The notes beneath the pieces are model-generated. The model was not told the origin of the DNA. It saw nothing but the letters and a program-made list of their open reading frames with translations, and made no database searches. Positions 1 through 64,000 of a DNA stretch of 64,000 nt are shown here, one piece after another. The position numbers and the translations under genes were made by a program. How positions within the stretch are numbered: the stretch's first letter is position 1; each line of letters begins with the position of its first letter. The DNA comes from Pelagibius sp. CAU 1746 (lineage in GTDB: Bacteria > Pseudomonadota > Alphaproteobacteria > Kiloniellales > Kiloniellaceae). The stretch is taken from the NCBI RefSeq assembly GCF_039839785.1, contig NZ_JBDOQT010000001.1, positions 124,001 to 188,000 on the forward strand. Reading direction: 5' to 3'.

Positions 1-488
1 TTGCCGAAGGGCACATTGTCGAAGCCCTCGGCCGTCGGCCCGGTGCCTTCCAGGTATTTCGGATTGCCCGCCGCCGACAGCGTCGTCAGGGTGCGGCCGT
101 GAAAGGCGCCGGAGCAGGAGATCACCCGCATGCGCTCCGGCTGGCCGGCGGCGTAGTGATAGCGGCGCGCCAGCTTCAACGCGCCCTCGATGGCCTCGGC
201 GCCGGAGTTGCAGAAGAACACCTTGTCGGCGAAGGAGTTCGCCACCAGCCGCTCGGCCAGGCGCCGGCCCTCCGGAATCTCGTAGAGATTGGAGACGTGC
301 CACAGCTTGCCGGCCTGGTCCTGCAGGACCTTCACCAGGTGCGGGTGACTGTGCCCCAGGGCGTTGACCGCGATGCCCGCCGCGAAGTCCAGGAATCGTC
401 GCCCGTCCGCCGTATAGAGATAGGGGCCTTCGCCGCGCTCGAAAGCGAGGTCGGCGCGCGCATAGGTATGCATCAAGGCGTCGCTCAC
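1..488 (-). CDS. argD: Acetylornithine aminotransferase, 5' part (runs off the window)
   Basis: PLP-dependent class III aminotransferase that converts N-acetylglutamate semialdehyde to N-acetylornithine in arginine synthesis. The reverse strand encodes about 162 N-terminal residues ending at the window edge. Seen directly: [41 protein letters not shown] and GAFHGRT, the usual ArgD order of substrate and PLP-phosphate binding segments. I chose the GTG at 488 because AGGAG lies 8 nt upstream of it; the in-frame ATG at 473 has no such site. The lysine that binds PLP lies outside the window. ArgD rather than another class III enzyme is a family judgement. Confidence 0.85.
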
Positions 489-773
489 GGACCGAACTCC
501 TATACTTTATTCGGCAGGCCTCCCGGGCCTGACAAAGGCCCGACAGGCCCCCACGGGCCCGAAAGGGCCGAAATGCCTCATGTTCTGGGGCGGGGACGGG
601 TCACTTTCAGGCCGGCGCCGGGCTTGCCGGGGCCGGCCAGGTCCAGCTTACACGGCACGCAGCCGGGGCTGAAGGGGCGACACTATTGGCAGAATGGGGC
701 TCGCTGTCAACCGGAGCGCCCGGATTCCGGCGGTCCTGCGGGGATTTAGGGGCTGGCAACGGCGGCGCGCCGG
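489..773. other. Intergenic region with GGCC-rich inverted repeats upstream of argD
   Basis: This is a gene-free stretch between argD and the first TraB/GumN gene. From 515 to 569 it is packed with GGCC cores. Two small hairpins are visible: CAGGCC/GGCCTG around a 5-nt loop (515-531), and GGCCC/GGGCC around GAAA (556-569). They sit in the likely argD leader, transcribed leftwards, and could form structure in the mRNA. I see no convincing promoter hexamers or coding potential. Confidence 0.4.
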
Positions 774-1763
774 TCACTCCAGCCTGGTGACTGTGTAGCC
801 GCGCTGCTCCAGCAAGCTGAGCATCCCCCGCTCACCGGGCATGTGCAGGGCGCCCACCGCCACGAAGGTCGAGCCCTTCTCGAAGACCGGCAGCAGGCTT
901 TCAACCATGGTTCGGTTGCGCCCATCCATGATCCGGTCGTGGAAACGCCGGGCAACTTCGGGGTCCATCTGCTCCAGTTGGCGCTCCCACAGCGCATAAC
1001 GTTGCGCCAGATCGCCCTTCAGATAGAGCTCAAGCCGCTCCACCTTGGTTCGCGGCTTGTCGAAGTTGTCGACGGCCGAGTTCAGCATGGAAACCTGATC
1101 CTCCAGCGGGATGCCGGCGAAAACATTCAAGTGCTCTCGTGTGGTCTCCAGGGGAATGACCTCCTTCCCCTCTTCGAGCGCCCGGCTCTGTAGCCAGTCG
1201 TCGAGGATCGGCTTGCCCTTTTCGCGGCGGAGACCGGCTGAAATTTCCCGGCCGCCGATCATGAACCAGACGACCCAGGGCTGCAGGCGGTCGAGGCGCT
1301 TGATACGGTAATAGCGGAATAAGAACAGCGCCTTCATGCGGCGGTAGCTCTCCTCGCCGAGGACGCCCTGCAGGGTGGCGTCCTCCGCCAGCTCGAAGTA
1401 GGGGGTCTTTTCTTCTTCGCTGATATCTTCCTCCAAGCCCGTCTCGAAAGCTGCAAACCGCGCCTTATCGAAAGCCGTCTCGGCCGCCTCCGGCAGGTCG
1501 AACACCTCCGGATTGGTTACGTGGATGGTGCCGAAGAGATAGCTCGGCTCCTGGCCCGGCAAATCGATCTGCCAGATGCGGCCTTCGCCGAAGGAGACGT
1601 CTGCCGGTTCCGGCAAGGGCTGCAACTGATCGCTGGGCCAAACGGTCGGCAGCGTCGGCCCGCAGCCGCCGACGACGAGCAGCAGTACCGCCGCGACCGG
1701 TGCGGCGAGACGGCGCGCGGTCTCGCGCCGCCAAAGGCCCAAGCTGTCGGACAGCCCCCTCAC
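774..1763 (-). CDS. TraB/GumN family lipoprotein (paralog 1 of 5)
   Basis: This 329-residue protein belongs to the TraB/GumN/Tiki-like superfamily, whose eukaryotic Tiki members are metalloproteases with two GxxH motifs. Seen: lipobox VVGGC with Cys34, so probably an outer-membrane or periplasmic lipoprotein; GRIW at 61-64; GTIH at 78-81; a Glu in the following AAFETG segment; GRNRTMV; and GALH at 304-307 followed by MPGERG near the C terminus. Both GxxH motifs are intact. It starts with GTG one base after the stop of the preceding paralog, so it is the last gene of a three-gene transcription unit. The substrate is unknown. Confidence 0.85.
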   Translation of the reverse strand: MRGLSDSLGLWRRETARRLAAPVAAVLLLVVGGCGPTLPTVWPSDQLQPLPEPADVSFGEGRIWQIDLPGQEPSYLFGTIHVTNPEVFDLPEAAETAFDKARFAAFETGLEEDISEEEKTPYFELAEDATLQGVLGEESYRRMKALFLFRYYRIKRLDRLQPWVVWFMIGGREISAGLRREKGKPILDDWLQSRALEEGKEVIPLETTREHLNVFAGIPLEDQVSMLNSAVDNFDKPRTKVERLELYLKGDLAQRYALWERQLEQMDPEVARRFHDRIMDGRNRTMVESLLPVFEKGSTFVAVGALHMPGERGMLSLLEQRGYTVTRLE

Positions 1764-1764
1764 G

Positions 1765-2724
1765 TCAATGCAGCTTGGTTACCTTGTAGCCGCGCTCCTC
1801 GAAGAGCCGCAGCACGCCTTCCTCGCCGGGCAGGTGGCCGGCCCCCACCGCGACGAAGGTCGAGTCCTCGCGCATGTGGGGCAAGGCGCGTTCGACGAAG
1901 ATGTGATTGCGGTTGGTCAGGATGCGGAAATCCAGCATCTCGGCGACTTCCGGCGGATAGCGGCTCATGCGCTCCTCACTGAGCGCCATCAGCAGTCCCA
2001 GGTTGCCGTCGACGTAGGCCTGCACGATCGGGGCTCCCTGCCGCTCCTGATGGTAGTGGTCGACGAGGGCGGTCAGCATGGCGACCTGCTGGTCCATCGG
2101 AATGGTGTCGTATTTGACGAAGCCTTCCTCGACGCTCTCCAGGCCGACCACCGTCTTGCCTTCGTCACGCGCCCGTTTTTGCAGCCAGCCGTCGAGGACC
2201 ACCTCGCCCGACTTGGAGTCGTCGTCGTTGCGGTAGAAGGTGCCCCGCGCGCCCCCGAAGATGTCCCACATCACCCAGGGCTTGAGCTCGTTATTCGGTT
2301 TCCAGTAGCCCAGCCCCTTGATGATATTGGTCAGGTCACCGTAAACCCGGGCGCCGACCAGGCTCCTGAGAGTGGTCCCTTCGGAGAGCCTGTAGCGCTC
2401 ACGGTCGATACGGTTTTCCTCTTTCTTGGCCGGATCGTAGTCGTATTCGAAAGCGGCAATCGGCGAGTCGACGAAGGCCCGCTCTGCGGCAAGAGGGATA
2501 TCGAGCACCTTGGAGTCGGCGATATGAAAGGTCCCGAAGACGTAGCTCGGCTTGATGTCTTCGCCTTCGATCTTCCAGATGCGCCCCTGATCGTAGGGCA
2601 TATCCAGCGGTTCGGGCAGCGGCAGCGGCTCGGGCGTCGCACAGGTTGCAAGCAAGAGCAGGAGCGGCGGCATCGCCAAGGGCCGCGGCAGGCAGCATCG
2701 CAGTTGGCGAAAAACGTTCTTCAT
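1765..2724 (-). CDS. TraB/GumN family lipoprotein (paralog 2 of 5)
   Basis: This is a 319-residue paralog of its neighbours. A hydrophobic N terminus ends in the lipobox LLATC (Cys28). GRIW at 48-51 and GTFH at 64-67 are followed by AAFEYD, then NRNHIFVE, and a C-terminal GAGH at 294-297 with LPGEEG. The two histidine motifs expected of the superfamily are present. The ATG at 2724 has GAGGA about 7 nt upstream. It lies 9 nt after the stop of paralog 3 and 1 nt before paralog 1, which points to one operon. The middle of the protein differs from the others, for example a lysine- and glutamate-rich stretch after the first motif, suggesting diverged substrate preference. Confidence 0.85.
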   Translation of the reverse strand: MKNVFRQLRCCLPRPLAMPPLLLLLATCATPEPLPLPEPLDMPYDQGRIWKIEGEDIKPSYVFGTFHIADSKVLDIPLAAERAFVDSPIAAFEYDYDPAKKEENRIDRERYRLSEGTTLRSLVGARVYGDLTNIIKGLGYWKPNNELKPWVMWDIFGGARGTFYRNDDDSKSGEVVLDGWLQKRARDEGKTVVGLESVEEGFVKYDTIPMDQQVAMLTALVDHYHQERQGAPIVQAYVDGNLGLLMALSEERMSRYPPEVAEMLDFRILTNRNHIFVERALPHMREDSTFVAVGAGHLPGEEGVLRLFEERGYKVTKLH

Positions 2725-2733
2725 ATCTGATCC

Positions 2734-3702
2734 TCAGTGCAATCGTGTGACCCTGTATCCCTCTTGCTCCAGCAGGAAGAGGACGCCTTCTTCGCCGGCC
2801 AGATGGGCGGCCCCCACGGCAACGAAGGTGCTCGCCTCCGCCATCAGGGGCGCCATGCGCTCCACCATGATGCGGTTGCGGTCGTCGATCAGGCGGAGGT
2901 CGATCGTCTCGGCCGTGTCGGGCGGCAGCCAGCTCAGGTACTCGCGCCACAACGCCTCGAACATGGCGAGGTCGCCGTTCAGGTAGAGCTCGACCTTAGG
3001 CACCCAGGGCGCGTGATCGGAGTACCGATCGAGGGCCAGCTTCAAAAGATCCGCCTGCTGATCCAGAGGGATCTTGTCGTAGATGTCTATCTGCTCTTCG
3101 ATCGTCTCCAGGCCGACCACCTTCTTGCCGGATTTCGCCGCCCGATCCTCGAGCCAGTCGTCCAAGACCATGCCGTGGCCACTGGGCTCCAGGCGGCCGT
3201 AGTCGACGAAACCGAAGGCCTCACCGCCCATATACTCCCAGAACACCCAGGGCTTGATGTTGTTCTTGGGGACGAGCATGCGCTGCTTCATGTGCCAGCG
3301 CAGGATCCCGAAGCTGCGCGAGCCGATGAGCTCCTCCAGCGTCTCGTCGCCGGTCAGCTCCATGCGTTCGTCATAGAGCGTCTCCACGGCCACAACGGTA
3401 TCGTCGATCAGTTCGAAGGCCGCCGTATCGGCCGCGGCGAAGGCGGTCTCGACCGCCGGGGGGAGATCCATGACCCGCTTGTCGTCGACATGCATGGTCC
3501 CGAAGACGTAGCTCGGGGCCAGGCCCTCGCGCTCCACCTTCCAGAGACGACCCTGGCCATGAGGGATGTCCGGGCGTTCCGGGAGGGGATAGGGCTGACG
3601 CGGGGTGCAGGAGGCCAGCACCAGCAGCGCCAGGGTAGCCGCCGCCACGGCGCCGCGGCGCCGCAAAAGCGCAAGAAACTCCCCCGGAACCTGCCTACCC
3701 AT
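2734..3702 (-). CDS. TraB/GumN family lipoprotein (paralog 3 of 5)
   Basis: This is a 322-residue lipoprotein from the ATG at 3702. A longer reading frame continues upstream into paralog 4, but the signal peptide (RRRG, a hydrophobic run, then the lipobox LVLASC with Cys32) begins properly only at this ATG, which has a GAAGGGG purine run upstream. Motifs: GRLW, GTMH at 68-71, AAFELI, DRNRIMVERM, and GAAH at 297-300 with LAGEEG. It is the first gene of the 3-2-1 operon. A terminator after paralog 4 (3791-3820) separates it from upstream genes, so it needs its own promoter in 3703-3790. I cannot assign one confidently. Confidence 0.85.
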   Translation of the reverse strand: MGRQVPGEFLALLRRRGAVAAATLALLVLASCTPRQPYPLPERPDIPHGQGRLWKVEREGLAPSYVFGTMHVDDKRVMDLPPAVETAFAAADTAAFELIDDTVVAVETLYDERMELTGDETLEELIGSRSFGILRWHMKQRMLVPKNNIKPWVFWEYMGGEAFGFVDYGRLEPSGHGMVLDDWLEDRAAKSGKKVVGLETIEEQIDIYDKIPLDQQADLLKLALDRYSDHAPWVPKVELYLNGDLAMFEALWREYLSWLPPDTAETIDLRLIDDRNRIMVERMAPLMAEASTFVAVGAAHLAGEEGVLFLLEQEGYRVTRLH

Positions 3703-3790
3703 GGGCCCCCACCCCTTCACATCAGCTCTCCCAGGCCGCCAGAATTGCATCCTGGGCGCGTGTTGTGAAGCTTGACAATTCAACCGGAAG

Positions 3791-3820
3791 AAAAAAACTT
3801 CGCCGGGCGGGGCGCCGGCG
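3791..3820 (-). terminator. Rho-independent terminator after TraB/GumN paralog 4
   Basis: Read on the minus strand this is a CGCCGG/CCGGCG stem with an 8-nt GC-rich loop, followed by AAG and seven T residues. It starts 6 nt after the stop codon of the gene ending at 3827. Stem, position and T-tract all fit an intrinsic terminator, and it splits the five-gene array into separate transcription units. Confidence 0.75.
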
Positions 3821-3826
3821 GAGAGG

Positions 3827-4759
3827 CTAATGGACCCGGGTGACGCGGTAGCCGCGCCGCTCCAGCAGGCTGAGGATGCCCTCCTCGCCGGGCATGTGCA
3901 GGGCGCCGACCGCGACGAAGGCGCGGCCACGTTCCAGCAGCGGGATCATGCGCTCGACCATGGCCCGGTTGCGCTGGTCCAGGAAGGCTTCCTTGAACCG
4001 GCGCGCACTGGCGTCGCGCTCTGCCTCTTCCTGGAACTCGCGGTAGGTCCGGCGCATATCGCCGACCAAGTAGTCCTGTAGCAACTGTTCGTACTGGCCC
4101 GGCTCGGCATCCAGGCGGTCGAGTTGCTCGCGCATGACCTCGGCGAAGTCGCGCTCGGGAATCAGATCGAAGACCCCCATATGCTCCTCCAGGGTCTCCA
4201 GCCCCTCGACCCGCATGCCCAGGTCATAGGCCCACTGGATGAGGTAGAAGTCGAGCGCGAGGTCGCCGTCGAGCTGGCGCCGGTACTCCTCCGGCGGCAT
4301 GGAGAAGATGTAGATCAGCATGAAGGGGTGCAACTGCCCCACCACCTTCGCCGGCAGGCCGTACTTGGCGGCCCGCGCCACGACGCGGGCATAGGTCTTC
4401 TTGTCGAGTTGGCCGGCCAGGTCGCAGCGGCAAGCACGCGTCTGGCCGGTGCCGGCGAGCACGGCCTCGCGTTCCTCGGGCGTGAAGCGCAGCTCGAAGG
4501 CGGCCTGCTCGGAGCGCTGGAAGACCTCCTGAATCGGCTGCGGCAGATTGCGCACCCGCCGGTCGCTGACATGCATGGTGCCGATGATGTGGCTGGGCGG
4601 CGCAGTACCGCGCTCGACACGCCACATGCGGCCCTCGCCGTGCTTGATCGGGTGGGGGTCCGAGGCCGCGGCCAGCCCGGCCCAGGCCGCCAGCAGCAGG
4701 GCGGCAAAGGGGAGGCTGCAGCGGCGCAGCAGCGCGGTCATACCTCGGGATGCAGTCAT
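3827..4759 (-). CDS. TraB/GumN family periplasmic protein (paralog 4 of 5)
   Basis: This 310-residue paralog has a cleavable signal peptide instead of a lipobox: a hydrophobic run ending WAGLAAAS at about residue 33. GRMW, GTMH at 60-63, AAFELRF, QRNRAMVERM and GALH at 285-288 with MPGEEG are all present. It is the only one with a CRCDL cysteine pair in the middle region. I chose the ATG at 4759 because CGAGG lies 6 nt upstream; the ATG at 4741 has its purine run too close. It is followed by an intrinsic terminator and separated from paralog 5 by 154 bp, so it may be monocistronic. Confidence 0.85.
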   Translation of the reverse strand: MTASRGMTALLRRCSLPFAALLLAAWAGLAAASDPHPIKHGEGRMWRVERGTAPPSHIIGTMHVSDRRVRNLPQPIQEVFQRSEQAAFELRFTPEEREAVLAGTGQTRACRCDLAGQLDKKTYARVVARAAKYGLPAKVVGQLHPFMLIYIFSMPPEEYRRQLDGDLALDFYLIQWAYDLGMRVEGLETLEEHMGVFDLIPERDFAEVMREQLDRLDAEPGQYEQLLQDYLVGDMRRTYREFQEEAERDASARRFKEAFLDQRNRAMVERMIPLLERGRAFVAVGALHMPGEEGILSLLERRGYRVTRVH

Positions 4760-4864
4760 GGGCGGCCTCGCCTGGCAGCTTCGACAGTGCGACCGGCCCC
4801 GTCTCGCAGGGGTATCTTAGGCAAGATCAATCTCCGGTTGCGAAAGAGCCTGGGCGGAAAACCT

Positions 4865-4889
4865 TAAAAATCCGGCAAAGCGGGGATTT
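4865..4889 (-). terminator. Possible weak terminator after TraB/GumN paralog 5
   Basis: On the minus strand AATCC pairs with GGATT around a short loop, followed by five T residues, about 25 nt beyond the stop of the gene ending at 4914. The stem is short and interrupted, so this is tentative. Confidence 0.3.
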
Positions 4890-4913
4890 GTCTCAAAGCA
4901 TCTGCAGGCGGCG

Positions 4914-5828
4914 TCAATAGAGCCGGGTCACCCGGTAGCCGCGCCGCTGCAGCAGGCTGAGGATGCCCGCCTCGCCCGGCAGGTGCAGCGCGCCCACGGC
5001 CACGAAGGCCCGGCCCTGCTCCAGCAGCGGGACCATGCGCTCGGCCATGGTGCGGTTGCGGTCGTCGATCATGCGCTCGGCCAGACGCCGGGTGGCCTCG
5101 ACGTCATCGACACCGGAATAGTCATTGGCCACCGCCATGAGGGTGGCCGTGTCGCCCTTCAGATAGGCGCGGAACATGGTGTTGAACTGGGCCACGATGT
5201 GCTCGTGGTCGTCCAGCAGGTCGGCGACCATGGCGACCTGCTCGGCCTCGCCCAAACTGTCGAAGATCTCGATCTGCTCGGCATAGCTCTCCAGGCCCTG
5301 CAGGGCCTTGCCGCGGCGCCGGGCCTCGTCTTGCAGCCAGAAATCGAAGGCCGGCTCGCCCTGGGCCTGGCGGATCACCTCGATGCGCGGGCGCGCCAGG
5401 AAGAGGCCGAGCGCCCAGGGCTTCATGCGCTGCAGGCCCTCGGGCGTGACGCCGAAGTCGGCCACCGCCGCCGCCGCGCGTTCGAAAAGCTCGGCCCCGA
5501 CGATGTCCTGCAGGTTCCGCCCCGGCGCCAGTTGCATGGCTTGGCCCATCTCCGCCGCGCCGTCCTGACCGGCGACGATCTCGAAGACGGCGACGCGCGA
5601 CTGCTCCAGGGCCTCGTCGATCTGTCTGGGCAACTCGCGCAGGCGCGGATCGGTCGAGTGCATAGTGCCGAGCAGGTAGCTCGCCGGGGCACCGTCCTTT
5701 TCCAACTGCCACAGCAGGCCCTCGCTGAAGGGAATGTTCTCGGCGGCGGCCGGCGTGAGCCACAATACGGCGGCGGCCAGCACCGCCAGCGGCGCCGCGA
5801 AAATCTTGCCCTGCAGTGATCTCAGCAT
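4914..5828 (-). CDS. TraB/GumN family periplasmic protein (paralog 5 of 5)
   Basis: This is a 304-residue protein and the most upstream member of the array. A signal peptide ends TPAAA before Glu30. GLLW, GTMH at 54-57, VAVFEIV, DDRNRTMAERM and GALH at 279-282 with LPGEAG match the other four. The C-terminal block FVAVGALH...RRGYRVTRLY is nearly identical to paralog 4, so these two are probably the closest pair, in line with both having ordinary signal peptides. The ribosome-binding site in front of the ATG at 5828 is weak. The ABC-2 permease pair ends 52 nt upstream of it on the same strand. Confidence 0.85.
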   Translation of the reverse strand: MLRSLQGKIFAAPLAVLAAAVLWLTPAAAENIPFSEGLLWQLEKDGAPASYLLGTMHSTDPRLRELPRQIDEALEQSRVAVFEIVAGQDGAAEMGQAMQLAPGRNLQDIVGAELFERAAAAVADFGVTPEGLQRMKPWALGLFLARPRIEVIRQAQGEPAFDFWLQDEARRRGKALQGLESYAEQIEIFDSLGEAEQVAMVADLLDDHEHIVAQFNTMFRAYLKGDTATLMAVANDYSGVDDVEATRRLAERMIDDRNRTMAERMVPLLEQGRAFVAVGALHLPGEAGILSLLQRRGYRVTRLY

Positions 5829-5880
5829 CGCGTGACAGGTCCCAATCTGCGCTGTCCGCCGGCCCTGGGGCGCTACGCCG

Positions 5881-6732
5881 TCAGGGCCGGATCTTGTAGC
5901 CCGCCGCGAAGAGCCGCCACGCCACCAGCGCCAAACCCAGGTTCAGCGCGGCGAGCAGGCCGGCGCCCAGCGCCAGCGAGGTTTCCGCCTGGCCGATGAA
6001 ACCGGCCCGGAAGCCGTCGACGGCGTAGAATACGGGGTTGAAGTAGATCCAGTCCCGAAACGCCTCCGGCAGCCGCTCCACCGAGAAGAAGGTTCCCGAA
6101 AGGAGACCCAGCGGCACGATGAGGAAACCCTCCACCGCGCCGTAGTGGTCCCAGCGCTCGGCCCAGAGTCCCGCAATGGTGCCCATGAGCGCGAAGAGCA
6201 GCGCCGCCAAGACGGCAAATCCGAGAACAAAAATTGCATCGAAGTATGAATAATCCGCGAAGACCGCGGTCCCCAGCGCCACCAGCCCGCCGGAGATCAG
6301 CCCGCAGGTGGCCGCCGAGAGCACGAAGCCGGACATGACCTCCAGCGCGCTCAAGGGCGCCATCTGCACGTCGGCGATGGTGCCCTCCATCTTGTCCAAC
6401 ACGATCATGGCCGCGGAATTCTGAAAGGCGGTGTAGGCCACGGCGTAAAGCGCCACGCCCGGCGCGATGAACTCCTTCAGGCCGACCCCCGGCAGCATCT
6501 CGCCGAGGCCGCGCTGGCCGACCACGAAGACCAGCAGGAACAGCATGCTGGAAACCAGCGGGCCGGCCAGGGTCTCCAGCCCGAAGCGCAGGAAGCGGGC
6601 GAGGCCGTAGCCGTAGTAGACCGTCCAGAGGCCGCGCCAGTTGAAGCGCCGGAAGGCCAGGGGGCGCCAGGCGCGGAAGGCCAGCCCCGCCGCGGCGCCT
6701 CCCGCCCTGGGGCTGCCCCCGGCCTCCGTCAT
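5881..6732 (-). CDS. ABC-2 type transporter permease (second of a coupled pair)
   Basis: This is a 283-residue inner-membrane permease of the ABC-2 class (YadH-like). It has about six hydrophobic helices with the conserved region LLSGTFFSVERLPEAFRDWIYFNP before the last helices and a C-terminal AAGYKIRP. The ATG at 6732 overlaps the stop of the preceding permease in an ATGA, so translation is coupled. The short arginine-rich N terminus containing FNWRGLWTVYY resembles VNWRGLWTLYM of its partner, showing common descent. The pair presumably forms a heterodimer with an ATPase encoded elsewhere; none is adjacent. The substrate is unknown. Confidence 0.85.
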   Translation of the reverse strand: MTEAGGSPRAGGAAAGLAFRAWRPLAFRRFNWRGLWTVYYGYGLARFLRFGLETLAGPLVSSMLFLLVFVVGQRGLGEMLPGVGLKEFIAPGVALYAVAYTAFQNSAAMIVLDKMEGTIADVQMAPLSALEVMSGFVLSAATCGLISGGLVALGTAVFADYSYFDAIFVLGFAVLAALLFALMGTIAGLWAERWDHYGAVEGFLIVPLGLLSGTFFSVERLPEAFRDWIYFNPVFYAVDGFRAGFIGQAETSLALGAGLLAALNLGLALVAWRLFAAGYKIRP

Positions 6733-7544
6733 GGCTTCAGCCGGTAGCCGGTGGCGAACATCCTGTAGGTCACCACCCAGAGGAAGAGGTTGACCCCGAC
6801 CATGACCGCGATCCCCAGCGTCAGGTTGCCGTCGGCGTGGCCGATGAAGCCGTAGCGGAAGCCGTCGATCATGTAGAAGAAGGGATTGAAGTGGGCAACG
6901 ACCTGCCAGGCCTCGGGCAGCCGCTCGATGGAATAGAATGTGCCGGAAAGGAAGGAAAAGGGCGTGATGACGAAATTGGTCACCGCGGCGATGTGATCGA
7001 ATTTCTCCGACCAGATGCCGCCGATCATCCCGAGCAGCGACAGCATCAGCGAGGCCATGATGCTGTGAAAGAGGATGAAGAGCACATTGTGGATCGAAAC
7101 GGGGACGAAGAGCCACATGCCCAGGCCGACGGCCAGGCCGACCATCAGGCCGCGGGTGACGCCGCCGGCGGCCATGCCCAGGGTCAGCTCGGCCGGCGAG
7201 AGGGGCGGCATCAGGACGTCGACGATGTTGCCCTGCACCTTGGCGATGACCAGCGAGGAGGAGGTGTTGGCGAAGGCGTTCTGCACCATGGCCATCATGA
7301 TGAGGCCGGGCGCCAGGAAGGCCGCGAAGGGCACGCCGCCGACGACGCGTCCGCCGCCGCCCAGCGCCAGGGTGAAGATCGCCAGAAACAAGAGCGTCGT
7401 CACCATCGGCGCCAGCAGGGTCTGCGTAAAGACGTTGAGGAAGCGGCGCACTTCCTTCATGTAGAGGGTCCAGAGGCCGCGCCAGTTGACGCGCCCCATT
7501 TGCCTGACGCGGGTGCCGCCGAGCGAGAGGGTCTGATGTTCCAT
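6729..7544 (-). CDS. ABC-2 type transporter permease (first of a coupled pair)
   Basis: This is a 271-residue ABC-2 permease. It has a cytoplasmic N terminus with VNWRGLWTLYMKEVRRFL, then about six membrane segments, the ABC-2 signature stretch FLSGTFYSIERLPEAW...HFNPFFYMIDGFRYGFIG, and an ATGYRLKP C terminus. It overlaps the downstream permease by 4 nt. The two share the same architecture but differ in sequence, so this is an old duplication. It is divergent from recX; the 53-bp gap would have to hold both promoters. There is no ATP-binding subunit in this window near the pair. Confidence 0.87.
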   Translation of the reverse strand: MEHQTLSLGGTRVRQMGRVNWRGLWTLYMKEVRRFLNVFTQTLLAPMVTTLLFLAIFTLALGGGGRVVGGVPFAAFLAPGLIMMAMVQNAFANTSSSLVIAKVQGNIVDVLMPPLSPAELTLGMAAGGVTRGLMVGLAVGLGMWLFVPVSIHNVLFILFHSIMASLMLSLLGMIGGIWSEKFDHIAAVTNFVITPFSFLSGTFYSIERLPEAWQVVAHFNPFFYMIDGFRYGFIGHADGNLTLGIAVMVGVNLFLWVVTYRMFATGYRLKP

Positions 7545-7597
7545 AGCGCTTCACATAATCCCCGCCGCCGCCGGACGCAAGGCGCGAAGCCGCGCGC

Positions 7598-8215
7598 ATG
7601 AGCCGCGACGGCGCCGATGCGGGAGAGCGCAAAGCCCGGAAATCGGCGGGAAAGCGCCGCCAGCCGCTGAAGGCCACGCCCGAGGGCCTGGAGCGTTCGG
7701 CGCTCTACTACCTGGAGCGCTACGACAGCTCCAGCGGCCACCTGCGCCGCCTGCTGCGGCGGAAGATCCTGCTCTCCGCCAGGGTGCACGGCACCGACCC
7801 GGAAGAAGGCGCCGCGGCGGTGGAGCGGCTGATCGCGCGGCTGACCGGGCTGGGCCTGCTGGACGACGCCCGCTACGCCCGCGAACGGGTGCGCGGCCTG
7901 CTGGCGCGCGGCACCTCCGCGGCCATGATCCGCGCCAAGCTGCGCGGCAAGAGCCTGCCTGCGGCATTGATCGAGGCGGCCCTGGAGTCCGAAGACTGCG
8001 CCGGTGAGGGCCGCGAGCTGCGCGCCGCCCTGCGCTACGCCAAGCGCCGCCGCCTGGGCCCCTTCCGCGTGGAAAAGCGCCCCGGCGAGCGGGCCGAGCG
8101 GCGCGACCGCGACCTGGCCGCCCTGGGCCGCCAGGGCTTCGACTACGAAACCGCCCGGCGGGTGGTCGACAGCGAGGATCCGGCCGCCCTGGAGGCGGAG
8201 TTGGACGCCGGCTGA
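7598..8215 (+). CDS. recX: Regulatory protein RecX
   Basis: This is a 205-residue basic helical protein of the RecX family, which binds RecA filaments and modulates recombination. Typical features: ALYYLERYDSSSGHLRRLLRRK near the N terminus, LGLLDDARYARERVRGLLARG in the middle (the three-helix repeats), and a C-terminal helical repeat with FDYETARRVV. Alphaproteobacterial RecX proteins have such basic N-terminal extensions. recA is not adjacent. A tandem 11-bp repeat begins exactly at the stop codon. Confidence 0.85.
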   Translation: MSRDGADAGERKARKSAGKRRQPLKATPEGLERSALYYLERYDSSSGHLRRLLRRKILLSARVHGTDPEEGAAAVERLIARLTGLGLLDDARYARERVRGLLARGTSAAMIRAKLRGKSLPAALIEAALESEDCAGEGRELRAALRYAKRRRLGPFRVEKRPGERAERRDRDLAALGRQGFDYETARRVVDSEDPAALEAELDAG

Positions 8216-8256
8216 CGCGGGTCCCACGCGGGTTCCACGCGGGCTCCACGCGGATT
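8213..8256. repeat. Four tandem 11-bp repeats starting at the recX stop codon
   Basis: Units TGACGCGGGTC, CCACGCGGGTT, CCACGCGGGCT and CCACGCGGATT follow each other without gaps. The first contains the recX stop codon. The rest of the 237-bp convergent gap (8216-8453) shows no gene or clear terminator. Confidence 0.8.
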
Positions 8257-8453
8257 TCCCTCCGCCGGCTGCATCCGCCGGCCCCGAGGCTGCGTAGGTA
8301 TCAGAAAGCCGCCTCCCCGGAAGGGCCCGCATCCTTAGAATCGCGGCGCCTTCGAATCGCCGGGAAAACGACAACCATCGTCGCCGGACTGCGCATGAGC
8401 TGGGAAGATCGGGAACGACGCTGTCATCGAGGCCTTGAAGCTTGGCCAAGACG

Positions 8454-8852
8454 TCACGAAGCGACGGGATGCCCTTCAAACTGCTCCGCGTCGTCGCAGA
8501 TTTCGTACCACGACGGTTTTTCGGAGACAAACTCGTGGAACTGATTTTTCAGGTTGAGCCCGTCGTCGAGCGCATTTGCCGCAATGGGAAATCTATCTTC
8601 CTGCGAAAGGATCTCTCCGAGCGACGTGCCGCAGGTTCTGCAGAAACAACGGCCGTACTTGTAGGGAGGAACGGGTTCGAAAAGCTGCACGTTCTCGCGG
8701 CCTTGAATCCACTTCAGGTCCTTTTTCTCAACGAACACGATGGAGCTTGTACCGACTTTGCGGCATCTCGTGCAGTGACACGTCCCCATCATGAATGGTT
8801 CAGCGAGCAGTTCGAACTTGACCGCCCCACAGCAGCAGCTTCCGCGAATCAT
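8454..8852 (-). CDS. GFA family (CENP-V/GFA domain) zinc-binding protein
   Basis: This is a 132-residue protein of the GFA fold (glutathione-dependent formaldehyde-activating enzyme-like), which binds zinc through paired cysteines. Seen: SCCCGAVKFEL at the start, CHCTRCRK, a FVEKKDLKW strand and CFCRTCGTSLGE. I use the ATG at 8852 because the domain begins MIRGSCCCG there and AAGGA stands 9 nt upstream; a longer frame to 8993 adds only low-complexity residues. Most members have no proven activity, so the formaldehyde role should not be assumed. It is convergent with recX and monocistronic. Confidence 0.8.
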   Translation of the reverse strand: MIRGSCCCGAVKFELLAEPFMMGTCHCTRCRKVGTSSIVFVEKKDLKWIQGRENVQLFEPVPPYKYGRCFCRTCGTSLGEILSQEDRFPIAANALDDGLNLKNQFHEFVSEKPSWYEICDDAEQFEGHPVAS

Positions 8853-9135
8853 ACCGCGTTTTCCTTGGCGTAGATTGAACCCGTGAATGAGAACAATACG
8901 GGAACATTTTGCAATGGGCAATGCGAAAACGAACTCAAACCCGGCTGTCTCGGCATTGGTCCCAAGCGGGCGCTCCTGTGGCGGTTTCCTCAAAGCGGCG
9001 ATGCGGCCCTTACCGCGAGAAGAGACCCATCACCTCTATTTCATTTCATGCGGCGTGCCCTTAGGACGCATAGTGGCGCGGACGCCGTTGCAACCGCTTG
9101 ATGCGACCCGATCGTTCTGAACGGAAGAGGAAGCG

Positions 9136-9633
9136 ATGAACCGGATTCTGAAACTGATCACCCCCTTCGCCCTCACCCTGGCGCTTACGGGTGCCCTGCC
9201 CGGTATCCTGGCCGGCGGCGGCGCCTATGCCATGGGCGGCGACAGCGGCAGCGCCGACAAGCCGGCGGACCCGACCTACGCCGCCGCCAAGCAACTCGTC
9301 GAGAACGGCAAGTACTCGGAGGCCATCCCGCTCTTAGAAGAAGTGGTCGCCAAGGATGACAAGAACGCCGATGCCTTCAACTACCTCGGCTACAGCAACA
9401 GGCAGCTCGGCAACAACGACGCGGCCCTGGCCCACTATCAGAAGGCCCTGGCCCTCGAGCCGCGCCACCGCGGCGCCAACGAGTATCTGGGCGAGCTCTA
9501 CCTGATTCTCGGCGACCTGGAAAAGGCGGAAGAACGCCTCGACGTGCTGGACGGCGCCTGCTTTTTCGGCTGCGAGGAATACACCGAGCTGAAGAACGCC
9601 ATCGCCGAATACAAGGCCAAGGCCGGCAGCTAA
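9136..9633 (+). CDS. Secreted tetratricopeptide repeat protein
   Basis: This is a 165-residue periplasmic protein. A signal peptide (MNRILK, a hydrophobic run, GGGAYAMGG at about 26-34) is followed by TPR units: AAKQLVENGKYSEAIPLLEEVVAKD, ADAFNYLGYSNRQLGNNDAALAHYQKALALEP, and HRGANEYLGELYLILGDLEKAEERLDVL. A CFFGCEEY cysteine pair near the C terminus could form a disulfide. The start has GAAGAGGAAG just upstream. TPRs mediate protein contacts; the partner is unknown. It stands alone between a divergent GFA gene and a convergent cyclase gene. Confidence 0.8.
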   Translation: MNRILKLITPFALTLALTGALPGILAGGGAYAMGGDSGSADKPADPTYAAAKQLVENGKYSEAIPLLEEVVAKDDKNADAFNYLGYSNRQLGNNDAALAHYQKALALEPRHRGANEYLGELYLILGDLEKAEERLDVLDGACFFGCEEYTELKNAIAEYKAKAGS

Positions 9634-9643
9634 CGCCGCGCCT

Positions 9644-9696
9644 CCCCTCGCCCCTCGCCCCTTTCCCCTCGCCCCTTTTCCTTGGTGGGAGAGGGG
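9644..9696. repeat. Tandem CCCCTCG/CCCCTTT repeats and hairpin; G-quadruplex-prone on the minus strand
   Basis: Five 7-bp units (CCCCTCG twice, CCCCTTT, CCCCTCG, CCCCTTT) run from 9644 to 9678. On the minus strand this gives five GGGG runs, each separated by three bases, a canonical G-quadruplex pattern. The last unit continues into CCCCTTTTCC with a matching GGGAGAGGGG at 9687-9696, so a hairpin is also possible. It lies in the convergent gap after the TPR gene and the cyclase gene, in the 3' untranslated part of the cyclase transcript. Confidence 0.7.
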
Positions 9697-9723
9697 CATC
9701 GCTTCGGCCTTGCGGCGGCCTGT

Positions 9724-11412
9724 CTACTCCGCCGCGCGGGGCGTCGCCGGCGCGGCCGCCGGCAGGTCGAGGGCGCTCTTCAAGACATGGATGTCCAGCG
9801 GCTGACTGCGGCCGCGCACGTCGATCTGCTGGTGCGGGAAGTCCGCCAGATCGATGCCGGCATGGGCGGCCAGCGGCGCCGAGACGATGAGCTGGGCCTC
9901 GTAGTCCTTGGTCAGCGCTTCCAGCCTGCTGGCCGTGTTCACCGCGTCCCCGATGGCGGTGAGCGAGGTTGCCGGACCATAGCCCATCTCGCCGACGATC
10001 ACCGCGCCGCTGTGCAGGCCGATGCCGATGCGCAGAGGCTCCGGCAGGTCGGCGGCCAGACTACGGTTCAGTTCCTCCAGATGTTCGGCCATGCGCCGCG
10101 CCGCCTCCAGGGCATTGCGGCTGCCCGCTTCTACGCCCTGCTCGATCCCGAACAGCGCCATGACGCCGTCGCCGATGAACTTATCGATGCGTCCGCCGGC
10201 TTCCTCCACCGCCGTGCCCATGGCGGTGAAATAGCGGTTGAGCACGAAGACCACGTCGTAGGGCAGGCGGTCTTCCGACAGCGCGGTAAAACCGCGCAGG
10301 TCGGCGAAGAGAATGGCGATATCGCGCTCGTCGCCCTGCAGGTAGCCGGCGCGCGGCTGGGCCAGGGCCGGGCCGCCGGTGGCCGGCAACAGCGGCGTGA
10401 TCTCGCAGTCCGCGAAGACCCCGGTCTGGCAGGCCAGACGCACGTTGGGCGCGGCGCCGACGCGGGCCAGCACCCGGCGTTCCTCCGGCCCCGGCGCCGG
10501 CAGGCTGGCGCCGCCGCGGCCGACGCGCACCCGGCAGGTGGAACAGCGCCCGCGCCCGCCGCAGACCGAGGCGTGAGGCACCCGCGCGCTGCGGCTCGCC
10601 TCCAGGATGGTGACGCCCTTGCGCACGCTGACGCTGCGCCCGCCGGGATAGCTGAGCCGGACCATGCCTTGGCGATGCTGCCACAGGCGCCACAGTCCGC
10701 GGGCGGCCAGAGTGAGGGCCAGCAAGACGAAGAAGCCGATCACCACAGCGTCGCGCAGCGCCAGCACGTCGGCGCGTTCTGCCGCCGAGGGAGCATTGCT
10801 CAGCACCAGAAGCTGGGCGATGTAGTCCGGATTCTCGGCGGCGCGGCGCAGCACCTCGCGGCCGGCCGCCAGATAGCCGGCCAGCGCCAGCGCCGGCAGC
10901 AGGACCGCCGAGGCGAGGCCATAGGGGGCGAAACGCGGGTACCAGCCCTTGAGGCGCAGCCAGAGGTGCAGGCCGATGCAGCCGTGGGTCCAGACCACCA
11001 GCACCAGCAAGGTCTGCTGCAGGGCGTCGCGCGGATTGAAGCCCCATTGCACCGCGACGATGTAGAGATAGCTGTCGTCGACGCCGTAGATCTCGTGCAC
11101 CAGCCGGGTGCCGAGAATGTGCAATGCGGCCAGGGGAATGATCAGCACGCCGAAGAGGTAGCGCAGGGCGTCGAGCGGCGGCATGACCAGGCGGTCGCGC
11201 TTGAAGATCGCGTAGTAGGCCAGGCTGAGGTGGACCAGCAGCGCCGTGTAGAGCAGCACAGTGGGCAGCAGGCCGCGCCAGAAGGCGACGAAGACCTCCC
11301 GCCCTGCCTCCAGCACAGGAAAGGACACGGCCCCCAGCGCCATGTTCAAGAGGTGCGTCAGGACATAGAAGAAAAGGGTAAGGCCGCTGATCAGCCGCAG
11401 GCGCCGGACCAT
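9724..11412 (-). CDS. Membrane adenylate/guanylate cyclase with b-type cytochrome-like and 2Fe-2S ferredoxin domains
   Basis: This is a 562-residue three-part signalling enzyme. Residues 1-240: about six membrane helices carrying histidines typical of haem-b four-helix bundles (H20, H61, H98, H106, H143, H149). Residues 250-340: a plant-type 2Fe-2S ferredoxin domain with C284, C290, C293 and C328 (SVCGGRGRCSTC...LACQTG). Residues 360-550: a class III nucleotidyl cyclase domain with metal aspartates D371 (LFADLRGF) and D415 (KFIGDGVMALFG) and GEMGYG...TAIGDAVNTASRLE. The architecture implies that quinol or redox state is read by haem and iron-sulfur centres and turned into cAMP; that is inference from domains. 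The family occurs in alphaproteobacteria, usually annotated simply as adenylate/guanylate cyclase. Confidence 0.88.
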   Translation of the reverse strand: MVRRLRLISGLTLFFYVLTHLLNMALGAVSFPVLEAGREVFVAFWRGLLPTVLLYTALLVHLSLAYYAIFKRDRLVMPPLDALRYLFGVLIIPLAALHILGTRLVHEIYGVDDSYLYIVAVQWGFNPRDALQQTLLVLVVWTHGCIGLHLWLRLKGWYPRFAPYGLASAVLLPALALAGYLAAGREVLRRAAENPDYIAQLLVLSNAPSAAERADVLALRDAVVIGFFVLLALTLAARGLWRLWQHRQGMVRLSYPGGRSVSVRKGVTILEASRSARVPHASVCGGRGRCSTCRVRVGRGGASLPAPGPEERRVLARVGAAPNVRLACQTGVFADCEITPLLPATGGPALAQPRAGYLQGDERDIAILFADLRGFTALSEDRLPYDVVFVLNRYFTAMGTAVEEAGGRIDKFIGDGVMALFGIEQGVEAGSRNALEAARRMAEHLEELNRSLAADLPEPLRIGIGLHSGAVIVGEMGYGPATSLTAIGDAVNTASRLEALTKDYEAQLIVSAPLAAHAGIDLADFPHQQIDVRGRSQPLDIHVLKSALDLPAAAPATPRAAE

Positions 11413-11633
11413 GCTGGTTCCTCTACTGTCATTGCGTCGGCTGCGAGCGGCGGGGCAACCGGAGTAGGTCCCAGATCATAAGCGGGTGCTGCGGGCTTGA
11501 AAACGGGCCTCTGAGCCTGCTATTGGCCCTGCGGTTGGCCGGGGGCGCGCCTTTCCCCCGGACTTGCGCCTGTTGGAGGCAAAAGCCGGCGGGAGCCGGC
11601 GGATCACTTTTGCGTAAGGAGGGGCCGCGCCCC

Positions 11634-11852
11634 GTGACCGACAGCGACGATTCCAGGCCCCGGCGGCGACCGCGCCCGCAGCGCGTCTTCGACACTTCGG
11701 TGCCCTCGCCCTGCATCTCGGTGTGCCAGGTGGACCCCCGGACGGACCGCTGCATCGGCTGCTTGCGCCATGTCGACGAGATCCGCAACTGGCCGATCCT
11801 CACGGCCGAGCAGAAGCGCGCCATCCTGGCCGAACTGCCGCTGCGCAAATAG
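11634..11852 (+). CDS. DUF1289 family small cysteine protein
   Basis: This is a 72-residue protein with the DUF1289 core PSPCISVCQVDPRTDRCIGC followed by LRHVDEIRNW and LTAEQKRAILAELPLR. The four cysteines probably bind a metal or iron-sulfur centre; function is unknown. I place the start at the GTG at 11634, with AAGGAGG at 11616-11622 upstream. The longer frame back to 11523 encodes an implausible cysteine/proline-rich extension. The basic RPRRRPRPQR segment precedes the core. It is divergent from the cyclase gene; the 221-bp gap holds both promoters. Confidence 0.75.
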   Translation: MTDSDDSRPRRRPRPQRVFDTSVPSPCISVCQVDPRTDRCIGCLRHVDEIRNWPILTAEQKRAILAELPLRK

Positions 11853-11886
11853 CGCCGCCGGCGGCTTTACGCTGTCAAAGGGAGGC

Positions 11887-12270
11887 TCAGGCGTGCAGCG
11901 GAGCGCCGAGATTCTGGGCATCGGCGCGCTGCGCGAAGAGCGCGCGCATGATCTTTTCCTGAACCCGCAGATCCAGGTCGGTGAAGACTCCAGCCAGTTC
12001 CCGGCGCTCGCGGTCGACCCAGACGACCACCGCCCGGCAGTCGAAGGCCAGGGCCGCGCCCTCGACGTTCAGCTCGACGGTTAGCGCGATCTTGTCGCCG
12101 GGGTAGTGCTCGGCACCGTAGGCGCCGGCCGAAAAGCCGCGGCGCGACCAGTCTTTCAGGGGATAAGCTTCGCCGTCGATGAAAACATGGCCATCGACCT
12201 CGGTGCCGCGCGGTTCGAGGCGGCGATCGGAACAAGGGGATGAAAAACGCCTGAACAATGAAGAAAACAT
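11887..12270 (-). CDS. PilZ-like domain protein
   Basis: This is a 127-residue protein with the two PilZ signatures that bind cyclic di-GMP: an N-terminal RxxxR (within DRRLEPRG) and, after a short strand, DWSRRG fitting (D/N)xSxxG. The following AYGAEHYPGDKIALTVELNVEGAALAFDCRAVVVWVDRERRELAGVFTDL matches the beta-barrel layout. No other domain is attached, so it is likely a stand-alone effector adaptor. The assignment rests on motifs only. It has its own short transcription unit. Confidence 0.65.
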   Translation of the reverse strand: MFSSLFRRFSSPCSDRRLEPRGTEVDGHVFIDGEAYPLKDWSRRGFSAGAYGAEHYPGDKIALTVELNVEGAALAFDCRAVVVWVDRERRELAGVFTDLDLRVQEKIMRALFAQRADAQNLGAPLHA

Positions 12271-12396
12271 GCCTCAAGAATGCCCCAGTGCCCTGAAGCA
12301 TTCGTTAACGATTGTGCGAAGACGGGACAAATTCAATTCGCGCGCAGGGCCTCACCCTGGCGCTGCGCCCTTGCGCAGCGGTGATCGCCGGCGGCA

Positions 12397-12651
12397 CTAG
12401 AACGTCCGGCGCAGCCTCACGTCCAAGGGGCGGAACCTGCCGCGGTCCATCAGGGAAGAACAGGCAAGCGTGACCCGGCGGGAAGGGTCGAGGATGTCGC
12501 GCAGGCAGACATGACGCACGGCCCGGGAGTCGGTGAAAAAACACTCCACCTCCCACTGCCGAGCCGCCTTGCGCATCTCCTGGAAGCGCTGGCCGACACG
12601 CAGACCGCTTGGCGTGATCCACTGCGATGCACTGCGTTGCGGCATCTCCAT
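12397..12651 (-). CDS. Small conserved-looking hypothetical protein
   Basis: This is an 84-residue protein without signal peptide. Its content is plausible for a folded domain: WITPSGLRVGQRFQEMRKAARQWEVECFF, then RHVCLRDILDPSRRVTLACSSLMDRGRFRPL. The pattern of a W-x-V strand, a histidine-bearing strand and a terminal DRxRF resembles short uncharacterised alphaproteobacterial proteins I have seen, but I cannot name a family. A frame in another phase covers the same DNA (12305-12772) but looks low-complexity. Function unknown. Confidence 0.5.
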   Translation of the reverse strand: MEMPQRSASQWITPSGLRVGQRFQEMRKAARQWEVECFFTDSRAVRHVCLRDILDPSRRVTLACSSLMDRGRFRPLDVRLRRTF

Positions 12652-13076
12652 TCCTTGCAGCCTTTCCGCCCTCTTGTCCCGTTTCCGAGCCTGCCTTCTT
12701 CCAAGAGCAGGGGAACGCTTCGTTCGAGTATCGCAGCGCCCCGGCGCCGATCAACGATTCCACCTGTGGCATCTCGTGTGAAAATTGGGACTAGAAAGCT
12801 CCAAGAAAATTAGGAACTAAGGCCCATTCTGAGATTCGGCGAAGGATCCGGCAGTGACGGTCATCGGGGATCCCCTCGCGGCCAGCACCAAAGCGAACTG
12901 ATATTACAGGGAAAATTTCGACCGTCCTGGCGCACAGCACCCTTCAGCAGCGGCTCAGCGGACGACCGGACCCCGGCAAGGGCGACAACACACAATAGTC
13001 ACCCGGTCTAGATCTTTTACCAGGCATTAATCAATTGGGCGTAACCCAGAAGTTAAGCTTGGTTAGGATCCGGTAA
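12652..13076. other. Intergenic region upstream of the sensor kinase
   Basis: This is 425 bp without a convincing gene. It is more AT-rich than its surroundings, especially 12778-12825, where GAAAATTGGGACTAG is followed 28 nt later by GAAAATTAGGAACTAA, an imperfect direct repeat. There is a GGGGATCCCC palindrome at 12866-12875. The last 80 bp before the kinase start are the likely promoter region, but I cannot pick -35/-10 elements with confidence. Confidence 0.4.
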
Positions 13077-14642
13077 ATGGACAGACCGACGCTCTACCTC
13101 CTGATGTCGGACGGCAACGAAGAGGCCGTCCGTTTGCAGGCCGCCCTGGCCGGGCCGCCGCACGGGGGCGCCGCTGCCGCGCGCCGGGGCGCCGCCGCCG
13201 TGACCAAGGAAGAGATCGTCTGGGCGGGCAATCTGCTTGACGCCGCCACGGCCCTGCGCGGGGACGGCATCGCCGCGGTGCTGATGGAAGCCGGCTTCAG
13301 CGGTTGCCGCCCGGTCGACATGCTCAAGTTGATCTCCGGCAGCGCGCCGGCCGCGCCCCTGATCATGCTGGCCGACAACGACCATCTGCCCGCCGCCATG
13401 AATGCCGTGCGCCAGGGGGCTTACGACTACATCCTGAAGTCCGACCTCGCGGACCCCGTCTTCCGCCACCGTCTGAAGTTCCGCGTCGAGCGCTTCGCCC
13501 GGAGCTGTCAGATTCAAAAGCGCCTGCGCGAGGCCCAGGGAAAGGGAAGCCGCTTCGAGGCCCTGGTGCAGGACAGTTGCGACGCCATGCTGGTGCTCGA
13601 CCAGGATGGCCATGTCGCCTTCGCCAATCCCGCCGCCGCGCGCCTGTTCAACTGCGATCCGGTCAGCCTGCTGGGCCGCCATCCGGGCATCCCGATCGAC
13701 AGAGGCAATACGATGGAGATCGTCATCGGCCGCAGCCGCGCCAGCGACACGGTGGTCGACCTGCGCATTACCCGGACCATCTGGAACGGGCAGCCGGCCG
13801 TGCTGGCGACCTTGCGCGATATCTCCTTGCGCAAACGCACCGAGCGGGCGCTGCTGATGGCCAAGCAGCAGGCGGAGCTGGCCAGCGAGACGAAATCGAG
13901 GTTCCTGGCCAAGATGAGTCATGAGTTGCGCACGCCACTCAACTCCATCATCGGCTTTACCGAGATGATGCAGCAAGGCGCCTTCGGCAGGATCGAGAAC
14001 CCGCGCTACGAAGACTACCTGGCGACCATCCGCAACTCGGGCCGCCACCTGCTGTCCCTGATCAACAACCTGCTCGACCTCTCCAAGATCGAGGCCGGCC
14101 GCGAGGAACTGGACGAGCAGACCGTCGACATCCACAGCCTGCTGAAGGCAGCCCTCCGCGCCGAGGAACCCACGGCCCAGGCGCACGGACTGCGGCTCGC
14201 CTGCGACATCGGGCATTCGGCACGGCTGCTGCGCGCCGATCCGGTGAAGCTCGACCAGATCGTTCTCAACCTGCTGTCCAACGCCATCAAGTTCACGCCG
14301 GATGGCGGGCAGGTCACACTCAGCGCCGAGGTGACGGAAAGCGGCGACTACAAGATCACCGTCTCCGATACAGGCTGCGGGATGGACGAGGACCAGATCC
14401 CCGAGGCCATGGGGCTGTTCAGCCAGATCCGCAGCCCCTATGTGCGCTCGCGCGACCGCGGCACCGGCCTGGGCCTGCCGATTACGCGCAACCTGGTGGA
14501 ACTGCACGGCGGCCGCCTGACCATCGCCAGCCGCCGGGGCTTCGGCACCCGCGTGAGCGCGATTCTGCCGGCGGAACGGGTGCTGGAAAGCCCGCTGCTC
14601 GCCCGCGCCTCCAGCCCGCCGCAGCACAGCAGGCGCCACTAG
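13077..14642 (+). CDS. Hybrid-type sensor histidine kinase with degenerate N-terminal receiver and PAS domain
   Basis: This is a 521-residue soluble kinase. Residues 1-140 resemble a response-regulator receiver: hydrophobic strands, VLMEAGF where the phospho-accepting Asp should be (Glu71 instead), and the conserved Lys in YILKSDL (K121). Residues 160-255 form a PAS domain (DAMLVLDQDGHVAFANPAA). HisKA follows with SHELRTPL (His282), then HATPase_c with N402 (NLLSNAIKF), DTGCGM (431-436) and GTGLGL (462-467). All catalytic boxes are intact. With no membrane segment the signal must be cytoplasmic. No partner response regulator is adjacent. AGGA lies about 8 nt before the ATG. Confidence 0.88.
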   Translation: MDRPTLYLLMSDGNEEAVRLQAALAGPPHGGAAAARRGAAAVTKEEIVWAGNLLDAATALRGDGIAAVLMEAGFSGCRPVDMLKLISGSAPAAPLIMLADNDHLPAAMNAVRQGAYDYILKSDLADPVFRHRLKFRVERFARSCQIQKRLREAQGKGSRFEALVQDSCDAMLVLDQDGHVAFANPAAARLFNCDPVSLLGRHPGIPIDRGNTMEIVIGRSRASDTVVDLRITRTIWNGQPAVLATLRDISLRKRTERALLMAKQQAELASETKSRFLAKMSHELRTPLNSIIGFTEMMQQGAFGRIENPRYEDYLATIRNSGRHLLSLINNLLDLSKIEAGREELDEQTVDIHSLLKAALRAEEPTAQAHGLRLACDIGHSARLLRADPVKLDQIVLNLLSNAIKFTPDGGQVTLSAEVTESGDYKITVSDTGCGMDEDQIPEAMGLFSQIRSPYVRSRDRGTGLGLPITRNLVELHGGRLTIASRRGFGTRVSAILPAERVLESPLLARASSPPQHSRRH

Positions 14643-14697
14643 ATCGGATTTACGGGGCCGGTGGATCGCCTTTGGCGATTCCAGCCGACCCCGATCT
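14641..14697 (+). terminator. Large stem-loop immediately after the sensor kinase
   Basis: AGATCGG (14641-14647) pairs with CCGATCT (14691-14697), and inside it GGATCGCC pairs with GGCGATTCC (one bulged T) around a TTT loop. It overlaps the kinase stop codon. No T-tract follows, so it may be an RNA-stabilising or Rho-assisted structure rather than a classical terminator. Confidence 0.5.
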
Positions 14698-14728
14698 GCT
14701 CTAGAACCGCAGCGGCCCGGCGGCGGCA

Positions 14729-14962
14729 TTGGCGCCCATCACCGAGGACAAGCTGGGCAGGCTGGCCGGCTGCACCGGCGACCCACGCCTTGCGGCGGCG
14801 CTGCTGGTCGACGGCGGCAGCGGCGCCGCCCTCAATCTCCGGATCGACTACGACGAAAATCCGGTGGCCGCCCTGGCGGCGCTGCACGAGCGTTCCAAGG
14901 ACGCCGTCTACCGTGATTTCCTGAAACGCCTGCCCGACGAGCAGGACCCCAGCCGCTACTGA
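14729..14962 (+). CDS. Small hypothetical protein (TTG start)
   Basis: This is a 77-residue predicted protein with a non-repetitive, codon-biased sequence: KLGRLAGCTGDPRLAAALLVDGG, LRIDYDENPVAALAALHE, YRDFLKRLPDEQDPSRY. The only available start in frame after the stop at 14702 is TTG at 14729, without a strong ribosome-binding site. No family is recognised. The strong third-position GC bias argues that it is real; the poor start argues caution. Confidence 0.45.
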   Translation: MAPITEDKLGRLAGCTGDPRLAAALLVDGGSGAALNLRIDYDENPVAALAALHERSKDAVYRDFLKRLPDEQDPSRY

Positions 14963-14982
14963 CGTGCCTTGCAGTGCCGCGT

Positions 14983-15024
14983 TTACTGGGCCGCGGTTAC
15001 TGGGCCGCGGTTACTGGGCCGCGA
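14983..15024. repeat. Three tandem 14-bp repeats spanning the PBP stop codon
   Basis: TTACTGGGCCGCGG occurs at 14983-14996 and 14997-15010, with a third copy at 15011-15024 that differs only at its last base. On the minus strand each unit contains CAGTAA. The copy at 15011-15024 supplies the Ala-Gln-stop that ends the penicillin-binding protein, and the other two lie just beyond it. Confidence 0.85.
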
Positions 15025-18000
15025 GGGCTTTGCCGCGCGCGCCCGCTGCCGAGGCCGACTGCGGCACCTCCGTCAGAGTGCAGTTCCAGCGGTTCTCCCG
15101 CGTGCGGTAGCAGGGCGCGCCCGGGCGCGGCGGCACCGTCTCCTCCCCATCGTCGACCAGCCGCGGGGCCGGCGGCGCCGGCGCGCGCTCCAACAGCGGC
15201 TGGAGCTGCGGACCCAGGGACTTCAGCAACTGCGTGGGCAGCGCCGAGGTGAAGCCGTAGCCGGCGGCCTCCGGTCCGGCCACGTGGGCCGAGATGACGC
15301 CGAAGAAACGGTCCCCCAGGAAGAACACGAAGGTCGCCGTGCGGTTCACCACCCGCGAGGAGATCAGCTCGCCGTTGCGCCCGAAACGCTCGTAGCGGTG
15401 ATCCCCGGTGCCGGTCTTGCCGCCGGCGACCAGGCGGTTGCCAGCGGCATCGGCGAAGGCGCCGCTGACCCGGCGGCCGGTGCCTTCTTCGACGGTCTCG
15501 ACCAACGCCTGACGCAGGGTGGCGGCCACCGCGGCGCGCAGCACCCGCTCGCCCGGCGGCACCTGCAGGCGCATCACGGTCTCGAAGGGCGTGCCCTCGG
15601 CGAAGCGCAGGCGCTCGAAGCGGCCGCTCGGCAGGCGCAGGCCGTCGTTCAGGATGATGCCCATCAGCTCGGCCAGGGCGGCCGGGCGGTCGCCCGAGCT
15701 GCCGATGGCCGTGGCGTAGGACGGCACCAGCCAGTCGAAAGGATAACCGAGACGCTGCCAGGTGACGGCCAGGCGCTGGAAGGCCTCCTCCTCCAGCAGG
15801 ATGCGGATGCGCTGGTCCTGGGCGCGCCGCATCTTGGCGCGGAACAGCCAGCTATAGGCGTCCTGGCGGGCCTGGGCGCCGGCGGTCACGGCTTCGGCGA
15901 AGGTGCTGCCCGGCGTGCGGCTGAGGTAGGCGGCCAGCCAGAGCTCCAGCGGATGGACCTTCGCGATGTAGCCGCGGTCGTTGAGCGAAAAGCTCTCGCG
16001 CGCGTAGCTGTCGTAAAGATCGCGCAGGGCGCCGTCGCTCAGCGCGCGGCCGTGCCGCCGCTCCTTGAGGAAATCGCCCAGCGCCGCCGGCCCGGCCTCG
16101 GGCCGCAGGGAGCGGAAGATCACCGATTGCGCGGCCGCCGACTGCCGCGCCCGGCGCGACAGGCGCTCCAGGATCTCGTCACGGTCGAGGCCGCGGTAGG
16201 CGTCGTAGAAGCCGAGCATGAACTCCTTGCCCTCGCGGTCGGCGAAGCGGCTGAGGTAGCCGTCGCGCAGGGGCGAGGCCGGATCGCGCGGATCGCCCTG
16301 CTCGGCGACGATCTGCGCGACGTGGTAGCGCACCACGTCGCGCATCAGCCGGATGAAGACGAGGTTCACCGAGTTGTGCAGGGCTTCGGCCACAGTCATG
16401 ACGCGGCCGTCGCTGCGTTTGTCGAAGTTGACGAAGTGATGCAGCCCGCCGCCGGTGAAAAAGCCTTCCTGCGGGCTGGCCGAATAGCGCCGCTGCATGG
16501 CCGCGGCCAGCAGGCCGCGCAGATCCAGATCGGGACGCCCGGCCAGTACCGCGGCGGCCCAGCGCGAGAGGGCGTCGCCCTGGGCGGCCCGGGCACGCAA
16601 TGCCTCGACCGGCTGGCCGTGCAGCTTCTCATACAGCTCGGCGACAATCTCGAGATAGCTGACCAGGGTGCGCAGCTTGGCCGTAGAGCCGAGATCCAGC
16701 TTGGTGCCCTCGTTGACGTCGAAGGGCCCATCGTAGTTGTCGGCCTGCAGGCGCAACTGGTTGCGGTCGTCGCCGCGTTCGTAGAGCAGCAGGCTGTAGA
16801 TCACCTTGGCCGGGTCGCCGCGGTCCAGCAGGCGCGGCGCGTCCAGCCCCCTTTCCTTCAAGGCAGCGGGCTCGGAGAGGCTCTTGAGGGCGGCGGTAAC
16901 GGCCTCCTGCACCTTCCTGTCCAGGGTCGTCTCCACCGTCAGGTCCAGGCGGTCGAGGTCGTAGAAGGAGGCCAGGCCGAGCTGGCCGAGCAGACGGGCG
17001 CGCAGCGTCGAGGCGGCCTTCCAGGACAGCGCCGAGGCCGGAGAGGCAGAGGCCGGCAGGGTCGTCATGAAGCCGTTGCGCCGGGCCAGGGCCGCATCGC
17101 GCAGGGACGCGTCGATAACCCCGGCCTGGGCCAGCAGCCGCAGGTGGCTGTCGACCAGGTTGTCCAGGGCCGCGTGGCCGGTCAGCAGGTACTCGGAGGG
17201 CCGGCGCTGGGCGATGAGCAGGCTGAGCGCCTGGCGGTAGACGACCGCCTGGCGCTGCAGTGCCGCGCCGCCGGCGGCGGGGGCGGCGAGGCTGTCGCGC
17301 AGCGTCTCGAAGTCGGTGCCGAACCAGGCCCAGAGACCGTCGGCGAGACCGATCACCTCGCCGTAGCCCGGCCGCGCGGCCAGCGGCGTGGAGTTCAGGT
17401 AGTCGACGACGATCCGGCGGCGCGCCGCGGTGGTGTCGCGCCCGCCGAGGTAGCCGCGCAGGCTGGCGGAGATCATCTGGCGCAGCTTCTCCACCACGCT
17501 GTCGGTGCGGCCTTCCGGCGAGTGGCGGAATTTCTCCATCTGCGTGGCCAGGGTGCTGCCGCCCGGGCTCTGGCCGCCGGTCACCGTCTTCTTCACCACC
17601 AGGTCGGCGAAGGCGACGGCCAGGCGGTCCCACTCCACCGCCGGATTGGCACGCGGGAAGCGCGGCGTCAGGAGCTCGCGGTTCTCGATGAAGAGCAGCG
17701 TCTTGACGAGCAGCGGCGGCACCGCCTCGAAGGTCTCGAAGGCGCGCTCGGGCGTGCGCGAGACGAAGACCGCTTCGCCGTCGCGGTCGAGCAGCGCGAG
17801 GCCGGAGCGCGACTTGGCGCGGTAGGGCGCGATGCCGCTCTGCTGGAAATACCAGCCGAAGCGCTCGGAAACCCGGGCCTGGGTTTCGACACGGTAGCCC
17901 TCGCCGCGCAGGCTCTCGATGAACTCCGGCAGACCGACATAGCCGAGCCGCCGGTCATAGGGCCCGTCCTGGGGAAAAGCGATGGCGTCGCTCGGCCCTG

Positions 18001-18232
18001 CGCCGACGCGGAAGGTCATCTCGCCGGCCAGGCGGGAAAAGAACGTGGACTGCAAGGCGGAGGTCTTGGCCTCGATGACGGCCAGGCTGCCCAGCGCGGT
18101 CAGCAGGCAGAGAGTCGACCCAAGGGCGGCGATGCGCCGCCAGCCGCGTCCGAAAGGTGGCCGCCGGCGCGGCTTGGCGGGAGTTTCCCGCGGCACCGCC
18201 GGCTCGGTTGCCTTCAGCGTATCGTCCGACAC
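15011..18232 (-). CDS. Class A penicillin-binding protein (glycosyltransferase 51 plus transpeptidase), unusually long
   Basis: This is a 1073-residue bifunctional peptidoglycan synthase. A basic N terminus and one membrane anchor (about 33-53) precede a GT51 domain with Glu183 in FIENREL, GGSTLATQMEKF (225-235) and VDYLNSTPL. The transpeptidase has the SxxK motif at S516 (GSTAKL), SxN at S621 (NSVNL) and KTG at K939 (GGKTGTG). All catalytic residues of both activities are visible, but the first GT51 motif lacks the usual ED-x-x-F-x-x-H form. The stretch between SxN and KTG is about 316 residues, clearly longer than the roughly 190 of E. coli PBP1a, so there is a large insertion. Confidence 0.85.
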   Translation of the reverse strand: MSDDTLKATEPAVPRETPAKPRRRPPFGRGWRRIAALGSTLCLLTALGSLAVIEAKTSALQSTFFSRLAGEMTFRVGAGPSDAIAFPQDGPYDRRLGYVGLPEFIESLRGEGYRVETQARVSERFGWYFQQSGIAPYRAKSRSGLALLDRDGEAVFVSRTPERAFETFEAVPPLLVKTLLFIENRELLTPRFPRANPAVEWDRLAVAFADLVVKKTVTGGQSPGGSTLATQMEKFRHSPEGRTDSVVEKLRQMISASLRGYLGGRDTTAARRRIVVDYLNSTPLAARPGYGEVIGLADGLWAWFGTDFETLRDSLAAPAAGGAALQRQAVVYRQALSLLIAQRRPSEYLLTGHAALDNLVDSHLRLLAQAGVIDASLRDAALARRNGFMTTLPASASPASALSWKAASTLRARLLGQLGLASFYDLDRLDLTVETTLDRKVQEAVTAALKSLSEPAALKERGLDAPRLLDRGDPAKVIYSLLLYERGDDRNQLRLQADNYDGPFDVNEGTKLDLGSTAKLRTLVSYLEIVAELYEKLHGQPVEALRARAAQGDALSRWAAAVLAGRPDLDLRGLLAAAMQRRYSASPQEGFFTGGGLHHFVNFDKRSDGRVMTVAEALHNSVNLVFIRLMRDVVRYHVAQIVAEQGDPRDPASPLRDGYLSRFADREGKEFMLGFYDAYRGLDRDEILERLSRRARQSAAAQSVIFRSLRPEAGPAALGDFLKERRHGRALSDGALRDLYDSYARESFSLNDRGYIAKVHPLELWLAAYLSRTPGSTFAEAVTAGAQARQDAYSWLFRAKMRRAQDQRIRILLEEEAFQRLAVTWQRLGYPFDWLVPSYATAIGSSGDRPAALAELMGIILNDGLRLPSGRFERLRFAEGTPFETVMRLQVPPGERVLRAAVAATLRQALVETVEEGTGRRVSGAFADAAGNRLVAGGKTGTGDHRYERFGRNGELISSRVVNRTATFVFFLGDRFFGVISAHVAGPEAAGYGFTSALPTQLLKSLGPQLQPLLERAPAPPAPRLVDDGEETVPPRPGAPCYRTRENRWNCTLTEVPQSASAAGARGKALAAQ

Positions 18233-18472
18233 CGCCTGGCATCCTCGCTAGGGGCTGGCCTTCCCTATCGGAAGAGCGCGCCCGGTGGAACACATCCCCC
18301 TCGAACGTCTCCTCTACCAACTCCGGCTGCCCGGTCCCCAAATCACATGATGCAGCGAGCGTAAATTTTTCTCAACCTTTATAAATAGTTAACGCGATTT
18401 TCCCAGGCAGGCTGCGGGCTTCGCAGGAGCGCCGCTGGGCAACTGCGGCCGCTTTCGTGCTAGCTTCGGCTC
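18233..18472. promoter_or_regulatory. Divergent intergenic region between PBP and ornithine cyclodeaminase-like gene
   Basis: This is 240 bp without a gene. The portion 18362-18400 is AT-rich (AAATTTTTCTC, TTTATAAATAGTTAAC) and is the likely promoter area for one or both flanking genes. No operator-like dyad is apparent. Confidence 0.35.
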
Positions 18473-19420
18473 ATGCCTGATATCGAGAACATTCCCTACC
18501 TGTCCGAGGAAGCGCTCGCCGGCCTGGGCATCACCACCGGCGAAGTCATCGAAAGCATCGAAACCATGATCGCCGGCAGCGCCCGCGCGAGCGTCTGGAG
18601 CGCACCCAAGGCGGTGATCCAGCCCGGCGACGGCCGCTACATGATGGCCGCCCTGGCGGCCGCCGACAATCCGGCGCTGTTGGCGGTGAAAACGGTGGTG
18701 CTCAACCCTCGCAACACCGACCGCGGCCTGCCGCAGATCAACGGGCTGGTCACCCTGCTGAACAGCGAAACCGGCTTGCCCGCCGCCATCCTGGACGGCA
18801 ACTGGATCACCGCCGTACGCACCGCCGGCTTGAGCGCCACCGCCGCCAAGCACCTGGCGAGGAAGGACTCCGCCGTCGCCGCCTTCATCGGCGCGGGCGT
18901 ACAGGCGCGCAGCCATCTCGCCGCCTTCGCCGACATGTTCCCGCTGAAGGAGGTCAGAATCTTCGCCCGCGGCAGAGCAAACATCGACCTGCTGAGCGAA
19001 GCGGCCGCGGCCCTGGGCTTGCCGGCGGCGGTCTGCGCCTCCCCCGAGGAGGCCGCCGGGCCGGCCGACCTGCTCGTCACTTCCGTGACCTATTCGCCAG
19101 AGCTGGAGCCCTTCCTGGACGCCGGGCGGCTGAAGCCCGGCGCCTTCGCCGCGGTGACCGATCTCGCCGCGCCTTGGAAGAAGGAGAGCTTCGCGGCCCT
19201 CGACCGCTTGGTCATCGACGACATGGCGCAGGAAGCCGCGCTGCCGAACAAGCTGGCGCCGCCCGAGACGGTATCGGGAGACCTGGCCGGACTGGTTCTC
19301 GGCAAGATCGATGGCCGCAGGACCGACGCTGAGCGCACCGCTTTCGTCTTTCGCGGCCACGCCCTGGGCGATCTCGCCCTTTCCGGCCTGGCCTGCCGCA
19401 AGGCCGGCCTCGTCGACTGA
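18473..19420 (+). CDS. Ornithine cyclodeaminase / mu-crystallin family dehydrogenase
   Basis: This is a 315-residue NAD(P)-dependent enzyme of the OCD/mu-crystallin family, whose members deaminate ornithine to proline or reduce cyclic imines and N-alkyl amino acids. Landmarks: VKTVVLNPRNTDRGLPQINGL, DGNWITAVRTAGLSATAAKHLA (substrate and cofactor pocket), the Rossmann motif IGAGVQARSHL, and DDMAQEA. Length is normal for the family. The substrate cannot be read from the sequence. It is not in an operon: PBP is divergent and merR convergent. Confidence 0.83.
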   Translation: MPDIENIPYLSEEALAGLGITTGEVIESIETMIAGSARASVWSAPKAVIQPGDGRYMMAALAAADNPALLAVKTVVLNPRNTDRGLPQINGLVTLLNSETGLPAAILDGNWITAVRTAGLSATAAKHLARKDSAVAAFIGAGVQARSHLAAFADMFPLKEVRIFARGRANIDLLSEAAAALGLPAAVCASPEEAAGPADLLVTSVTYSPELEPFLDAGRLKPGAFAAVTDLAAPWKKESFAALDRLVIDDMAQEAALPNKLAPPETVSGDLAGLVLGKIDGRRTDAERTAFVFRGHALGDLALSGLACRKAGLVD

Positions 19421-19471
19421 GTTAGCACGAAGCGGCGGTCTGCGCCTCAAGCGGCGAGACGGCCTGGGCTC

Positions 19472-19891
19472 TCAGACCTGAGACCCCAGTGAATCCAATA
19501 CCGGGCATTCCGGTACCTCGTCGCCCGAACACTGCGATGCGGTCTCGGCCAGGATCCGCTCGATGCGCCTGAGGTCGGCAATCTTGGCCCGCACGTCGGC
19601 CAGGTGACGCTCCGTGCGTTGCTTTACTTCGGCGCAGGTCTGCGCGCCGCGATCCATCAGCCCCAGCAGCCCCCGCGTCTCTTCGATCGAAAAGCCGAGT
19701 TCACGTGCTCGCAGGATGAAGCGCAGGCGGGACACATGACCCGCATCGTAGACGCGGTACCCGGCGCCGCTCCGCGGCGGATCGGGCATCATGCCGATCT
19801 TCTCGTAGTAACGGATGGTCTCCAGGTTGCAGCCGGTCCGGCGGGCCAGTTCGGCCCGCAAGAGGCCTTTATCCGGACTGAATGCCATCAT
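19472..19891 (-). CDS. merR: Mercury-responsive MerR-type transcriptional regulator
   Basis: This is a 139-residue MerR-family activator/repressor. The N-terminal winged helix includes RRTGCNLETIRYYEKIGMMPDPPRSGAGYRVY. A dimerisation helix follows, and three cysteines lie at C86 (QTCAEVK), C121 and C129 (QCSGDEVPECPV), matching the Hg(II)-binding C82, C117 and C126 of classical MerR apart from one residue less in the last spacing. It is divergent from merT with a perfect MerR-type operator between them. Two ATG codons are adjacent at its start (19891 and 19888); I use the first. Confidence 0.88.
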   Translation of the reverse strand: MMAFSPDKGLLRAELARRTGCNLETIRYYEKIGMMPDPPRSGAGYRVYDAGHVSRLRFILRARELGFSIEETRGLLGLMDRGAQTCAEVKQRTERHLADVRAKIADLRRIERILAETASQCSGDEVPECPVLDSLGSQV

Positions 19892-19904
19892 CGCCCGAAA
19901 CTCC

Positions 19905-19935
19905 TTGAGTCTGTAGTTACTACAGACTTTAGGAT
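19905..19935 (+). promoter_or_regulatory. mer operator-promoter with 19-bp spacer
   Basis: -35 TTGAGT (19905-19910) and -10 TAGGAT (19930-19935) are separated by exactly 19 bp, the over-long spacer diagnostic of MerR-family promoters. The spacer region holds a perfect dyad, AGTCTGTAG and CTACAGACT with TTA between (19908-19928). It drives merT-merP-GDCCVxC and sits in the merR leader, which implies autoregulation. Confidence 0.88.
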
Positions 19936-19966
19936 CAATTCAGCCTGAATTCGAGAGCCGAATGAT

Positions 19967-20365
19967 ATGAGCGAGAAGCAAGCCGCAGCGGCCTTGCCGG
20001 AAACCCCCGATACCGCACCCGACCATCGGCCGGGATGGTTCGCCGCGGGCGGCGTCGTCGGGGCGGCCCTCGCCTCCGCCTGCTGCATCCTTCCCCTCGC
20101 CCTGCTGTTCCTCGGCGTTTCCGGCGCCTGGATCGGAAACCTGACCGCTTTGCAGCCCTTCAAGCCCTATTTCGCGATTGTGGCGCTGGTCTTCGTCGGC
20201 CTGGGGTTCCGGCAGGTCTATTTCCGGACCGCCCCGGACTGCGCCGCAGGAACCCGCTGCGTCCGGCCCCGGTCCTCCGTGATCGTCAAATCGGCGCTCT
20301 GGATCGCAACCCTGCTGGTAGCGTCGGCGCTGACCGTCAACTGGTGGGCGCCGCTGTTCTACTGA
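19967..20365 (+). CDS. merT: Mercuric ion transporter MerT
   Basis: This is a 132-residue inner-membrane protein that takes Hg(II) from MerP into the cytoplasm. Seen: the vicinal cysteine pair in the first helix (SACCILPL, C39-C40) and a second pair in a loop (C92 and C98, DCAAGTRC), the pattern of MerT, plus three hydrophobic helices. The cytoplasmic N terminus is about 15 residues longer than in Tn501 MerT. It is first in the mer operon, 31 nt after the -10 element, and followed 25 nt later by merP. Confidence 0.9.
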   Translation: MSEKQAAAALPETPDTAPDHRPGWFAAGGVVGAALASACCILPLALLFLGVSGAWIGNLTALQPFKPYFAIVALVFVGLGFRQVYFRTAPDCAAGTRCVRPRSSVIVKSALWIATLLVASALTVNWWAPLFY

Positions 20366-20390
20366 CCTCATTCTTTGGAGCAAACCGCTG

Positions 20391-20720
20391 ATGAAGTCTT
20401 CCCTCTCTCGCCTCGCCGGCTTTCTCCTGCTCGCGACGATCGGGCTTCACATGGGCTCCCCCCTCCCGCCGGCAGCGGCCCAGTCCGCCGGCGGCCAGGC
20501 AAGTCTCCAAAGCATCACCTTCACTGTCGACAACATGTTCTGCGCGCTCTGCCCCGTCACCGTCCGCAAGGCGATGGAGGGCGTGGAGGGCGTCAGTTCG
20601 GTCGAGATCGACTTCGAGGCCAAGACGGCCTTCGTCACCTTCGATCCGGCCATCACCACGTCCGCGTCTATTGCCGCCGCTTCGGGGGATGCCGGTTATC
20701 CGGCCCGCCCGGAAAGCTGA
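20391..20720 (+). CDS. merP: Periplasmic mercuric-ion binding protein MerP
   Basis: This is a 109-residue protein with a signal peptide ending PPAAA (about residue 30) and one heavy-metal-associated domain. The metal site is NMFCALCPVTV (C51, C54), the MerP variant in which residues after the motif read CP rather than CA. The fold continues with VRKAMEGVEGVSSVEIDFEAKTAFVTFDP. It scavenges Hg(II) in the periplasm and hands it to MerT. Confidence 0.9.
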   Translation: MKSSLSRLAGFLLLATIGLHMGSPLPPAAAQSAGGQASLQSITFTVDNMFCALCPVTVRKAMEGVEGVSSVEIDFEAKTAFVTFDPAITTSASIAAASGDAGYPARPES

Positions 20721-20744
20721 CCGGAGGACACTGGAAGCCCGATC

Positions 20745-20969
20745 ATGGAAACGCCAGCCACCGACGTCGTCCTTCACTCCACCATCACCTGCCCAAGCTG
20801 CGCTCACGCCGCCACCGAGCTGATGCCGACGGACGCCTGCCAATGGTTCTATGAGTGCAGGGCCTGCGGCTCCCTCTTGCGGCCGCAGCCGGGAGACTGC
20901 TGCGTGTTCTGCTCTTATGGAACGGTTCCCTGCCCGCCGGTCCAGACCGGCGGCGGCTGCTGCGGCTGA
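20745..20969 (+). CDS. GDCCVxC domain-containing small protein
   Basis: This is a 74-residue cysteine-rich cytoplasmic protein with the family signature PGDCCVFCSYGTVPCPPVQ (about 49-67). It also has TCPSC and ECRACG pairs and a GGCCG tail. Members are found beside mer genes, some as selenoproteins; here the site is cysteine. It probably binds mercury or another thiophilic metal, by inference from context. It is the last gene of the mer operon, 24 nt after merP. No merA follows. Confidence 0.82.
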   Translation: METPATDVVLHSTITCPSCAHAATELMPTDACQWFYECRACGSLLRPQPGDCCVFCSYGTVPCPPVQTGGGCCG

Positions 20970-21010
20970 AACCGGCAAGCTTTCCCGCGCGCGCCGGATG
21001 ACTCCGGGGG

Positions 21011-21967
21011 TTACTCGTAGGTGCGGGCGCTGAGCGGCTTGGCGTCGATGGCCGCGCGCAGCGCCTCCAGGAGCCCGGCTTCGGCGCGGTTCAGGTGGGT
21101 CTGGGGGTTCCATACCAGGTAGATATCCACCGCCGGCGGGTCTTCGTAGGGCGGCAGCCGCCAGAGGAGGCCGTCGCGCAGGTCGCGGGCCACCACGTGG
21201 ATCGGCAGCGGCCCGATGCCGAGGCCGGCGATGATCATGCGCCGCACCTCCTCCAGGTGGGAAGAGTGGCCGACCACCCAGTCGTCGAGGTCGTGCTGGG
21301 CGCGCAGCAGGGCCACCGGACGCAGGGCATCGGCGAGCTGATCGGTCTTGAAGGAGACCGAGGCGTGGCCCTTCAGGTCGGCCAGGCTGAGGCCCTCGCG
21401 CCCGAACAGCGGGTGCGGCGGGCCGCAGAAGAAGCCGAAGTACTCACGGTAGATCATCTGATAATCGAGGCGCGGCGAGCGCTTGTGCACCAGACAGAGC
21501 CCGAAGCTGGCCGATTTTTCCAGCACTGCGCGGGTCACTTCTGAGGAGGTATCGACCTCGATCTCGTAGGTCGCCTTGGGGTTCTGGGCATGGAAAGCGG
21601 CCAGCACCTCGTCGAAGATCGGCGAGATCACGTGGCTGGCCATGGCGATGCGCACGTGACCGGTGATCTCGTCCTTCACGTCGCGGGTCAGCACCGCCAC
21701 CCGGGCGACGTTGCCGTAGATCTCGACGCATTCCCGATAAAGCACCTCGCCGGCCGGGGTGACGCGGAACATCGCCGGGCCGCGCTCGATGAGGCGCTTG
21801 CCGAGGCGCGTCTCCAGGCGCTTCAGGGCGTGGCTGACCGTGGGCTGGCGCAGGTAGAGGCGCTTGGCGGCGCCGGTGACGCTGCCTTCCTGCACCACCA
21901 CCATGAAGGTGCGCAGCAGGTTCCAGTCGAGTTCCCGGGCCAGGCGTTCGCCGCTTTCCTGAAGCAT
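21011..21967 (-). CDS. LysR-type transcriptional regulator
   Basis: This is a 318-residue LysR regulator: N-terminal helix-turn-helix (WNLLRTFMVVVQEGSVTGAAKRLYLRQPTVSHALKRLE) and a C-terminal effector domain (ITGHVRIAMAS, LGIGPLPIHVV). I start it at the ATG at 21967, preceded by a perfect GAGGAGG 5-6 nt away, rather than at 22012, because that stretch is the leader carrying the dyad. It is divergent from the pot operon and is presumably its inducer-responsive regulator. The effector is unknown. Confidence 0.87.
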   Translation of the reverse strand: MLQESGERLARELDWNLLRTFMVVVQEGSVTGAAKRLYLRQPTVSHALKRLETRLGKRLIERGPAMFRVTPAGEVLYRECVEIYGNVARVAVLTRDVKDEITGHVRIAMASHVISPIFDEVLAAFHAQNPKATYEIEVDTSSEVTRAVLEKSASFGLCLVHKRSPRLDYQMIYREYFGFFCGPPHPLFGREGLSLADLKGHASVSFKTDQLADALRPVALLRAQHDLDDWVVGHSSHLEEVRRMIIAGLGIGPLPIHVVARDLRDGLLWRLPPYEDPPAVDIYLVWNPQTHLNRAEAGLLEALRAAIDAKPLSARTYE

Positions 21968-21981
21968 TCCGGCCTCCTCAG

Positions 21982-22010
21982 GCTGGTCATAGATATGATC
22001 TATGACCAGC
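21982..22010. promoter_or_regulatory. 29-bp perfect dyad, probable LysR operator
   Basis: GCTGGTCATAGAT and its exact reverse complement ATCTATGACCAGC are separated by ATG. The dyad begins 14 bp upstream of the lysR start codon and lies about 100 bp upstream of the potB-like gene, the expected place for an autoregulatory site. Thirteen-bp perfect arms in non-coding DNA are far above chance. Confidence 0.7.
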
Positions 22011-22109
22011 ATAGCACTTATCTATTTGCACAATGAAGCCCGAAGGCAAAGACTGCCCTCTCATACCGGCAGGCAATAAGCCGGGTGGAACAGCGAGGAT
22101 CGAGTTTCA

Positions 22110-22985
22110 ATGGCAGCAGCGGACGCGGACGCGCCGGGGGCACGCCCCTGGCTGCTCATGTCGCCGGCCCTGAGCGCGGTGACCCTGCTGCTGGCCATAC
22201 CGGTCTGCTTCATCCTGGTCTATTCCTTCTGGCTGCGCACCGCCGCCGGCGGCGAACAGACCGGCTTCTACCTCGACAACTGGATCGAGGTGCTGACCGA
22301 CGAGTTCTACCGCGACATCCTGATCCAGACCCTGCGCATCGCCGGGCTTTCGACCCTGTTCTGCATCCTGTTGGGCTACATCCCGGCCTACTTCATCGCG
22401 CGCTCGACGACGCGTCACAAGGCGGCCCTGATCCTGCTGCTCATGCTGCCCTTCTGGATCAGCTACATCATCCGCACCATGTCGTGGATCAACATCCTGG
22501 GGGTGAGCGGCGCGCTGAACGTCTTCCTGCTGTGGAGCGGCCTCATCTCGGAGCCGCTGCAGATCCTCTACAACGAGGCCACGGTGATCCTGGGGCTGGT
22601 GCATTTCCTGCTGCCCTTCATGATCCTCAACATCTACGTCAGCATCGACGGCATCGACACCAACCTGGCCGACGCCGCGCGCTCGCTGGGCGCCACCGGC
22701 TGGCAGACCTTCCGCGAGGTGACGCTGCCGCTGTCGATGCCGGGCCTGGCCGCCGGCAGCCTGTTGTGCTTCGTGCTGGGCGCCGGCACCTACATCACGC
22801 CGATGATCCTGGGCGGGCCGCGCAACGCCATGTTCGCCAACCTGGTCTTCGAGGCGATCATCACCCAGCTCAACTGGCCGCTGGGCTCCGCCCTGTCGCT
22901 GGTCCTGCTCCTCGTTCTCGGCGCCGTGGTGATGGTCTACACCCGCTATGCCGGCATCGGCCAGCTGGCCAAGAGCTTCAAATGA
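22110..22985 (+). CDS. potB: PotB-type ABC transporter permease
   Basis: This is a 291-residue inner-membrane permease of the spermidine/putrescine (PotB/PotH) class, with six hydrophobic helices. It carries the ATPase-contact EAA loop DAARSLGATGWQTFREVTLPLSMPGLAAG. It overlaps the next permease by the ATGA at 22982. The substrate is probably a polyamine or related amine, judged from family and from the downstream catabolic genes; the sequence cannot tell which. Confidence 0.85.
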   Translation: MAAADADAPGARPWLLMSPALSAVTLLLAIPVCFILVYSFWLRTAAGGEQTGFYLDNWIEVLTDEFYRDILIQTLRIAGLSTLFCILLGYIPAYFIARSTTRHKAALILLLMLPFWISYIIRTMSWINILGVSGALNVFLLWSGLISEPLQILYNEATVILGLVHFLLPFMILNIYVSIDGIDTNLADAARSLGATGWQTFREVTLPLSMPGLAAGSLLCFVLGAGTYITPMILGGPRNAMFANLVFEAIITQLNWPLGSALSLVLLLVLGAVVMVYTRYAGIGQLAKSFK

Positions 22986-23788
22986 GGCCGGCCGTGAACC
23001 TCCTCGGGAGCTGGAGCCTGATCCGCGCCTTCACCGTGCTGGTCTACCTCTTCATGTTCCTGCCGGTGGCGGTGGTCATCCTGCTGGCCTTCAACGCCAA
23101 CCAGTTCGGCAGCTTTCCCATGGAGGGCGTCAGTTTCCGCTGGTTCGTCGAGCTGTGGAACAACGAGGCCATCGTGCGGGCCTTCAAGACCTCGATGTTG
23201 CTGGGCGCCCTGACCGCCGTGATATCCGCGACGCTGGGCGTGCTCGCCAGCCTCGCCCTGGTGCGCTACGACTTCCGCGGCAAGAGTTTGATCACCACCG
23301 CGCTGATCGCGCCGATCCTGGTGCCGGAGGTGGTGCTGGCCGTCGCGCTGCTGCTGTTCCTGCGCTGGCTGGAGATGCCGAAGAGCTTCCCCCTGCTGCT
23401 GCTCGGCCACGTCATCTTCACCCTGCCCTTCGTGGTGCTGATCGTGCAGGCGCGTCTGGTGGCGGTGCGCCGCGAGTTCGAGGAAGCGGCGCTCAGCCTG
23501 GGCGCCAACGCCTTTCACACTTTCCGCGAGGTGACGCTGCCGCTGATCATGCCGGCGGTCTTCGCCGGCGTCATCTTCGCCTTCACCATTTCCTTCGACG
23601 ACGTCACCGGCACCCTGTTCTGGAAACCCGGCGGCGTCGAAACCGTCCCCACCCAGATCTTCGCCATGCTGCGCAACTCCATCAGCCCGGAGATCAACGC
23701 GCTGGGCGCGGTCATGGTGGTGGTCACCGTCGCGGTGCCCCTGCTGGGCGCCGCCATTGCCCGGCGCATGGCCGCCGCTCTCAAATAG
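22982..23788 (+). CDS. potC: PotC-type ABC transporter permease
   Basis: This is a 268-residue partner permease with six helices. Its EAA loop reads EEAALSLGANAFHTFREVTLPLIMPAVFAG, and the PotC-typical ISFDDVTGTLFWKPGGVETVPTQIFAMLR follows. The start ATG overlaps the stop of the preceding permease, so translation is coupled. Together the two form the membrane channel for the PotD-type binding protein encoded next. Confidence 0.85.
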   Translation: MRPAVNLLGSWSLIRAFTVLVYLFMFLPVAVVILLAFNANQFGSFPMEGVSFRWFVELWNNEAIVRAFKTSMLLGALTAVISATLGVLASLALVRYDFRGKSLITTALIAPILVPEVVLAVALLLFLRWLEMPKSFPLLLLGHVIFTLPFVVLIVQARLVAVRREFEEAALSLGANAFHTFREVTLPLIMPAVFAGVIFAFTISFDDVTGTLFWKPGGVETVPTQIFAMLRNSISPEINALGAVMVVVTVAVPLLGAAIARRMAAALK

Positions 23789-23870
23789 GGGCACCCGCAT
23801 AACGAACAACGCAGACCGATAACGACGAACCGCAAACCCGCAAACGCAACGACAGGGAAAGGTATGGGAG

Positions 23871-25025
23871 ATGGATAACACCACTCGCTATCAACGACTT
23901 CTCGAACGCTATCGCAACGGCGGCCTCGACCGCCGCAGCTTCCTCACGCTGCTGGGCGCCGCCAGCCTGGCCGCCGGCGTGACCGGAGCGCCGCTGAAAG
24001 GGCTGATGCGCCAGGCCCTGGCCGCCACGCCGGACAGCGTGCGCTTCGACGGCTGGGGCGGCGTGGTCTCGGAGGCTTTCCGCAAGCACGCCTTCGACCC
24101 CTATACCGAGAAGACCGGCATCAAGGTCGTCGACGGCACCTTCGGCAGCGGCGACGAATACCTGAACCGCGTGAAGGCCGGCCAGGAGGGCGAATACAAC
24201 ATCTTCCACGCCTCCGGCGTCTTCGACTACGCCCGCTACGTGAACCTGGGCTACGACGTCGTCCTCAACGAAGCCAACATCCCGAACCTGAAGTACGTCA
24301 TGTCGGCCCTGATGACGCCCTTCCGCAACGTCACCGGCGGCAAGCTCTCCGCCGCGCCCTACGACTACGGCACCACGGGCCTGGCCTACAACACCGAGAA
24401 GATCTCCAAGCAGGAGATGGAGGACAAGGGCGCCAAGATCCTCATCGACCCCAAGTACAAGGGCAAGATCGGCGGCTGGGGCGACTGGCGCACCCGCATC
24501 TGGTACGGCGCGCTGGCGACGGACCAGAACCCCAACAACATCCAGGACATGGACGCCGTGTGGGACGCCATCCGCGCGCACCGCGACCTGGCGCTGAAGT
24601 ACTGGGGTTCGGGCGCCGAACTAATGAGCCTGCTGGCCGAGGGCGAGATCTACGTCACCGAGGGCTGGTCGGGCCGCATCGCCGCGCTGCAGCAGCAGGG
24701 CCACCCCATCGCCTACTACGACGCGCCCAACAGCTACGCCTGGCAGGAATGCCTCATGGTGCTGAAGGGCAGCCCGCTGGAGGCCTGCGAGGAACTGCTG
24801 AACTTCATGCTGGAGCCGTCGGTCTCCATCGCGGTGGCCGAGGGGCAGAACTATCCGCCCGCGCTCGACCCCACCAAGGTCGACCTGGGCGAGAAAATCC
24901 CGACGCTGCCGGCCTTCGACCCCACCGGCAAGCTGGCCAATCTCACCTTCGCCGATCCGGCCTATTGGAACGGTAACGAGGCGGAGTGGTCGAAGAAGTT
25001 CGGCCGCGTGCAGAAAGGCTACTAA
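23871..25025 (+). CDS. potD: PotD-type periplasmic substrate-binding protein (Tat signal)
   Basis: This is a 384-residue binding protein. The N terminus DRRSFLTLLGAASLAAGVTG (about 22-41) is a twin-arginine signal rather than a Sec one. The mature part has the two-lobed fold hallmarks of the spermidine/putrescine-binding family: FDGWGGVVSEAFRKHAF, VDGTFGSGDEYLNRVKAG, PYDYGTTGLAYNTEKI, WGDWRTRIWYGAL and TEGWSGRIAALQQQG. It is preceded by GGAAAGGTATGGGAG. A strong hairpin follows before potA. Confidence 0.87.
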   Translation: MDNTTRYQRLLERYRNGGLDRRSFLTLLGAASLAAGVTGAPLKGLMRQALAATPDSVRFDGWGGVVSEAFRKHAFDPYTEKTGIKVVDGTFGSGDEYLNRVKAGQEGEYNIFHASGVFDYARYVNLGYDVVLNEANIPNLKYVMSALMTPFRNVTGGKLSAAPYDYGTTGLAYNTEKISKQEMEDKGAKILIDPKYKGKIGGWGDWRTRIWYGALATDQNPNNIQDMDAVWDAIRAHRDLALKYWGSGAELMSLLAEGEIYVTEGWSGRIAALQQQGHPIAYYDAPNSYAWQECLMVLKGSPLEACEELLNFMLEPSVSIAVAEGQNYPPALDPTKVDLGEKIPTLPAFDPTGKLANLTFADPAYWNGNEAEWSKKFGRVQKGY

Positions 25026-25032
25026 TCGGGTC

Positions 25033-25071
25033 GCGGCGGGCCGGCTCCTCCCCCGGCCCGCCGCACCTTTT
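25033..25071 (+). terminator. Strong hairpin with T-tract between potD- and potA-like genes
   Basis: GCGGCGGGCCGG (25033-25044) is perfectly complementary to CCGGCCCGCCGC (25053-25064) around an 8-nt pyrimidine loop, followed by ACCTTTT. It lies inside the operon, 8 nt after the potD-like stop. It probably acts as a partial terminator or 3' stabiliser that raises binding-protein level over the ATPase. Confidence 0.7.
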
Positions 25072-25096
25072 CGTGTAAATACCGGAGTAACCTCTG

Positions 25097-26191
25097 ATGA
25101 GCGATCGCGAGCCGGTCGTCGCGCTGCGCCAGGTGATCAAGCGCTACGGCAATTTCACGGCGGTCGAGCCGATGGACCTGAACGTCGAGCCGGGCGCCTT
25201 CGTGACCCTGCTGGGCCCCTCGGGCTGCGGCAAGACCACGACTCTGCGCATGGTCGCCGGGCTGGCCGCGCCCAGCGGAGGCGACATCCTCATCAAGGGC
25301 GCGCGGGTCAACGAGGTGCCGATCCACAAGCGCAACCTGGGCATCGTGTTCCAGAACTACGCCCTCTTCCCGCACAAGACCGTTTTCGACAACGTCGCCT
25401 TCGGCCTGAAATACCGCAAGGTGCCCAAGGCGCAGATCGCCGAACGGGTCGCCCGCGCGCTGGAGCTTGTCCAGCTGCCGCAGATGGCCGACCGCTTCCC
25501 CAACCAGCTTTCCGGCGGCCAGCAGCAGCGCATCGCCCTGGCCCGCGCCATCGTGGTGGAGCCCGACGTGCTGCTGCTCGACGAGCCGCTCTCGGCGCTC
25601 GACGCCAACCTGCGCGAGGACATGCGCGTCGAGCTGAAGAAGATCCAGCACCAGCTCGGCATCACCACCATCTTCGTGACCCACGACCAGTCGGAGGCGC
25701 TGGCCATGTCCGACAAGATCGTGGTCATGAACAAAGGCCGCATCGAGCAGGAGGGCTCGCCCGAGGAGGTCTACGCGCGACCGCGTTCCGAATTCGTCGC
25801 CCGCTTCCTCGGCAACTCCAACCTGCTGGACGGCACCATCGCCGCGCGCAACGGCAGCAGCCTGAGCATCGAGGTCGGCGGTCTGGGCCGGGTCGAGGCG
25901 GAAGTGAACGGCGGCGCCGTGCCGCAGGACGGCGAGCTGGTACGCCTGGTGGTGCGCGCGGAAAAGCTGCATCTCTCCACAGAGCCCGGCGGCGAACCCG
26001 GCGACACGCAACTGAGCGGCCGCGTCGATACCGTTGACTACCAGGGACAGGCGGCCCGATATTTCGTCACCGTCGGTTCTCACAGCCTTCAGGTGATCAA
26101 CCCGATCGACAGCTCTCCCCTGGCCGAGGGCGCGGAAGTGCGCGTCCGGGTGCGCCCGCGGGACATCGTGCTGCTGACGCCCGAAGGCTGA
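25097..26191 (+). CDS. potA: PotA-type ABC transporter ATP-binding protein
   Basis: This is a 364-residue ATPase: Walker A GPSGCGKTT, Q-loop FQNYALFPH, signature LSGGQQQRIALARAI, Walker B VLLLDEPLSALD and switch histidine FVTHDQ. A C-terminal TOBE domain of about 120 residues (from LLDGTIAARNG) regulates uptake in this class. It powers import through the two preceding permeases. It stands 71 nt after potD, with a hairpin in between. Confidence 0.9.
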   Translation: MSDREPVVALRQVIKRYGNFTAVEPMDLNVEPGAFVTLLGPSGCGKTTTLRMVAGLAAPSGGDILIKGARVNEVPIHKRNLGIVFQNYALFPHKTVFDNVAFGLKYRKVPKAQIAERVARALELVQLPQMADRFPNQLSGGQQQRIALARAIVVEPDVLLLDEPLSALDANLREDMRVELKKIQHQLGITTIFVTHDQSEALAMSDKIVVMNKGRIEQEGSPEEVYARPRSEFVARFLGNSNLLDGTIAARNGSSLSIEVGGLGRVEAEVNGGAVPQDGELVRLVVRAEKLHLSTEPGGEPGDTQLSGRVDTVDYQGQAARYFVTVGSHSLQVINPIDSSPLAEGAEVRVRVRPRDIVLLTPEG

Positions 26192-26236
26192 ACGACGAAG
26201 CGACGACAACCGAACCATTCTGGGACCACTGCCCCT

Positions 26237-27619
26237 ATGACCGCCACCGCCGCGCCCGCGGCCCAGCCCCGCGAGCCCTCCAACCTGTTTTATCAGACGC
26301 GCAGCCGCCGCCCCGTGGTGGCGCGCGCCGAAGGCATCTATTTCTGGGACAAGGACGGCAGGCGCTACATCGACGGCTGCAGCGGCGCCATGGTCTCCAA
26401 CATCGGCCACGGCAACCCACGTGTCCTGGCCGCCATGCGCCGCCAGATGGAAGACGCCACCTTCGCCTACCGCCTGCATTTCGAGAACGAGGCGGCGGAG
26501 ACCCTGGCCAGGCGCATCGCCCGGCGCACGCCCGAGGGCCTGGACCGCATCTTCTTCGTTTCCGGCGGCTCCGAGGCCGTGGAGTCCTGCCTGAAACTGG
26601 CACGCCAGCACGCGGTGGCGACGGGCCAGGGGAAGCGCTGGAAAGTGATCTCGCGCTTTCCCTCCTACCATGGCGCGACACTGGGGGCCTTGGCCGTCAC
26701 CGGCTATATGCCGATGACCGAGCCCTTCGCGCCGATGATGCAGGAGATGCCGAAGATCCCGGCGCCGACCTGCTACCTGGACCGCGACAACCTGGATTGG
26801 GAGGGCCGCGGCCTGCGCTATGCCGAGATGCTGCGCGAGGAGATCGAGCGCCAGGGGCCTGAGAGTGTGCTGGCCTTCATCATGGAGCCGGTGGGCGGCG
26901 CCTCGACCGGCGCCCTGGTCGCCCCCGACAGCTACTATGCCCGCGTCCGCGAGATCTGCGACGACTACGGTATCCTGCTGATCCTCGACGAGGTGATGAG
27001 CGGCGCCGGGCGCACCGGGCGCTTCCTGGCCTCCGAGCACTGGAACCTGCGCCCCGACATCATCGCCCTGTCCAAGGGTTTCGCCGCCGGCTACGCGCCG
27101 CTGGGCGCCATGGTCGCCGACCGCCGCCTGGTGGAGCCGGTCCTCGACGCCGGCGGCTTCATCCACGGCTACACCTACGCCGGCAATCCCCTGGCCTGCG
27201 CCGCCGGCCTGGCAGTGCTGGAAGAGATCGAAAGCCGGGATCTGATGGGCAACGCCGCGCGCATGGGCGGCCTGCTGAAGGATGGCCTCGGCCGCCTGAT
27301 GGCGCGCTTTCCCTTCATCGGCGACGTGCGCGGCCTGGGCCTGCTGCTGGCCTTCGAGATGGCGGCCGACCGCCAGACCATGCAGCCGCTGCCCAAGGAG
27401 TTGAACGCCCACAGCCGCCTGGTCGAGCTGGCCTACGAGCGTGGGCTCATCATCTATTCCCGGCGCACCCGCGGCGGCATCGAAGGCGACCACTTCATGA
27501 TCTGCCCGCCGATGATCGTCGACGAGGCGCAGGTCACCGAGATCCTGGGGCTTCTCGAAGAAAGCCTCACCGCCTTCGCCGCCGAGGCCGGTCTGCCGCT
27601 TTCCGACAGCACTGCATGA
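26237..27619 (+). CDS. Class III (omega-amino acid/amine) aminotransferase
   Basis: This is a 460-residue PLP enzyme: FFVSGGSEAVESCLKLARQ (phosphate pocket), SYHGATLGALAVTG, FIMEPVGGAS, LILDEVMSGAGRTG with the Asp that contacts the PLP nitrogen, and the catalytic lysine K280 in LSKGFAAGYAPLGAM. Class III members transfer terminal or beta amino groups, as on putrescine, beta-alanine or beta-amino acids. In this operon it likely deaminates an imported amine or makes the beta-keto acid for the BKACE encoded next, whose ATG overlaps this stop (ATGA). Confidence 0.85.
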   Translation: MTATAAPAAQPREPSNLFYQTRSRRPVVARAEGIYFWDKDGRRYIDGCSGAMVSNIGHGNPRVLAAMRRQMEDATFAYRLHFENEAAETLARRIARRTPEGLDRIFFVSGGSEAVESCLKLARQHAVATGQGKRWKVISRFPSYHGATLGALAVTGYMPMTEPFAPMMQEMPKIPAPTCYLDRDNLDWEGRGLRYAEMLREEIERQGPESVLAFIMEPVGGASTGALVAPDSYYARVREICDDYGILLILDEVMSGAGRTGRFLASEHWNLRPDIIALSKGFAAGYAPLGAMVADRRLVEPVLDAGGFIHGYTYAGNPLACAAGLAVLEEIESRDLMGNAARMGGLLKDGLGRLMARFPFIGDVRGLGLLLAFEMAADRQTMQPLPKELNAHSRLVELAYERGLIIYSRRTRGGIEGDHFMICPPMIVDEAQVTEILGLLEESLTAFAAEAGLPLSDSTA

Positions 27620-28560
27620 GCCCGACCATGGCCAACAACAAAGTCATCATCACCTGCGCGGTCACCGGCTCGATCCACACGCCGAGCATGAGCCCGCACC
27701 TGCCGGTCACCCCGGACGAGATCGCCGCCGGCGCGGTGGCCGCCGCCGAGGCCGGCGCGGCGATCCTGCACCTGCACGCCCGCGACCCTCAGGACGGACG
27801 GCCTTCCGCCGACCCGGACCACTTCATGGCCTTCCTGCCGCGCATCAAGCAGGCCTGCGACGCGGTGGTGAATATCACCACCGGCGGCAGCGCGCAGATG
27901 ACCCTGGACGAGCGCCTGGCGGCGCCGCTGCAGGCCCAGCCGGAGATGTGCTCGCTGAACATGGGCTCCATGAACTTCGGCACCTTCCCGCTGCTCCAGC
28001 GCTACAAGGAGTGGAAGCACGACTGGGAGCCGGGCTTCCTGGAAGCCTCGCGCGACACCGTCTTCAAGAACACCTTCGCCGACATCGAGGGCGTGCTCGA
28101 CCGCCTCGGCAACGGCTGCGGCACCCGCTTCGAGTTCGAGTGCTACGACAGCGGCCACATTCAGACCGTCGCCTTCTACCTGGCCCAGGGCCTGATCAAG
28201 CCGCCGGTCTTCCTGCAGTTCGTGCTCGGCGTGCTGGGCGGCGCCGACGCCTCGCCGGAGCAGCTCATGCACATGAAGGCGACGGCCGACCGCCTGCTGG
28301 GCGAGGCCTACCGCTTCTCCGTCCTGGCCGCCGGGCGCCAGCAGATGCCGCTGGGCACCCTGGGCGTCATCCTGGGCGGCAACGTGCGCGTCGGCCTGGA
28401 GGACAGCCTCAGCATCGGGCGCGGCCGGCTCGCCGAGAGCAACGCCCAGCAGGTGGAGAAGATCCGCCGCATCCTGGAAGAACTGGGCTACGAGGCCGCC
28501 AAGCCGGACGAGGTGCGCGAGACATTGAAGCTCAAGGGCGGCGACCGGGTGTCCTTCTGA
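27616..28560 (+). CDS. BKACE family beta-keto acid cleavage enzyme
   Basis: This is a 314-residue TIM-barrel enzyme of the 3-keto-5-aminohexanoate cleavage (Kce/BKACE, DUF849) family. It condenses a beta-keto acid with acetyl-CoA to give acetoacetate and a shortened acyl-CoA. Seen: ITCAVTGSIHTPSMSPHLPVTPDEIA, the zinc-binding HLHARDP, VNITTGG, SLNMGSMNFG and GNVRVGLEDSL near the end. Substrates vary widely across the family. The gene is translationally coupled to the aminotransferase, which would make its keto substrate. The next gene starts in a TGATG overlap. Confidence 0.87.
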   Translation: MSPTMANNKVIITCAVTGSIHTPSMSPHLPVTPDEIAAGAVAAAEAGAAILHLHARDPQDGRPSADPDHFMAFLPRIKQACDAVVNITTGGSAQMTLDERLAAPLQAQPEMCSLNMGSMNFGTFPLLQRYKEWKHDWEPGFLEASRDTVFKNTFADIEGVLDRLGNGCGTRFEFECYDSGHIQTVAFYLAQGLIKPPVFLQFVLGVLGGADASPEQLMHMKATADRLLGEAYRFSVLAAGRQQMPLGTLGVILGGNVRVGLEDSLSIGRGRLAESNAQQVEKIRRILEELGYEAAKPDEVRETLKLKGGDRVSF

Positions 28561-29060
28561 TGACTGAAATCACGGTACGCTTGGCCGGTAAGGCCGACGC
28601 AGAGGCGGTCTTCGGCCTGGTGGTGGAGCTGGCCCGCGCAAGAGGGATGCCGGAGAAGGTGGTCTCCAGCGCCGGCGACATCGAACGCGACGGCTTCGGC
28701 AGTGACCCGGCTTTCGAGGCGCTCCTGGCCGAAGTCGACGGCAAACCGGCCGGGCTCTGCCTCTTCTTCGGCAGTTATTCGACCTGGCGCGGCAAGCGCG
28801 GGATCTACGTGCAGGATCTGGTGGTGCTGGAAAGCGCCCGCTCTCTGGGCATCGGACATCGCCTGCTGGCCGAGACCGCGGCGCTGGCCAAGGCGCGCGG
28901 CGCCGCCTACCTCAGGCTATCCGTCGACGACGACAACCACTCCGCCCAGCGCTTCTACCAGCGAACGGGCCTCAGACATTCAACGCCGGAGCAGATCTAC
29001 GTGCTGGAGAACGACGCGCTCGACGCCCTGGCAGAAAGCGCGAAAGGAACGGCGGCATGA
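28560..29060 (+). CDS. GNAT family N-acetyltransferase
   Basis: This is a 166-residue GCN5-related acetyltransferase: TEITVRLAGKADAEAVFGLV at the start, YVQDLVVLESARSLGIGHRLL (acetyl-CoA pyrophosphate site, here R-S-L-G-I-G) and a C-terminal AQRFYQRTGLR. It resembles the spermidine/diamine acetyltransferase-like subgroup, but subgroup calls by eye are weak. Its start overlaps the BKACE stop by one base, and its end overlaps the deacetylase-like gene, so acetylation and deacetylation activities are co-produced. Confidence 0.82.
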   Translation: MTEITVRLAGKADAEAVFGLVVELARARGMPEKVVSSAGDIERDGFGSDPAFEALLAEVDGKPAGLCLFFGSYSTWRGKRGIYVQDLVVLESARSLGIGHRLLAETAALAKARGAAYLRLSVDDDNHSAQRFYQRTGLRHSTPEQIYVLENDALDALAESAKGTAA

Positions 29061-30094
29061 AGGTATTCGCAGCCCCCGAACGGCAGAAGATCCACTACCC
29101 GCGCAACTTCCTGGTCAACGGCGCGCAGCAGCCGAACCCGGAGAAGCCGGAGCGCGTCGACCGCCTGCTGGCGGCCGCCGGCGCCGGCGGCCACGATATC
29201 GCCGCTCCCGCCGACCACGGCCTCGGCCCCATCGCCGCCGTCCACACGCCGGAGTACCTCCGCTTCCTGGAGAACATCTACGAGCGCTGGGCGCGCATCC
29301 CCGGCGCTTCCGATGAGGTCATCCCCAACATCCACCCGGACCGGCGCGAGGCCAGCTATCCGCTCTCCGCCGTGGGCCAGGCCGGCTACCACATGGCCGA
29401 TACCGCCTGCCCCATCGGCCCCGACTCCTGGGCGGCGATCCGCTGGAGCGCCAACTGCGCCGCCTCGGCCGCCGAAGCGGTTCTGGACGGCGCGCCGGCC
29501 GCCTACGCGCTCTGCCGCCCGCCGGGTCACCACGCCTTCGCCGATCTGGCCGGCGGCTTCTGCTTCGTGAACAACGCCGCCGTCGCCGCCATGGTGCTGC
29601 GGCGCCAGCACGCCCGCGTCGCCGTCGTCGACGTCGACCTGCACCACGGCAACGGCACGCAGGGCATCTTCTACAAACGTGACGACGTGCTGACCGTCTC
29701 TGTCCACGCCGACCCGATCCGCTTCTATCCCTTCTTCTGGGGCCACGCGCACGAGCGCGGCGAAGGGGTTGGGACCGGCTACAACCTGAACCTGCCGCTG
29801 CCGCGCGGCTCGGAAGATGCGGCCTTTCTGGAGGCTCTCGACCGCGGCCTCGAAACGGTCGCCGCCTTCGCCCCCGGCGCCTTGGTGGTGGCTCTCGGCC
29901 TCGACGCCTTCGAAGACGATCCCTTCGGCGGCCTTGCCGTCAGCACCGCGGGCTTCGGCAGGATCGGCGCGCGTCTCGCCGCGCTCGGGCTGCCAAGCGT
30001 CATCGTGCAGGAGGGTGGCTATCTCTGCGACGGCCTGGGTGATAACCTCGCCGCCTTCCTTGGCGCCTTCGAAGCCGATCACAAAACAAGCTGA
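29057..30094 (+). CDS. Histone-deacetylase-like amidohydrolase (acetylpolyamine amidohydrolase type)
   Basis: This is a 345-residue zinc hydrolase of the arginase/deacetylase fold. Catalytic H158-H159 in RPPGHHAF, zinc ligands D194 and H196 in DVDLHHGNGTQ, the third aspartate in GLDAFEDDPFGG, and the terminal QEGGYL glycine-tyrosine are all visible. Bacterial members remove acetyl groups from acetylputrescine, acetylspermidine and similar amines. The operon context (Pot-type importer, GNAT) supports that role. ATG overlaps the GNAT stop. Confidence 0.85.
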   Translation: MKVFAAPERQKIHYPRNFLVNGAQQPNPEKPERVDRLLAAAGAGGHDIAAPADHGLGPIAAVHTPEYLRFLENIYERWARIPGASDEVIPNIHPDRREASYPLSAVGQAGYHMADTACPIGPDSWAAIRWSANCAASAAEAVLDGAPAAYALCRPPGHHAFADLAGGFCFVNNAAVAAMVLRRQHARVAVVDVDLHHGNGTQGIFYKRDDVLTVSVHADPIRFYPFFWGHAHERGEGVGTGYNLNLPLPRGSEDAAFLEALDRGLETVAAFAPGALVVALGLDAFEDDPFGGLAVSTAGFGRIGARLAALGLPSVIVQEGGYLCDGLGDNLAAFLGAFEADHKTS

Positions 30095-30099
30095 GATTT

Positions 30100-31203
30100 A
30101 TGACGCAGACGGCAGACGTGATTGTCATCGGCGCCGGCATGGCCGGTGCCTCGGCGGCAGCGGAGATGACCCGCGGCGCCAAAGTAGTGGTGCTGGAGAG
30201 CGAGCCCCATCCCGGCTACCACAGCACCGGGCGCTCGGCAGCGATCTTCATTCAGAGCTACGGCAATGCCGCCGTGCGGCAGTTGAACCAGGCGAGCCGC
30301 CCGCTGCTGGAGGCGCATCCCCTCGACCCGGAGGGGGCCGGCGTGCTCTCGCCGCGCGGCATCCTGACGCTGGCCGGCGCGGAGGAGAGCGCCCGCCTCG
30401 ACGCATTGCTGGCGGAAAACGACGGCGTCACGGAGATCTCTCCCGAAGATGCCTGCGCAATGGTGCCGATCCTGCGCCGCGCTGCCATCGAGCGTGCCGC
30501 CTTTGAGGCCGACGCTCTGGACATCGATGTGGACCGCCTGCACCAGCTCTACCTGCGTCACCTGAAATCATCAGGCGGCAGTCTGGTCTGCAACGCCGGG
30601 GTCACGGCGCTGGCCCGTGATGGCGCCGTATGGCGCGCCGAGACCCGCGCCGGCGTCTTCGAGGCGCCGGTGGTGGTGAACGCCGCCGGGGCCTGGGCCG
30701 ACTTGACCGCCGCCATGGCCGGCGTCGGCCCGCTGGGCCTGCAGCCGCTGCGCCGCTCGGCCGCCATCCTGCCGGCCCCGCCGGGCCACGCGGTCGAGGG
30801 CTGGCCGCTGGCCGGCAACGCGGCGGAAACCTACTACTTCAAGCCGGAAGCCGGAAAACTGATGGTTTCGCCGGCCGACGAAACGCCGGTCGATCCGCAC
30901 GACGCCTGGCCTGACGACATGGACCTGGCCGAGGGCCTGGACCGCTTCGCCCGGGCCGTCGACTACGAGGTGACGCGGGTCGAGCGGACCTGGGCGGGTC
31001 TCAGGACCTTCGCGCCCGACCGCACCCTGGTGATCGGCTTCGACCCCACGGCGGAGGGCTTCTTCTGGCTCGCCGGACAAGGCGGCTACGGCATCCAGAC
31101 CGCCCCCGGTGCGGCCCGGCTCGCCGCCGGCCTGCTGCTGGATCAGGCGGCGCCGGCCGGGATCGATCCCGCCCTCTTCAGTCCGGCTCGCTTCCGAAGC
31201 TAA
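30100..31203 (+). CDS. FAD-dependent amine/amino acid oxidoreductase (DAO family)
   Basis: This is a 367-residue flavoenzyme: dinucleotide motif VIVIGAGMAGASAAAEM at residues 7-23, YHSTGRSAAIF, VNAAGAWAD, and RTWAGLRTFAPDRTLVIGFDP with GQGGYGIQTAPGAARLAAGL near the end. This is the glycine/sarcosine/D-amino acid oxidase layout, oxidising a primary or secondary amine. It is the last gene of the operon, 5 nt after the amidohydrolase, and ends in a 4-nt convergent overlap with the transporter gene on the other strand. Confidence 0.83.
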   Translation: MTQTADVIVIGAGMAGASAAAEMTRGAKVVVLESEPHPGYHSTGRSAAIFIQSYGNAAVRQLNQASRPLLEAHPLDPEGAGVLSPRGILTLAGAEESARLDALLAENDGVTEISPEDACAMVPILRRAAIERAAFEADALDIDVDRLHQLYLRHLKSSGGSLVCNAGVTALARDGAVWRAETRAGVFEAPVVVNAAGAWADLTAAMAGVGPLGLQPLRRSAAILPAPPGHAVEGWPLAGNAAETYYFKPEAGKLMVSPADETPVDPHDAWPDDMDLAEGLDRFARAVDYEVTRVERTWAGLRTFAPDRTLVIGFDPTAEGFFWLAGQGGYGIQTAPGAARLAAGLLLDQAAPAGIDPALFSPARFRS

Positions 31204-32414
31204 TCCTGGCGGGAGCCGCCGCGACGCAAAACGTCGCGCGCCAGGGAACGCCCGAACTCAATCGTGCAGCCCACGGCCAAGCCCACTGCGGCATCGGCGG
31301 CCAGCGTCGCCAGCGCGGTCAGGCCGATCGCCGGCCAGCAATCCGGCCGGGCGTCGAAGAGACGTTTTGAGATCGCCAGTTCCGCACCGGCCAGGACCAG
31401 AAAGGCGCCCACGGCGGCCAGCGGGATCATGGCCAGGAGGCCGACGGCGGCTTCGGCGAAGAACAGCGCCAGCACGAATAAGACAGCGCCGATCAGCAGG
31501 GGCGCGGTGCCGCTGCGCGCGCCGAAGCGGTGATGTGCCTGCACCCCGCCGGCGCCATGGCACATGGGCAGGGCGCCGAAAGGCGCCAGCAACAGGTTGG
31601 CGGCGCCGGAAGTGAGGCAGAGCCGCCGTTCCGTGACCGCGCCCTTGTCTTCCGGATAGAGCGCGCGGGCGAGCGCGGCGGTGATGATGACGGCGTTGGT
31701 GACGGTCAGCGCGATCTGCGGCAGCACCGCCTTGTGCAGGGCCTCGCCCATCTCGGCGAAGCCGGGCAGCATTACCTCCGGCAGGGCGAAGCGCGGCGCC
31801 AGCCCGCCGGCCAGTTCACCCAGCGGCGGCGCCAGCCCCGCCGCCTGGCCGGCCAGCAGCGCCACGGCGAGACCGATCAGGGTCGCCGGACAGCCGCGCA
31901 GGAACGTCAACGCGCCCAGCAGCGCCAGCATGCCGAAGCCGAGCCAGGGCACCTCCAGCATCAGGTCCAGGCCGATGAGGGCGAAGCTGACACCGAGGCC
32001 GAAGCGCAGGCCGGCGATGACCGAGGGCGGGATGGCGCGGGACAGGCGCTCGATGGCGCCGCTCAGGCCCAGCACCAGCAGCACCGCGCCCAGGATCATG
32101 CCGGTGGCGGCGACGGCACCGGGCGGCAGGCCGGAGGTCACGATGACCGCCGAGACCGCCTTCATCGGCTGTACCGGAACCGGCAGGCGGTAGAAAACGC
32201 CGGTGAAGAGGTAGAAGAGGCCGAAACCGAAGAGCACGCCGCCGGAGGCCAGCCCGCCCACCGTCAGCACGGAAATCACGTGCGGCAGGAAGGTGCCGAG
32301 GTCGCCGAAGGCGCCGCCCGCTTCACGGGCGTTGAGGCGGAAGCCGCGCAAGGTCCCAGTTTCTCCTTTATCGAGCCGCCGGTCCCGGGGCAGCTCAGTG
32401 GGAGACGGTAGCAT
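31200..32414 (-). CDS. MOT1-type molybdate/sulfate transporter
   Basis: This is a 404-residue inner-membrane protein of the putative sulfate/molybdate transporter (MFS_MOT1) family related to SulP carriers but without a STAS domain. Seen: AGGAFGDLGTFLPHVISVL and VPVQPMKAVSAVIV, the two conserved sites, repeated as GALPMCHGAGGVQAHHRFGARSGTAPL later, and about ten hydrophobic segments. If it imports molybdate it would serve the molybdenum nitrate reductase encoded 20 kb away; that link is inference. It is convergent with the FAD oxidoreductase. Confidence 0.8.
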   Translation of the reverse strand: MLPSPTELPRDRRLDKGETGTLRGFRLNAREAGGAFGDLGTFLPHVISVLTVGGLASGGVLFGFGLFYLFTGVFYRLPVPVQPMKAVSAVIVTSGLPPGAVAATGMILGAVLLVLGLSGAIERLSRAIPPSVIAGLRFGLGVSFALIGLDLMLEVPWLGFGMLALLGALTFLRGCPATLIGLAVALLAGQAAGLAPPLGELAGGLAPRFALPEVMLPGFAEMGEALHKAVLPQIALTVTNAVIITAALARALYPEDKGAVTERRLCLTSGAANLLLAPFGALPMCHGAGGVQAHHRFGARSGTAPLLIGAVLFVLALFFAEAAVGLLAMIPLAAVGAFLVLAGAELAISKRLFDARPDCWPAIGLTALATLAADAAVGLAVGCTIEFGRSLARDVLRRGGSRQD

Positions 32415-32482
32415 GGAAGCTGCCGCGAAAACTGGCCTTTTCTGCGGACCGCCGAGCCTGTGACCGGGGTCCTAAAGGCGCG

Positions 32483-34954
32483 CTATAGTCTGACCCGGCG
32501 CAACCTCAGTGCGTTGGTCACCACGGAGACCGAGGAGAGGCTCATGGCCGCCGCGGCAATGATGGGCGACAGCAAAATGCCGAAGACGGGGTACAGAATC
32601 CCGGCTGCGATCGGTACACCGGCGGCGTTGTAGAAAAAGGCGAAGAAGAGGTTCTGCTTGATGTTGCCCATGGTCGCCTCGGCGAGTCGGCGGGCCCGCA
32701 CGATGCCGTTGAGATCGCCTTTCACCAGGGTGAAGCCGGCGCTTTCGATGGCGACGTCGGCGCCGGTGCCCATGGCGATGCCGACATCTGCTTGTGCGAG
32801 GGCCGGGGCGTCGTTCACGCCGTCGCCGGCCATGGCGACCTTGGCGCCCTCGGCCTGCAGCTCCTTGACGATGCGCGCCTTGTCCTCCGGCAGCACGTCG
32901 GCGCGGATCTCGTCGATGCCGAGGCGCCCGGCGACGGCTTTCGCGGTGCGCTCGTTATCGCCGGTCACCATGACGATGCGCAGGCCCTCTTGGTGCAACG
33001 CCTTCAACGCTTCCGGCGTGGTTTCCTTCACCGGATCGGCAACGCTGACCAGGCCGGCGACCTTCCCGTCGACCACGACGAACATCACGGTCTCGCCCTG
33101 GTCGCGGCGTGCGCCGGCCTCTTCGGCGGCGTGGCTGCTCTCCAGTCCCAGCTCGGCGAGCAGTGCGGCGTTGCCCAGCGCCACCCCGCGGCCCTCGACC
33201 CGGCCGGTCACGCCCTTGCCGGTGATCGCGTTGAAGTCCTCGGCCTTGGCCAGGGCGACACCGCGTTCCGAAGCGCCGGCGACGATGGCCTCGGCCAGGG
33301 GGTGTTCGCTGCCGCGCTCCAGCGAGGCGGCGAGACGCAGCAGTTCGTCCTCGCCGACTCCCGCCTCCGGCAGCACCGCCGCCAGCCGTGGCTTGCCCAG
33401 CGTCAAGGTCCCGGTCTTGTCGACAATCAAGGTGTCCACCTTGGCGAAACGCTCCAGGGACTCGGCATTCTTGATGAGCACGCCGGCCTGGGCACCGCGC
33501 CCGGTGGCGGTCATGATCGACATGGGCGTGGCGAGGCCCAGGGCGCAGGGACAGGCGATGATCAGCACCGAGACCGCCGCCACCAGGCCGTAGGCCATGG
33601 CCGGCGAGGGTCCCCAGATCGACCAGGCGATGAAGGCAAGCAGGGCGACGCCCACCACCGCCGGCACGAAGACGCCGGCCACCTGGTCGGCCAGCTTCTG
33701 GATCGGCGCGCGGCTGCGCTGCGCCTCGGCCACCATCCCGACGATCTGCGACAGCACCGTGTCGGCACCGACGCGCTCGGCTTCGATGACCAGGGACCCG
33801 CTGCCGTTCAGCGTGGCGCCGGTCACCTGATCGCCGACGGCTTTCTCCACCGGCACGGGCTCGCCGGTCAGCATGGACTCGTCGATGGCGGAGTAACCCT
33901 CGACCACCTTGCCGTCGACCGGCACCTTGTCGCCGGGGCGCACGCGCAGATGATCGCCGGACTTCACCTGATCCAGCGGAATTTCCTCCTCCTGCCCGTC
34001 GGCGCGGATCACGCGGGCGGTCTTGGGCGCCAGGTCCAGCAAGGCGCGGATGGCGCCGCCGGTGCGCTCGCGGGCGCGCAGCTCCAGCAACTGGCCCAGC
34101 AGCACCAGCACCACGATGACCGCCGCCGCTTCGTAGTAGACGCCGACGTGTCCCTGGGCGTCACGGAAGCCCGCGGGGAAGATGTCCGGGGCCAGGGTCG
34201 CGACAACACTGAAGACATAGGCCGCCCCGACGCCGATGGCGATGAGGGTGAACATGTTGAGGCTGCGGTTGACGATCGACTTCCAGCCGCGCTGGAAGAA
34301 GGGCAGGCCGGCCCAGAGCACCACCGGCGTCGAGAGGAGCAGCTCGGCCCAGGCACTGATGCCCTCGCCCAGCGCCTCGCGCAGAGGCAGGCCGAAATGC
34401 GGCGCCATGGCGAGAACCAATACCGGCAGCGTGAGGACGCCGCCGATCCAGAAGCGCCGGGTGAAGTCGACCAGTTCCGGATTGGGGCCCTCTTCGCCGG
34501 TGGGGATGCCCATGGGCTCCAGCGCCATACCGCAGAGCGGACAGTCCCCCGGGCCGTCCTGGACGATCTCCGGGTGCATGGGGCAGGTGTATTGGGTGCC
34601 CGCCGGCATGGGCTCCGGCGCCGGGCGGCCGGCCAGATAGGTCTCCGGCTCGCTCTCGAACTTCTCCTGGCAGCGCGCGGAACAGAAATAGAAGCGCTGG
34701 CCCGCGTGCTTGGCCACGTGGCGCGCGCTCGCCCGGTCCACCGACATGCCGCAGACCAGGTCCTCGGCCTTGATGTAATCCCCGGGCGCGGCGGCGAACT
34801 TGTCGCGGCAGCCGCTGGCGCAGAAATGATAGAGGTGCCCCTCGTGCTCGTAGGCCGGCTTGCCCGCCGCGGGATCCACGGTCATGGCGCAGACGGGATC
34901 GCGCACGACCTCCGCCGGCGTCCGGTTGTCTTGCTGCTGTGCTGGGGTGGACAT
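32483..34954 (-). CDS. copA: Heavy-metal P-type ATPase with two YHS domains (Cu+ exporter type)
   Basis: This is an 823-residue P1B-ATPase. The N terminus has two YHS domains (DPVCAMTV and DLVCGMSV, about 18-108) and a metal-binding segment [26 protein letters not shown] (about 119-144) in place of the usual HMA domains. Then come eight membrane helices with the transport motif CPCALG (C468, C470), the phosphorylated D512 in [10 protein letters not shown] in SEHPLAEAI and [10 protein letters not shown]. These motifs indicate Cu+/Ag+ export. Its promoter is a CueR-type site at 35006-35036. The regulator gene is not beside it. Confidence 0.87.
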
Positions 34955-35005
34955 AATGGGCTGCCTCTTCCTGCCGCGCCGGCACCTCCGCCGGCCTCTG
35001 GCTTG

Positions 35006-35036
35006 TAGGTAGGGCTTCCAGTGACTGGAAGGTCAA
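35006..35036 (-). promoter_or_regulatory. CueR/MerR-type promoter of the copper ATPase
   Basis: On the minus strand, -35 TTGACC (plus coordinates 35031-35036) and -10 TACCTA (35006-35011) are 19 bp apart. Between and overlapping them is the dyad CTTCCAG TGA CTGGAAG (35015-35031). Spacing and dyad closely match the E. coli copA promoter bound by CueR (CTTCC...GGAAG). It lies 52 bp upstream of the ATPase start. Confidence 0.87.
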
Positions 35037-35191
35037 GCCCCGCCGATTACGGGGCGGGAACGGGCGACACAAACAAGCCGCCCTAACCATTCGCACTAAT
35101 TCGCACGTAGCCAGCGGCGGCGAACCTAAGCTAACCTACAGTTCCAGGCTACATACTGCGCACCACCACCCGGTGAGGAACCCGCTAAGCT

Positions 35192-36385
35192 ATGACACGG
35201 CTCCCTCTGGCTCTTGCCGCACTGATCGCGCTCACCGCCTGCGAAGACGGCAATACCTATGTCGAGCCGCCGCCGCCCAAGGTGACCGTCGCCGCTCCGG
35301 CGGTCCAGGAGATTACCGACTACCTCTATTTCACCGGCACCAGCCAGGCCGCGGCCGTCGTCGACATACGCGCCCGCGTTCCGGGGGCCCTGGAGAATAT
35401 CTCCTTCGCGCCCGGCACCTTCGTCCAGGCCGGCGATCCGCTGTTCATCATCGATCAGCGCGAATACGCCGCCGACCTGGAAATCGCCAAAGCACAGCTA
35501 CAGAGCGCCCGGGCCCAGAAGGTCGAGGCCGACAAGGCGCTGGCCCGCGCCGAAGAATTGATCAAGCGCGGCAACGTCTCCCAGGCCAAGCTGGACGAGG
35601 CCGAGGCCGCCGCCCGCAGCGCCACCGCCGATGTCGCGGTCAAGCAAGCCGCCGTGCGCCAGGCCGAATTGAACCTGGAGTACACGGATATCCGCGCGCC
35701 GATCGAAGGACGCATCGGCCGCAACCTGGTGGACGCCGGCAACCTGGTGGGACAGTCGGAAGCGACGCATCTGGCCACCATCACCGATAGCGATCCCATG
35801 TACGTCTACTTCAACATCAACGAGCGCGACCTTCTGACGGTCATGGAACGCATGCGCGGCGGAACCGGCGGCGGCACACCGGGAACGCGCGACGACTTCC
35901 GGGTCGAGATGTCGGTCGGCGGCAAGGAAGACTACAGTTTCATCGGAGACCTGGACTTCGCCGAATCGTCCCTCGACCCCGATACCGGCACCCTGGAGCT
36001 GCGGGCGCGATTCGCCAACCCAGCGGACCCGGAACCGGTGCTCTTGCCAGGCCTCTTCGTACGACTGCGTGTCCCCGTGGCACAGCGCCAGGACATGCCC
36101 TTGGTCACCGAGCGCGCCATCGGCCTGGACCAGGCGGGCCGCTATGTCTATGTGGTCGGCGCGGAGAACGTGGTCGAGAAGCGCTCCATCGTCACCGGGC
36201 AGTTGATCGACGGCCTGCGCGTGGTCGAAAGCGGTCTTGCCGCAGGAGAGAAAGTGGTGGTCAACGGCATCCAGCGCGCCCGCGGCGGCGCCAAGGTAAG
36301 CCCGGAAGAAGCGGAGATGACCGCCTTCTCGGCCTCGGCGCTCAAGCGCACCGCCCAGCAGGCCAGCAAAGCAGCAGCCAACTGA
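35192..36385 (+). CDS. RND efflux periplasmic adaptor (membrane fusion lipoprotein)
   Basis: This is a 397-residue adaptor of the AcrA/MexA type. It is lipid-anchored through Cys17 in the lipobox ALTAC. It has VDIRARVPGALENISFAPGTFVQAGDPLFIID (first lipoyl half), an alpha-helical hairpin rich in A, K and E (about 93-150), the second lipoyl half LEYTDIRAPIEGRIGRNLVDAG, and beta-barrel and membrane-proximal domains. It joins the RND pump encoded 15 nt downstream to an outer-membrane channel that is not in this window. Confidence 0.9.
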   Translation: MTRLPLALAALIALTACEDGNTYVEPPPPKVTVAAPAVQEITDYLYFTGTSQAAAVVDIRARVPGALENISFAPGTFVQAGDPLFIIDQREYAADLEIAKAQLQSARAQKVEADKALARAEELIKRGNVSQAKLDEAEAAARSATADVAVKQAAVRQAELNLEYTDIRAPIEGRIGRNLVDAGNLVGQSEATHLATITDSDPMYVYFNINERDLLTVMERMRGGTGGGTPGTRDDFRVEMSVGGKEDYSFIGDLDFAESSLDPDTGTLELRARFANPADPEPVLLPGLFVRLRVPVAQRQDMPLVTERAIGLDQAGRYVYVVGAENVVEKRSIVTGQLIDGLRVVESGLAAGEKVVVNGIQRARGGAKVSPEEAEMTAFSASALKRTAQQASKAAAN

Positions 36386-36400
36386 GGCGGCGCAGCGGAG

Positions 36401-39400
36401 ATGTTCTCAAAGTTCTTCATCCAGCGCCCGATCTTCTCCTCGGTCATTTCGATCGTCATCGTCATCGCCGGCGTGGTCACCCTGGGAACCTTGCCGATCG
36501 AGCAGTTCCCGCAGATCACCCCGCCCACCGTGCAGGTCTCCGCCGCCTATCCCGGCGCCAATGCCGAGGTCGTGGCGGAAACCGTGGCCGCGCCGATCGA
36601 GCAGCAGGTCAACGGCGTCGAGAACATGATCTACATGTCCTCGACCAGCGCCAACGACGGCTCCTACAACCTGACGGTCAGCTTCGAGGTCGGCAGCGAC
36701 CTCGACCTGGCGCAGATCCTGGTGCAGAACCGGGTAGCGCTGGCCGAGGCCAACCTGCCTGAGGAAGTCACCCGCCAGGGCGTCAACACCAAGAAGAAGT
36801 CCAGCAACATCATTCTCTTCATCGCGCTGACGTCCGAAGACCCGTTGCACGACGAGATCTTCCTCAGCAACTACGCTACCCTCAACATCCGCGACATCTT
36901 GAGCCGCATCCCCGGTGTCGGCGAGGTCTTCATCTTTCCGCCCAGCGACTATTCCATGCGCATCTGGCTCGACCCGCCGAGCCTGAAGGCACGCGGCCTG
37001 ACGACCGGCGACGTGCTCTCTGCGATCCGCGAGCAGAACGTGCAGGTAGCGGCCGGGCAGATCGGCCAGCCGCCGGTGCCCAGCGGCCAGTCTTTCCAGT
37101 ACACCGTCAACGTGCTGGGCCGCCTGGCGGACATCGAGCAGTTCGAGAACATCGTCATCCGCTATGCCGAAGACGGCGGCACCATCTACCTGAAGGACAT
37201 CGCCCGGGTGGAACTGGGCGGCAAGAGCTACGACGTCAACGCCGCGCTCAACGGCGCGCCCTCGGCCGCCGTCGCGGTCTACCAACTGCCCGGCGCCAAC
37301 GCCCTGGATGTCGCCACCCAGGTCCGCGCCGCCATAGAGAACATCAGCAGCCGTTTCCCGACAGGCATGTCCTATCAGATCCCCTACGACACGACGATCT
37401 TCGTCCAGAAGTCGATCGAGGAAGTCTACATCACTCTGTTCCAGGCGGCGGGGCTGGTCTTCCTGGTGCTGTTCCTCTTTTTGCAGGACTGGCGCGCGAC
37501 GCTGGTTCCGGCCGTCACCATTCCGGTATCGCTGATCGGCACCTTCGCGGTCATGGGCGTTCTGGGCTTCTCCCTCAACATGCTGACACTCTTCGGGCTG
37601 GTGCTGGCCATCGGCATCGTGGTCGACGACGCCATTGTCGTGGTGGAGGCGGCGACCGCCCATATCGAGCGCGGCATGAAGGCACAGGCGGCGGCGATCC
37701 AGGCAATGAAGGAGGTTTCCGGCCCGGTCGTCGCCACCACTCTGGTGCTGCTGGCCGTCTTCGTGCCCGCCGCCCTCCTGCCCGGCATCACCGGCGAGAT
37801 GTACCGCCAGTTCGCGGTAACCATCGCCGTGGCCACGGTGTTCAGCTCGATCAATGCCCTGACCATGAGCCCGGCCCTTTCGGCCCTGCTGCTGCGCCCC
37901 CCCAAGCAAAAGAAGAACGCCTTCTTCCGCGGTTTCGACAAGGTCTTCACCACGGGGGAAAACGGCTATTCGGCGCTGGTCGCCAAGCTGGTGCGCGTCA
38001 CGGCCCTGGTCATGCTGCTGTTCCTCGGGCTCTTCGCCCTGACCGGCTGGCAGTTCGGCAAGCTGCCGACCGCTTTCCTGCCCGTCGAAGACCAAGGATA
38101 CGTAATCACCGCCGTACAGTTGCCCAACGCCGCTTCCCTCGAGCGCACCGACGCGGTTCTGCAAAAGATCGACGGCATCCTCGCGGACATGCCCGGCGTC
38201 GAGAACTGGGTCACCATCGGCGGTTACTCGATCATCGACGGCACCAACGCCGCCAATGCCGCCACCGTCTTCATCACCATGACGCCCTGGGAGGAGCGCC
38301 AGGATCCCAGCCTCTCCCAGCAAGCCATCCTCGGCCGCCTGCAAGGCGCCTTCCGCCAGATCCAGGAGGCCATTATTTTCGCCTTCCCGCCGCCGTCCAT
38401 CCCCGGCCTTGGCGTTGCAGGCGGCTTCCAGATGCAGCTTCAAGATCGGGGCGGCGTCGGCCTGCAAGAACTGCAGCGCATGACCCAGGAGGTCCTGGTT
38501 GACGGCAACGCCCAGAGCGGCCTCAGCAACCTCAACTCCACCTTCCGAGCCAACGTGCCGCAGCTCTTCGCCGAGGTCGACCGCGTGAAGGCCAAGTCGC
38601 TGCAGGTTTCCCTCGACCAGGTCTTCGGCGCGCTGCAGACTTATCTCGGTTCGTCCTATGTGAACGACTTCAACAAGTTCGGGCGCACTTGGCAGGTGAA
38701 GGTGCAGGCCGACCACCGCTACCGCGTCGAGCCGGAGGACATCCGACGCTTGGAGGTGCGCAATGCCGAGGGCGACATGGTGCCGCTGGGTACTCTCGTG
38801 CGGGTCGACCAGACCCTCGGCCCGCAGACGGTGCTGCGCTACAACCTTTACCCCAGTGCTGCGATTACCGGCGAGGCGGCGCCGGGCTACTCCTCCGGCC
38901 AGGCGCTCGACCTCATGGAGCAGCTCGCCGCAACCAAGCTGCCCAACTCCATGGGCTTCGAGTGGACCGGCATCTCCTTCCAGGAAAAGCGGGTGGGTTC
39001 GGAATCCATCCTGGTCTTCGCCCTGGCGATCGTCCTGGTCTTCCTGGTGCTGGCCGCCCAGTACGAAAGCTGGGCCATGCCGGCGGCCGTCATCCTGGTG
39101 GTGCCGCTGGCTCTGCTGGGCACCATCGCCGCCCTGCTGGCCCGGCAGTTCGACAACAACGTCTACACCCAGATCGGCATCGTCCTGCTGATCGGCTTGG
39201 CCAGCAAGAACGCCATCCTGATCGTCGAGTTCGCCAAGGCCGAGCACGAGGCTGGGAAGTCCATCACCGAGGCCGCAATCTCGGCGGCCAAGCTGCGCTT
39301 CCGCCCGATCCTCATGACCGCGATCTCTTCCATCGCCGGCTTCATGCCGCTGGTGGTGGCCGCCGGCGCCGGCGCGGCCAGCCGCCAGGCCATCGGCACG

Positions 39401-39559
39401 GCGGTGGTGGGCGGCATGTTGGCCGCAACCATCATGTCGCTCTGCTTCACGCCGGCCTTCTACGTGGTCATGCAGCGGCTCTCCGAAATGAACCTGCGCA
39501 GGGGAAAGCAACCGCAGCGCAACGCGGCAGCGCCGCCGGCGGGCGGCGCCGGAGACTGA
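36401..39559 (+). CDS. RND multidrug efflux transporter (HAE-1 family)
   Basis: This is a 1052-residue proton-driven inner-membrane pump. It starts MFSKFFIQRPIFSSVISIVIV, the typical first helix. FEVGSDLDLAQILVQNRV and the TM4 aspartate pair in GIVVDDAIVVVEA are present, as are LAAQYESWAMPAAVILVVPLAL and GLASKNAILIVEFAK in the second half. Length and the two large periplasmic loops match AcrB/MexB. It forms an operon with the adaptor. No outer-membrane factor or TetR repressor is adjacent. A triple 12-bp repeat spans its stop codon. Confidence 0.92.
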   Translation: MFSKFFIQRPIFSSVISIVIVIAGVVTLGTLPIEQFPQITPPTVQVSAAYPGANAEVVAETVAAPIEQQVNGVENMIYMSSTSANDGSYNLTVSFEVGSDLDLAQILVQNRVALAEANLPEEVTRQGVNTKKKSSNIILFIALTSEDPLHDEIFLSNYATLNIRDILSRIPGVGEVFIFPPSDYSMRIWLDPPSLKARGLTTGDVLSAIREQNVQVAAGQIGQPPVPSGQSFQYTVNVLGRLADIEQFENIVIRYAEDGGTIYLKDIARVELGGKSYDVNAALNGAPSAAVAVYQLPGANALDVATQVRAAIENISSRFPTGMSYQIPYDTTIFVQKSIEEVYITLFQAAGLVFLVLFLFLQDWRATLVPAVTIPVSLIGTFAVMGVLGFSLNMLTLFGLVLAIGIVVDDAIVVVEAATAHIERGMKAQAAAIQAMKEVSGPVVATTLVLLAVFVPAALLPGITGEMYRQFAVTIAVATVFSSINALTMSPALSALLLRPPKQKKNAFFRGFDKVFTTGENGYSALVAKLVRVTALVMLLFLGLFALTGWQFGKLPTAFLPVEDQGYVITAVQLPNAASLERTDAVLQKIDGILADMPGVENWVTIGGYSIIDGTNAANAATVFITMTPWEERQDPSLSQQAILGRLQGAFRQIQEAIIFAFPPPSIPGLGVAGGFQMQLQDRGGVGLQELQRMTQEVLVDGNAQSGLSNLNSTFRANVPQLFAEVDRVKAKSLQVSLDQVFGALQTYLGSSYVNDFNKFGRTWQVKVQADHRYRVEPEDIRRLEVRNAEGDMVPLGTLVRVDQTLGPQTVLRYNLYPSAAITGEAAPGYSSGQALDLMEQLAATKLPNSMGFEWTGISFQEKRVGSESILVFALAIVLVFLVLAAQYESWAMPAAVILVVPLALLGTIAALLARQFDNNVYTQIGIVLLIGLASKNAILIVEFAKAEHEAGKSITEAAISAAKLRFRPILMTAISSIAGFMPLVVAAGAGAASRQAIGTAVVGGMLAATIMSLCFTPAFYVVMQRLSEMNLRRGKQPQRNAAAPPAGGAGD

Positions 39560-39589
39560 GCGGAGGACTGAGCGGAGGACTGAGCGGAG
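39554..39589. repeat. Three perfect 12-bp tandem repeats spanning the RND pump stop codon
   Basis: GACTGAGCGGAG is repeated three times without change (39554-39565, 39566-39577, 39578-39589). The first copy contains the TGA stop of the pump gene, and the other two repeat that stop in non-coding DNA. Confidence 0.9.
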
Positions 39590-39608
39590 CCTGCGGGCCT
39601 GGCTCCGC
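39584..39608. terminator. Stem-loop in the convergent gap after the RND pump
   Basis: GCGGAGCC (39584-39591) pairs perfectly with GGCTCCGC (39601-39608) around a 9-nt loop. No T-tract follows on either strand. It lies between the convergent pump and cupredoxin genes, so it may block read-through in both directions. Confidence 0.5.
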
Positions 39609-39622
39609 TCCGCCTCTCGTCG

Positions 39623-39970
39623 TCACGCCTCGGTGACGATGACGGTGCCCTTCATATGCGGATGGACCGAGCAGAGGTAGGGATACTCGCCCGGCTTGTC
39701 GAAGACCATGGAGAACTCCTGGTCGGTGTCCATGACGTCGGACAGGAAGGACTCGTCCAGGCTATAGACGGTGTGCGGCGAGTCGTCGCGATTGACCCAG
39801 GTCACCATGGTTCCCGCTTTCACAGTGGCCTGCTGCGGCAGGAATTCGAACGATTCGATGTCGATGGTCATCGCGGCGGGAGCGGCCGCGCGCGGCGACC
39901 GCCCGAGGACGGTCAGAACCGTGCCGCCGAAGGCGGAGAGCAGCAGCGCTCTGCGCTTCAGAGTGAGCAT
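39623..39970 (-). CDS. Cupredoxin (amicyanin-like type 1 copper protein)
   Basis: This is a 115-residue secreted blue-copper protein. A signal peptide runs to about residue 33, then an eight-strand domain with the copper ligands H66 (DSPHTVYS), C100, H103 and M106 (YLCSVHPHM), the C-x2-H-x2-M spacing of amicyanin and plastocyanin. It likely carries electrons in the periplasm; the partner is unknown. It is last in the ECF sigma operon, 31 nt after the metallophosphoesterase. Confidence 0.87.
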   Translation of the reverse strand: MLTLKRRALLLSAFGGTVLTVLGRSPRAAAPAAMTIDIESFEFLPQQATVKAGTMVTWVNRDDSPHTVYSLDESFLSDVMDTDQEFSMVFDKPGEYPYLCSVHPHMKGTVIVTEA

Positions 39971-40001
39971 AGTGCGGTATCCTTGTCTGATCGCCCCGGC
40001 G

Positions 40002-40967
40002 TCAGGCGGGAAGCGGGTGGTCGGTCAGAGCGAGATTGCCGTCGGACACCGACAGCGAAACGCTGGTCAGGCCGAGGTTCCGACGCAGCGACTCCGAAGG
40101 CACCTTCATCGGCCCCGGTCCCTTGCCCTGCCCCGCCGGCGGCTGCGGGAAGGCCGTCGAGGCCGCGGTGTGGAAACGGATGTTGCCCTCGACCTTTTGG
40201 ACGATCTGGTGGATGTGGCCGTTCAATACGGTCACCGAGCCGAAGCGGCGCAGGTAGGTCATCGCCTGCTCGGCATCGCCGGTTCCCCAACCCCAATCCT
40301 GATAGACGGTCCAGAGCGGCATATGGGCGAAGACGACGATCGGTTGGCTGGCCGAGCGCCCTTTGAGATCGTCCTCCAGCCATTTCAACTGCTCGCTTCC
40401 GAGCGCGCCGAGGCTGCCGGCCGAGAAGCTCAGCACGTTGATGAGGCCGATGAAATGCACGCCGCTGTGGTCGAAGCTGTACCAGCCCTTGCCGCTGGAG
40501 TGATAGCCGTAGCGCTCGAAGAAGGCGCTGGCCGGACGGTCGAGCACATCGTGCTCGCCGGGCACGACATGAACCTCCGGAACGCGCAGCCCCTTCATCA
40601 GCTCGGCGGCGGTATCGAACTCCTCGGGCTTGGAGAGATGAGTGACGTCGCCGGTGTGCAGAACCAGAGCGGGAGAGGCCTGCTGCTGGTTGACCAGGTC
40701 TATGGCAGCCTGGAAGGTTCCGGCGCTGTCGGGGTTCGCCGCCTTCGTGAACCCGATGTGACTGTCGCTGACCTGAACGAAGCTCAGCGTGCCTTTTTCG
40801 GCGGCCTTCATGGTGTCGGCGCGCGCCTGCCCGGACAACGCAGAGGCGACGGGCACGCCGCCGACCAGGGTCCAGAGCACGCCGCCGCCCGACCAGGCGA
40901 GGCACTTCATGGCGTCGCGACGGCTGGGGGATGAAAGAGTTTCCTTGTCTGTCTTGCCGGTTGTCAT
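40002..40967 (-). CDS. Exported metallophosphoesterase (Tat signal)
   Basis: This is a 321-residue calcineurin-like phosphoesterase. The N terminus has SPSRRDAMKCLAWSGGGVLW, a twin-arginine-type signal. The dinuclear metal site motifs are all present: VSDSHIGF, TGDVTH, VPGEHD, FAHMPLW and NGHIHQ. I use the ATG at 40967 (GGGAG 8 nt upstream) rather than 41024. The substrate is unknown. Export by Tat suggests that the metals are loaded in the cytoplasm. It is transcribed with the sigma/anti-sigma pair. Confidence 0.83.
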   Translation of the reverse strand: MTTGKTDKETLSSPSRRDAMKCLAWSGGGVLWTLVGGVPVASALSGQARADTMKAAEKGTLSFVQVSDSHIGFTKAANPDSAGTFQAAIDLVNQQQASPALVLHTGDVTHLSKPEEFDTAAELMKGLRVPEVHVVPGEHDVLDRPASAFFERYGYHSSGKGWYSFDHSGVHFIGLINVLSFSAGSLGALGSEQLKWLEDDLKGRSASQPIVVFAHMPLWTVYQDWGWGTGDAEQAMTYLRRFGSVTVLNGHIHQIVQKVEGNIRFHTAASTAFPQPPAGQGKGPGPMKVPSESLRRNLGLTSVSLSVSDGNLALTDHPLPA

Positions 40968-41030
40968 CGGTGGTCTCCCTCGAATGGTGGCTTCAGGGAG
41001 TGATACCCGCCGGCACCGCGGCAAATTCCC

Positions 41031-41813
41031 TCACTCACGCTGTTGTGACGCTGCGGCCTGCGCCGTGAGGGCCTTGAGATCGAGGAGATCGCGGGCGGCC
41101 ACGTCGGAAACCGCGCAGAAGATCAGGCCTTCGGCGCGCCAGAACAGGAAATGGTAGCCGTTGCGCGTCGAGGCCGCGGGCAGGCGGCTGTCATCGTCGG
41201 CCCAGGCGAAGAGGTTGATGACGTGCTTGTCCCGGCGATAGACGATCGCCGCCACGGCGCGTCCGTCGACGTAGTCCAGGCGGCCGCCGGCCAACTCGAA
41301 CCCGGCATCGGGGAAATCGCCGAGCGGCGGCGCCACGTCGACGCGGCCGTCGAACCAGGGTTTCACGGTATGGCGATCTGTGGATTCGACGTCGAGGAGA
41401 TGACCGGGCATGAGGGAACGCATATGCGCCGCCGCCACATCCTCGACCAGCAGGTCGCCGCGGCTGGGGACCAACAGCACGAAAGCCAGAGCGGCAACCG
41501 CCAGCATCGACGCCGCGCCGCCGAGGGCCCCGGCGAGCAAGCCCGGCGGCCGCAAAGGCGCCGCGCGAAACGGCGCTGGCTTCGGCGGCGCCGCGCCCAA
41601 GCCGTAGCGGGCGGCCAGCGAGCGCCGCAAGTGCGCCGGCGCCCTGTAGTAGGGGGCCTCCCGGCGCAGGGCTTCGCGCAGCGCCTTGCCGCCGTCCAGC
41701 CGTGCCGCGCAGGCGGCGCAGGATACGAGATGACGCTCGACATCGACCGCCGCTGCGGCGTCGACCTCGCCGTCGATGTAGGCTTCCACGAGAAGCGCCT
41801 TATCGCAGACCAT
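41031..41813 (-). CDS. Anti-sigma factor (zinc-finger type, one membrane helix)
   Basis: This is a 260-residue membrane protein. The N-terminal anti-sigma domain has the zinc-binding VERHLVSCAACAARL (H-x3-C-x2-C) and LVEAYIDGEVD. One helix lies near the middle (LLAGALGGAASMLAVAALAFVLLV), and the C-terminal periplasmic part is about 130 residues long (VAAAHMRSLMPGHLLDVESTDRHTVKPWFDGRVDVAPPLGDFPDAGFELAGG), a layout common in RsiW/RseA-like proteins. I start at the ATG at 41813, overlapping the sigma gene by 14 nt, because GGGGAG precedes it at good spacing. It holds the adjacent ECF sigma factor inactive. Confidence 0.85.
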   Translation of the reverse strand: MVCDKALLVEAYIDGEVDAAAAVDVERHLVSCAACAARLDGGKALREALRREAPYYRAPAHLRRSLAARYGLGAAPPKPAPFRAAPLRPPGLLAGALGGAASMLAVAALAFVLLVPSRGDLLVEDVAAAHMRSLMPGHLLDVESTDRHTVKPWFDGRVDVAPPLGDFPDAGFELAGGRLDYVDGRAVAAIVYRRDKHVINLFAWADDDSRLPAASTRNGYHFLFWRAEGLIFCAVSDVAARDLLDLKALTAQAAASQQRE

Positions 41814-42441
41814 GCAGAAGCTCCCCTTCGGCGGATTCAACTTGGGCCAGCCAGCGATCGCGCAGCAGCTTGCGGGCGCGGGCCAGACGCGACATCACGG
41901 TGCCCAGCGGCACGCCGACGATCTCGGCGATGGCCTTGTAGGAGAGGTCTTCGAATTCCCGCAGCACGATCACCTCGCGGAATTCGATCGGCAGGCTGCC
42001 GACGAGATGGCCGAGCTTCATCTCCTGTTCGCTCTTGATCAGCTTCAGTTCCGGGTCGTCGCCGGGGTCCGCCGGCGGCGCTCCTCGCGGCGGCGGCTCC
42101 GCTTCGTCGGCGTAGCGGTCCTCCGGCAACGGCAGGGCCATGTCCCGGCGGCGGCGCGCCGCGTGACTGCGAAAGCTGTTTCGGACGATGCCCAGCAACC
42201 AGGGCTTGGCGTCCTCGCCCTTGAGGTTTCCGATGTATCTGAAGGCGCGCAGATAGGCGTCCTGCACGATATCGTCGGCATCGCCCTCGTCGCGAGCGAG
42301 CCAACGCGCCAGGTTATAGGCCGCATCGAGGTGCGGCAGCACCAGGGCTTCGAAGCGATGCTGGTCATCGAGCGTGCCGGCGGGATCGTTAGGGCGCAGG
42401 GAAAACCTCCTCTGACGGTACTTACCGCCGTGCGTCGGCAT
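41800..42441 (-). CDS. ECF RNA polymerase sigma factor
   Basis: This is a 213-residue sigma-70 family protein of the extracytoplasmic function group. Region 2: FEALVLPHLDAAYNLARWLARDEGDADDIVQDAYLRAFRYIGN. A linker rich in P and D follows. Region 4: LPIEFREVIVLREFEDLSYKAIAEIVGVPLGTVMSRLARARKLLRDRW. It leads a four-gene operon with its anti-sigma factor, a Tat-exported phosphoesterase and a cupredoxin. Such sigma factors usually drive their own operon. I could not identify the promoter with confidence. Confidence 0.9.
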   Translation of the reverse strand: MPTHGGKYRQRRFSLRPNDPAGTLDDQHRFEALVLPHLDAAYNLARWLARDEGDADDIVQDAYLRAFRYIGNLKGEDAKPWLLGIVRNSFRSHAARRRRDMALPLPEDRYADEAEPPPRGAPPADPGDDPELKLIKSEQEMKLGHLVGSLPIEFREVIVLREFEDLSYKAIAEIVGVPLGTVMSRLARARKLLRDRWLAQVESAEGELLHGLR

Positions 42442-42552
42442 CTATTCCCTTGAGGTAGGTGATTTCCCGGCGGAGAGTCTTCACAACCGCGTTAACGGCC
42501 CGCTGCCGGCAGTCCTCGAAAAGCCGCGGGGCCCCAGCCGGACCCTTCCCGG

Positions 42553-43680
42553 TCAGGCGAATTCGACGATCTGGCGGATCGCCGCGCCGCTGGCCAGGCG
42601 GTCCATGCCCTCGTTGATCTCCTCGAGCTTCAGGTGATGAGTGACCAGGCGGTCGACCGGCAGGCGGCCGCGGCCGTAGAGGCCCAGCAGGCGGGGCAGG
42701 TCGCGCGAGGGCACGGAGCTGCCGATGTAGCTGCCGCGCAGGGTCTTCTCCTCGGCCACCAGGCTGATCGCCGGGATGGAGAGCATCGCCGAGGGATGCG
42801 GCAGCCCCGCCGTCACCGCCGTGCCGCCGCGCCGGGCGATGGCGTAGGCCAGTTCCAGCGCCTTGGCCGAACCGGCCATTTCGGCAGCCACGTCGACGCC
42901 GCCGGAGGTCGCCTCCTTCACCTTGGCCACCACCTCGGGGTCGTCGGCGCGGAAGGCGTCGGTGGCGCCCAGCTTCAGGGCGAAGTCGAGCTTGTCCTGC
43001 TGCATGTCGACGGCGACGATCTGCTCGGCGCCCGAGGCGACGGCCGCCAGCAGCGCGGCCAGGCCGACTCCGCCCAGGCCGACCACGGCGGCGCGCTGGC
43101 CCGGCTTCACGGCGGCGGTGTTGATCACCGCGCCGGCCCCGGTCAGCACCGCGCAGCCGAAGACCGCGGCGATGTCGAGCGGGATCGCCCGGTCGATCTT
43201 CACCAGCGAGCGGCGCGAGACGGTGGTGTACTCGGCGAATGCGGAGACGCCGACATGGTGGTTGATCGGCTGGCCGTTCTTCGAGAAAGGGCGCTCGCCG
43301 GACAGCAGCTCGCCGGCGGTGTTGTGCAGCGCGCCGGGCTCGCAGAGCGCCGGGCGCCCCTCGCAGCAGGGCCCGCAGTGGCCGCAGCTCGGCACGAAGA
43401 CGAAGATCACATGGTCGCCGGCCTCAAGGTCGTCGACGTCGGCGCCGATCTCCACCACCACGCCGGCGGCCTCATGCCCCAGCACCATGGGCGTCGGGCG
43501 CGGCCGGTCGCCGTTGATGACCGAGAGGTCGGAGTGGCAGATGCCGGCGGCCTCGATCTTCACCAGCACTTCGCCCTTGCCCGGCCCTTCCAGATCGACC
43601 TCCTGGACGACCAACGGCTTGCTGTCGCCGTAGGGCGCCGCTGCCTGCGTGTTCTCCAATACCGCTGCGCGTACTTTCAC
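42553..43680 (-). CDS. Zinc-dependent alcohol dehydrogenase (MDR superfamily)
   Basis: This is a 375-residue class III-like medium-chain dehydrogenase. Catalytic zinc site: GICHSDL and GHEAAGVV. Structural zinc loop: CGHCGPCCEGRPALC. Cofactor motif: VVGLGGVGLAALLAAV followed by VDMQQDKL, with Asp at the end of the second strand indicating NAD preference. The substrate is probably an alcohol or S-hydroxymethyl thiol. The MaoC hydratase gene lies 31 nt upstream on the same strand, so they may be co-transcribed. Confidence 0.85.
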   Translation of the reverse strand: MKVRAAVLENTQAAAPYGDSKPLVVQEVDLEGPGKGEVLVKIEAAGICHSDLSVINGDRPRPTPMVLGHEAAGVVVEIGADVDDLEAGDHVIFVFVPSCGHCGPCCEGRPALCEPGALHNTAGELLSGERPFSKNGQPINHHVGVSAFAEYTTVSRRSLVKIDRAIPLDIAAVFGCAVLTGAGAVINTAAVKPGQRAAVVGLGGVGLAALLAAVASGAEQIVAVDMQQDKLDFALKLGATDAFRADDPEVVAKVKEATSGGVDVAAEMAGSAKALELAYAIARRGGTAVTAGLPHPSAMLSIPAISLVAEEKTLRGSYIGSSVPSRDLPRLLGLYGRGRLPVDRLVTHHLKLEEINEGMDRLASGAAIRQIVEFA

Positions 43681-43711
43681 CTTGGCTTTCCTCTTCCTCG
43701 GGATTGATCCT

Positions 43712-44152
43712 TCAGCCCTCTTCGCGCCGCGGCACCTTGACCACGGCCTCGCCTTCCAGGACCGCGGTTTCGCCCACCCTGCAGTCGCAGCGCAGCTCGG
43801 CGCGCTGCCGCTCGGCGTTCAGTTTCGTCACCTCGACGATGGCCTCCACCGTGTCGCCGATCTTCACCGGCGCCAGAAAGCGCAGGGTCTGCGAGATGTA
43901 GATGGCGCCGGGCCCGGGCAGGCGCGTGCCGATCACCGCCGAGATCAGCCCGGCCGTGTAGAGCCCATGGGCAATGCGGCCCTTGAAGGGCGTGCGCGCG
44001 GCGAAGTGCTCGGACAGGTGGATCGGGTTGCGGTCGCCGGTGATCTCGGCGAAACCGACCACATCCGAGGAACTGACGGTTTTCGAATAGGTCTCCGTCA
44101 TGCCGACGCTGAGGTCTTCGAAGTAGAGGGTCTGGAAAGGCAGGATCGTCAT
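43712..44152 (-). CDS. MaoC-like (R)-specific enoyl-CoA hydratase
   Basis: This is a 146-residue hotdog-fold hydratase. Catalytic motif: SSDVVGFAEITGDRNPIHLSEHFA (Asp and His of the D-x4-H type), followed by GRIAHGLYTAGLISAVIG. It hydrates trans-2-enoyl-CoA to (R)-3-hydroxyacyl-CoA. I start it at the ATG at 44152, where GTGGAG stands about 7 nt upstream; the longer frame to 44200 adds residues not typical of the family. Confidence 0.85.
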   Translation of the reverse strand: MTILPFQTLYFEDLSVGMTETYSKTVSSSDVVGFAEITGDRNPIHLSEHFAARTPFKGRIAHGLYTAGLISAVIGTRLPGPGAIYISQTLRFLAPVKIGDTVEAIVEVTKLNAERQRAELRCDCRVGETAVLEGEAVVKVPRREEG

Positions 44153-44227
44153 GTCGGGCTCCACGCCGCAATCATAGAGTCCGGGGTGACGGCGGAACAA
44201 GCCCGGGCGGCGGGAACGGCGCCCGCC

Positions 44228-45664
44228 TCAGCGCCCGCCGGTCAAGAGGGCGAAAACCGGAACCAGGACGGCGGCGGCCAAGAGGGTGAAGCCCAGGTTC
44301 CAGCTCCAGGTAAGGTCGCGCGAGGAGATGCCGCTGATGCGCTCGATCAGCAGCACCACCGTGGAAAAGGGCGAGAAGGTCATGGAGAGAGCCCAGCCGC
44401 AGGAAATCGCCAGTGCGATCAAGGTCGGGTCGGCAGGCAGCACCGGCAGGCTGCCGATCAGGCTGCCGAAGAAAACCGACGTCATGATGGGGCTGAGCGC
44501 CAGGAGGCTGAGCAGGGAAATACAGACCGGCAGCAGCGACAGGAAAACGAAGTCGGGCATGGCATCGAGGCCCAGGAACCGCGCCCAGGTCTGCGCCGGG
44601 ATCAGCGCCGCCGTCACCCGGCCGAGATAACCGGAGCAGGCCAGGGTCACCGCGACCGGCGCCGCGCCGGCCAGCTTGGTGAAGATGATGACGTCGAGCC
44701 GCTGGGCGGCAGCGGCCAAGGCGCCCTGCGGCGCGCCGAGGTTCTGCACCAACAGCCAGCCCACCAGCATGACCGGGCAGGAGATCATCAGCCCGAAGAC
44801 CACGGTCTCGCCGGTGAGCCACATGACCAGCGCGCTCATCCCGAACAGCCAGGCGCAAGCGAGCAGGAAACGGATGAAGGCGGCGCGCGGAAAAGCCGGC
44901 GCCTGGCCGGCGGCCTTCGGCCTGTTGGCGCGAAAGGTGATCTGGTCTTCCAGAGCGCCGAGCACCAGAAGACCGAGGAAGATGCAGGCGCCGACGAAAA
45001 TCCAGTACCGCCGGTCGGTGCCGGGAATCAACTCCATCAACGCCAGGGGCGCGATGGCCGTGGGCGACCAGATCACGCACCAGGCAAAGCCGCGCAGCAT
45101 GGCGCTGATCTGGCGGCGCTGGCGGAGCGGGTTCAGGGCATCGCCCGGCCGCGCGCGCTCGATGCCGCGCTGGATCAGCGGCACCAGAAAGCTGACCACC
45201 CCGACATTGAAAAGCACCGCCATGACCGCGCTGCCCAGATTCAAGGCGTAGTAGCGCCGTCCCGGCGGCTGCTTGGTCAGATAGTCGCCGCAGCGCGCCA
45301 GCGCGGGGGAGGTCGCAGCGGCCTCATGCAGCAGGTTCAAAAGCAGCAGGAAAGCCATGAGGAAGCTCGCCTGGGCCAGCCCCGACAACAGCACCGCTGC
45401 GGGCTCGGGGTGCAGCCAAACCGCCAGCAGCGTCAACACGGAGCAAAGCGAAAGGAGGTATTTCTCCCGCAGGCCGTAGTCGCGCACCGCGGCCAGGGCG
45501 CAGATGAAGACCGCGCCGTCCGACCCCAACTGCAGCGCCGCGCTGCCGCTCAGCCGCGCGGCCAGCTCCAGCACCATCACCGCCAACAGGCAAACCACCA
45601 CGATCGGGCGGTTTCCGGCAGCTTGGGCCGGCGCCTCCGCAGGAGTGCGAAGAGATTCAGACAT
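44228..45664 (-). CDS. Multi-pass membrane protein of unknown function
   Basis: This is a 478-residue hydrophobic protein with around eleven membrane segments and a polar loop at about 170-190 (RGIERARPGDALNPLRQRR). The halves each carry an FSPFSTV/WSPTAIAPLAL-like segment (CVIWSPTAIAPLALMELI and ALSMTFSPFSTVVLLIERI), an inverted-repeat pattern seen in ion-transporter superfamily carriers such as ArsB/NhaD or short-chain fatty acid permeases. I cannot place it in a named family. It ends 75 nt upstream of the MaoC start on the same strand. Confidence 0.65.
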   Translation of the reverse strand: MSESLRTPAEAPAQAAGNRPIVVVCLLAVMVLELAARLSGSAALQLGSDGAVFICALAAVRDYGLREKYLLSLCSVLTLLAVWLHPEPAAVLLSGLAQASFLMAFLLLLNLLHEAAATSPALARCGDYLTKQPPGRRYYALNLGSAVMAVLFNVGVVSFLVPLIQRGIERARPGDALNPLRQRRQISAMLRGFAWCVIWSPTAIAPLALMELIPGTDRRYWIFVGACIFLGLLVLGALEDQITFRANRPKAAGQAPAFPRAAFIRFLLACAWLFGMSALVMWLTGETVVFGLMISCPVMLVGWLLVQNLGAPQGALAAAAQRLDVIIFTKLAGAAPVAVTLACSGYLGRVTAALIPAQTWARFLGLDAMPDFVFLSLLPVCISLLSLLALSPIMTSVFFGSLIGSLPVLPADPTLIALAISCGWALSMTFSPFSTVVLLIERISGISSRDLTWSWNLGFTLLAAAVLVPVFALLTGGR

Positions 45665-45807
45665 ATCTTGGTCGCACTGCCCTTCCGGGTCGAGGGAGAA
45701 CGATCGGGACTTGGCGCGAGGCCGGCGCCACCGACAACGAAGACAAGATTAACCGTTCAATCACTCGCCCGCCAGTCGATAGGCGCTACGCCGATGCAAT
45801 CGCGCGT

Positions 45808-46596
45808 CTATGTCCTGGGATCGAGCAGAGGGCGCAAACGGTCGCGGCAGGCCAGGAGTTGCGGCAGGTAGCGCTCGATCATCTGCGGCAGGGCGCTCCT
45901 TGCGACATTGGCGCCGATGTTCATGGCGGCCACCACCCGGCCCTCGCTGTCGATGAGCGGCACCGAGAGCGAGCAGAGCCCCAGCTCCAGTTCCTGGTCG
46001 ATGCCGGCATAGCCCTGTTCGGCGACCCGGGCCAGGATCTCCATGATCGCCTCCACGTCGGTCACCGTGTGCGGCGTGTGGGTGCGGCGCTCGGAGCGGT
46101 CCAGAATCGCGCGCGCCTCGGCCGGCGGCAGCGCCGCCAGCAGCACCCGCCCCATGGAAGAGCAGTAGGCCGGCAGCCGGCTGCCCGGCGTCAGGTTGAT
46201 GGCCATGACCCGCTTCTGCGAGGCGCGGGCCACGTAGATAACCTCCGTGGCGTCCAAAAGGGAGACCGAGGCGCTCTCCCCCGTCGCCTGGGAGAGGTCT
46301 TCCAGGAAGGGCTGCACCGTCGCCGGCAGGGAGGCCGAACGGTAGTAGGCGTGGCCGAGGCGCAGGGTGCGCGGGGCGAGGCGGAAGTACTTGCCGTCGT
46401 AGTCGGCATAGCCCAGGGCGTTGAGGGTCAAGAGGCAGCGCCGCGCCGTCGCCCGGTCCAGCCCCGTGCGCTCGGCCGCGTCGGACACCGAAAGCCCGGT
46501 CGCGCCTTCCTGGAAGGCCTCGATCACGGCCAGGCCCTTGGCCAGGCCCTGCATGACGTCGGTCGGCCGCCGGTCCGCCAGCCAGTCTTTCTGCAC
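45808..46596 (-). CDS. IclR-family regulator, PcaR/PobR-like
   Basis: This is a 262-residue IclR regulator: N-terminal winged helix (LAVIEAFQEGATGLSVSDAAERTGLDRATARRCLLTLNALGYA) and C-terminal effector domain (RVMAINLTPGSRLPAYCSSMGRVLLAALP, GYAGIDQELELGLCSLSVPL). The sequence pattern matches the beta-ketoadipate subgroup (PcaR/PcaU/PobR). GTG start at 46596, with a perfect AGGAGGTGA 7 nt upstream. It is divergent from the CoA-transferase/thiolase operon, which it presumably controls through the sites at 46637-46669. Confidence 0.85.
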   Translation of the reverse strand: MQKDWLADRRPTDVMQGLAKGLAVIEAFQEGATGLSVSDAAERTGLDRATARRCLLTLNALGYADYDGKYFRLAPRTLRLGHAYYRSASLPATVQPFLEDLSQATGESASVSLLDATEVIYVARASQKRVMAINLTPGSRLPAYCSSMGRVLLAALPPAEARAILDRSERRTHTPHTVTDVEAIMEILARVAEQGYAGIDQELELGLCSLSVPLIDSEGRVVAAMNIGANVARSALPQMIERYLPQLLACRDRLRPLLDPRT

Positions 46597-46636
46597 GCTT
46601 TGTCACCTCCTGATGCCTTGCTGGAAGAGCCAGTAT

Positions 46637-46669
46637 GTGCGTTATTTGAACAAATATCAATAATCGCAC
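46637..46669. promoter_or_regulatory. Inverted pair of PcaR-like operator half-sites
   Basis: TATCAATAATCGCAC (plus, 46655-46669) and GTTCAAATAACGCAC (minus, 46651-46637) face away from each other. As I recall it, the Pseudomonas putida PcaR site is GTTCGATAATCGCAC; these match at 12 and 11 of 15 positions. A smaller TATTTG/CAAATA dyad lies inside. The position in the divergent iclR/CoA-transferase gap fits a shared operator. Confidence 0.65.
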
Positions 46670-46789
46670 AAACAGGCTTGAGACGGCAGCGGCGATCTGA
46701 GACCTAATAGGCAAGAAAACGTCCCAGGATGCCGCCCCGGAGTATTTGGGACAGGAGCCCTTGGACCAGCAAGATTTCGGGAGGATGAC

Positions 46790-47647
46790 TTGGCCGTCTT
46801 TCAATCGCTGTCCCAGGCGATCAGCGAGAACCTTCATACCGGCGACAGCGTGGCCTTCGAGGGTTTCACCCATCTGATCCCCCATGCCGCCGCCCACGAG
46901 GTGATCCGGCAGGGCATCGGCGAGCTGACGCTGATCCGCATGACCCCCGACGTGATCTACGACCAGTTGATCGGCATGGGCCTGGTGAAAAAGCTGATCT
47001 TCTCCTACGCCGGCAACCCCGGCGTCGGCCTGCTGCGCCGCCTGCGCGACGCGGTGGAGAACGGCTGGCCGCAGCCGCTGGAGATCGAGGAGCACTCCCA
47101 CGCCGCCATGGCCAACGCCTACGAGGCCGGGGCCGCCGGCCTGCCGCTGGCGGTCTTCCGCGGCTACAAGGGCGCCGGCCTGGCCAAGGTGAACCCCAGG
47201 ATCAAATCGGTCACCTGCCCCTTCAGCGGCGAAGTGCTGGCCGCCGTACCCTCGCTGCGGCCCGACGTGGCGGTCATCCACGCCCAAAAGGCCAGCAAGA
47301 AGGGCGACGTGCTGATCGAGGGCATCGTCGGCGTGCAGAAGGAAGCGGTGCTGGCTGCAAAGCGCGCCGTCGTCACCGTGGAAGAGGTGGTCGACGACTT
47401 CGCCGGGGTGCATCCCAACTCCTGCGTGCTGCCGCACTGGACCGTCACCGCCATCGCCCAGGTGCCAGGCGGGGCCCATCCCTCCTACGCCCACGGCTAC
47501 TACGAGCGCGACAACCAGAGCTACCTGGCCTGGGACGAGGTCGCCGCCGACCGCGAGCGCTTCCAGGCCTGGATGCAGGAGAACGTGATCGCCGCCACGC
47601 CGGAGGACTTCACCGCACGCGTTGCCAAGGTGAGGACCGCGAAATGA
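46790..47647 (+). CDS. CoA-transferase subunit A (3-oxoadipate type, CatI-like)
   Basis: This is a 285-residue alpha subunit of a class I CoA-transferase: GDSVAFEGFTHLIPHAAAHEVIRQG, LTLIRMTPDVIYDQLIGMGLVKKLIFSYAGNPGVG and PDVAVIHAQKASKKGDVLIEG. It is longer than the classical PcaI (about 230 residues) and fits the CatI/glutaconate-CoA-transferase-like group. Together with subunit B it moves CoA from succinyl-CoA to a dicarboxylate, probably 3-oxoadipate given the thiolase downstream. TTG start at 46790, with GGGAGG just upstream. Its stop overlaps the next ATG. Confidence 0.83.
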   Translation: MAVFQSLSQAISENLHTGDSVAFEGFTHLIPHAAAHEVIRQGIGELTLIRMTPDVIYDQLIGMGLVKKLIFSYAGNPGVGLLRRLRDAVENGWPQPLEIEEHSHAAMANAYEAGAAGLPLAVFRGYKGAGLAKVNPRIKSVTCPFSGEVLAAVPSLRPDVAVIHAQKASKKGDVLIEGIVGVQKEAVLAAKRAVVTVEEVVDDFAGVHPNSCVLPHWTVTAIAQVPGGAHPSYAHGYYERDNQSYLAWDEVAADRERFQAWMQENVIAATPEDFTARVAKVRTAK

Positions 47648-48435
47648 CCGAACAGAACTTCATCCCCCAAGATTTTACGGCCGACGAGATGATGACCATC
47701 GCCGCGGCGCGGGCGCTGGGCAACGACGACGTCTGCTTCGTCGGCATCGGCGCGCCCTCGGCCGCCTGCAACGTGGCGCGCCTCACCCACGCGCCGGACA
47801 TCACCCTGATCTACGAGAGCGGTACCATCGGCACCGCGCCGGACGTGCTGCCGCTGTCCATCGGCGACGGCATCCTCTGCGAGACCGCGGTCACCACCGT
47901 CTCGGTGCCGGAGATGTTCCGCTACTGGCTGCAGGGCGGGCGCATCACCATCGGCTTCCTGGGCGCCGCGCAGTTGGACCGCTTCGGCAACATCAACACC
48001 ACGGTGATCGGCGACTACGCCAAGCCGAAGACGCGCCTGCCCGGCGGCGGCGGCGCGCCGGAGATCGCCTCTTCCTGCGGGCAGATCTTCATCACCATGA
48101 AGCAGTCCAAGCGCGGCATGGTGGAGAAGATCGACTTCGTCACCTCCTTCGGCCACGGCGAAGGCGGCAAGGCGCGCGAGAAGCTGGGCCTCGCCACCAA
48201 GGGGCCGACGCTGCTGATCACGGACCTCGCCGTCTGGAAGACCGCTCCGGAGAGCGGCGAGTTCGTCGTCGCCTCCCTACACCCCGGCGCGACCCGCGAG
48301 CAGGTCACCGAAACCTGCGGCTGGACTCCACGCTTCGCCGAGACTGTCGAGGAAACCCCGCCGCCGAGCGAGCTCGAACTCAAGACCCTGCGCGACCTGA
48401 AAGCGCGCACCGCCGCGGCCCACGGCAAAGCCTGA
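47644..48435 (+). CDS. CoA-transferase subunit B (CatJ-like)
   Basis: This is a 263-residue beta subunit with the active-site glutamate in ITLIYESGTIGTAPDVLPL (ESGTIG). Other landmarks are FVGIGAPSAACNVARLTH, GGRITIGFLGAAQLDRFGNINTT and LPGGGGAPEIASSC. The start overlaps the subunit A stop by 4 nt (ATGA). Length matches the CatJ group. The thiolase gene begins 10 nt later. Confidence 0.85.
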   Translation: MTEQNFIPQDFTADEMMTIAAARALGNDDVCFVGIGAPSAACNVARLTHAPDITLIYESGTIGTAPDVLPLSIGDGILCETAVTTVSVPEMFRYWLQGGRITIGFLGAAQLDRFGNINTTVIGDYAKPKTRLPGGGGAPEIASSCGQIFITMKQSKRGMVEKIDFVTSFGHGEGGKAREKLGLATKGPTLLITDLAVWKTAPESGEFVVASLHPGATREQVTETCGWTPRFAETVEETPPPSELELKTLRDLKARTAAAHGKA

Positions 48436-48445
48436 GGAACCCGTT

Positions 48446-49648
<1,203 letters not shown>

Positions 49649-49651
<3 letters not shown>

Positions 49652-49678
49652 GCCCTGCGCGTCTGGGCCCTGCGCGTT
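49649..49678. repeat. Two tandem 15-bp repeats starting at the thiolase stop codon
   Basis: TAGGCCCTGCGCGTC (49649-49663) and TGGGCCCTGCGCGTT (49664-49678) are adjacent and agree at 13 of 15 positions. The first begins with the TAG stop of the thiolase. The second reaches the stop codon of the convergent nnrS gene, filling the gap between them. Confidence 0.75.
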
Positions 49679-50898
49679 CAATCCTGCGCGCGCCGCCCCG
49701 AGAGGTAGAGCGGCGCGTAGCGCAGCACGAAGAGGGCAAAGGCCGCGGTCCACAAGGCACCTGAAGCGTGCAGCAAGGGGGTATAGGCCTCCGGCGCGAG
49801 CGAGGCCGCGACCCGCAGCGCCGCGGCGGCGGTGATCATCAGGTAGATCAGCGTCGTCCAGCCATCGGCGGTCAACGCCCGGCCGCTGTGCCCCAGGCTG
49901 GCCCGGGTCATCACCGCCAGGGTCATCGAGCCGATGGCCCCAGCAGTCAGGGCGTGCAGGCCGGCGGTGGTCGCCGGCACCTCCGGCACCACAATGCCCA
50001 GGGCCAGCAGCAGCAGCCCCAGAGGCACCCAGAGGAAAGCCAGGTGCAGGCTCCACAGCAGCGGCTCCGGCAGGCTGCGCAGTCCCTGCCAGCGGGCCAG
50101 CCGCACGGCATTGAGGACCCCCGCCAGCAGCAGCAGGCCGCCCACCACGGCGTGATCCGGCAGCACCACCCAGGCGCCGAGAGCCGCCACGGTCGACAAG
50201 AGGCACAGCTTGTCGAAAGCGCCGAAGGGCGCCGGCATGGCATCCTGGCCGCGTTTGGCCAGCCAGTTGCGGGTGAAGCTGGGCAGGATGCGCCCGCCGA
50301 TCAGGCAGATGAGCAGCACCACCGCGGCCACGCCCAAGCGCTGCCCGGCCGCTCCCAGGTCGGGGTATCCCGGAAGAGCAATCCCGCCCGCCTCCAGATG
50401 GGTCATGAGGTTGGCGGCCAGCAGGACGCTGAGGACCAGGGGCAGCGGCAGGTTGCGCCAGTTGCGCCCGGCGACGATCTCGCGCAGGGCCAGCGCCAGC
50501 AGCAGCACCAGAAAAGCCATGTCGAGGACGGCAGTGGGCAAGACGCCGAGCCCGGCGGAGACCAGCATGGCCAGGCGGCCCAGCAGCCAGGTGCCGGCCA
50601 GGACCGCCAGCGCCACCCCCTGAACGGGCAGGCGTCCCGTCCAATTGGGCACGGCGGTCAGCAGGAAACCGGCGATGACCGCGCCGGCGAAACCGAAGAT
50701 CATTTCGTGAGCGTGCCAGGCCAGGGGGTCGACGAGCAGCGGCAATTCGAAGACGCCGAGAAACTGACCCAGCCACAGCGGCAGGGCCAGGGCGGCCCAG
50801 AGCCCGGCGCCGAGGAAAAAGGGCCGGAAGCCCTGACGGAACAGGGCCGGCCCCCTGTAGTCCCGGCGCCGGGCCTGAACCGATTCGCTACCCGTCAT
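49678..50898 (-). CDS. nnrS: NnrS family membrane protein
   Basis: This is a 406-residue inner-membrane haem-copper protein of the NnrS family, linked to NO stress in denitrifiers. About twelve helices; landmarks: LFRQGFRPFFLGAGLWA, LAWHAHEMIFGFAGAVIAGFLLTAVPNWTG, GGRILPSFTRNWLA, LHALTAGAIGSMTLAVMTRASLGHSGR. The histidines in these segments are the likely metal ligands. It is last in the nitrate operon; its ATG overlaps the hemerythrin stop (ATGA). Confidence 0.88.
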   Translation of the reverse strand: MTGSESVQARRRDYRGPALFRQGFRPFFLGAGLWAALALPLWLGQFLGVFELPLLVDPLAWHAHEMIFGFAGAVIAGFLLTAVPNWTGRLPVQGVALAVLAGTWLLGRLAMLVSAGLGVLPTAVLDMAFLVLLLALALREIVAGRNWRNLPLPLVLSVLLAANLMTHLEAGGIALPGYPDLGAAGQRLGVAAVVLLICLIGGRILPSFTRNWLAKRGQDAMPAPFGAFDKLCLLSTVAALGAWVVLPDHAVVGGLLLLAGVLNAVRLARWQGLRSLPEPLLWSLHLAFLWVPLGLLLLALGIVVPEVPATTAGLHALTAGAIGSMTLAVMTRASLGHSGRALTADGWTTLIYLMITAAAALRVAASLAPEAYTPLLHASGALWTAAFALFVLRYAPLYLSGRRAQD

Positions 50899-51467
50899 GT
50901 CTTCTCCTTTTCCGCGCCGCCTTGTGCGTCTTCCTGACGGCGGCGCAGCAGGCGCGCCGAAAGACGGACCAGATCTTCCTCCGAAAGGCGCCGGCGGGCC
51001 AGCGGCAGCAAGACGGAATTCTCCAGCGCCAGGTGGCGGCGCTCGTTGCGGGCGAAGTCGATCATCGCCTCGCGCAGTCCGGGAAATGCCGATGGCGGCT
51101 GCGCCTCGGCCAAGGCCTTCTCCAGGCCCTCGATCAGTATGTCGGCCAGATGCCGGTCGCCCGCATGCTCGGCTGTCAGCGCCGAGAGCACCCGATCGAT
51201 CTCGTCTTCGGGCGGACAGCGTTCTTGCATCAGGGGGAAGAGATCCTCCTCCTCGTCGCGCACGTGCATCGCCGCGTCATGGCGCAGGAAATCCAGAACC
51301 TCCGCCGTCAACGTCCAGTCGAGAGTCTCGGCCAGGGCCATTTCCTCGATCAGATTGCAGAGCTTTCGCTGGCGGAAATGCTCGGCGAAGAAGAAATCCA
51401 AGGGATCGCTGAGCAAGGCCACCGACGCTGGTTCGATCTGCGGCGAGCTTCGTTGTGCGGCATTCAT
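50895..51467 (-). CDS. Hemerythrin HHE domain protein
   Basis: This is a 190-residue four-helix protein with the diiron ligand pattern: FFFAEHFRQRKLC (first His), LRHDAAMHVRDEEEDLFPLM (H..H..E), LTAEHAGDRHL and NERRHLALENSVLLPLA. It probably senses or handles O2, NO or iron; stand-alone members such as YtfE/Dnr-linked proteins repair iron-sulfur centres after NO damage. The ATG at 51467 has GGGAGGG 4 nt upstream. It lies between the PPIase and nnrS genes in the nitrate operon. Confidence 0.83.
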   Translation of the reverse strand: MNAAQRSSPQIEPASVALLSDPLDFFFAEHFRQRKLCNLIEEMALAETLDWTLTAEVLDFLRHDAAMHVRDEEEDLFPLMQERCPPEDEIDRVLSALTAEHAGDRHLADILIEGLEKALAEAQPPSAFPGLREAMIDFARNERRHLALENSVLLPLARRRLSEEDLVRLSARLLRRRQEDAQGGAEKEKT

Positions 51468-51496
51468 CGCGCCCTCCCTTGCGCTGTTCTTGTCGA

Positions 51497-52291
51497 CTAT
51501 TGCACCAGCGGGCTTTCCGCCGCGTCGAGCGCGACCCCTTCGATTTCGGCCTGCCCGGCGAGCACGCGAATGTATTGCGCGACCGCCCGCCGCCACGAAG
51601 CCTCCTGCAACTGATCGGCGATCGTCTCCGCCACCGCCTCGAACGGCAGCTCCCGGCCGTCGATGCGGCGGTCTAGGCGGAGCACATGAACGCCATAGCG
51701 CGAGCGCACCGGCACTGGGCAGAGCTGCCCCTCTTCCAGGTTCTCCAGGAAGGTTTCGAACTCCGGCACCGTGTCGCCGCGCGCCACCTGGCCCAGCCGT
51801 CCCTCGTTCTGCGCCGAGGAGCAGGCGGAGAACTGCCCCGCCAGCTCGGCGAAGAGGCGGGGGTTCGACTGCAGCATGGCGATCAGGCGCTCCGCCTGAT
51901 CCGCCGCCTTGGCGTAGGCCTCCTTGTCCTCCGGCGAAGCGGAGAGCAGGATGTGCGCCGCCTCGAAGAGGTCGGGGCTGCAAAAGCGCGCCCGGTTGTT
52001 GTCGAAGTAGCGCCGGCAGGTCTCGCCATCGGCCTCCGGGACGGTCACCTCAGCCTCCAGCAGGCCGCGGATCAAAGCGTCCTCCTCGGCCTCGCGCCGC
52101 CCCTGGCCGTCGCTTTGCGGGTCGGCTTCGATGCCCTGACGGCGCGCTTCCTGCAGCAGCAGCTCGCGCACCGCCAGCGCGGTGGCTGCGGCCGCCAGCG
52201 CCGCCTCCGGCGTCTCGGCGGGGTGATGCTGGGCCTCGGCCAGCACCGCCGCCGACTCGATGGTGGTGTCGTTGATGCGGATGTCCTGCAT
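51497..52291 (-). CDS. PpiC-type peptidyl-prolyl isomerase of the nar operon
   Basis: This is a 264-residue parvulin protein: a helical N-terminal part, then the isomerase domain from about residue 115 (FEAAHILLSASPEDKEAYAKAADQAERLIAMLQ, FSACSSAQNEGRLGQVARGDTVPEFETFLENLEEGQLCPVPVRSRYGVHVLRLDRR). No signal peptide is seen, so it is cytoplasmic, NifM-like. A PpiC gene follows narI in Pseudomonas aeruginosa too, which suggests a role in nitrate reductase folding. I start at 52291 (GGAG 7 nt upstream), 4 nt beyond the narI stop. Confidence 0.83.
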   Translation of the reverse strand: MQDIRINDTTIESAAVLAEAQHHPAETPEAALAAAATALAVRELLLQEARRQGIEADPQSDGQGRREAEEDALIRGLLEAEVTVPEADGETCRRYFDNNRARFCSPDLFEAAHILLSASPEDKEAYAKAADQAERLIAMLQSNPRLFAELAGQFSACSSAQNEGRLGQVARGDTVPEFETFLENLEEGQLCPVPVRSRYGVHVLRLDRRIDGRELPFEAVAETIADQLQEASWRRAVAQYIRVLAGQAEIEGVALDAAESPLVQ

Positions 52292-52295
52292 CACC

Positions 52296-53006
52296 CTACT
52301 CCGCGCCAATGCCGCCGGGTGCCCGCTTGGAGCGCACGATCTGGTAGCCCGGACGCCAGAAGTAGCGCAGCGGCACGCTCAGCATGTGGACCAGACGCGT
52401 GAAGGGAAAGACCAGGAAGATGGTCAGGCCCAGGAAGAGGTGCAGCTTGAAGACCGGATGCGCCTCGGCGATGTAGCCCGACGCGGCGAAGTCGAAGGTG
52501 AAGATCCCCTGCGCCCAGGCCATGAAGGTAACCATCTCGTGGCCGTCCAGGTGGTTGAGGGAGATCGGGATGGTCGCCAGCCCCAAGGCGAGCTGCAGCC
52601 ACAGCAGCAGGATGATGGCGTTGTCGGCGAAGCTGGAGGTCGCGCGGATGCGCGGGTCGAAGAGCCGCCGGTGCGCCAGCATCGTGGCGCCGATCAGGGC
52701 AAAGCCGCCCGCTACGCCGCCGACCACGATGGCCATGATCTGCTTGAAGGTGTGGCTGATGCCGACGAGGTCGAAGAGCTGGATGGGAGTCAGCAGGCCC
52801 ACCAGATGGCCGAAGAAGACGATGAGCACGCCGACATGGAACAACACCGAGCCCATGACGAGCTGGCGCCGGCGCAGAAGCTGGCTCGAGCCCGAACGCC
52901 AGGTATAGGGCTCGCGGTCGTAGCGGATGATCGAGCCCAGCGCCAGCACGGCCAGGGCGATGTAGGGGTAGATCCCGAAGATCATTGTATTGAGGAAGGA
53001 AGCCAT
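52296..53006 (-). CDS. narI: Respiratory nitrate reductase gamma subunit (cytochrome b)
   Basis: This is a 236-residue membrane cytochrome with five helices that oxidises quinol and passes electrons through two b haems to NarH. Expected histidines: HVGVLIVFFGHLVGLL in helix 2, LNHLDGHEMV, and KLHLFLGLTIFLVFPFTRLVHML in helix 5. YDREPYTWRSGSSQLLRR is the usual cytoplasmic loop. GAGGAG precedes the ATG. It follows narJ by 12 nt. Confidence 0.92.
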   Translation of the reverse strand: MASFLNTMIFGIYPYIALAVLALGSIIRYDREPYTWRSGSSQLLRRRQLVMGSVLFHVGVLIVFFGHLVGLLTPIQLFDLVGISHTFKQIMAIVVGGVAGGFALIGATMLAHRRLFDPRIRATSSFADNAIILLLWLQLALGLATIPISLNHLDGHEMVTFMAWAQGIFTFDFAASGYIAEAHPVFKLHLFLGLTIFLVFPFTRLVHMLSVPLRYFWRPGYQIVRSKRAPGGIGAE

Positions 53007-53018
53007 GACGCGTGCTCC

Positions 53019-53735
53019 TCACAAAGGCTTGCTATCGGCGGGACGGTCCATCCGCGCCAGGGTGTCGCGCACGGCCGGGCAGCCGCCGCCCGGCGAAACG
53101 CCGGGGCCGCCGGAGCTGCCGGGCCCGAAAGTGACCGGCTGGTCCTCCCAGGCGCGGTCCAGCGCCTCCAGGTCGTCGGGGTCCTCGTCCGGCGCCGCGA
53201 GAAGCTCATCCAGCACCGCCTGGGAGGGCTTTCCCTTGGCGACGCCCTCCAGGGCCAGCAAGACCCAGGCGTAGGGGCTCTTGCGCTTGCGCAGCCGTTC
53301 GGCCAGGGCGGCGATGACGTGCAGGGGCTGCTCAAGCAGTTCCAGGGCTTCCGGCAAGGGCCGGGTGCCGAGGAATTCCAGGAACAGCGGCAGGAAGTCC
53401 GGCAACTCCTTGGCGCTCAGCACCAGCCCGTGTTGTTCGTAGTGCTCGGCCAGGTCGACCATGGCCTGGCCGCGGTCGCGGCTCTCGCCGTGGATGTGCT
53501 CGAAGAGGTGCAGCGACAGCGAGCGCGAGCGGTCGAACAGCAGGACGTAGCGTTCCTGCAGGTCGTAGGGATCCCCGTCGGCGATCTCGTCCAGCAGGCG
53601 GTTCAGCCCTTCCAGGCAGTTGGCCGGCACCAGCTTCTCGCTGGTGAGAATCCGCTTCATCTCGCCGGCCGCTTCCTGGATTTCCGCCTCGGGGTAGGTC
53701 AGCAGCAGGGAGAGCACCTTAAAGGTCTTGGCCAT
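53019..53735 (-). CDS. narJ: Nitrate reductase molybdenum cofactor assembly chaperone
   Basis: This is a 238-residue all-helical TorD/NarJ-family chaperone: KTFKVLSLLLTYPEAEIQ at the start, DPYDLQERYVLLFDRSRSLSLHLFEHIHGESRDRGQAMVDLAEHY (the diagnostic core), and LPDFLPLFLEFLG. It holds apo-NarGH in the cytoplasm until the molybdenum cofactor is inserted. The C-terminal 30 residues are glycine-rich and look flexible. The ATG overlaps the narH stop by one base. Confidence 0.92.
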   Translation of the reverse strand: MAKTFKVLSLLLTYPEAEIQEAAGEMKRILTSEKLVPANCLEGLNRLLDEIADGDPYDLQERYVLLFDRSRSLSLHLFEHIHGESRDRGQAMVDLAEHYEQHGLVLSAKELPDFLPLFLEFLGTRPLPEALELLEQPLHVIAALAERLRKRKSPYAWVLLALEGVAKGKPSQAVLDELLAAPDEDPDDLEALDRAWEDQPVTFGPGSSGGPGVSPGGGCPAVRDTLARMDRPADSKPL

Positions 53736-55261
53736 CAGAACACCTCCGTCGGGGTCTGCACCTTCTTCTTGCGGGGGCCGCCGAAGAGGTTGGTTTCGCT
53801 GGCGCCGCTCGAGCAGCCGTTGCCGAAGCTGAAGCCGCAGGAGCCGCGCAGGTCGTAGGCGTCCTCACCAAGCTCGCGGTGCGAAGTGGGAATGACGAAG
53901 CGGTCCTCGTAGTTGGCGATGGCCATGACGTGGTACATCTCCTCGATGCGCTCCACGTTGAGGCCGACCCGCTCGGCCAAGGACTCATCGACGACGCCGT
54001 CGACGGTCTTGGCGCGCATATAGGCGCGCATGCCCAGCATCCGCTGCAGGGCCTCGGCCACCGGCGCCTCGTTGCCGCCGGTCAGCAGATTGGCCAGATA
54101 GCGCAGCGGGATACGCAGGGCCGAGACATCCGGCAATCCGTCGTCCCAGGCGATCTTGCCGGACTCGGCGGCCGACTGGATCGGCGAGAGCGGCGGCACG
54201 TACCAGACCATGGGAAGGGTGCGGTATTCCGGGTGCAGCGGGAAGGCGACCTTCCAGTCCATCGCCATCTTCCACACCGGCGACTTGCGCGCCGCCTCCA
54301 GCCAGGCCTCCGGCACGCCGTCGGCGCGGGCCTGCTCGATCACCTTGGGATCGTTGGGATCGAGGAAGATGTCGAGCTGCGCCTGATAGAGGTCGCCCTC
54401 GTCCTGCGTCGCCGCGGCCTCGCCGATGCGATCGGCATCGTAGAGCAGCACACCGAGATAGCGGATGCGCCCGACGCAGGTCTCGGAGCACACCGTCGGC
54501 TGGCCCGCTTCGATGCGCGGATAGCAGAAGATGCACTTCTCGGACTTACCGCTCGACCAGTTGTAGTAGATCTTCTTGTAGGGGCAGCCGGAGACGCACA
54601 TGCGCCAGCCGCGGCATTTCTCCTGGTCGATGAGAACGATACCGTCCTCCTCGCGCTTGTAGATGGCGCCCGAGGGGCAGGCCGCGACGCAGGTCGGATT
54701 GAGGCAATGCTCGCAGAGACGCGGCAGATACATCATGAAGGTGTTCTCGAAGGCGCCGTAGATCTCCTTCTCCACGCCTTCGAAATTGTAGTCCTTCGAG
54801 CGCTTCTCGAACTCGCCGCCCAGGATCTCCTCCCAGTTCGGGCCCCATTCGATCTTCTCCATGCGCTCGCCGGTGACCAGAGAGCGCGGCCGGGCCGTCG
54901 GCGAGGCCTGGACTTCCGGCGCCTTTTGCAGGTGCTCGTAGTCGAAGGTGAAGGGCTCGTAGTAGTCGTCGATTTCCGGCAGGTCGGGGTTGGCGAAGAT
55001 CTTCGCCAGCACCCGCCACTTGGGGCCCATCTTGGGCCGCAGGCGGCCGTTTCCGGTACGCTCCCAGCCGCCGTTCCAGCGCTTCTGGTTCTCCCATTCC
55101 TTGGGGTAACCGATGCCGGGCTTGGTTTCGACGTTGTTGAACCAGGCGTACTCCATGCCTTCTCGGTTGGTCCAGACGTTCTTACAAGTGACTGAACAGG
55201 TGTGACACCCGATGCACTTGTCGAGGTTCAGCACCATGCCGATTTGTGCGCGGATCTTCAT
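53735..55261 (-). CDS. narH: Respiratory nitrate reductase beta subunit
   Basis: This is a 508-residue iron-sulfur subunit with one [3Fe-4S] and three [4Fe-4S] centres. Cysteine groups: CIGCHTCSVTC, CEHCLNPTCVAACP, CRGWRMCVSGCP (tryptophan in place of a cysteine marks the 3Fe cluster) and CIFCYPRIEAGQPTVCSETC. The start is the ATG at 55261, overlapping the narG stop (ATGA). It wires NarI to NarG. Length is normal (E. coli about 512). Confidence 0.95.
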   Translation of the reverse strand: MKIRAQIGMVLNLDKCIGCHTCSVTCKNVWTNREGMEYAWFNNVETKPGIGYPKEWENQKRWNGGWERTGNGRLRPKMGPKWRVLAKIFANPDLPEIDDYYEPFTFDYEHLQKAPEVQASPTARPRSLVTGERMEKIEWGPNWEEILGGEFEKRSKDYNFEGVEKEIYGAFENTFMMYLPRLCEHCLNPTCVAACPSGAIYKREEDGIVLIDQEKCRGWRMCVSGCPYKKIYYNWSSGKSEKCIFCYPRIEAGQPTVCSETCVGRIRYLGVLLYDADRIGEAAATQDEGDLYQAQLDIFLDPNDPKVIEQARADGVPEAWLEAARKSPVWKMAMDWKVAFPLHPEYRTLPMVWYVPPLSPIQSAAESGKIAWDDGLPDVSALRIPLRYLANLLTGGNEAPVAEALQRMLGMRAYMRAKTVDGVVDESLAERVGLNVERIEEMYHVMAIANYEDRFVIPTSHRELGEDAYDLRGSCGFSFGNGCSSGASETNLFGGPRKKKVQTPTEVF

Positions 55262-58200
55262 TCTGCCGCCTCCCCACTGAAGGATTCCTGGTCGTCGCCG
55301 GTCGGCCGTTCGAGCCAATCGACCTTGTCCATCTTGCGGACAATGACGAACTCGTCGCGGTTGGAGCCCACCGTGCCGTAATAGTTGAAACCATAGGACT
55401 GCTGGGCGTAGCCACCGATCATGTGGGTCGGCTTCAGCACCGCGCGGGTCACCGAGTTGTGGATGCCGCCGCGCTGCCCCGTCATCTCCGAGCCCGGGGT
55501 GTTAATGATCTTCTCCTGCGCGTGGTACATGAAGATCGTGCCTTCGTGCATGCGCTGGGAGACCACCGCCCGGGCCGTCAGGGCACCGTTGGTGTTGTAG
55601 GCCTCGACCCAGTCGTTGTCCTTGATGCCCGCCTTCGCGGCATCGGTCTCGCTGATCCACACCACGGGGCCGCCGCGGTTGAGCGTCAGCATCAGCAGGT
55701 TGTCGGTGTAGGTCGAGTGGATGCCCCACTTCTGGTGCGGAGTGATGAAGTTCAGCACCACCTGCGGGTTGCCGTTGTCCTTCGACGCGATCACCGGATT
55801 CACGGTCTTGGTGTCGATGGGCGGGCGGTAGACGCAGAAGCCTTCGCCGAAGGCCCGCATCCACAAATGATCCTGGTAGAGCTGCTGGCGTCCGGTCAGC
55901 GTGCGCCAGGGGATCAACTCGTGGACGTTGGTGTAGCCGGCGTTGTAGCAGACCTTTTCCGATTCCAGGCCCGACCAGGTCGGCGAGGAGATGATCTTGC
56001 GCGGCTGCGCCACCACGTCCCGGAAGCGGATCTTCTCGTCCTCCTTGGGCACGGCCAGGTGCGTATGGTCACGCCCCGTCGCCTTGCCGAGCGCCTCCCA
56101 GGCCTTCACCGCCACTTCGCCGTTGGTCTCCGGCGCCAGCATGAGGATGACCTCGGTGGCGTCGATGTCGGTCTCGATGCGCGGCATGCCCTTGGTGGGT
56201 CCTTCCTCGACCACCACGCCGTTCAGCCTGCCGAGGCCCTCGACCTCGTGCTCGGTGTTCCAGGCGATACCCTTGCCGCCGTTGCCCAGCTTGTTCATCA
56301 GCGGACCCAGCGCGGTGAAGCGCTTGTAGAGGTTCGGATAATCACGCTCGACCACCGCAATCTGCGGCATGGTCTTGCCGGGGATCGGATCGATCTCGCC
56401 CTTCTTCCAGTCCTTCACGTCCATCGCCTGGGCCATTTCCGCCGGCGTGTCGTGCAGGATCGGCACCGTGACCACGTCCTTCTCCACGCCCAGCACCTCG
56501 GGCGCGATCTCGGAGAACTTCTTGGCGATGCCCTTGTAGATGTCCCAATCGCTGCGGCACTCCCAGGCCGGGTCGGCTGCGGAGGTCAGCGGGTGGATGA
56601 AGGGGTGCATGTCCGAGGTGTTGAGGTCGTTCTTCTCGTACCAGGTCGCCGTCGGCAGCACGATGTCGGAGTAGACGCAGGTGGTCGACATGCGGAAGTC
56701 CAGCGTGACCAGCAGGTCGAGCTTTCCTTGCGGCCCTTCCTCGTGCCACACGGCCTCCTGCGGCTTGGTGCCGCCTTCCTCGCCCAGGTCCTTGCCCAGA
56801 ACGCCGTGCGACGTGCCGAGCAGGTGCTTCAGGAAGTACTCGTGGCCCTTGCCCGAGGAGCCCAGAAGGTTGGAGCGCCAGACGAAGAGGTTGCGCGGCC
56901 AGTTCGCCGGGTTGTCCGGGTCCTCGCAGGACATCTTGAGAGCGCCGGACTTCAACTGATCGACCACGTAGTCCTTGGGGTCCTTGCCGGCCTCGTAGGC
57001 CGCCTTGGCGATCTCAAGGGGATTGGTCTGGAGCTGCGGGGCCGAAGGCAGCCAGCCCATGCGCTCGGCGCGGATGTTGTAGTCGATCAGCGCGCCGTCC
57101 CAGGGCCCCTCCGGCGCCGTCGGCGAGAGGATCTCGTCGACCCCCAGGGTCTCGTAGCGCCACTGGTCGGTATGGGCATAGAAGAAGGAGGTGGAGTTCA
57201 TGTGCCGGGGTGGCCGTCCCCAGTCGAGGGCGAAGGCCAGCGGCAGCCAACCGGTCTGCGGTCGCAGCTTCTCCTGGCCGACGTAGTGCGACCAGCCGCC
57301 GCCCGACTGGCCGACGCAGCCGCACATCACCAGGAGATTGATGATCCCCCGGTAGTTCATGTCCATGTGGTACCAGTGGTTCAGACCGGCACCGAGGATG
57401 ACCATGGAGCGGCCGTTGGTCTTCTCGGCGTTGCCCGCGAACTCCCGCGCCACGGTAACGATGTGATCGGCCGGCACGCCGGTGATCGCCTCGGCCCAGG
57501 CCGGCGTGTAGGGCACGTTCTCGGCGTAATCCTTGGCGACGTGCTGGCCGCCGAGGCCGCGGTCGAGGCCGTAGTTGGCGACGAAGAGGTCGAAGACCGT
57601 GGCGATCAGCGCCTCGCCCTCGGCGGTCTTCACCGCCTTCACCGGCACCCGGCGCAGCAGCACGTCGGGATGGTCGGTGCCCTTGAAGTGGTCGTGTTCG
57701 CGGTTGCCGAAGTAGGGAAAACCGACATCGACCACGTCGTCGTGGTCCTTGTCCAGGATCTGGCTGAGCCGCAGCTTCACCTCGCGGCCCTGCGCGTCCT
57801 TCTCCTCCAGGTTCCACTTGCCCTGCTCGCCCCAGCGGAAGCCGACGGAACCCTGCGGCGCGACGATGGTGCCGCTGCTCTCGTCGAAGGCCAGGGTCTT
57901 CCACTCGGGATTGTTCTCCTGGCCCAGCTTGCCGTCCAGGTCGGAGGCGCGCAGCAGGCGCTCCGGCACGTAGTGGCCGTCCTTCTTCGTCAGGCGCACC
58001 AGCATCGGCATGTCGGTGTAGCGCCGGGCGTAGTCCTCGAAGTACTCGGCCTGGCGGTCCAGGTGAAACTCGCGCAGGATGACGTGGCCCATGGCCATGG
58101 CCAGCGCCGCGTCGGTGCCCTGCTTGGGATGCAGCCAGAGGTCGGCGAACTTGGAGGCCTCGGAGTAGTCCGGGCTCACCACCACGGACTTGGCTCCCTT

Positions 58201-59019
58201 GTAGCGCACCTCGGTATAGAAGTGGGCGTCCGGCGTGCGGGTCTGCGGCACGTTGGAGCCCCAGATCATCAGGAAGCCGGCATTGTACCAGTCGGCGCTC
58301 TCCGGCACGTCGGTCTGCTCGCCCCAGGTCTGCGGCGAGGCCGGCGGCAGGTCGCAGTACCAGTCGTAGAACGACATGCAGACGCCGCCCAGGAGAGACA
58401 GATAGCGCGAGCCGGCGGCATAGGAGACCATGGACATAGCCGGAATCGGCGAAAAGCCGATGACCCGGTCCGGTCCGTAGGTCTTCGCCGTATAGGCGTT
58501 GGCCGCGGCGATGATCTCGTTGACTTCTTCCCACTTGGCGCGCACGAAGCCGCCGAGGCCGCGCTTCCTGGTGTAGGCCGCCCGCTTCTTCGGATCCTCG
58601 ACGATGGAAGCCCAGGCGGCCACCGGGGTACGGACCGTCCTCGCCTCGCGCCACAGCTTCAGAAGCCGTCCGCGCACCAGGGGATATTTCACCCGGTTGC
58701 CCGAGTACATGTACCAGCTATAGCTGGCCCCGCGGCTGCAGCCGCGGGGTTCGTGGTTTGGCAGATCCGGGCGCGTGCGCGGATAGTCCGTCTGCTGGGT
58801 CTCCCAGGTGACGATGCCGCCCTTCACGTAGATCTTCCACGAACAGGAGCCGGTGCAGTTGGCGCCGTGCGTGGAGCGCACGATCTTGTCGTGCTGCCAG
58901 CGCTTGCGGTAGGCGTCTTCCCAGCCGCGATCCTCGCCGGTGGTGATGCCGTGCCCATCGGCGAACTCACCCCGTGTCTTAGAGGAGAAAAAATTCAGGC
59001 GATCGAGCAATTGGCTCAT
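55258..59019 (-). CDS. narG: Respiratory nitrate reductase alpha subunit
   Basis: This is a 1253-residue Mo-bis-MGD catalytic subunit that reduces nitrate to nitrite on the cytoplasmic side. The N-terminal FS0 site is HGANCTGSCSWKIYVKGG (His plus three Cys); EPRGCSRGASYSWYMYSGNRVKYPLVRG follows, and YNAGFLMIWGSNVPQTRTPDAHF is the usual molybdopterin region. There is no Tat-like leader, as expected for the NarG class. GGAGAG precedes the ATG. It is the third gene of the operon after two narK genes. Confidence 0.96.
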   Translation of the reverse strand: MSQLLDRLNFFSSKTRGEFADGHGITTGEDRGWEDAYRKRWQHDKIVRSTHGANCTGSCSWKIYVKGGIVTWETQQTDYPRTRPDLPNHEPRGCSRGASYSWYMYSGNRVKYPLVRGRLLKLWREARTVRTPVAAWASIVEDPKKRAAYTRKRGLGGFVRAKWEEVNEIIAAANAYTAKTYGPDRVIGFSPIPAMSMVSYAAGSRYLSLLGGVCMSFYDWYCDLPPASPQTWGEQTDVPESADWYNAGFLMIWGSNVPQTRTPDAHFYTEVRYKGAKSVVVSPDYSEASKFADLWLHPKQGTDAALAMAMGHVILREFHLDRQAEYFEDYARRYTDMPMLVRLTKKDGHYVPERLLRASDLDGKLGQENNPEWKTLAFDESSGTIVAPQGSVGFRWGEQGKWNLEEKDAQGREVKLRLSQILDKDHDDVVDVGFPYFGNREHDHFKGTDHPDVLLRRVPVKAVKTAEGEALIATVFDLFVANYGLDRGLGGQHVAKDYAENVPYTPAWAEAITGVPADHIVTVAREFAGNAEKTNGRSMVILGAGLNHWYHMDMNYRGIINLLVMCGCVGQSGGGWSHYVGQEKLRPQTGWLPLAFALDWGRPPRHMNSTSFFYAHTDQWRYETLGVDEILSPTAPEGPWDGALIDYNIRAERMGWLPSAPQLQTNPLEIAKAAYEAGKDPKDYVVDQLKSGALKMSCEDPDNPANWPRNLFVWRSNLLGSSGKGHEYFLKHLLGTSHGVLGKDLGEEGGTKPQEAVWHEEGPQGKLDLLVTLDFRMSTTCVYSDIVLPTATWYEKNDLNTSDMHPFIHPLTSAADPAWECRSDWDIYKGIAKKFSEIAPEVLGVEKDVVTVPILHDTPAEMAQAMDVKDWKKGEIDPIPGKTMPQIAVVERDYPNLYKRFTALGPLMNKLGNGGKGIAWNTEHEVEGLGRLNGVVVEEGPTKGMPRIETDIDATEVILMLAPETNGEVAVKAWEALGKATGRDHTHLAVPKEDEKIRFRDVVAQPRKIISSPTWSGLESEKVCYNAGYTNVHELIPWRTLTGRQQLYQDHLWMRAFGEGFCVYRPPIDTKTVNPVIASKDNGNPQVVLNFITPHQKWGIHSTYTDNLLMLTLNRGGPVVWISETDAAKAGIKDNDWVEAYNTNGALTARAVVSQRMHEGTIFMYHAQEKIINTPGSEMTGQRGGIHNSVTRAVLKPTHMIGGYAQQSYGFNYYGTVGSNRDEFVIVRKMDKVDWLERPTGDDQESFSGEAAE

Positions 59020-59089
59020 TTGATCTCTCCGTTCTTATTCCCGGTTATCGGCAACGACCTCGCGGTCCCCACTGCGCTGCAAAGCAGGC

Positions 59090-60481
59090 TTAGCAGGGCA
59101 CGGAGGCGTTGCGCCGGGTGTAGTAAAACCAAGTGATGACCACGCAGACCGCGTAGAAGGCCATGAAGCAGTAGAGCGCCAGTTCCGGCCCGCCGGTCAG
59201 CGAGATGGAGGTGCCGTAGGCCTTGGGGATGAAGAAGGCGCCGTAGGCCGCGATCGCCGAGGTGAAGGCGATGATGGCCGCGGATTCCCGCTCGGACTGG
59301 CGCAGATGCTGCTGCTCGCTGAGCTGCGGCATGAGGCGCCCGACTTCCTGGCGCAGGATCGTCGGGATCATCTGGAAGGTCGAGGCGTTGCCCACGCCGG
59401 TGGCGAAGAACAACAGCATGAACATGGCGAAGAAGCCCCAGAAGGCGCCCGGCTGCGTCTTGATGCCGAGGAAGAAGAGCACGCCGGCCACGGCGACGAT
59501 CATCACCAGAAAGGTCCAGAAGGTGACGCGGCCGCCGCCGAACTTGTCGGAGACCCAGCCCGTCGCCGCGCGGCTCAGCGCCCCGACCAGTGGACCCAGG
59601 AACACGAACTGCAGAGAGTTGATCTCCGGGAACTGGGTCTTGGCCAGCAGCGGGAAGCCGGCCGAGTAGCCGATGAAGGAGCCGAAGGTGCCCGTGTAGA
59701 GAATGCACATGACCCAGTTGTGCTTGCGCTGGAAGATGATCGACTGCTCCTTGAAGGAGGCCTTGGCCGAAGCGATGTCGTTCATGCCGAACCAGGCCGC
59801 CAGGGTGGCGATCACCAGGAAGGGCACCCAGACGAAGCCGGCGTTCTGCAGCCAGAGCTGCCCGCCGGCGCTGGTGGCCTGCGGCGCGCCGCCGATGGCG
59901 CCGAAGACGCCCGCGGTGATGACCAGGGGCACCACGAACTGCATGACGCTGACGCCGGCGTTCCCGAGGCCGGCGTTGAGCGCCAAGGCATGGCCTTTCT
60001 CCTTCTTGGGATAGAAGAAGGAGATGTTGGCCATGGAGGAGGCGAAGTTGCCGCCGCCGAAGCCGCAGAGCAGCGCCAGGCCCAGGAAGACCGCGTAGGG
60101 GGTCTCGGGGTTCTGCACGGCGAAGCCGATGCCCACCGCCGGGATCAGCAGCGAGGCCGTGGACAGCGTGGTCCAGAGGCGCCCGCCGAAGATCGGCACC
60201 ATGAAGGAATAGAAGATGCGCAGGGTCGCGCCGGAGAGCCCCGGCAAGGCCGCCAGCCAGAACAGCTCGTCCGTGGTGTAGGCGAAGCCGATGGCCGGCA
60301 GCTTGGCGACCACGACCGACCACACCAGCCAGACGGAGAAGGCCAACAGCAGGCAGGGAATCGAGATCCAGAGGTTCTTGGCGGCGACCCTGCGGCCGCC
60401 CTTGGCCCAGAAGTCCGGTTCGTCGGGATGCCAGTCGGTCAGGACGTGGCCGCTGGTGGCAACTGTATGAGAAGTGGTCAT
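59090..60481 (-). CDS. narK: Nitrate/nitrite transporter (NarK2-type MFS)
   Basis: This is a 463-residue twelve-helix MFS carrier of the nitrate/nitrite porter family. Signature segments: GFGGGNFASSMANISFFYPKKEKGHALALNAGLGNAGVS (first nitrate signature) and a second one, PLVGALSRAATGWVSDKFGGGR. It probably exchanges nitrate for nitrite. The first porter gene precedes it by 68 nt and narG follows after 70 nt, so all are likely on one transcript. Confidence 0.88.
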   Translation of the reverse strand: MTTSHTVATSGHVLTDWHPDEPDFWAKGGRRVAAKNLWISIPCLLLAFSVWLVWSVVVAKLPAIGFAYTTDELFWLAALPGLSGATLRIFYSFMVPIFGGRLWTTLSTASLLIPAVGIGFAVQNPETPYAVFLGLALLCGFGGGNFASSMANISFFYPKKEKGHALALNAGLGNAGVSVMQFVVPLVITAGVFGAIGGAPQATSAGGQLWLQNAGFVWVPFLVIATLAAWFGMNDIASAKASFKEQSIIFQRKHNWVMCILYTGTFGSFIGYSAGFPLLAKTQFPEINSLQFVFLGPLVGALSRAATGWVSDKFGGGRVTFWTFLVMIVAVAGVLFFLGIKTQPGAFWGFFAMFMLLFFATGVGNASTFQMIPTILRQEVGRLMPQLSEQQHLRQSERESAAIIAFTSAIAAYGAFFIPKAYGTSISLTGGPELALYCFMAFYAVCVVITWFYYTRRNASVPC

Positions 60482-60549
60482 CGCTTGTGATCCTTGTTGG
60501 CGCAGGCGGGCGCCGTCTCTTGGCGCCCGCCCCGCTCAGTCACGCGGTT

Positions 60550-61944
60550 TCAGTGCGCCGGTTCCATCGGCCGGCTGGGGCCCGAGGGCGTTTGCGGCTG
60601 CTGCTTACGGCCGCCGAGCGCACCCTCGTGCTCCGGACCGTGCAGCGAGATCAGCTCAGGCAGTTCCGGCAGACCCGCCAGTTCCTCGCCCAAGGCCGCC
60701 CGCTCCATGCGCCGGATGGCGAAGTGCATCCAAAGGAGCGCGATACCGACCAATACGAAGAGCAGCATGAAGGAGCTGGTCCAGACACCGATGACGTCGT
60801 TCATCACACCGAAGCAGATCGGCAGGATGAAGCCGCCCAACCCTCCGATCATGCCGACCAGGCCGCCGACCGAGCCGACGTTGTCCGGGTAGTAGACGGG
60901 GATGTGCTTGTAGACCGCCGCCTTGCCGAGCGACATGAAGAAGCCCAGGGCCACGGTCAGGACGACGAAGACCGGCAAACCGATGGTGATATTGAAGGCG
61001 ATCGGTCCCTCGATACCCTGGACCACGTAGTCGGTGGCGGGATAGCTGAGGAAGAAGCAGATCGCGACCGAGGCGACGAAGGTCCAGTACATCACCCGGC
61101 GGGCACCGTAGCGGTCGGAAAGGTAGCCGCCGAGGGCGCGGAAGACGCTGCCCGGCAGGGCGTAGGCCGCGGCCAGCATGCCGGCGGTCTTGATGTCCAG
61201 ACCGTAGACGCCGACGTAGTAGCGCGGCAGCCAGAGGGCCAGCGCGACGAAGGCGCCGAAGACGAAGAAATAGTAGAGCGAGAAACGCCAGACCTGGAGC
61301 TTGGCCAGCGGCGAAAGCTGCATGAAGGCCGACTTCGGCTTCTCGCCCCGGGCCTTGCGCTGGGCCGTGGCCGGATCGTCGCGCGTCGTCAGATAGAAGA
61401 GGACGGCGGTGATCAGCAGGATGACGGCATAGACCTGCGCCGTCTGCTGCCAGCCGAGCGCCACCAGCAGGAAAGGCGCGCCGAAGTTGGTCACTGCGGC
61501 GCCGACGTTGCCCATGCCGAAGATGCCGAGCGCCGTCCCTTGACGCTCCTTCTCGTACCAGCGCGACACGTAGGCGATGCCCACGGCGAAGGAACCGCCC
61601 GCCAGGCCGACGCCCAGCGCCGCGACCAGGAACATTTCGTAGGTCGAGACGGTGGAGAGCAGCCACACGGCCACGGCGGTCAAGGCCATGACGGCGCTGT
61701 AGACGATGCGTCCGCCGTACTGGTCCGTCCAGATGCCGAGGAAGATGCGGCTCAGGGAGCCCGTGAGGATCGGCGTGGCGACCAGGATGCCGAATTCCGT
61801 ATCGGACAGGCCCAGGTCCTGTTTGATCTTCACACCGATGATGGAAAAGATGGTCCAAACAGCGAAGCAGACCGTGAAGGCAAAGGTGCTGATGCCCAGC
61901 ACCTTGTTCTGTTGCCCCGGCGTGACGCCTTGCAGGTCCTGCAT
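60550..61944 (-). CDS. narK1: Nitrate/proton symporter (NarK1-type MFS)
   Basis: This is a 464-residue MFS porter, first gene of the nitrate operon. Seen: SDTEFGILVATPILTGSLSRIFLGIWTDQYGGR, GLAGGSFAVGIAYVSRWYEKERQGTALGIFGMGNVGAA (nitrate signature) and GGLVGMIGGLGGFILPICFG. NarK1-type proteins take up nitrate with protons, while NarK2-type partners exchange it for nitrite. I start it at the ATG at 61944 with GAGGAGGG just upstream, rather than at 62028. Its promoter carries an anaerobox at 62034-62047. Confidence 0.88.
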   Translation of the reverse strand: MQDLQGVTPGQQNKVLGISTFAFTVCFAVWTIFSIIGVKIKQDLGLSDTEFGILVATPILTGSLSRIFLGIWTDQYGGRIVYSAVMALTAVAVWLLSTVSTYEMFLVAALGVGLAGGSFAVGIAYVSRWYEKERQGTALGIFGMGNVGAAVTNFGAPFLLVALGWQQTAQVYAVILLITAVLFYLTTRDDPATAQRKARGEKPKSAFMQLSPLAKLQVWRFSLYYFFVFGAFVALALWLPRYYVGVYGLDIKTAGMLAAAYALPGSVFRALGGYLSDRYGARRVMYWTFVASVAICFFLSYPATDYVVQGIEGPIAFNITIGLPVFVVLTVALGFFMSLGKAAVYKHIPVYYPDNVGSVGGLVGMIGGLGGFILPICFGVMNDVIGVWTSSFMLLFVLVGIALLWMHFAIRRMERAALGEELAGLPELPELISLHGPEHEGALGGRKQQPQTPSGPSRPMEPAH

Positions 61945-62005
61945 GATTCCCTCCTCTGCCGCTGACCAGTAAAGCAGGCTGAGAGGCTGGGCCTCCCAGG
62001 CGGGG

Positions 62006-62047
62006 GGATATTCATCAGACTGCTGCAAGATTTATTTGATGCAGGTC
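62006..62047 (-). promoter_or_regulatory. Crp/Fnr box and -10 element of the narK1 operon
   Basis: TTGATGCAGGTCAA (62034-62047) has the TTGAT-N4-GTCAA form bound by FNR, FixK and DNR-type regulators. A GAATAT -10-like hexamer on the minus strand (62006-62011) lies 32 bp from the box centre, the distance expected when the box is at -41.5. That is the class II activation arrangement. Confidence 0.8.
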
Positions 62048-62148
62048 AATTTTTGTAGAACCATTGCTGAAACAAGGATTTGCATATCTTTTTCCTATTT
62101 GGGATTAAATTTCTCATACTGTGAAATTACTATTTTTGAATTGAAGAC

Positions 62149-62162
62149 TTGATAAACGTCAA
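62149..62162. promoter_or_regulatory. Second Crp/Fnr box, upstream of the regulator gene
   Basis: TTGATAAACGTCAA has the same TTGAT-N4-GTCAA form as the narK1 box. It is 51 bp before the TTG start of the Crp/Fnr gene. I cannot see a -10 element at the activating distance, so it may serve auto-regulation or repression. The surrounding 62041-62175 is strikingly AT-rich. Confidence 0.75.
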
Positions 62163-62213
62163 AAACGAAGATTACCTTGCCACGGTGGGGATCAGGCGAG
62201 TCGGAGAGTTTCC

Positions 62214-62912
62214 TTGAGGTCGAACGATATACCCTTGGTGCGAGAGCTGGACCTCTTCGCCGAGATGGCAGAGGCCAACTTCGACGAACTGATGCAAGCG
62301 GCCTTCCTGCAGCGCTTCCCGCCGCAAGTGCAACTCATCACCGAGGGCGAGCCCCCCGACTTTCTCTACATCATGGTCGAGGGCGGCGTGGAGCTCTTCG
62401 CCTCCAGCAACGGACGCGAGACCTCCATCGAGATCACGCGCCCGGTCACGACCTTCATCCTCGCGGCGGTGCTGCGCGACGCGCCCTACCTGATGTCCGG
62501 GCGCACGGTGGAAAGTTCCAAGATCCTGATGGTGCCATCGGAAAACGTGCGGGCGATTTTCGCCCGCGACCACGTTTTCGCCCGCGCCGTGGTGCGCGAG
62601 CTGGCAACCCGCTACCGCGGCGTGGTCAAGTCCCTGAAGAACCACAAGCTGCGCAATGCAGTGGAACGTCTGGCCAACTACCTGCTGCGGGCCGAGGCCG
62701 ATCAGGGCCGCGGCGGCATCGTGCAGTTGCCGATCGACAAGCGCACCCTGGCCGCCCTCCTGGGCATGACGCCGGAGAACCTGTCCCGCGCCTTCGCCAC
62801 GCTGAAACCCTATGGCGTGGAAGTGAGCGGCCGCGAGATCCGGCTGACCGAGATCGGCGACCTGCAGACCCTGGCCAAGCCCAGCCCGCTGATCGACGAC
62901 CCGACCACCTGA
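62214..62912 (+). CDS. Crp/Fnr-family regulator, DNR/NnrR-like
   Basis: This is a 232-residue activator: a cyclic-nucleotide-binding-type sensor domain (VQLITEGEPPDFLYIMVEGGVELF), a long dimer helix and a winged helix with LAALLGMTPENLSRAFATL, whose E-x-x-S-R contacts TTGAT half-sites. The N terminus lacks the cysteine cluster of FNR, so it does not sense oxygen by an Fe-S centre; DNR/NnrR-type NO sensing through haem is likely but inferred. TTG start, with GGAGA about 7 nt upstream. It is divergent from the nitrate operon. An 8-bp duplication spans its stop. Confidence 0.85.
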   Translation: MRSNDIPLVRELDLFAEMAEANFDELMQAAFLQRFPPQVQLITEGEPPDFLYIMVEGGVELFASSNGRETSIEITRPVTTFILAAVLRDAPYLMSGRTVESSKILMVPSENVRAIFARDHVFARAVVRELATRYRGVVKSLKNHKLRNAVERLANYLLRAEADQGRGGIVQLPIDKRTLAALLGMTPENLSRAFATLKPYGVEVSGREIRLTEIGDLQTLAKPSPLIDDPTT

Positions 62913-62918
62913 CCACCT
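62903..62918. repeat. 8-bp tandem duplication spanning the Crp/Fnr gene stop codon
   Basis: GACCACCT occurs twice in a row (62903-62910, 62911-62918). Together with the following GA, each copy creates an ACCTGA. The first TGA is the actual stop codon. Confidence 0.7.
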
Positions 62919-62945
62919 GACGACAGGGACGAAAGGACGACCCCC

Positions 62946-64000
62946 GTGCCCGACCAGCCGCTTGGCAGCCCCGACGATGCCGCCCTGCCGCCCGCGGCCG
63001 GCGGCCTGGTGAGCACGCCGCAACGCGGCGCCATTCCGGCGGAAGAGTTGGGCTCGGTGAGCCTGACGCCGGGCGGGGACTTCGTCGCCGGCAGCCACCA
63101 GACCTTTACCCTGGTCTACACCGCCGGCAAGTTCGGCATCGACGACTCCGGCTCGCTGCGCATCTGCTTCCGCTTCGCCAGCGACCAGACCCGCCCGCAG
63201 TTCGAGAATCCGCAAGGGCCGAACTACACCACCATCGTCGCCTCCAACTCCGCGGTGCTGCAATACCACTACGACCCCAAGGGCAACGTGCGACCCTGGG
63301 ACCGCACCCTCTATATAAAGGTGGTGCGCGGCTTCCTGCGCGAGGGCGACACCATCACGGTGACCTTCGGCGACCGCTCCCAGGGCTCGCCCGGCATGCG
63401 CCTGCAGACCTTCTGCGAGGACAGCTTCGAGTTCCACACCCTGGTCGACCCCATCGCCACCTACTGCTACCAGCCGCTGCCCGAGCAGCCGACGATCCGC
63501 ATCGTCCCCGGCGCGCCGGAAAGCTTCGTCGCCGTACTGCCGACGCTGAGACGCTGCGGAGAGCCCTTCGCGCTGAAGATCAAGGCCGAGGACCTCTGGG
63601 GCAACCCGACGGACAAATGCGACGCGGTGCTGCGCCTGGACAGCAACCTGCCGGTCGACGGCCTGCCGGAGACGCTGCGCCTGGCGCCCGGCGCCTTCGC
63701 CGCCACGGTGGAGGGCTTGAGTGTCGCAGCGCCCGGCGAGCTGCGCCTGCGCCTGCTGCACAAGGACGGCAGCCTGGCGGCGGAAGCCAATCCCCTACGG
63801 ATCGTCGAAGACGCAGCGCTGGTGCACTTCTGGGGCGACCTGCACGGCCAGTCCGAGGAGACCATCGGCACCGGCAGCGCCCGGCAGTACTTCGCCTTCG
63901 CCCGCGACCGCGCCTTCCTGGACGCCACCGGCCATCAGGGCAACGATTTCCAGATCACCACGCCTTTCTGGCGTGAGCTCGATGCCCTCTGCGCCGAGTT
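62946..64000 (+). CDS. DUF3604 family protein, N-terminal part (runs off the window)
   Basis: The frame is open from the GTG at 62946 to the window end (351 codons), with AAAGGA upstream of the start. The first 280 residues are beta-rich, with GDFVAGSHQTFTLVYTAGKFGIDDSGSLRICFRFASD. From about residue 295 the DUF3604 signature begins: VHFWGDLHGQSEETIGTGSARQYFAFARDRAFLDATGHQGNDFQI, whose GDLHGQS and histidines look like a metal site. The family is related to PHP-type hydrolases in appearance but is uncharacterised. It lies 33 nt after the regulator gene and may be co-transcribed with it. Confidence 0.8.
   Translation, partial: MPDQPLGSPDDAALPPAAGGLVSTPQRGAIPAEELGSVSLTPGGDFVAGSHQTFTLVYTAGKFGIDDSGSLRICFRFASDQTRPQFENPQGPNYTTIVASNSAVLQYHYDPKGNVRPWDRTLYIKVVRGFLREGDTITVTFGDRSQGSPGMRLQTFCEDSFEFHTLVDPIATYCYQPLPEQPTIRIVPGAPESFVAVLPTLRRCGEPFALKIKAEDLWGNPTDKCDAVLRLDSNLPVDGLPETLRLAPGAFAATVEGLSVAAPGELRLRLLHKDGSLAAEANPLRIVEDAALVHFWGDLHGQSEETIGTGSARQYFAFARDRAFLDATGHQGNDFQITTPFWRELDALCAE

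Follow-up and report, generated by a model that had tools for sequence, protein, structure and literature searches.

Pelagibius sp. CAU 1746, a marine bacterium, carries five adjoining TraB/GumN genes, here termed A to E, all on the minus strand at positions 774-5828 of the window, the 64,000-nt stretch of DNA that was analyzed. The genes and their surroundings are:

1..488, minus strand: argD-like class-III aminotransferase, 5' part, continuing outside the window (PF00202, E 6e-119 for the full protein; synteny)
682..710, minus strand: sigma-70-like promoter match ahead of argD (10/12; weak, two matches vs 0.8 expected, sd 1.0)
774..1763, minus strand: TraB/GumN gene E, 329 aa, PF01963 178.5 bits, lipobox VGGC
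1765..2724, minus strand: TraB/GumN gene D, 319 aa, PF01963 153.4 bits, lipobox LATC
2734..3702, minus strand: TraB/GumN gene C, 322 aa, PF01963 173.6 bits, lipobox LASC
3827..4759, minus strand: TraB/GumN gene B, 310 aa, PF01963 187.1 bits, type I signal peptide by eye
4914..5828, minus strand: TraB/GumN gene A, first in the array, 304 aa, PF01963 218.8 bits, type I signal peptide by eye
5881..6660, minus strand: ABC-2 type permease 2, PF01061 E 1.1e-18, 52 bases upstream of A
6729..7544, minus strand: ABC-2 type permease 1 (YadH-like), PF01061 E 1e-30, NF011648 225.4 bits vs a cut-off of 225

All five proteins exceeded the cut-off of 26.8 bits for PF01963 (TraB/PrgY/GumN), with scores of 153.4-218.8 bits and alignments running from position 1 or 2 to 262 or 263 of the 263-position profile, gene C being scored from 3690. 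For this gene the mechanical open reading frame, starting at 3930, was too long and the ATG at 3702 was chosen. Genes C and D are separated by 9 bases, and D and E by a single base. Open reading frames and profile scores agree with the initial annotation of five consecutive same-strand genes of this family. A profile search of the complete genome found exactly A-E and no other PF01963 gene, so their clustering is not a matter of chance. B-E share 31-37% identity with A. The annotation had also proposed local amplification, which is borne out by five copies as opposed to one GumN gene at the locus in related genera, and an undescribed system, which is not: A-E is an expansion of the known TraB/PrgY/GumN family.

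The permease pair lies directly upstream of the GumN gene or genes in 28 of 41 loci examined, and the argD-like gene is the conserved gene past the array. The promoter match weakly suggests that argD may form a separate transcription unit. Between B and C we found no evidence for a terminator (2 terminator-like sites vs 3.6 expected). Clustering of the neighboring open reading frames at 78 loci, ten of which were scanned, revealed no shared functional theme around single GumN genes; their taxon-specific neighbors included integrase, asparagine synthase, exonuclease and dihydrolipoamide dehydrogenase-like genes.

The array is not a feature of one genome: each of the seven other same-genus genomes contains 2-4 GumN copies, always behind the ABC-2 permease pair, which gives 2-5 copies across the eight Pelagibius genomes including that of the window. 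Elsewhere in the order, six genera have one copy at the locus and two have up to two or three, and among the best 78 GumN loci 68 have one copy in the stretch examined. In G020 three GumN domains seemed to be fused in a 1024-codon frame, but this was dismissed, as the DNA shows separate frames of 324, 332 and 327 codons. No tandem bacterial TraB/GumN array was mentioned in the titles and abstract openings of the open-licence literature searched. In the phylogenetic tree A, B and a lipoprotein clade comprising C, D and E stand apart. A, always first, and B are present in 8/8 same-genus genomes, C in 5/8, D in 4/8 and E in 3/8. Grouping of the Pelagibius GumN genes as one clade gave an AU p of 0.297, and the tree leaves the order of duplications unfixed. 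Tree, residue and dN/dS counts exclude the truncated G008 gene, the 24-bit G016 fragment and the members from G050, G053-G056, G058 and G059.

One ancestral gene between the permease pair and argD probably gave rise to the array via tandem duplication, with subsequent turnover by recombination between neighboring paralogs in a birth-and-death process. Sibling genomes differ in their arrays (A,B,D,C in G001; A,B,C,E in G005) within flanks that are approximately 91-94% identical. Near its 5' end the C gene of G005 goes over from sequence resembling D (90-92%) to sequence resembling C (94-97%), which marks one recombination junction. For the loss of E in G001 no clean switch was found at the junction, where the identity profile ranged from 71 to 91%. 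Between P. marinus and the window collinearity stops at 4825 and restarts at 746, whole genes having been lost. At the 3' ends of A and B the same codon was used at 28 of 38 same-residue positions within the last 50 columns (expected fraction 0.53), and in the nine other paralog pairs 3' codon sharing was mixed and in some cases below expectation. This is suggestive of possible 3'-end gene conversion, in the A/B pair only.

Residues are numbered here as in the gene A protein. Invariant across A-E are G54 and H57 (GTxH), E83, located 26 residues past the GTxH His, R257-N258, and G279 and H282 (FVAVGAxH). E. coli YbaP, a member of the same family with approximately 20% identity, shares H57, E83, D162, E180, R257, N258, G279 and H282. 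The presumed catalytic residues are therefore intact in the five window proteins, as originally noted, but this does not extend to the whole genus, since 3 of 28 Pelagibius copies are without site residues. Among 71 homologs the core residues were lost in ten (at least four changes); all of the 12 single-copy genomes retained the site, and each of 31 genomes has at least one complete HEDEH copy. The ten site-less copies, which were chosen by H57, E83 and H282 and derive from about four events, keep D162 in 2/10, E180 in 3/10 and G279 in 2/10 cases, R257 in 9/10, and W40, N258, G285 and L293 in 10/10. Because D162 and E180 were lost together with the core residues, this pattern nominates them as putative site residues. 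The RN-x-x-(M/F)-(V/A)-E motif, also part of the initial annotation, was found in all five window proteins, but its closing Glu occurs in only 2/8 Pelagibius A orthologs, 3/8 B orthologs and 14/43 other homologs. Since this Glu is variable and R257 and N258 are generally retained where the site is gone, a catalytic role of the motif is unlikely, and R257 and N258 are predicted to be structural.

Rough NG86 estimates of dN/dS ranged from 0.069 to 0.708 across 75 within-group pairs and were all below 1, indicating purifying selection; relaxed selection with values near 1, which had been named as a possible objection to a functional array, was not found. The closest pairs gave 0.125 for A, 0.069 for B and 0.092 for C. 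Values for B of the window against its orthologs were high (0.28-0.59), and the B copy of G007, from which the active-site residues are gone, reached 0.39-0.71 against other B genes. It is conceivable, though we give it little credence, that unequal crossing-over produced the extra copies as nearly neutral by-products with at most a dosage effect, A doing the work and B-E persisting in passing. The variation in copy number, the whole-gene losses seen with P. marinus, and the decay of G007 B and of the C copies in G003 and G004 would fit such a process. However, C, D and E recur across the genus as described above at dN/dS of 0.09-0.43. Moreover, in another genus of the order (g3) five inactive-looking second copies gave values of 0.052-0.106 (ten pairs), which fall among those of the intact first copies. 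Across g3 the second copies show graded sets of changes: G279D in two genomes, with E83D and D162N in addition in one, and with H57N and E180Q in addition in five.

Some copies probably lost their pocket residues later on and were kept as pseudoenzymes. A tentative and on balance unlikely extension of this idea is that the arrays are multi-subunit envelope peptidase systems combining active TIKI-fold subunits with catalytically dead paralogs. The soluble A/B pair and the closely coupled lipoprotein trio C-D-E of Pelagibius would then form hetero-oligomers, and in g3 the second subunit, after being switched off stepwise, would have become established in the role of a regulatory or substrate-presenting partner.

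The split localization proposed initially finds support and follows the tree, A and B, predicted to be soluble, standing against the putative lipoprotein clade C/D/E. A and B have signal peptides of the ordinary type, judged by eye from the sequence, and would be released into the periplasm. C, D and E carry lipobox strings ahead of their mature parts, and each of the 12 rows of the C/D/E clade shows the pattern; it also matched 4 of 8 A rows, among them A of the window, where the match lies upstream of the start, and A of G001, where it is ambiguous. In E. coli the residue after the lipobox Cys decides the membrane to which the Lol system delivers a lipoprotein. As this residue is not Asp in C, D and E, these proteins are probably anchored in the outer membrane.

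AlphaFold2 models were obtained for A (residues 30-304; pLDDT 95.9, pTM 0.92) and D (pLDDT 92.3, pTM 0.91). The modeling alignments comprised 82 (A2) and 74 (A3) of 97 locus proteins plus the five window proteins; invariance within them was discounted as evidence, because the excluded proteins included the degenerate C copies of L078 and L079. In the model of A, H28, E54, E151 and H253 of the mature protein (H57, E83, E180 and H282) are placed directly after, or no more than three residues from, strands 21-26, 50-53, 146-149 and 245-250, and D133 (D162) at a helix start. Each protein probably has one pocket, formed by H57, E83, D162, E180 and H282 at the C-terminal ends of parallel strands. 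Foldseek returned no match at E <= 0.001, and a sequence search for a bacterial TraB/GumN structure returned only three chance-level matches (E 0.13-0.43). Among the matches listed, the closest solved fold was the Tetrahymena mitochondrial complex IV subunit DQ (8bqs, 7w5z, 8b6h; Z 10.5-10.9 over 204-218 residues, 10% identity, best match Z 10.9 over 204 residues), which unlike A-E belongs to a respiratory complex. Ere-family esterases and another TIKI-superfamily protein scored Z 3.5-4.3 (EreC 4.3, BcR135 4.0, PMT 3.9), below the tool's meaningful level and on a par with unrelated isopropylmalate dehydrogenases (Z 3.9); ChaN and RRSP were absent among the 50 structural matches listed, an absence that carries no weight. 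Excerpts of the TIKI literature describe RRSP, a structural relative, as metal-independent, with a 2His/2Glu site in which Glu-3900 stands two residues before His-3902 (PMC6254334), and PMT, another structural relative, as lacking the motif. The place two residues before the first His is Thr in A-E (GTxH), as read from these proteins and not from an alignment with RRSP.

We consider it fairly probable that A-E are exported TIKI-fold TraB/GumN hydrolases, most likely peptidases acting on cell-envelope peptides or proteins, that expanded in tandem by birth and death. Hydrolysis, peptide substrates and the role of D162 and E180 are probable rather than observed, and no enzymatic activity of any GumN protein was found in the open-licence literature searched. 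Different targets for the five proteins and a processing cascade, both put forward in the initial annotation, are hypothetical. The metazoan Tiki metalloproteases are placed by the literature in the same Pfam family and resemble A-E by description in their two GxxH-type motifs; metal-dependent proteolysis is a feature of Tiki and hypothetical for A-E. To our knowledge, Wnt, the substrate of Tiki, is absent from bacteria.

A decidedly unlikely alternative is that A-E are envelope copper- or haem-handling or stress proteins, the H/E/D pocket holding a cargo metal and the copies adding capacity across compartments. As far as the published excerpts go, a TraB/GumN gene of Erwinia amylovora was upregulated with copper in each of the four treatments and in both strains, alongside copA and cueO (log2FC 2.50-3.57; PMC12542790), ybaP deletion is on a list of blue-light hypersensitive mutants (PMC10782963, PMC11673782), and haem-binding ChaN is counted as having the TIKI-superfamily fold (PMC6254334). 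Besides, ybaP, with all pocket residues kept, sits one gene from copA. However, a copper ligand does not follow from the copper response of a single homolog, and the Pelagibius array has the permease pair and argD rather than copper genes as its neighbors, the heavy-metal P-type ATPase and CusB/AcrB-like genes of the window being approximately 27 kb away.

It is very unlikely that the array inactivates secreted peptide signals, one peptide per paralog, in the manner of PrgY/TraB with enterococcal pheromone. These plasmid proteins share with A-E, by description, the family name and a presumed peptidase activity; one report describes PrgY as a peptidase of the membrane that presumably breaks down extracellular cCF10 of the donor itself (PMC7117660). 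The fast divergence of the paralogs (31-37% identity to A) would fit different peptides. Yet PrgY/TraB act in the control of plasmid conjugation, while the Pelagibius genes occupy a chromosomal housekeeping locus with no pheromone or other peptide-signal genes seen beside the array, and solitary copies at this locus across the order suggest a general task.

TraB/GumN proteins span bacteria to animals, and the bacterial ones are without an assigned substrate in the literature searched. The family usually has one gene per locus, in contrast to the five of Pelagibius with their lipoprotein subfamily. The Kiloniellales locus thereby offers a natural series, from a single gene in many genera over active and inactive pairs in one genus to two to five genes in another. 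This series names H57, E83, D162, E180, G279 and H282 for mutagenesis and leads to the prediction that a genome cannot do without one intact copy. The inactive extra copies of relatives provide a natural way into TraB/GumN function, and the question of what bacterial GumN proteins do becomes testable in cultured Pelagibius, with laboratory E. coli and its ybaP as a single-gene system.

The array consists of five genes of the TraB/PrgY/GumN family (PF01963), designated A to E in the order of transcription. All five products far exceeded the PF01963 cut-off in the profile search, an NCBIfam model search at E 0.1 gave no match for any of them, and a whole-genome search found no sixth member. Identity of the other array members to A was 31-37%.

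Features of the array and of other genes in the window
774-5828, minus strand: A, B, C, D and E in consecutive order
5881-7544, minus strand: tandem pair of ABC-2 (YadH-like) permease genes, adjoining GumN across the order; no ATPase gene adjoins the pair in the window
Gap upstream permease to A: 52 bases
Gap A to B: 154 bases
Gap B to C: 124 bases
Gap C to D: 9 bases
Gap D to E: 1 base
Gap E to argD (class-III aminotransferase gene): 285 bases
9724-11412, minus strand: 562-aa protein, 2Fe-2S ferredoxin domain fused to a guanylate/adenylate cyclase domain
32483-39559: heavy-metal P-type ATPase (YHS and HMBD domains) next to efflux genes of HlyD/CusB-like and AcrB-like type
49678-59019: genes for NnrS and the alpha subunit of respiratory nitrate reductase; region related to denitrification

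Given these gap sizes, C, D and E look likely to be co-transcribed as a single transcript. A promoter-like match of its own, albeit weak, precedes argD.

The closest named records belonged to Pelagibius marinus (A 84% identical) and further Pelagibius and Kiloniellaceae genomes. The family was present in 39 of 61 genomes of the order, with five copies only in the genome studied here. Confinement of the array to one genome, which the initial annotation had named as a refuting case, was not observed, since the seven other Pelagibius genomes carried 4, 2, 4, 4, 4, 3 and 2 copies, each set on a single contig stretch. At the permease-GumN locus, Pelagibius had two to five copies; in genus g3, seven genomes had two and one had three; genus f2g6 had two, two and one, and six further genera (g2, g4, g5, g11, g16, g17) a single copy. 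We compared 41 loci, the window and 40 further stretches; 28 kept the gene order recX (opposite strand), permease 1, permease 2, GumN: all 8 of Pelagibius, 8 of g3, 4 of g4, 3 each of f2 and f7, and one each of f6 and g5. Within the same stretch, argD followed in 24 of these 28; other genes came after GumN in three genomes (G001, G003, G005), and argD was not found in the f6 stretch. One more stretch (G008) began within GumN and continued into argD, and the remaining 12 loci lay at other genome positions (eight solitary g3 genes, one in G017, three in f5). Three records (L084, L118, L135) come from one MAG, Kiloniellales PL25a_bin.68, with permease-GumN-argD on two different contigs, suggesting either that the bin is mixed or that the block is duplicated. 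The array is genuine and conserved, an unusual expansion of an already known family, and not the undescribed system for which it was initially a candidate.

Phylogenetic analysis of 71 homologs, drawn from 31 genomes, placed the Pelagibius sequences in well-supported groups A (8 genomes) and B (8) and in a third clade, whose 12 rows divide into subclades C (5), D (4) and E (3). Resolution was lacking at the deeper nodes, and a single clade of all 28 Pelagibius rows was not rejected (AU p 0.297). Identity between the close sibling genomes G001 and G005 is about 91-94% around the array, and their gene orders are A-B-D-C and A-B-C-E, respectively. Upstream of G005 C and over its first bases, the sequence was 86-92% identical to G001 D; from about L039:8900 onward the gene was 94-99% identical to G001 C. 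This switch is a recombination junction located at the 5' end of C. P. marinus has no C, D or E, its collinearity with the window stopping at 4825 and restarting at 746. The array evolves by birth and death through internal recombination.

Nei-Gojobori dN/dS over all 75 pairs within groups A-E ranged from 0.069 to 0.708, not near 1 as relaxed selection had been envisaged to give; we regard these values as upper-side estimates because high GC lowers dS. Closest pairs gave 0.125 (A), 0.069 (B) and 0.092 (C); window A against P. marinus A gave 0.261, and window C, D and E, each compared with its closest ortholog, gave 0.239, 0.239 and 0.269. B of G007, taken as P. marinus, had a long branch (1.53) and dN/dS of 0.386-0.708 against other B genes, and looks like a decaying copy.

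A lipobox pattern occurred in 12/12 rows of the C/D/E clade, where the Cys is followed by A, T or G, in 0/8 B rows and in 4/8 A rows, including G001; the match of window A sits upstream of the start codon. In E. coli, the residue following the Cys decides the membrane to which a lipoprotein is sorted, and by this rule C, D and E would be outer-membrane proteins.

Sequence search found no solved relative. Of the solved folds listed, the nearest to bacterial GumN was that of a mitochondrial protein, a Tetrahymena complex IV subunit (PDB 8bqs, chain DQ; Z 10.9), followed by weak matches to the Ere family and PMT amid noise. Passages in the literature describe Tiki as a metal-dependent TIKI endopeptidase and RRSP as one without metal dependence (PMC6254334), and pheromone degradation as the presumed role of PrgY (PMC7117660). 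Others report copper induction of an Erwinia amylovora TraB/GumN gene (PMC12542790) and list a ybaP mutant among blue-light hypersensitive ones (PMC10782963, PMC11673782). E. coli ybaP and copA lie one gene apart. Taking fold matches, this literature and the proximity of ybaP to copA together, the array proteins most likely hydrolyse envelope peptides, and metal handling is the main rival reading.

Mature A and D gave confident AlphaFold2 models, in whose secondary structure two His and two Glu residues fall at the ends of four strands or immediately beyond them. The presumed active site comprises H57, E83, D162, E180 and H282 (numbering of A). H57, E83 or H282 was missing in 10 of the 71 homologs, and the tree implies four or more changes behind these losses. 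Columns with at least 93% conservation among the 61 intact rows, 20 in total, were scored in these 10 rows, which are not independent and are themselves defined by H57, E83 and H282. W40, N258, G285 and L293 were retained in 10/10 and R257 in 9/10; D162 (2/10), E180 (3/10), G279 (2/10), A277 (4/10) and F275 (5/10) were retained less often. Being lost together in rows without the site, D162, E180 and G279 would belong with H57 and E83 as functional partners, and R257-N258, kept in such rows, looks structural. E. coli YbaP has all of these.

The five-residue set was complete in 12/12 single-copy genomes; at least one copy fell short of it in 10/19 multi-copy genomes, and one complete copy or more was present in each of the 31 genomes. 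Site changes in the last gene of the g3 tandem form a graded series.

Changes in the last gene of the g3 tandem
G012, G016: G279D alone
G020: G279D, E83D, D162N
Five genomes (loci L042, L046, L050, L051, L053): G279D, E83D, D162N, H57N, E180Q; in two also H282Y

In these five second copies, active-site residues are swapped for similar uncharged or altered ones. Their dN/dS (0.052-0.106, ten pairs) was similar to that of intact first copies (0.046-0.093, three pairs with dS < 2). Since they are kept, the inactive-looking copies probably do something. Such a series in relatives, with active as well as inactive copies, is the most useful part of the finding.
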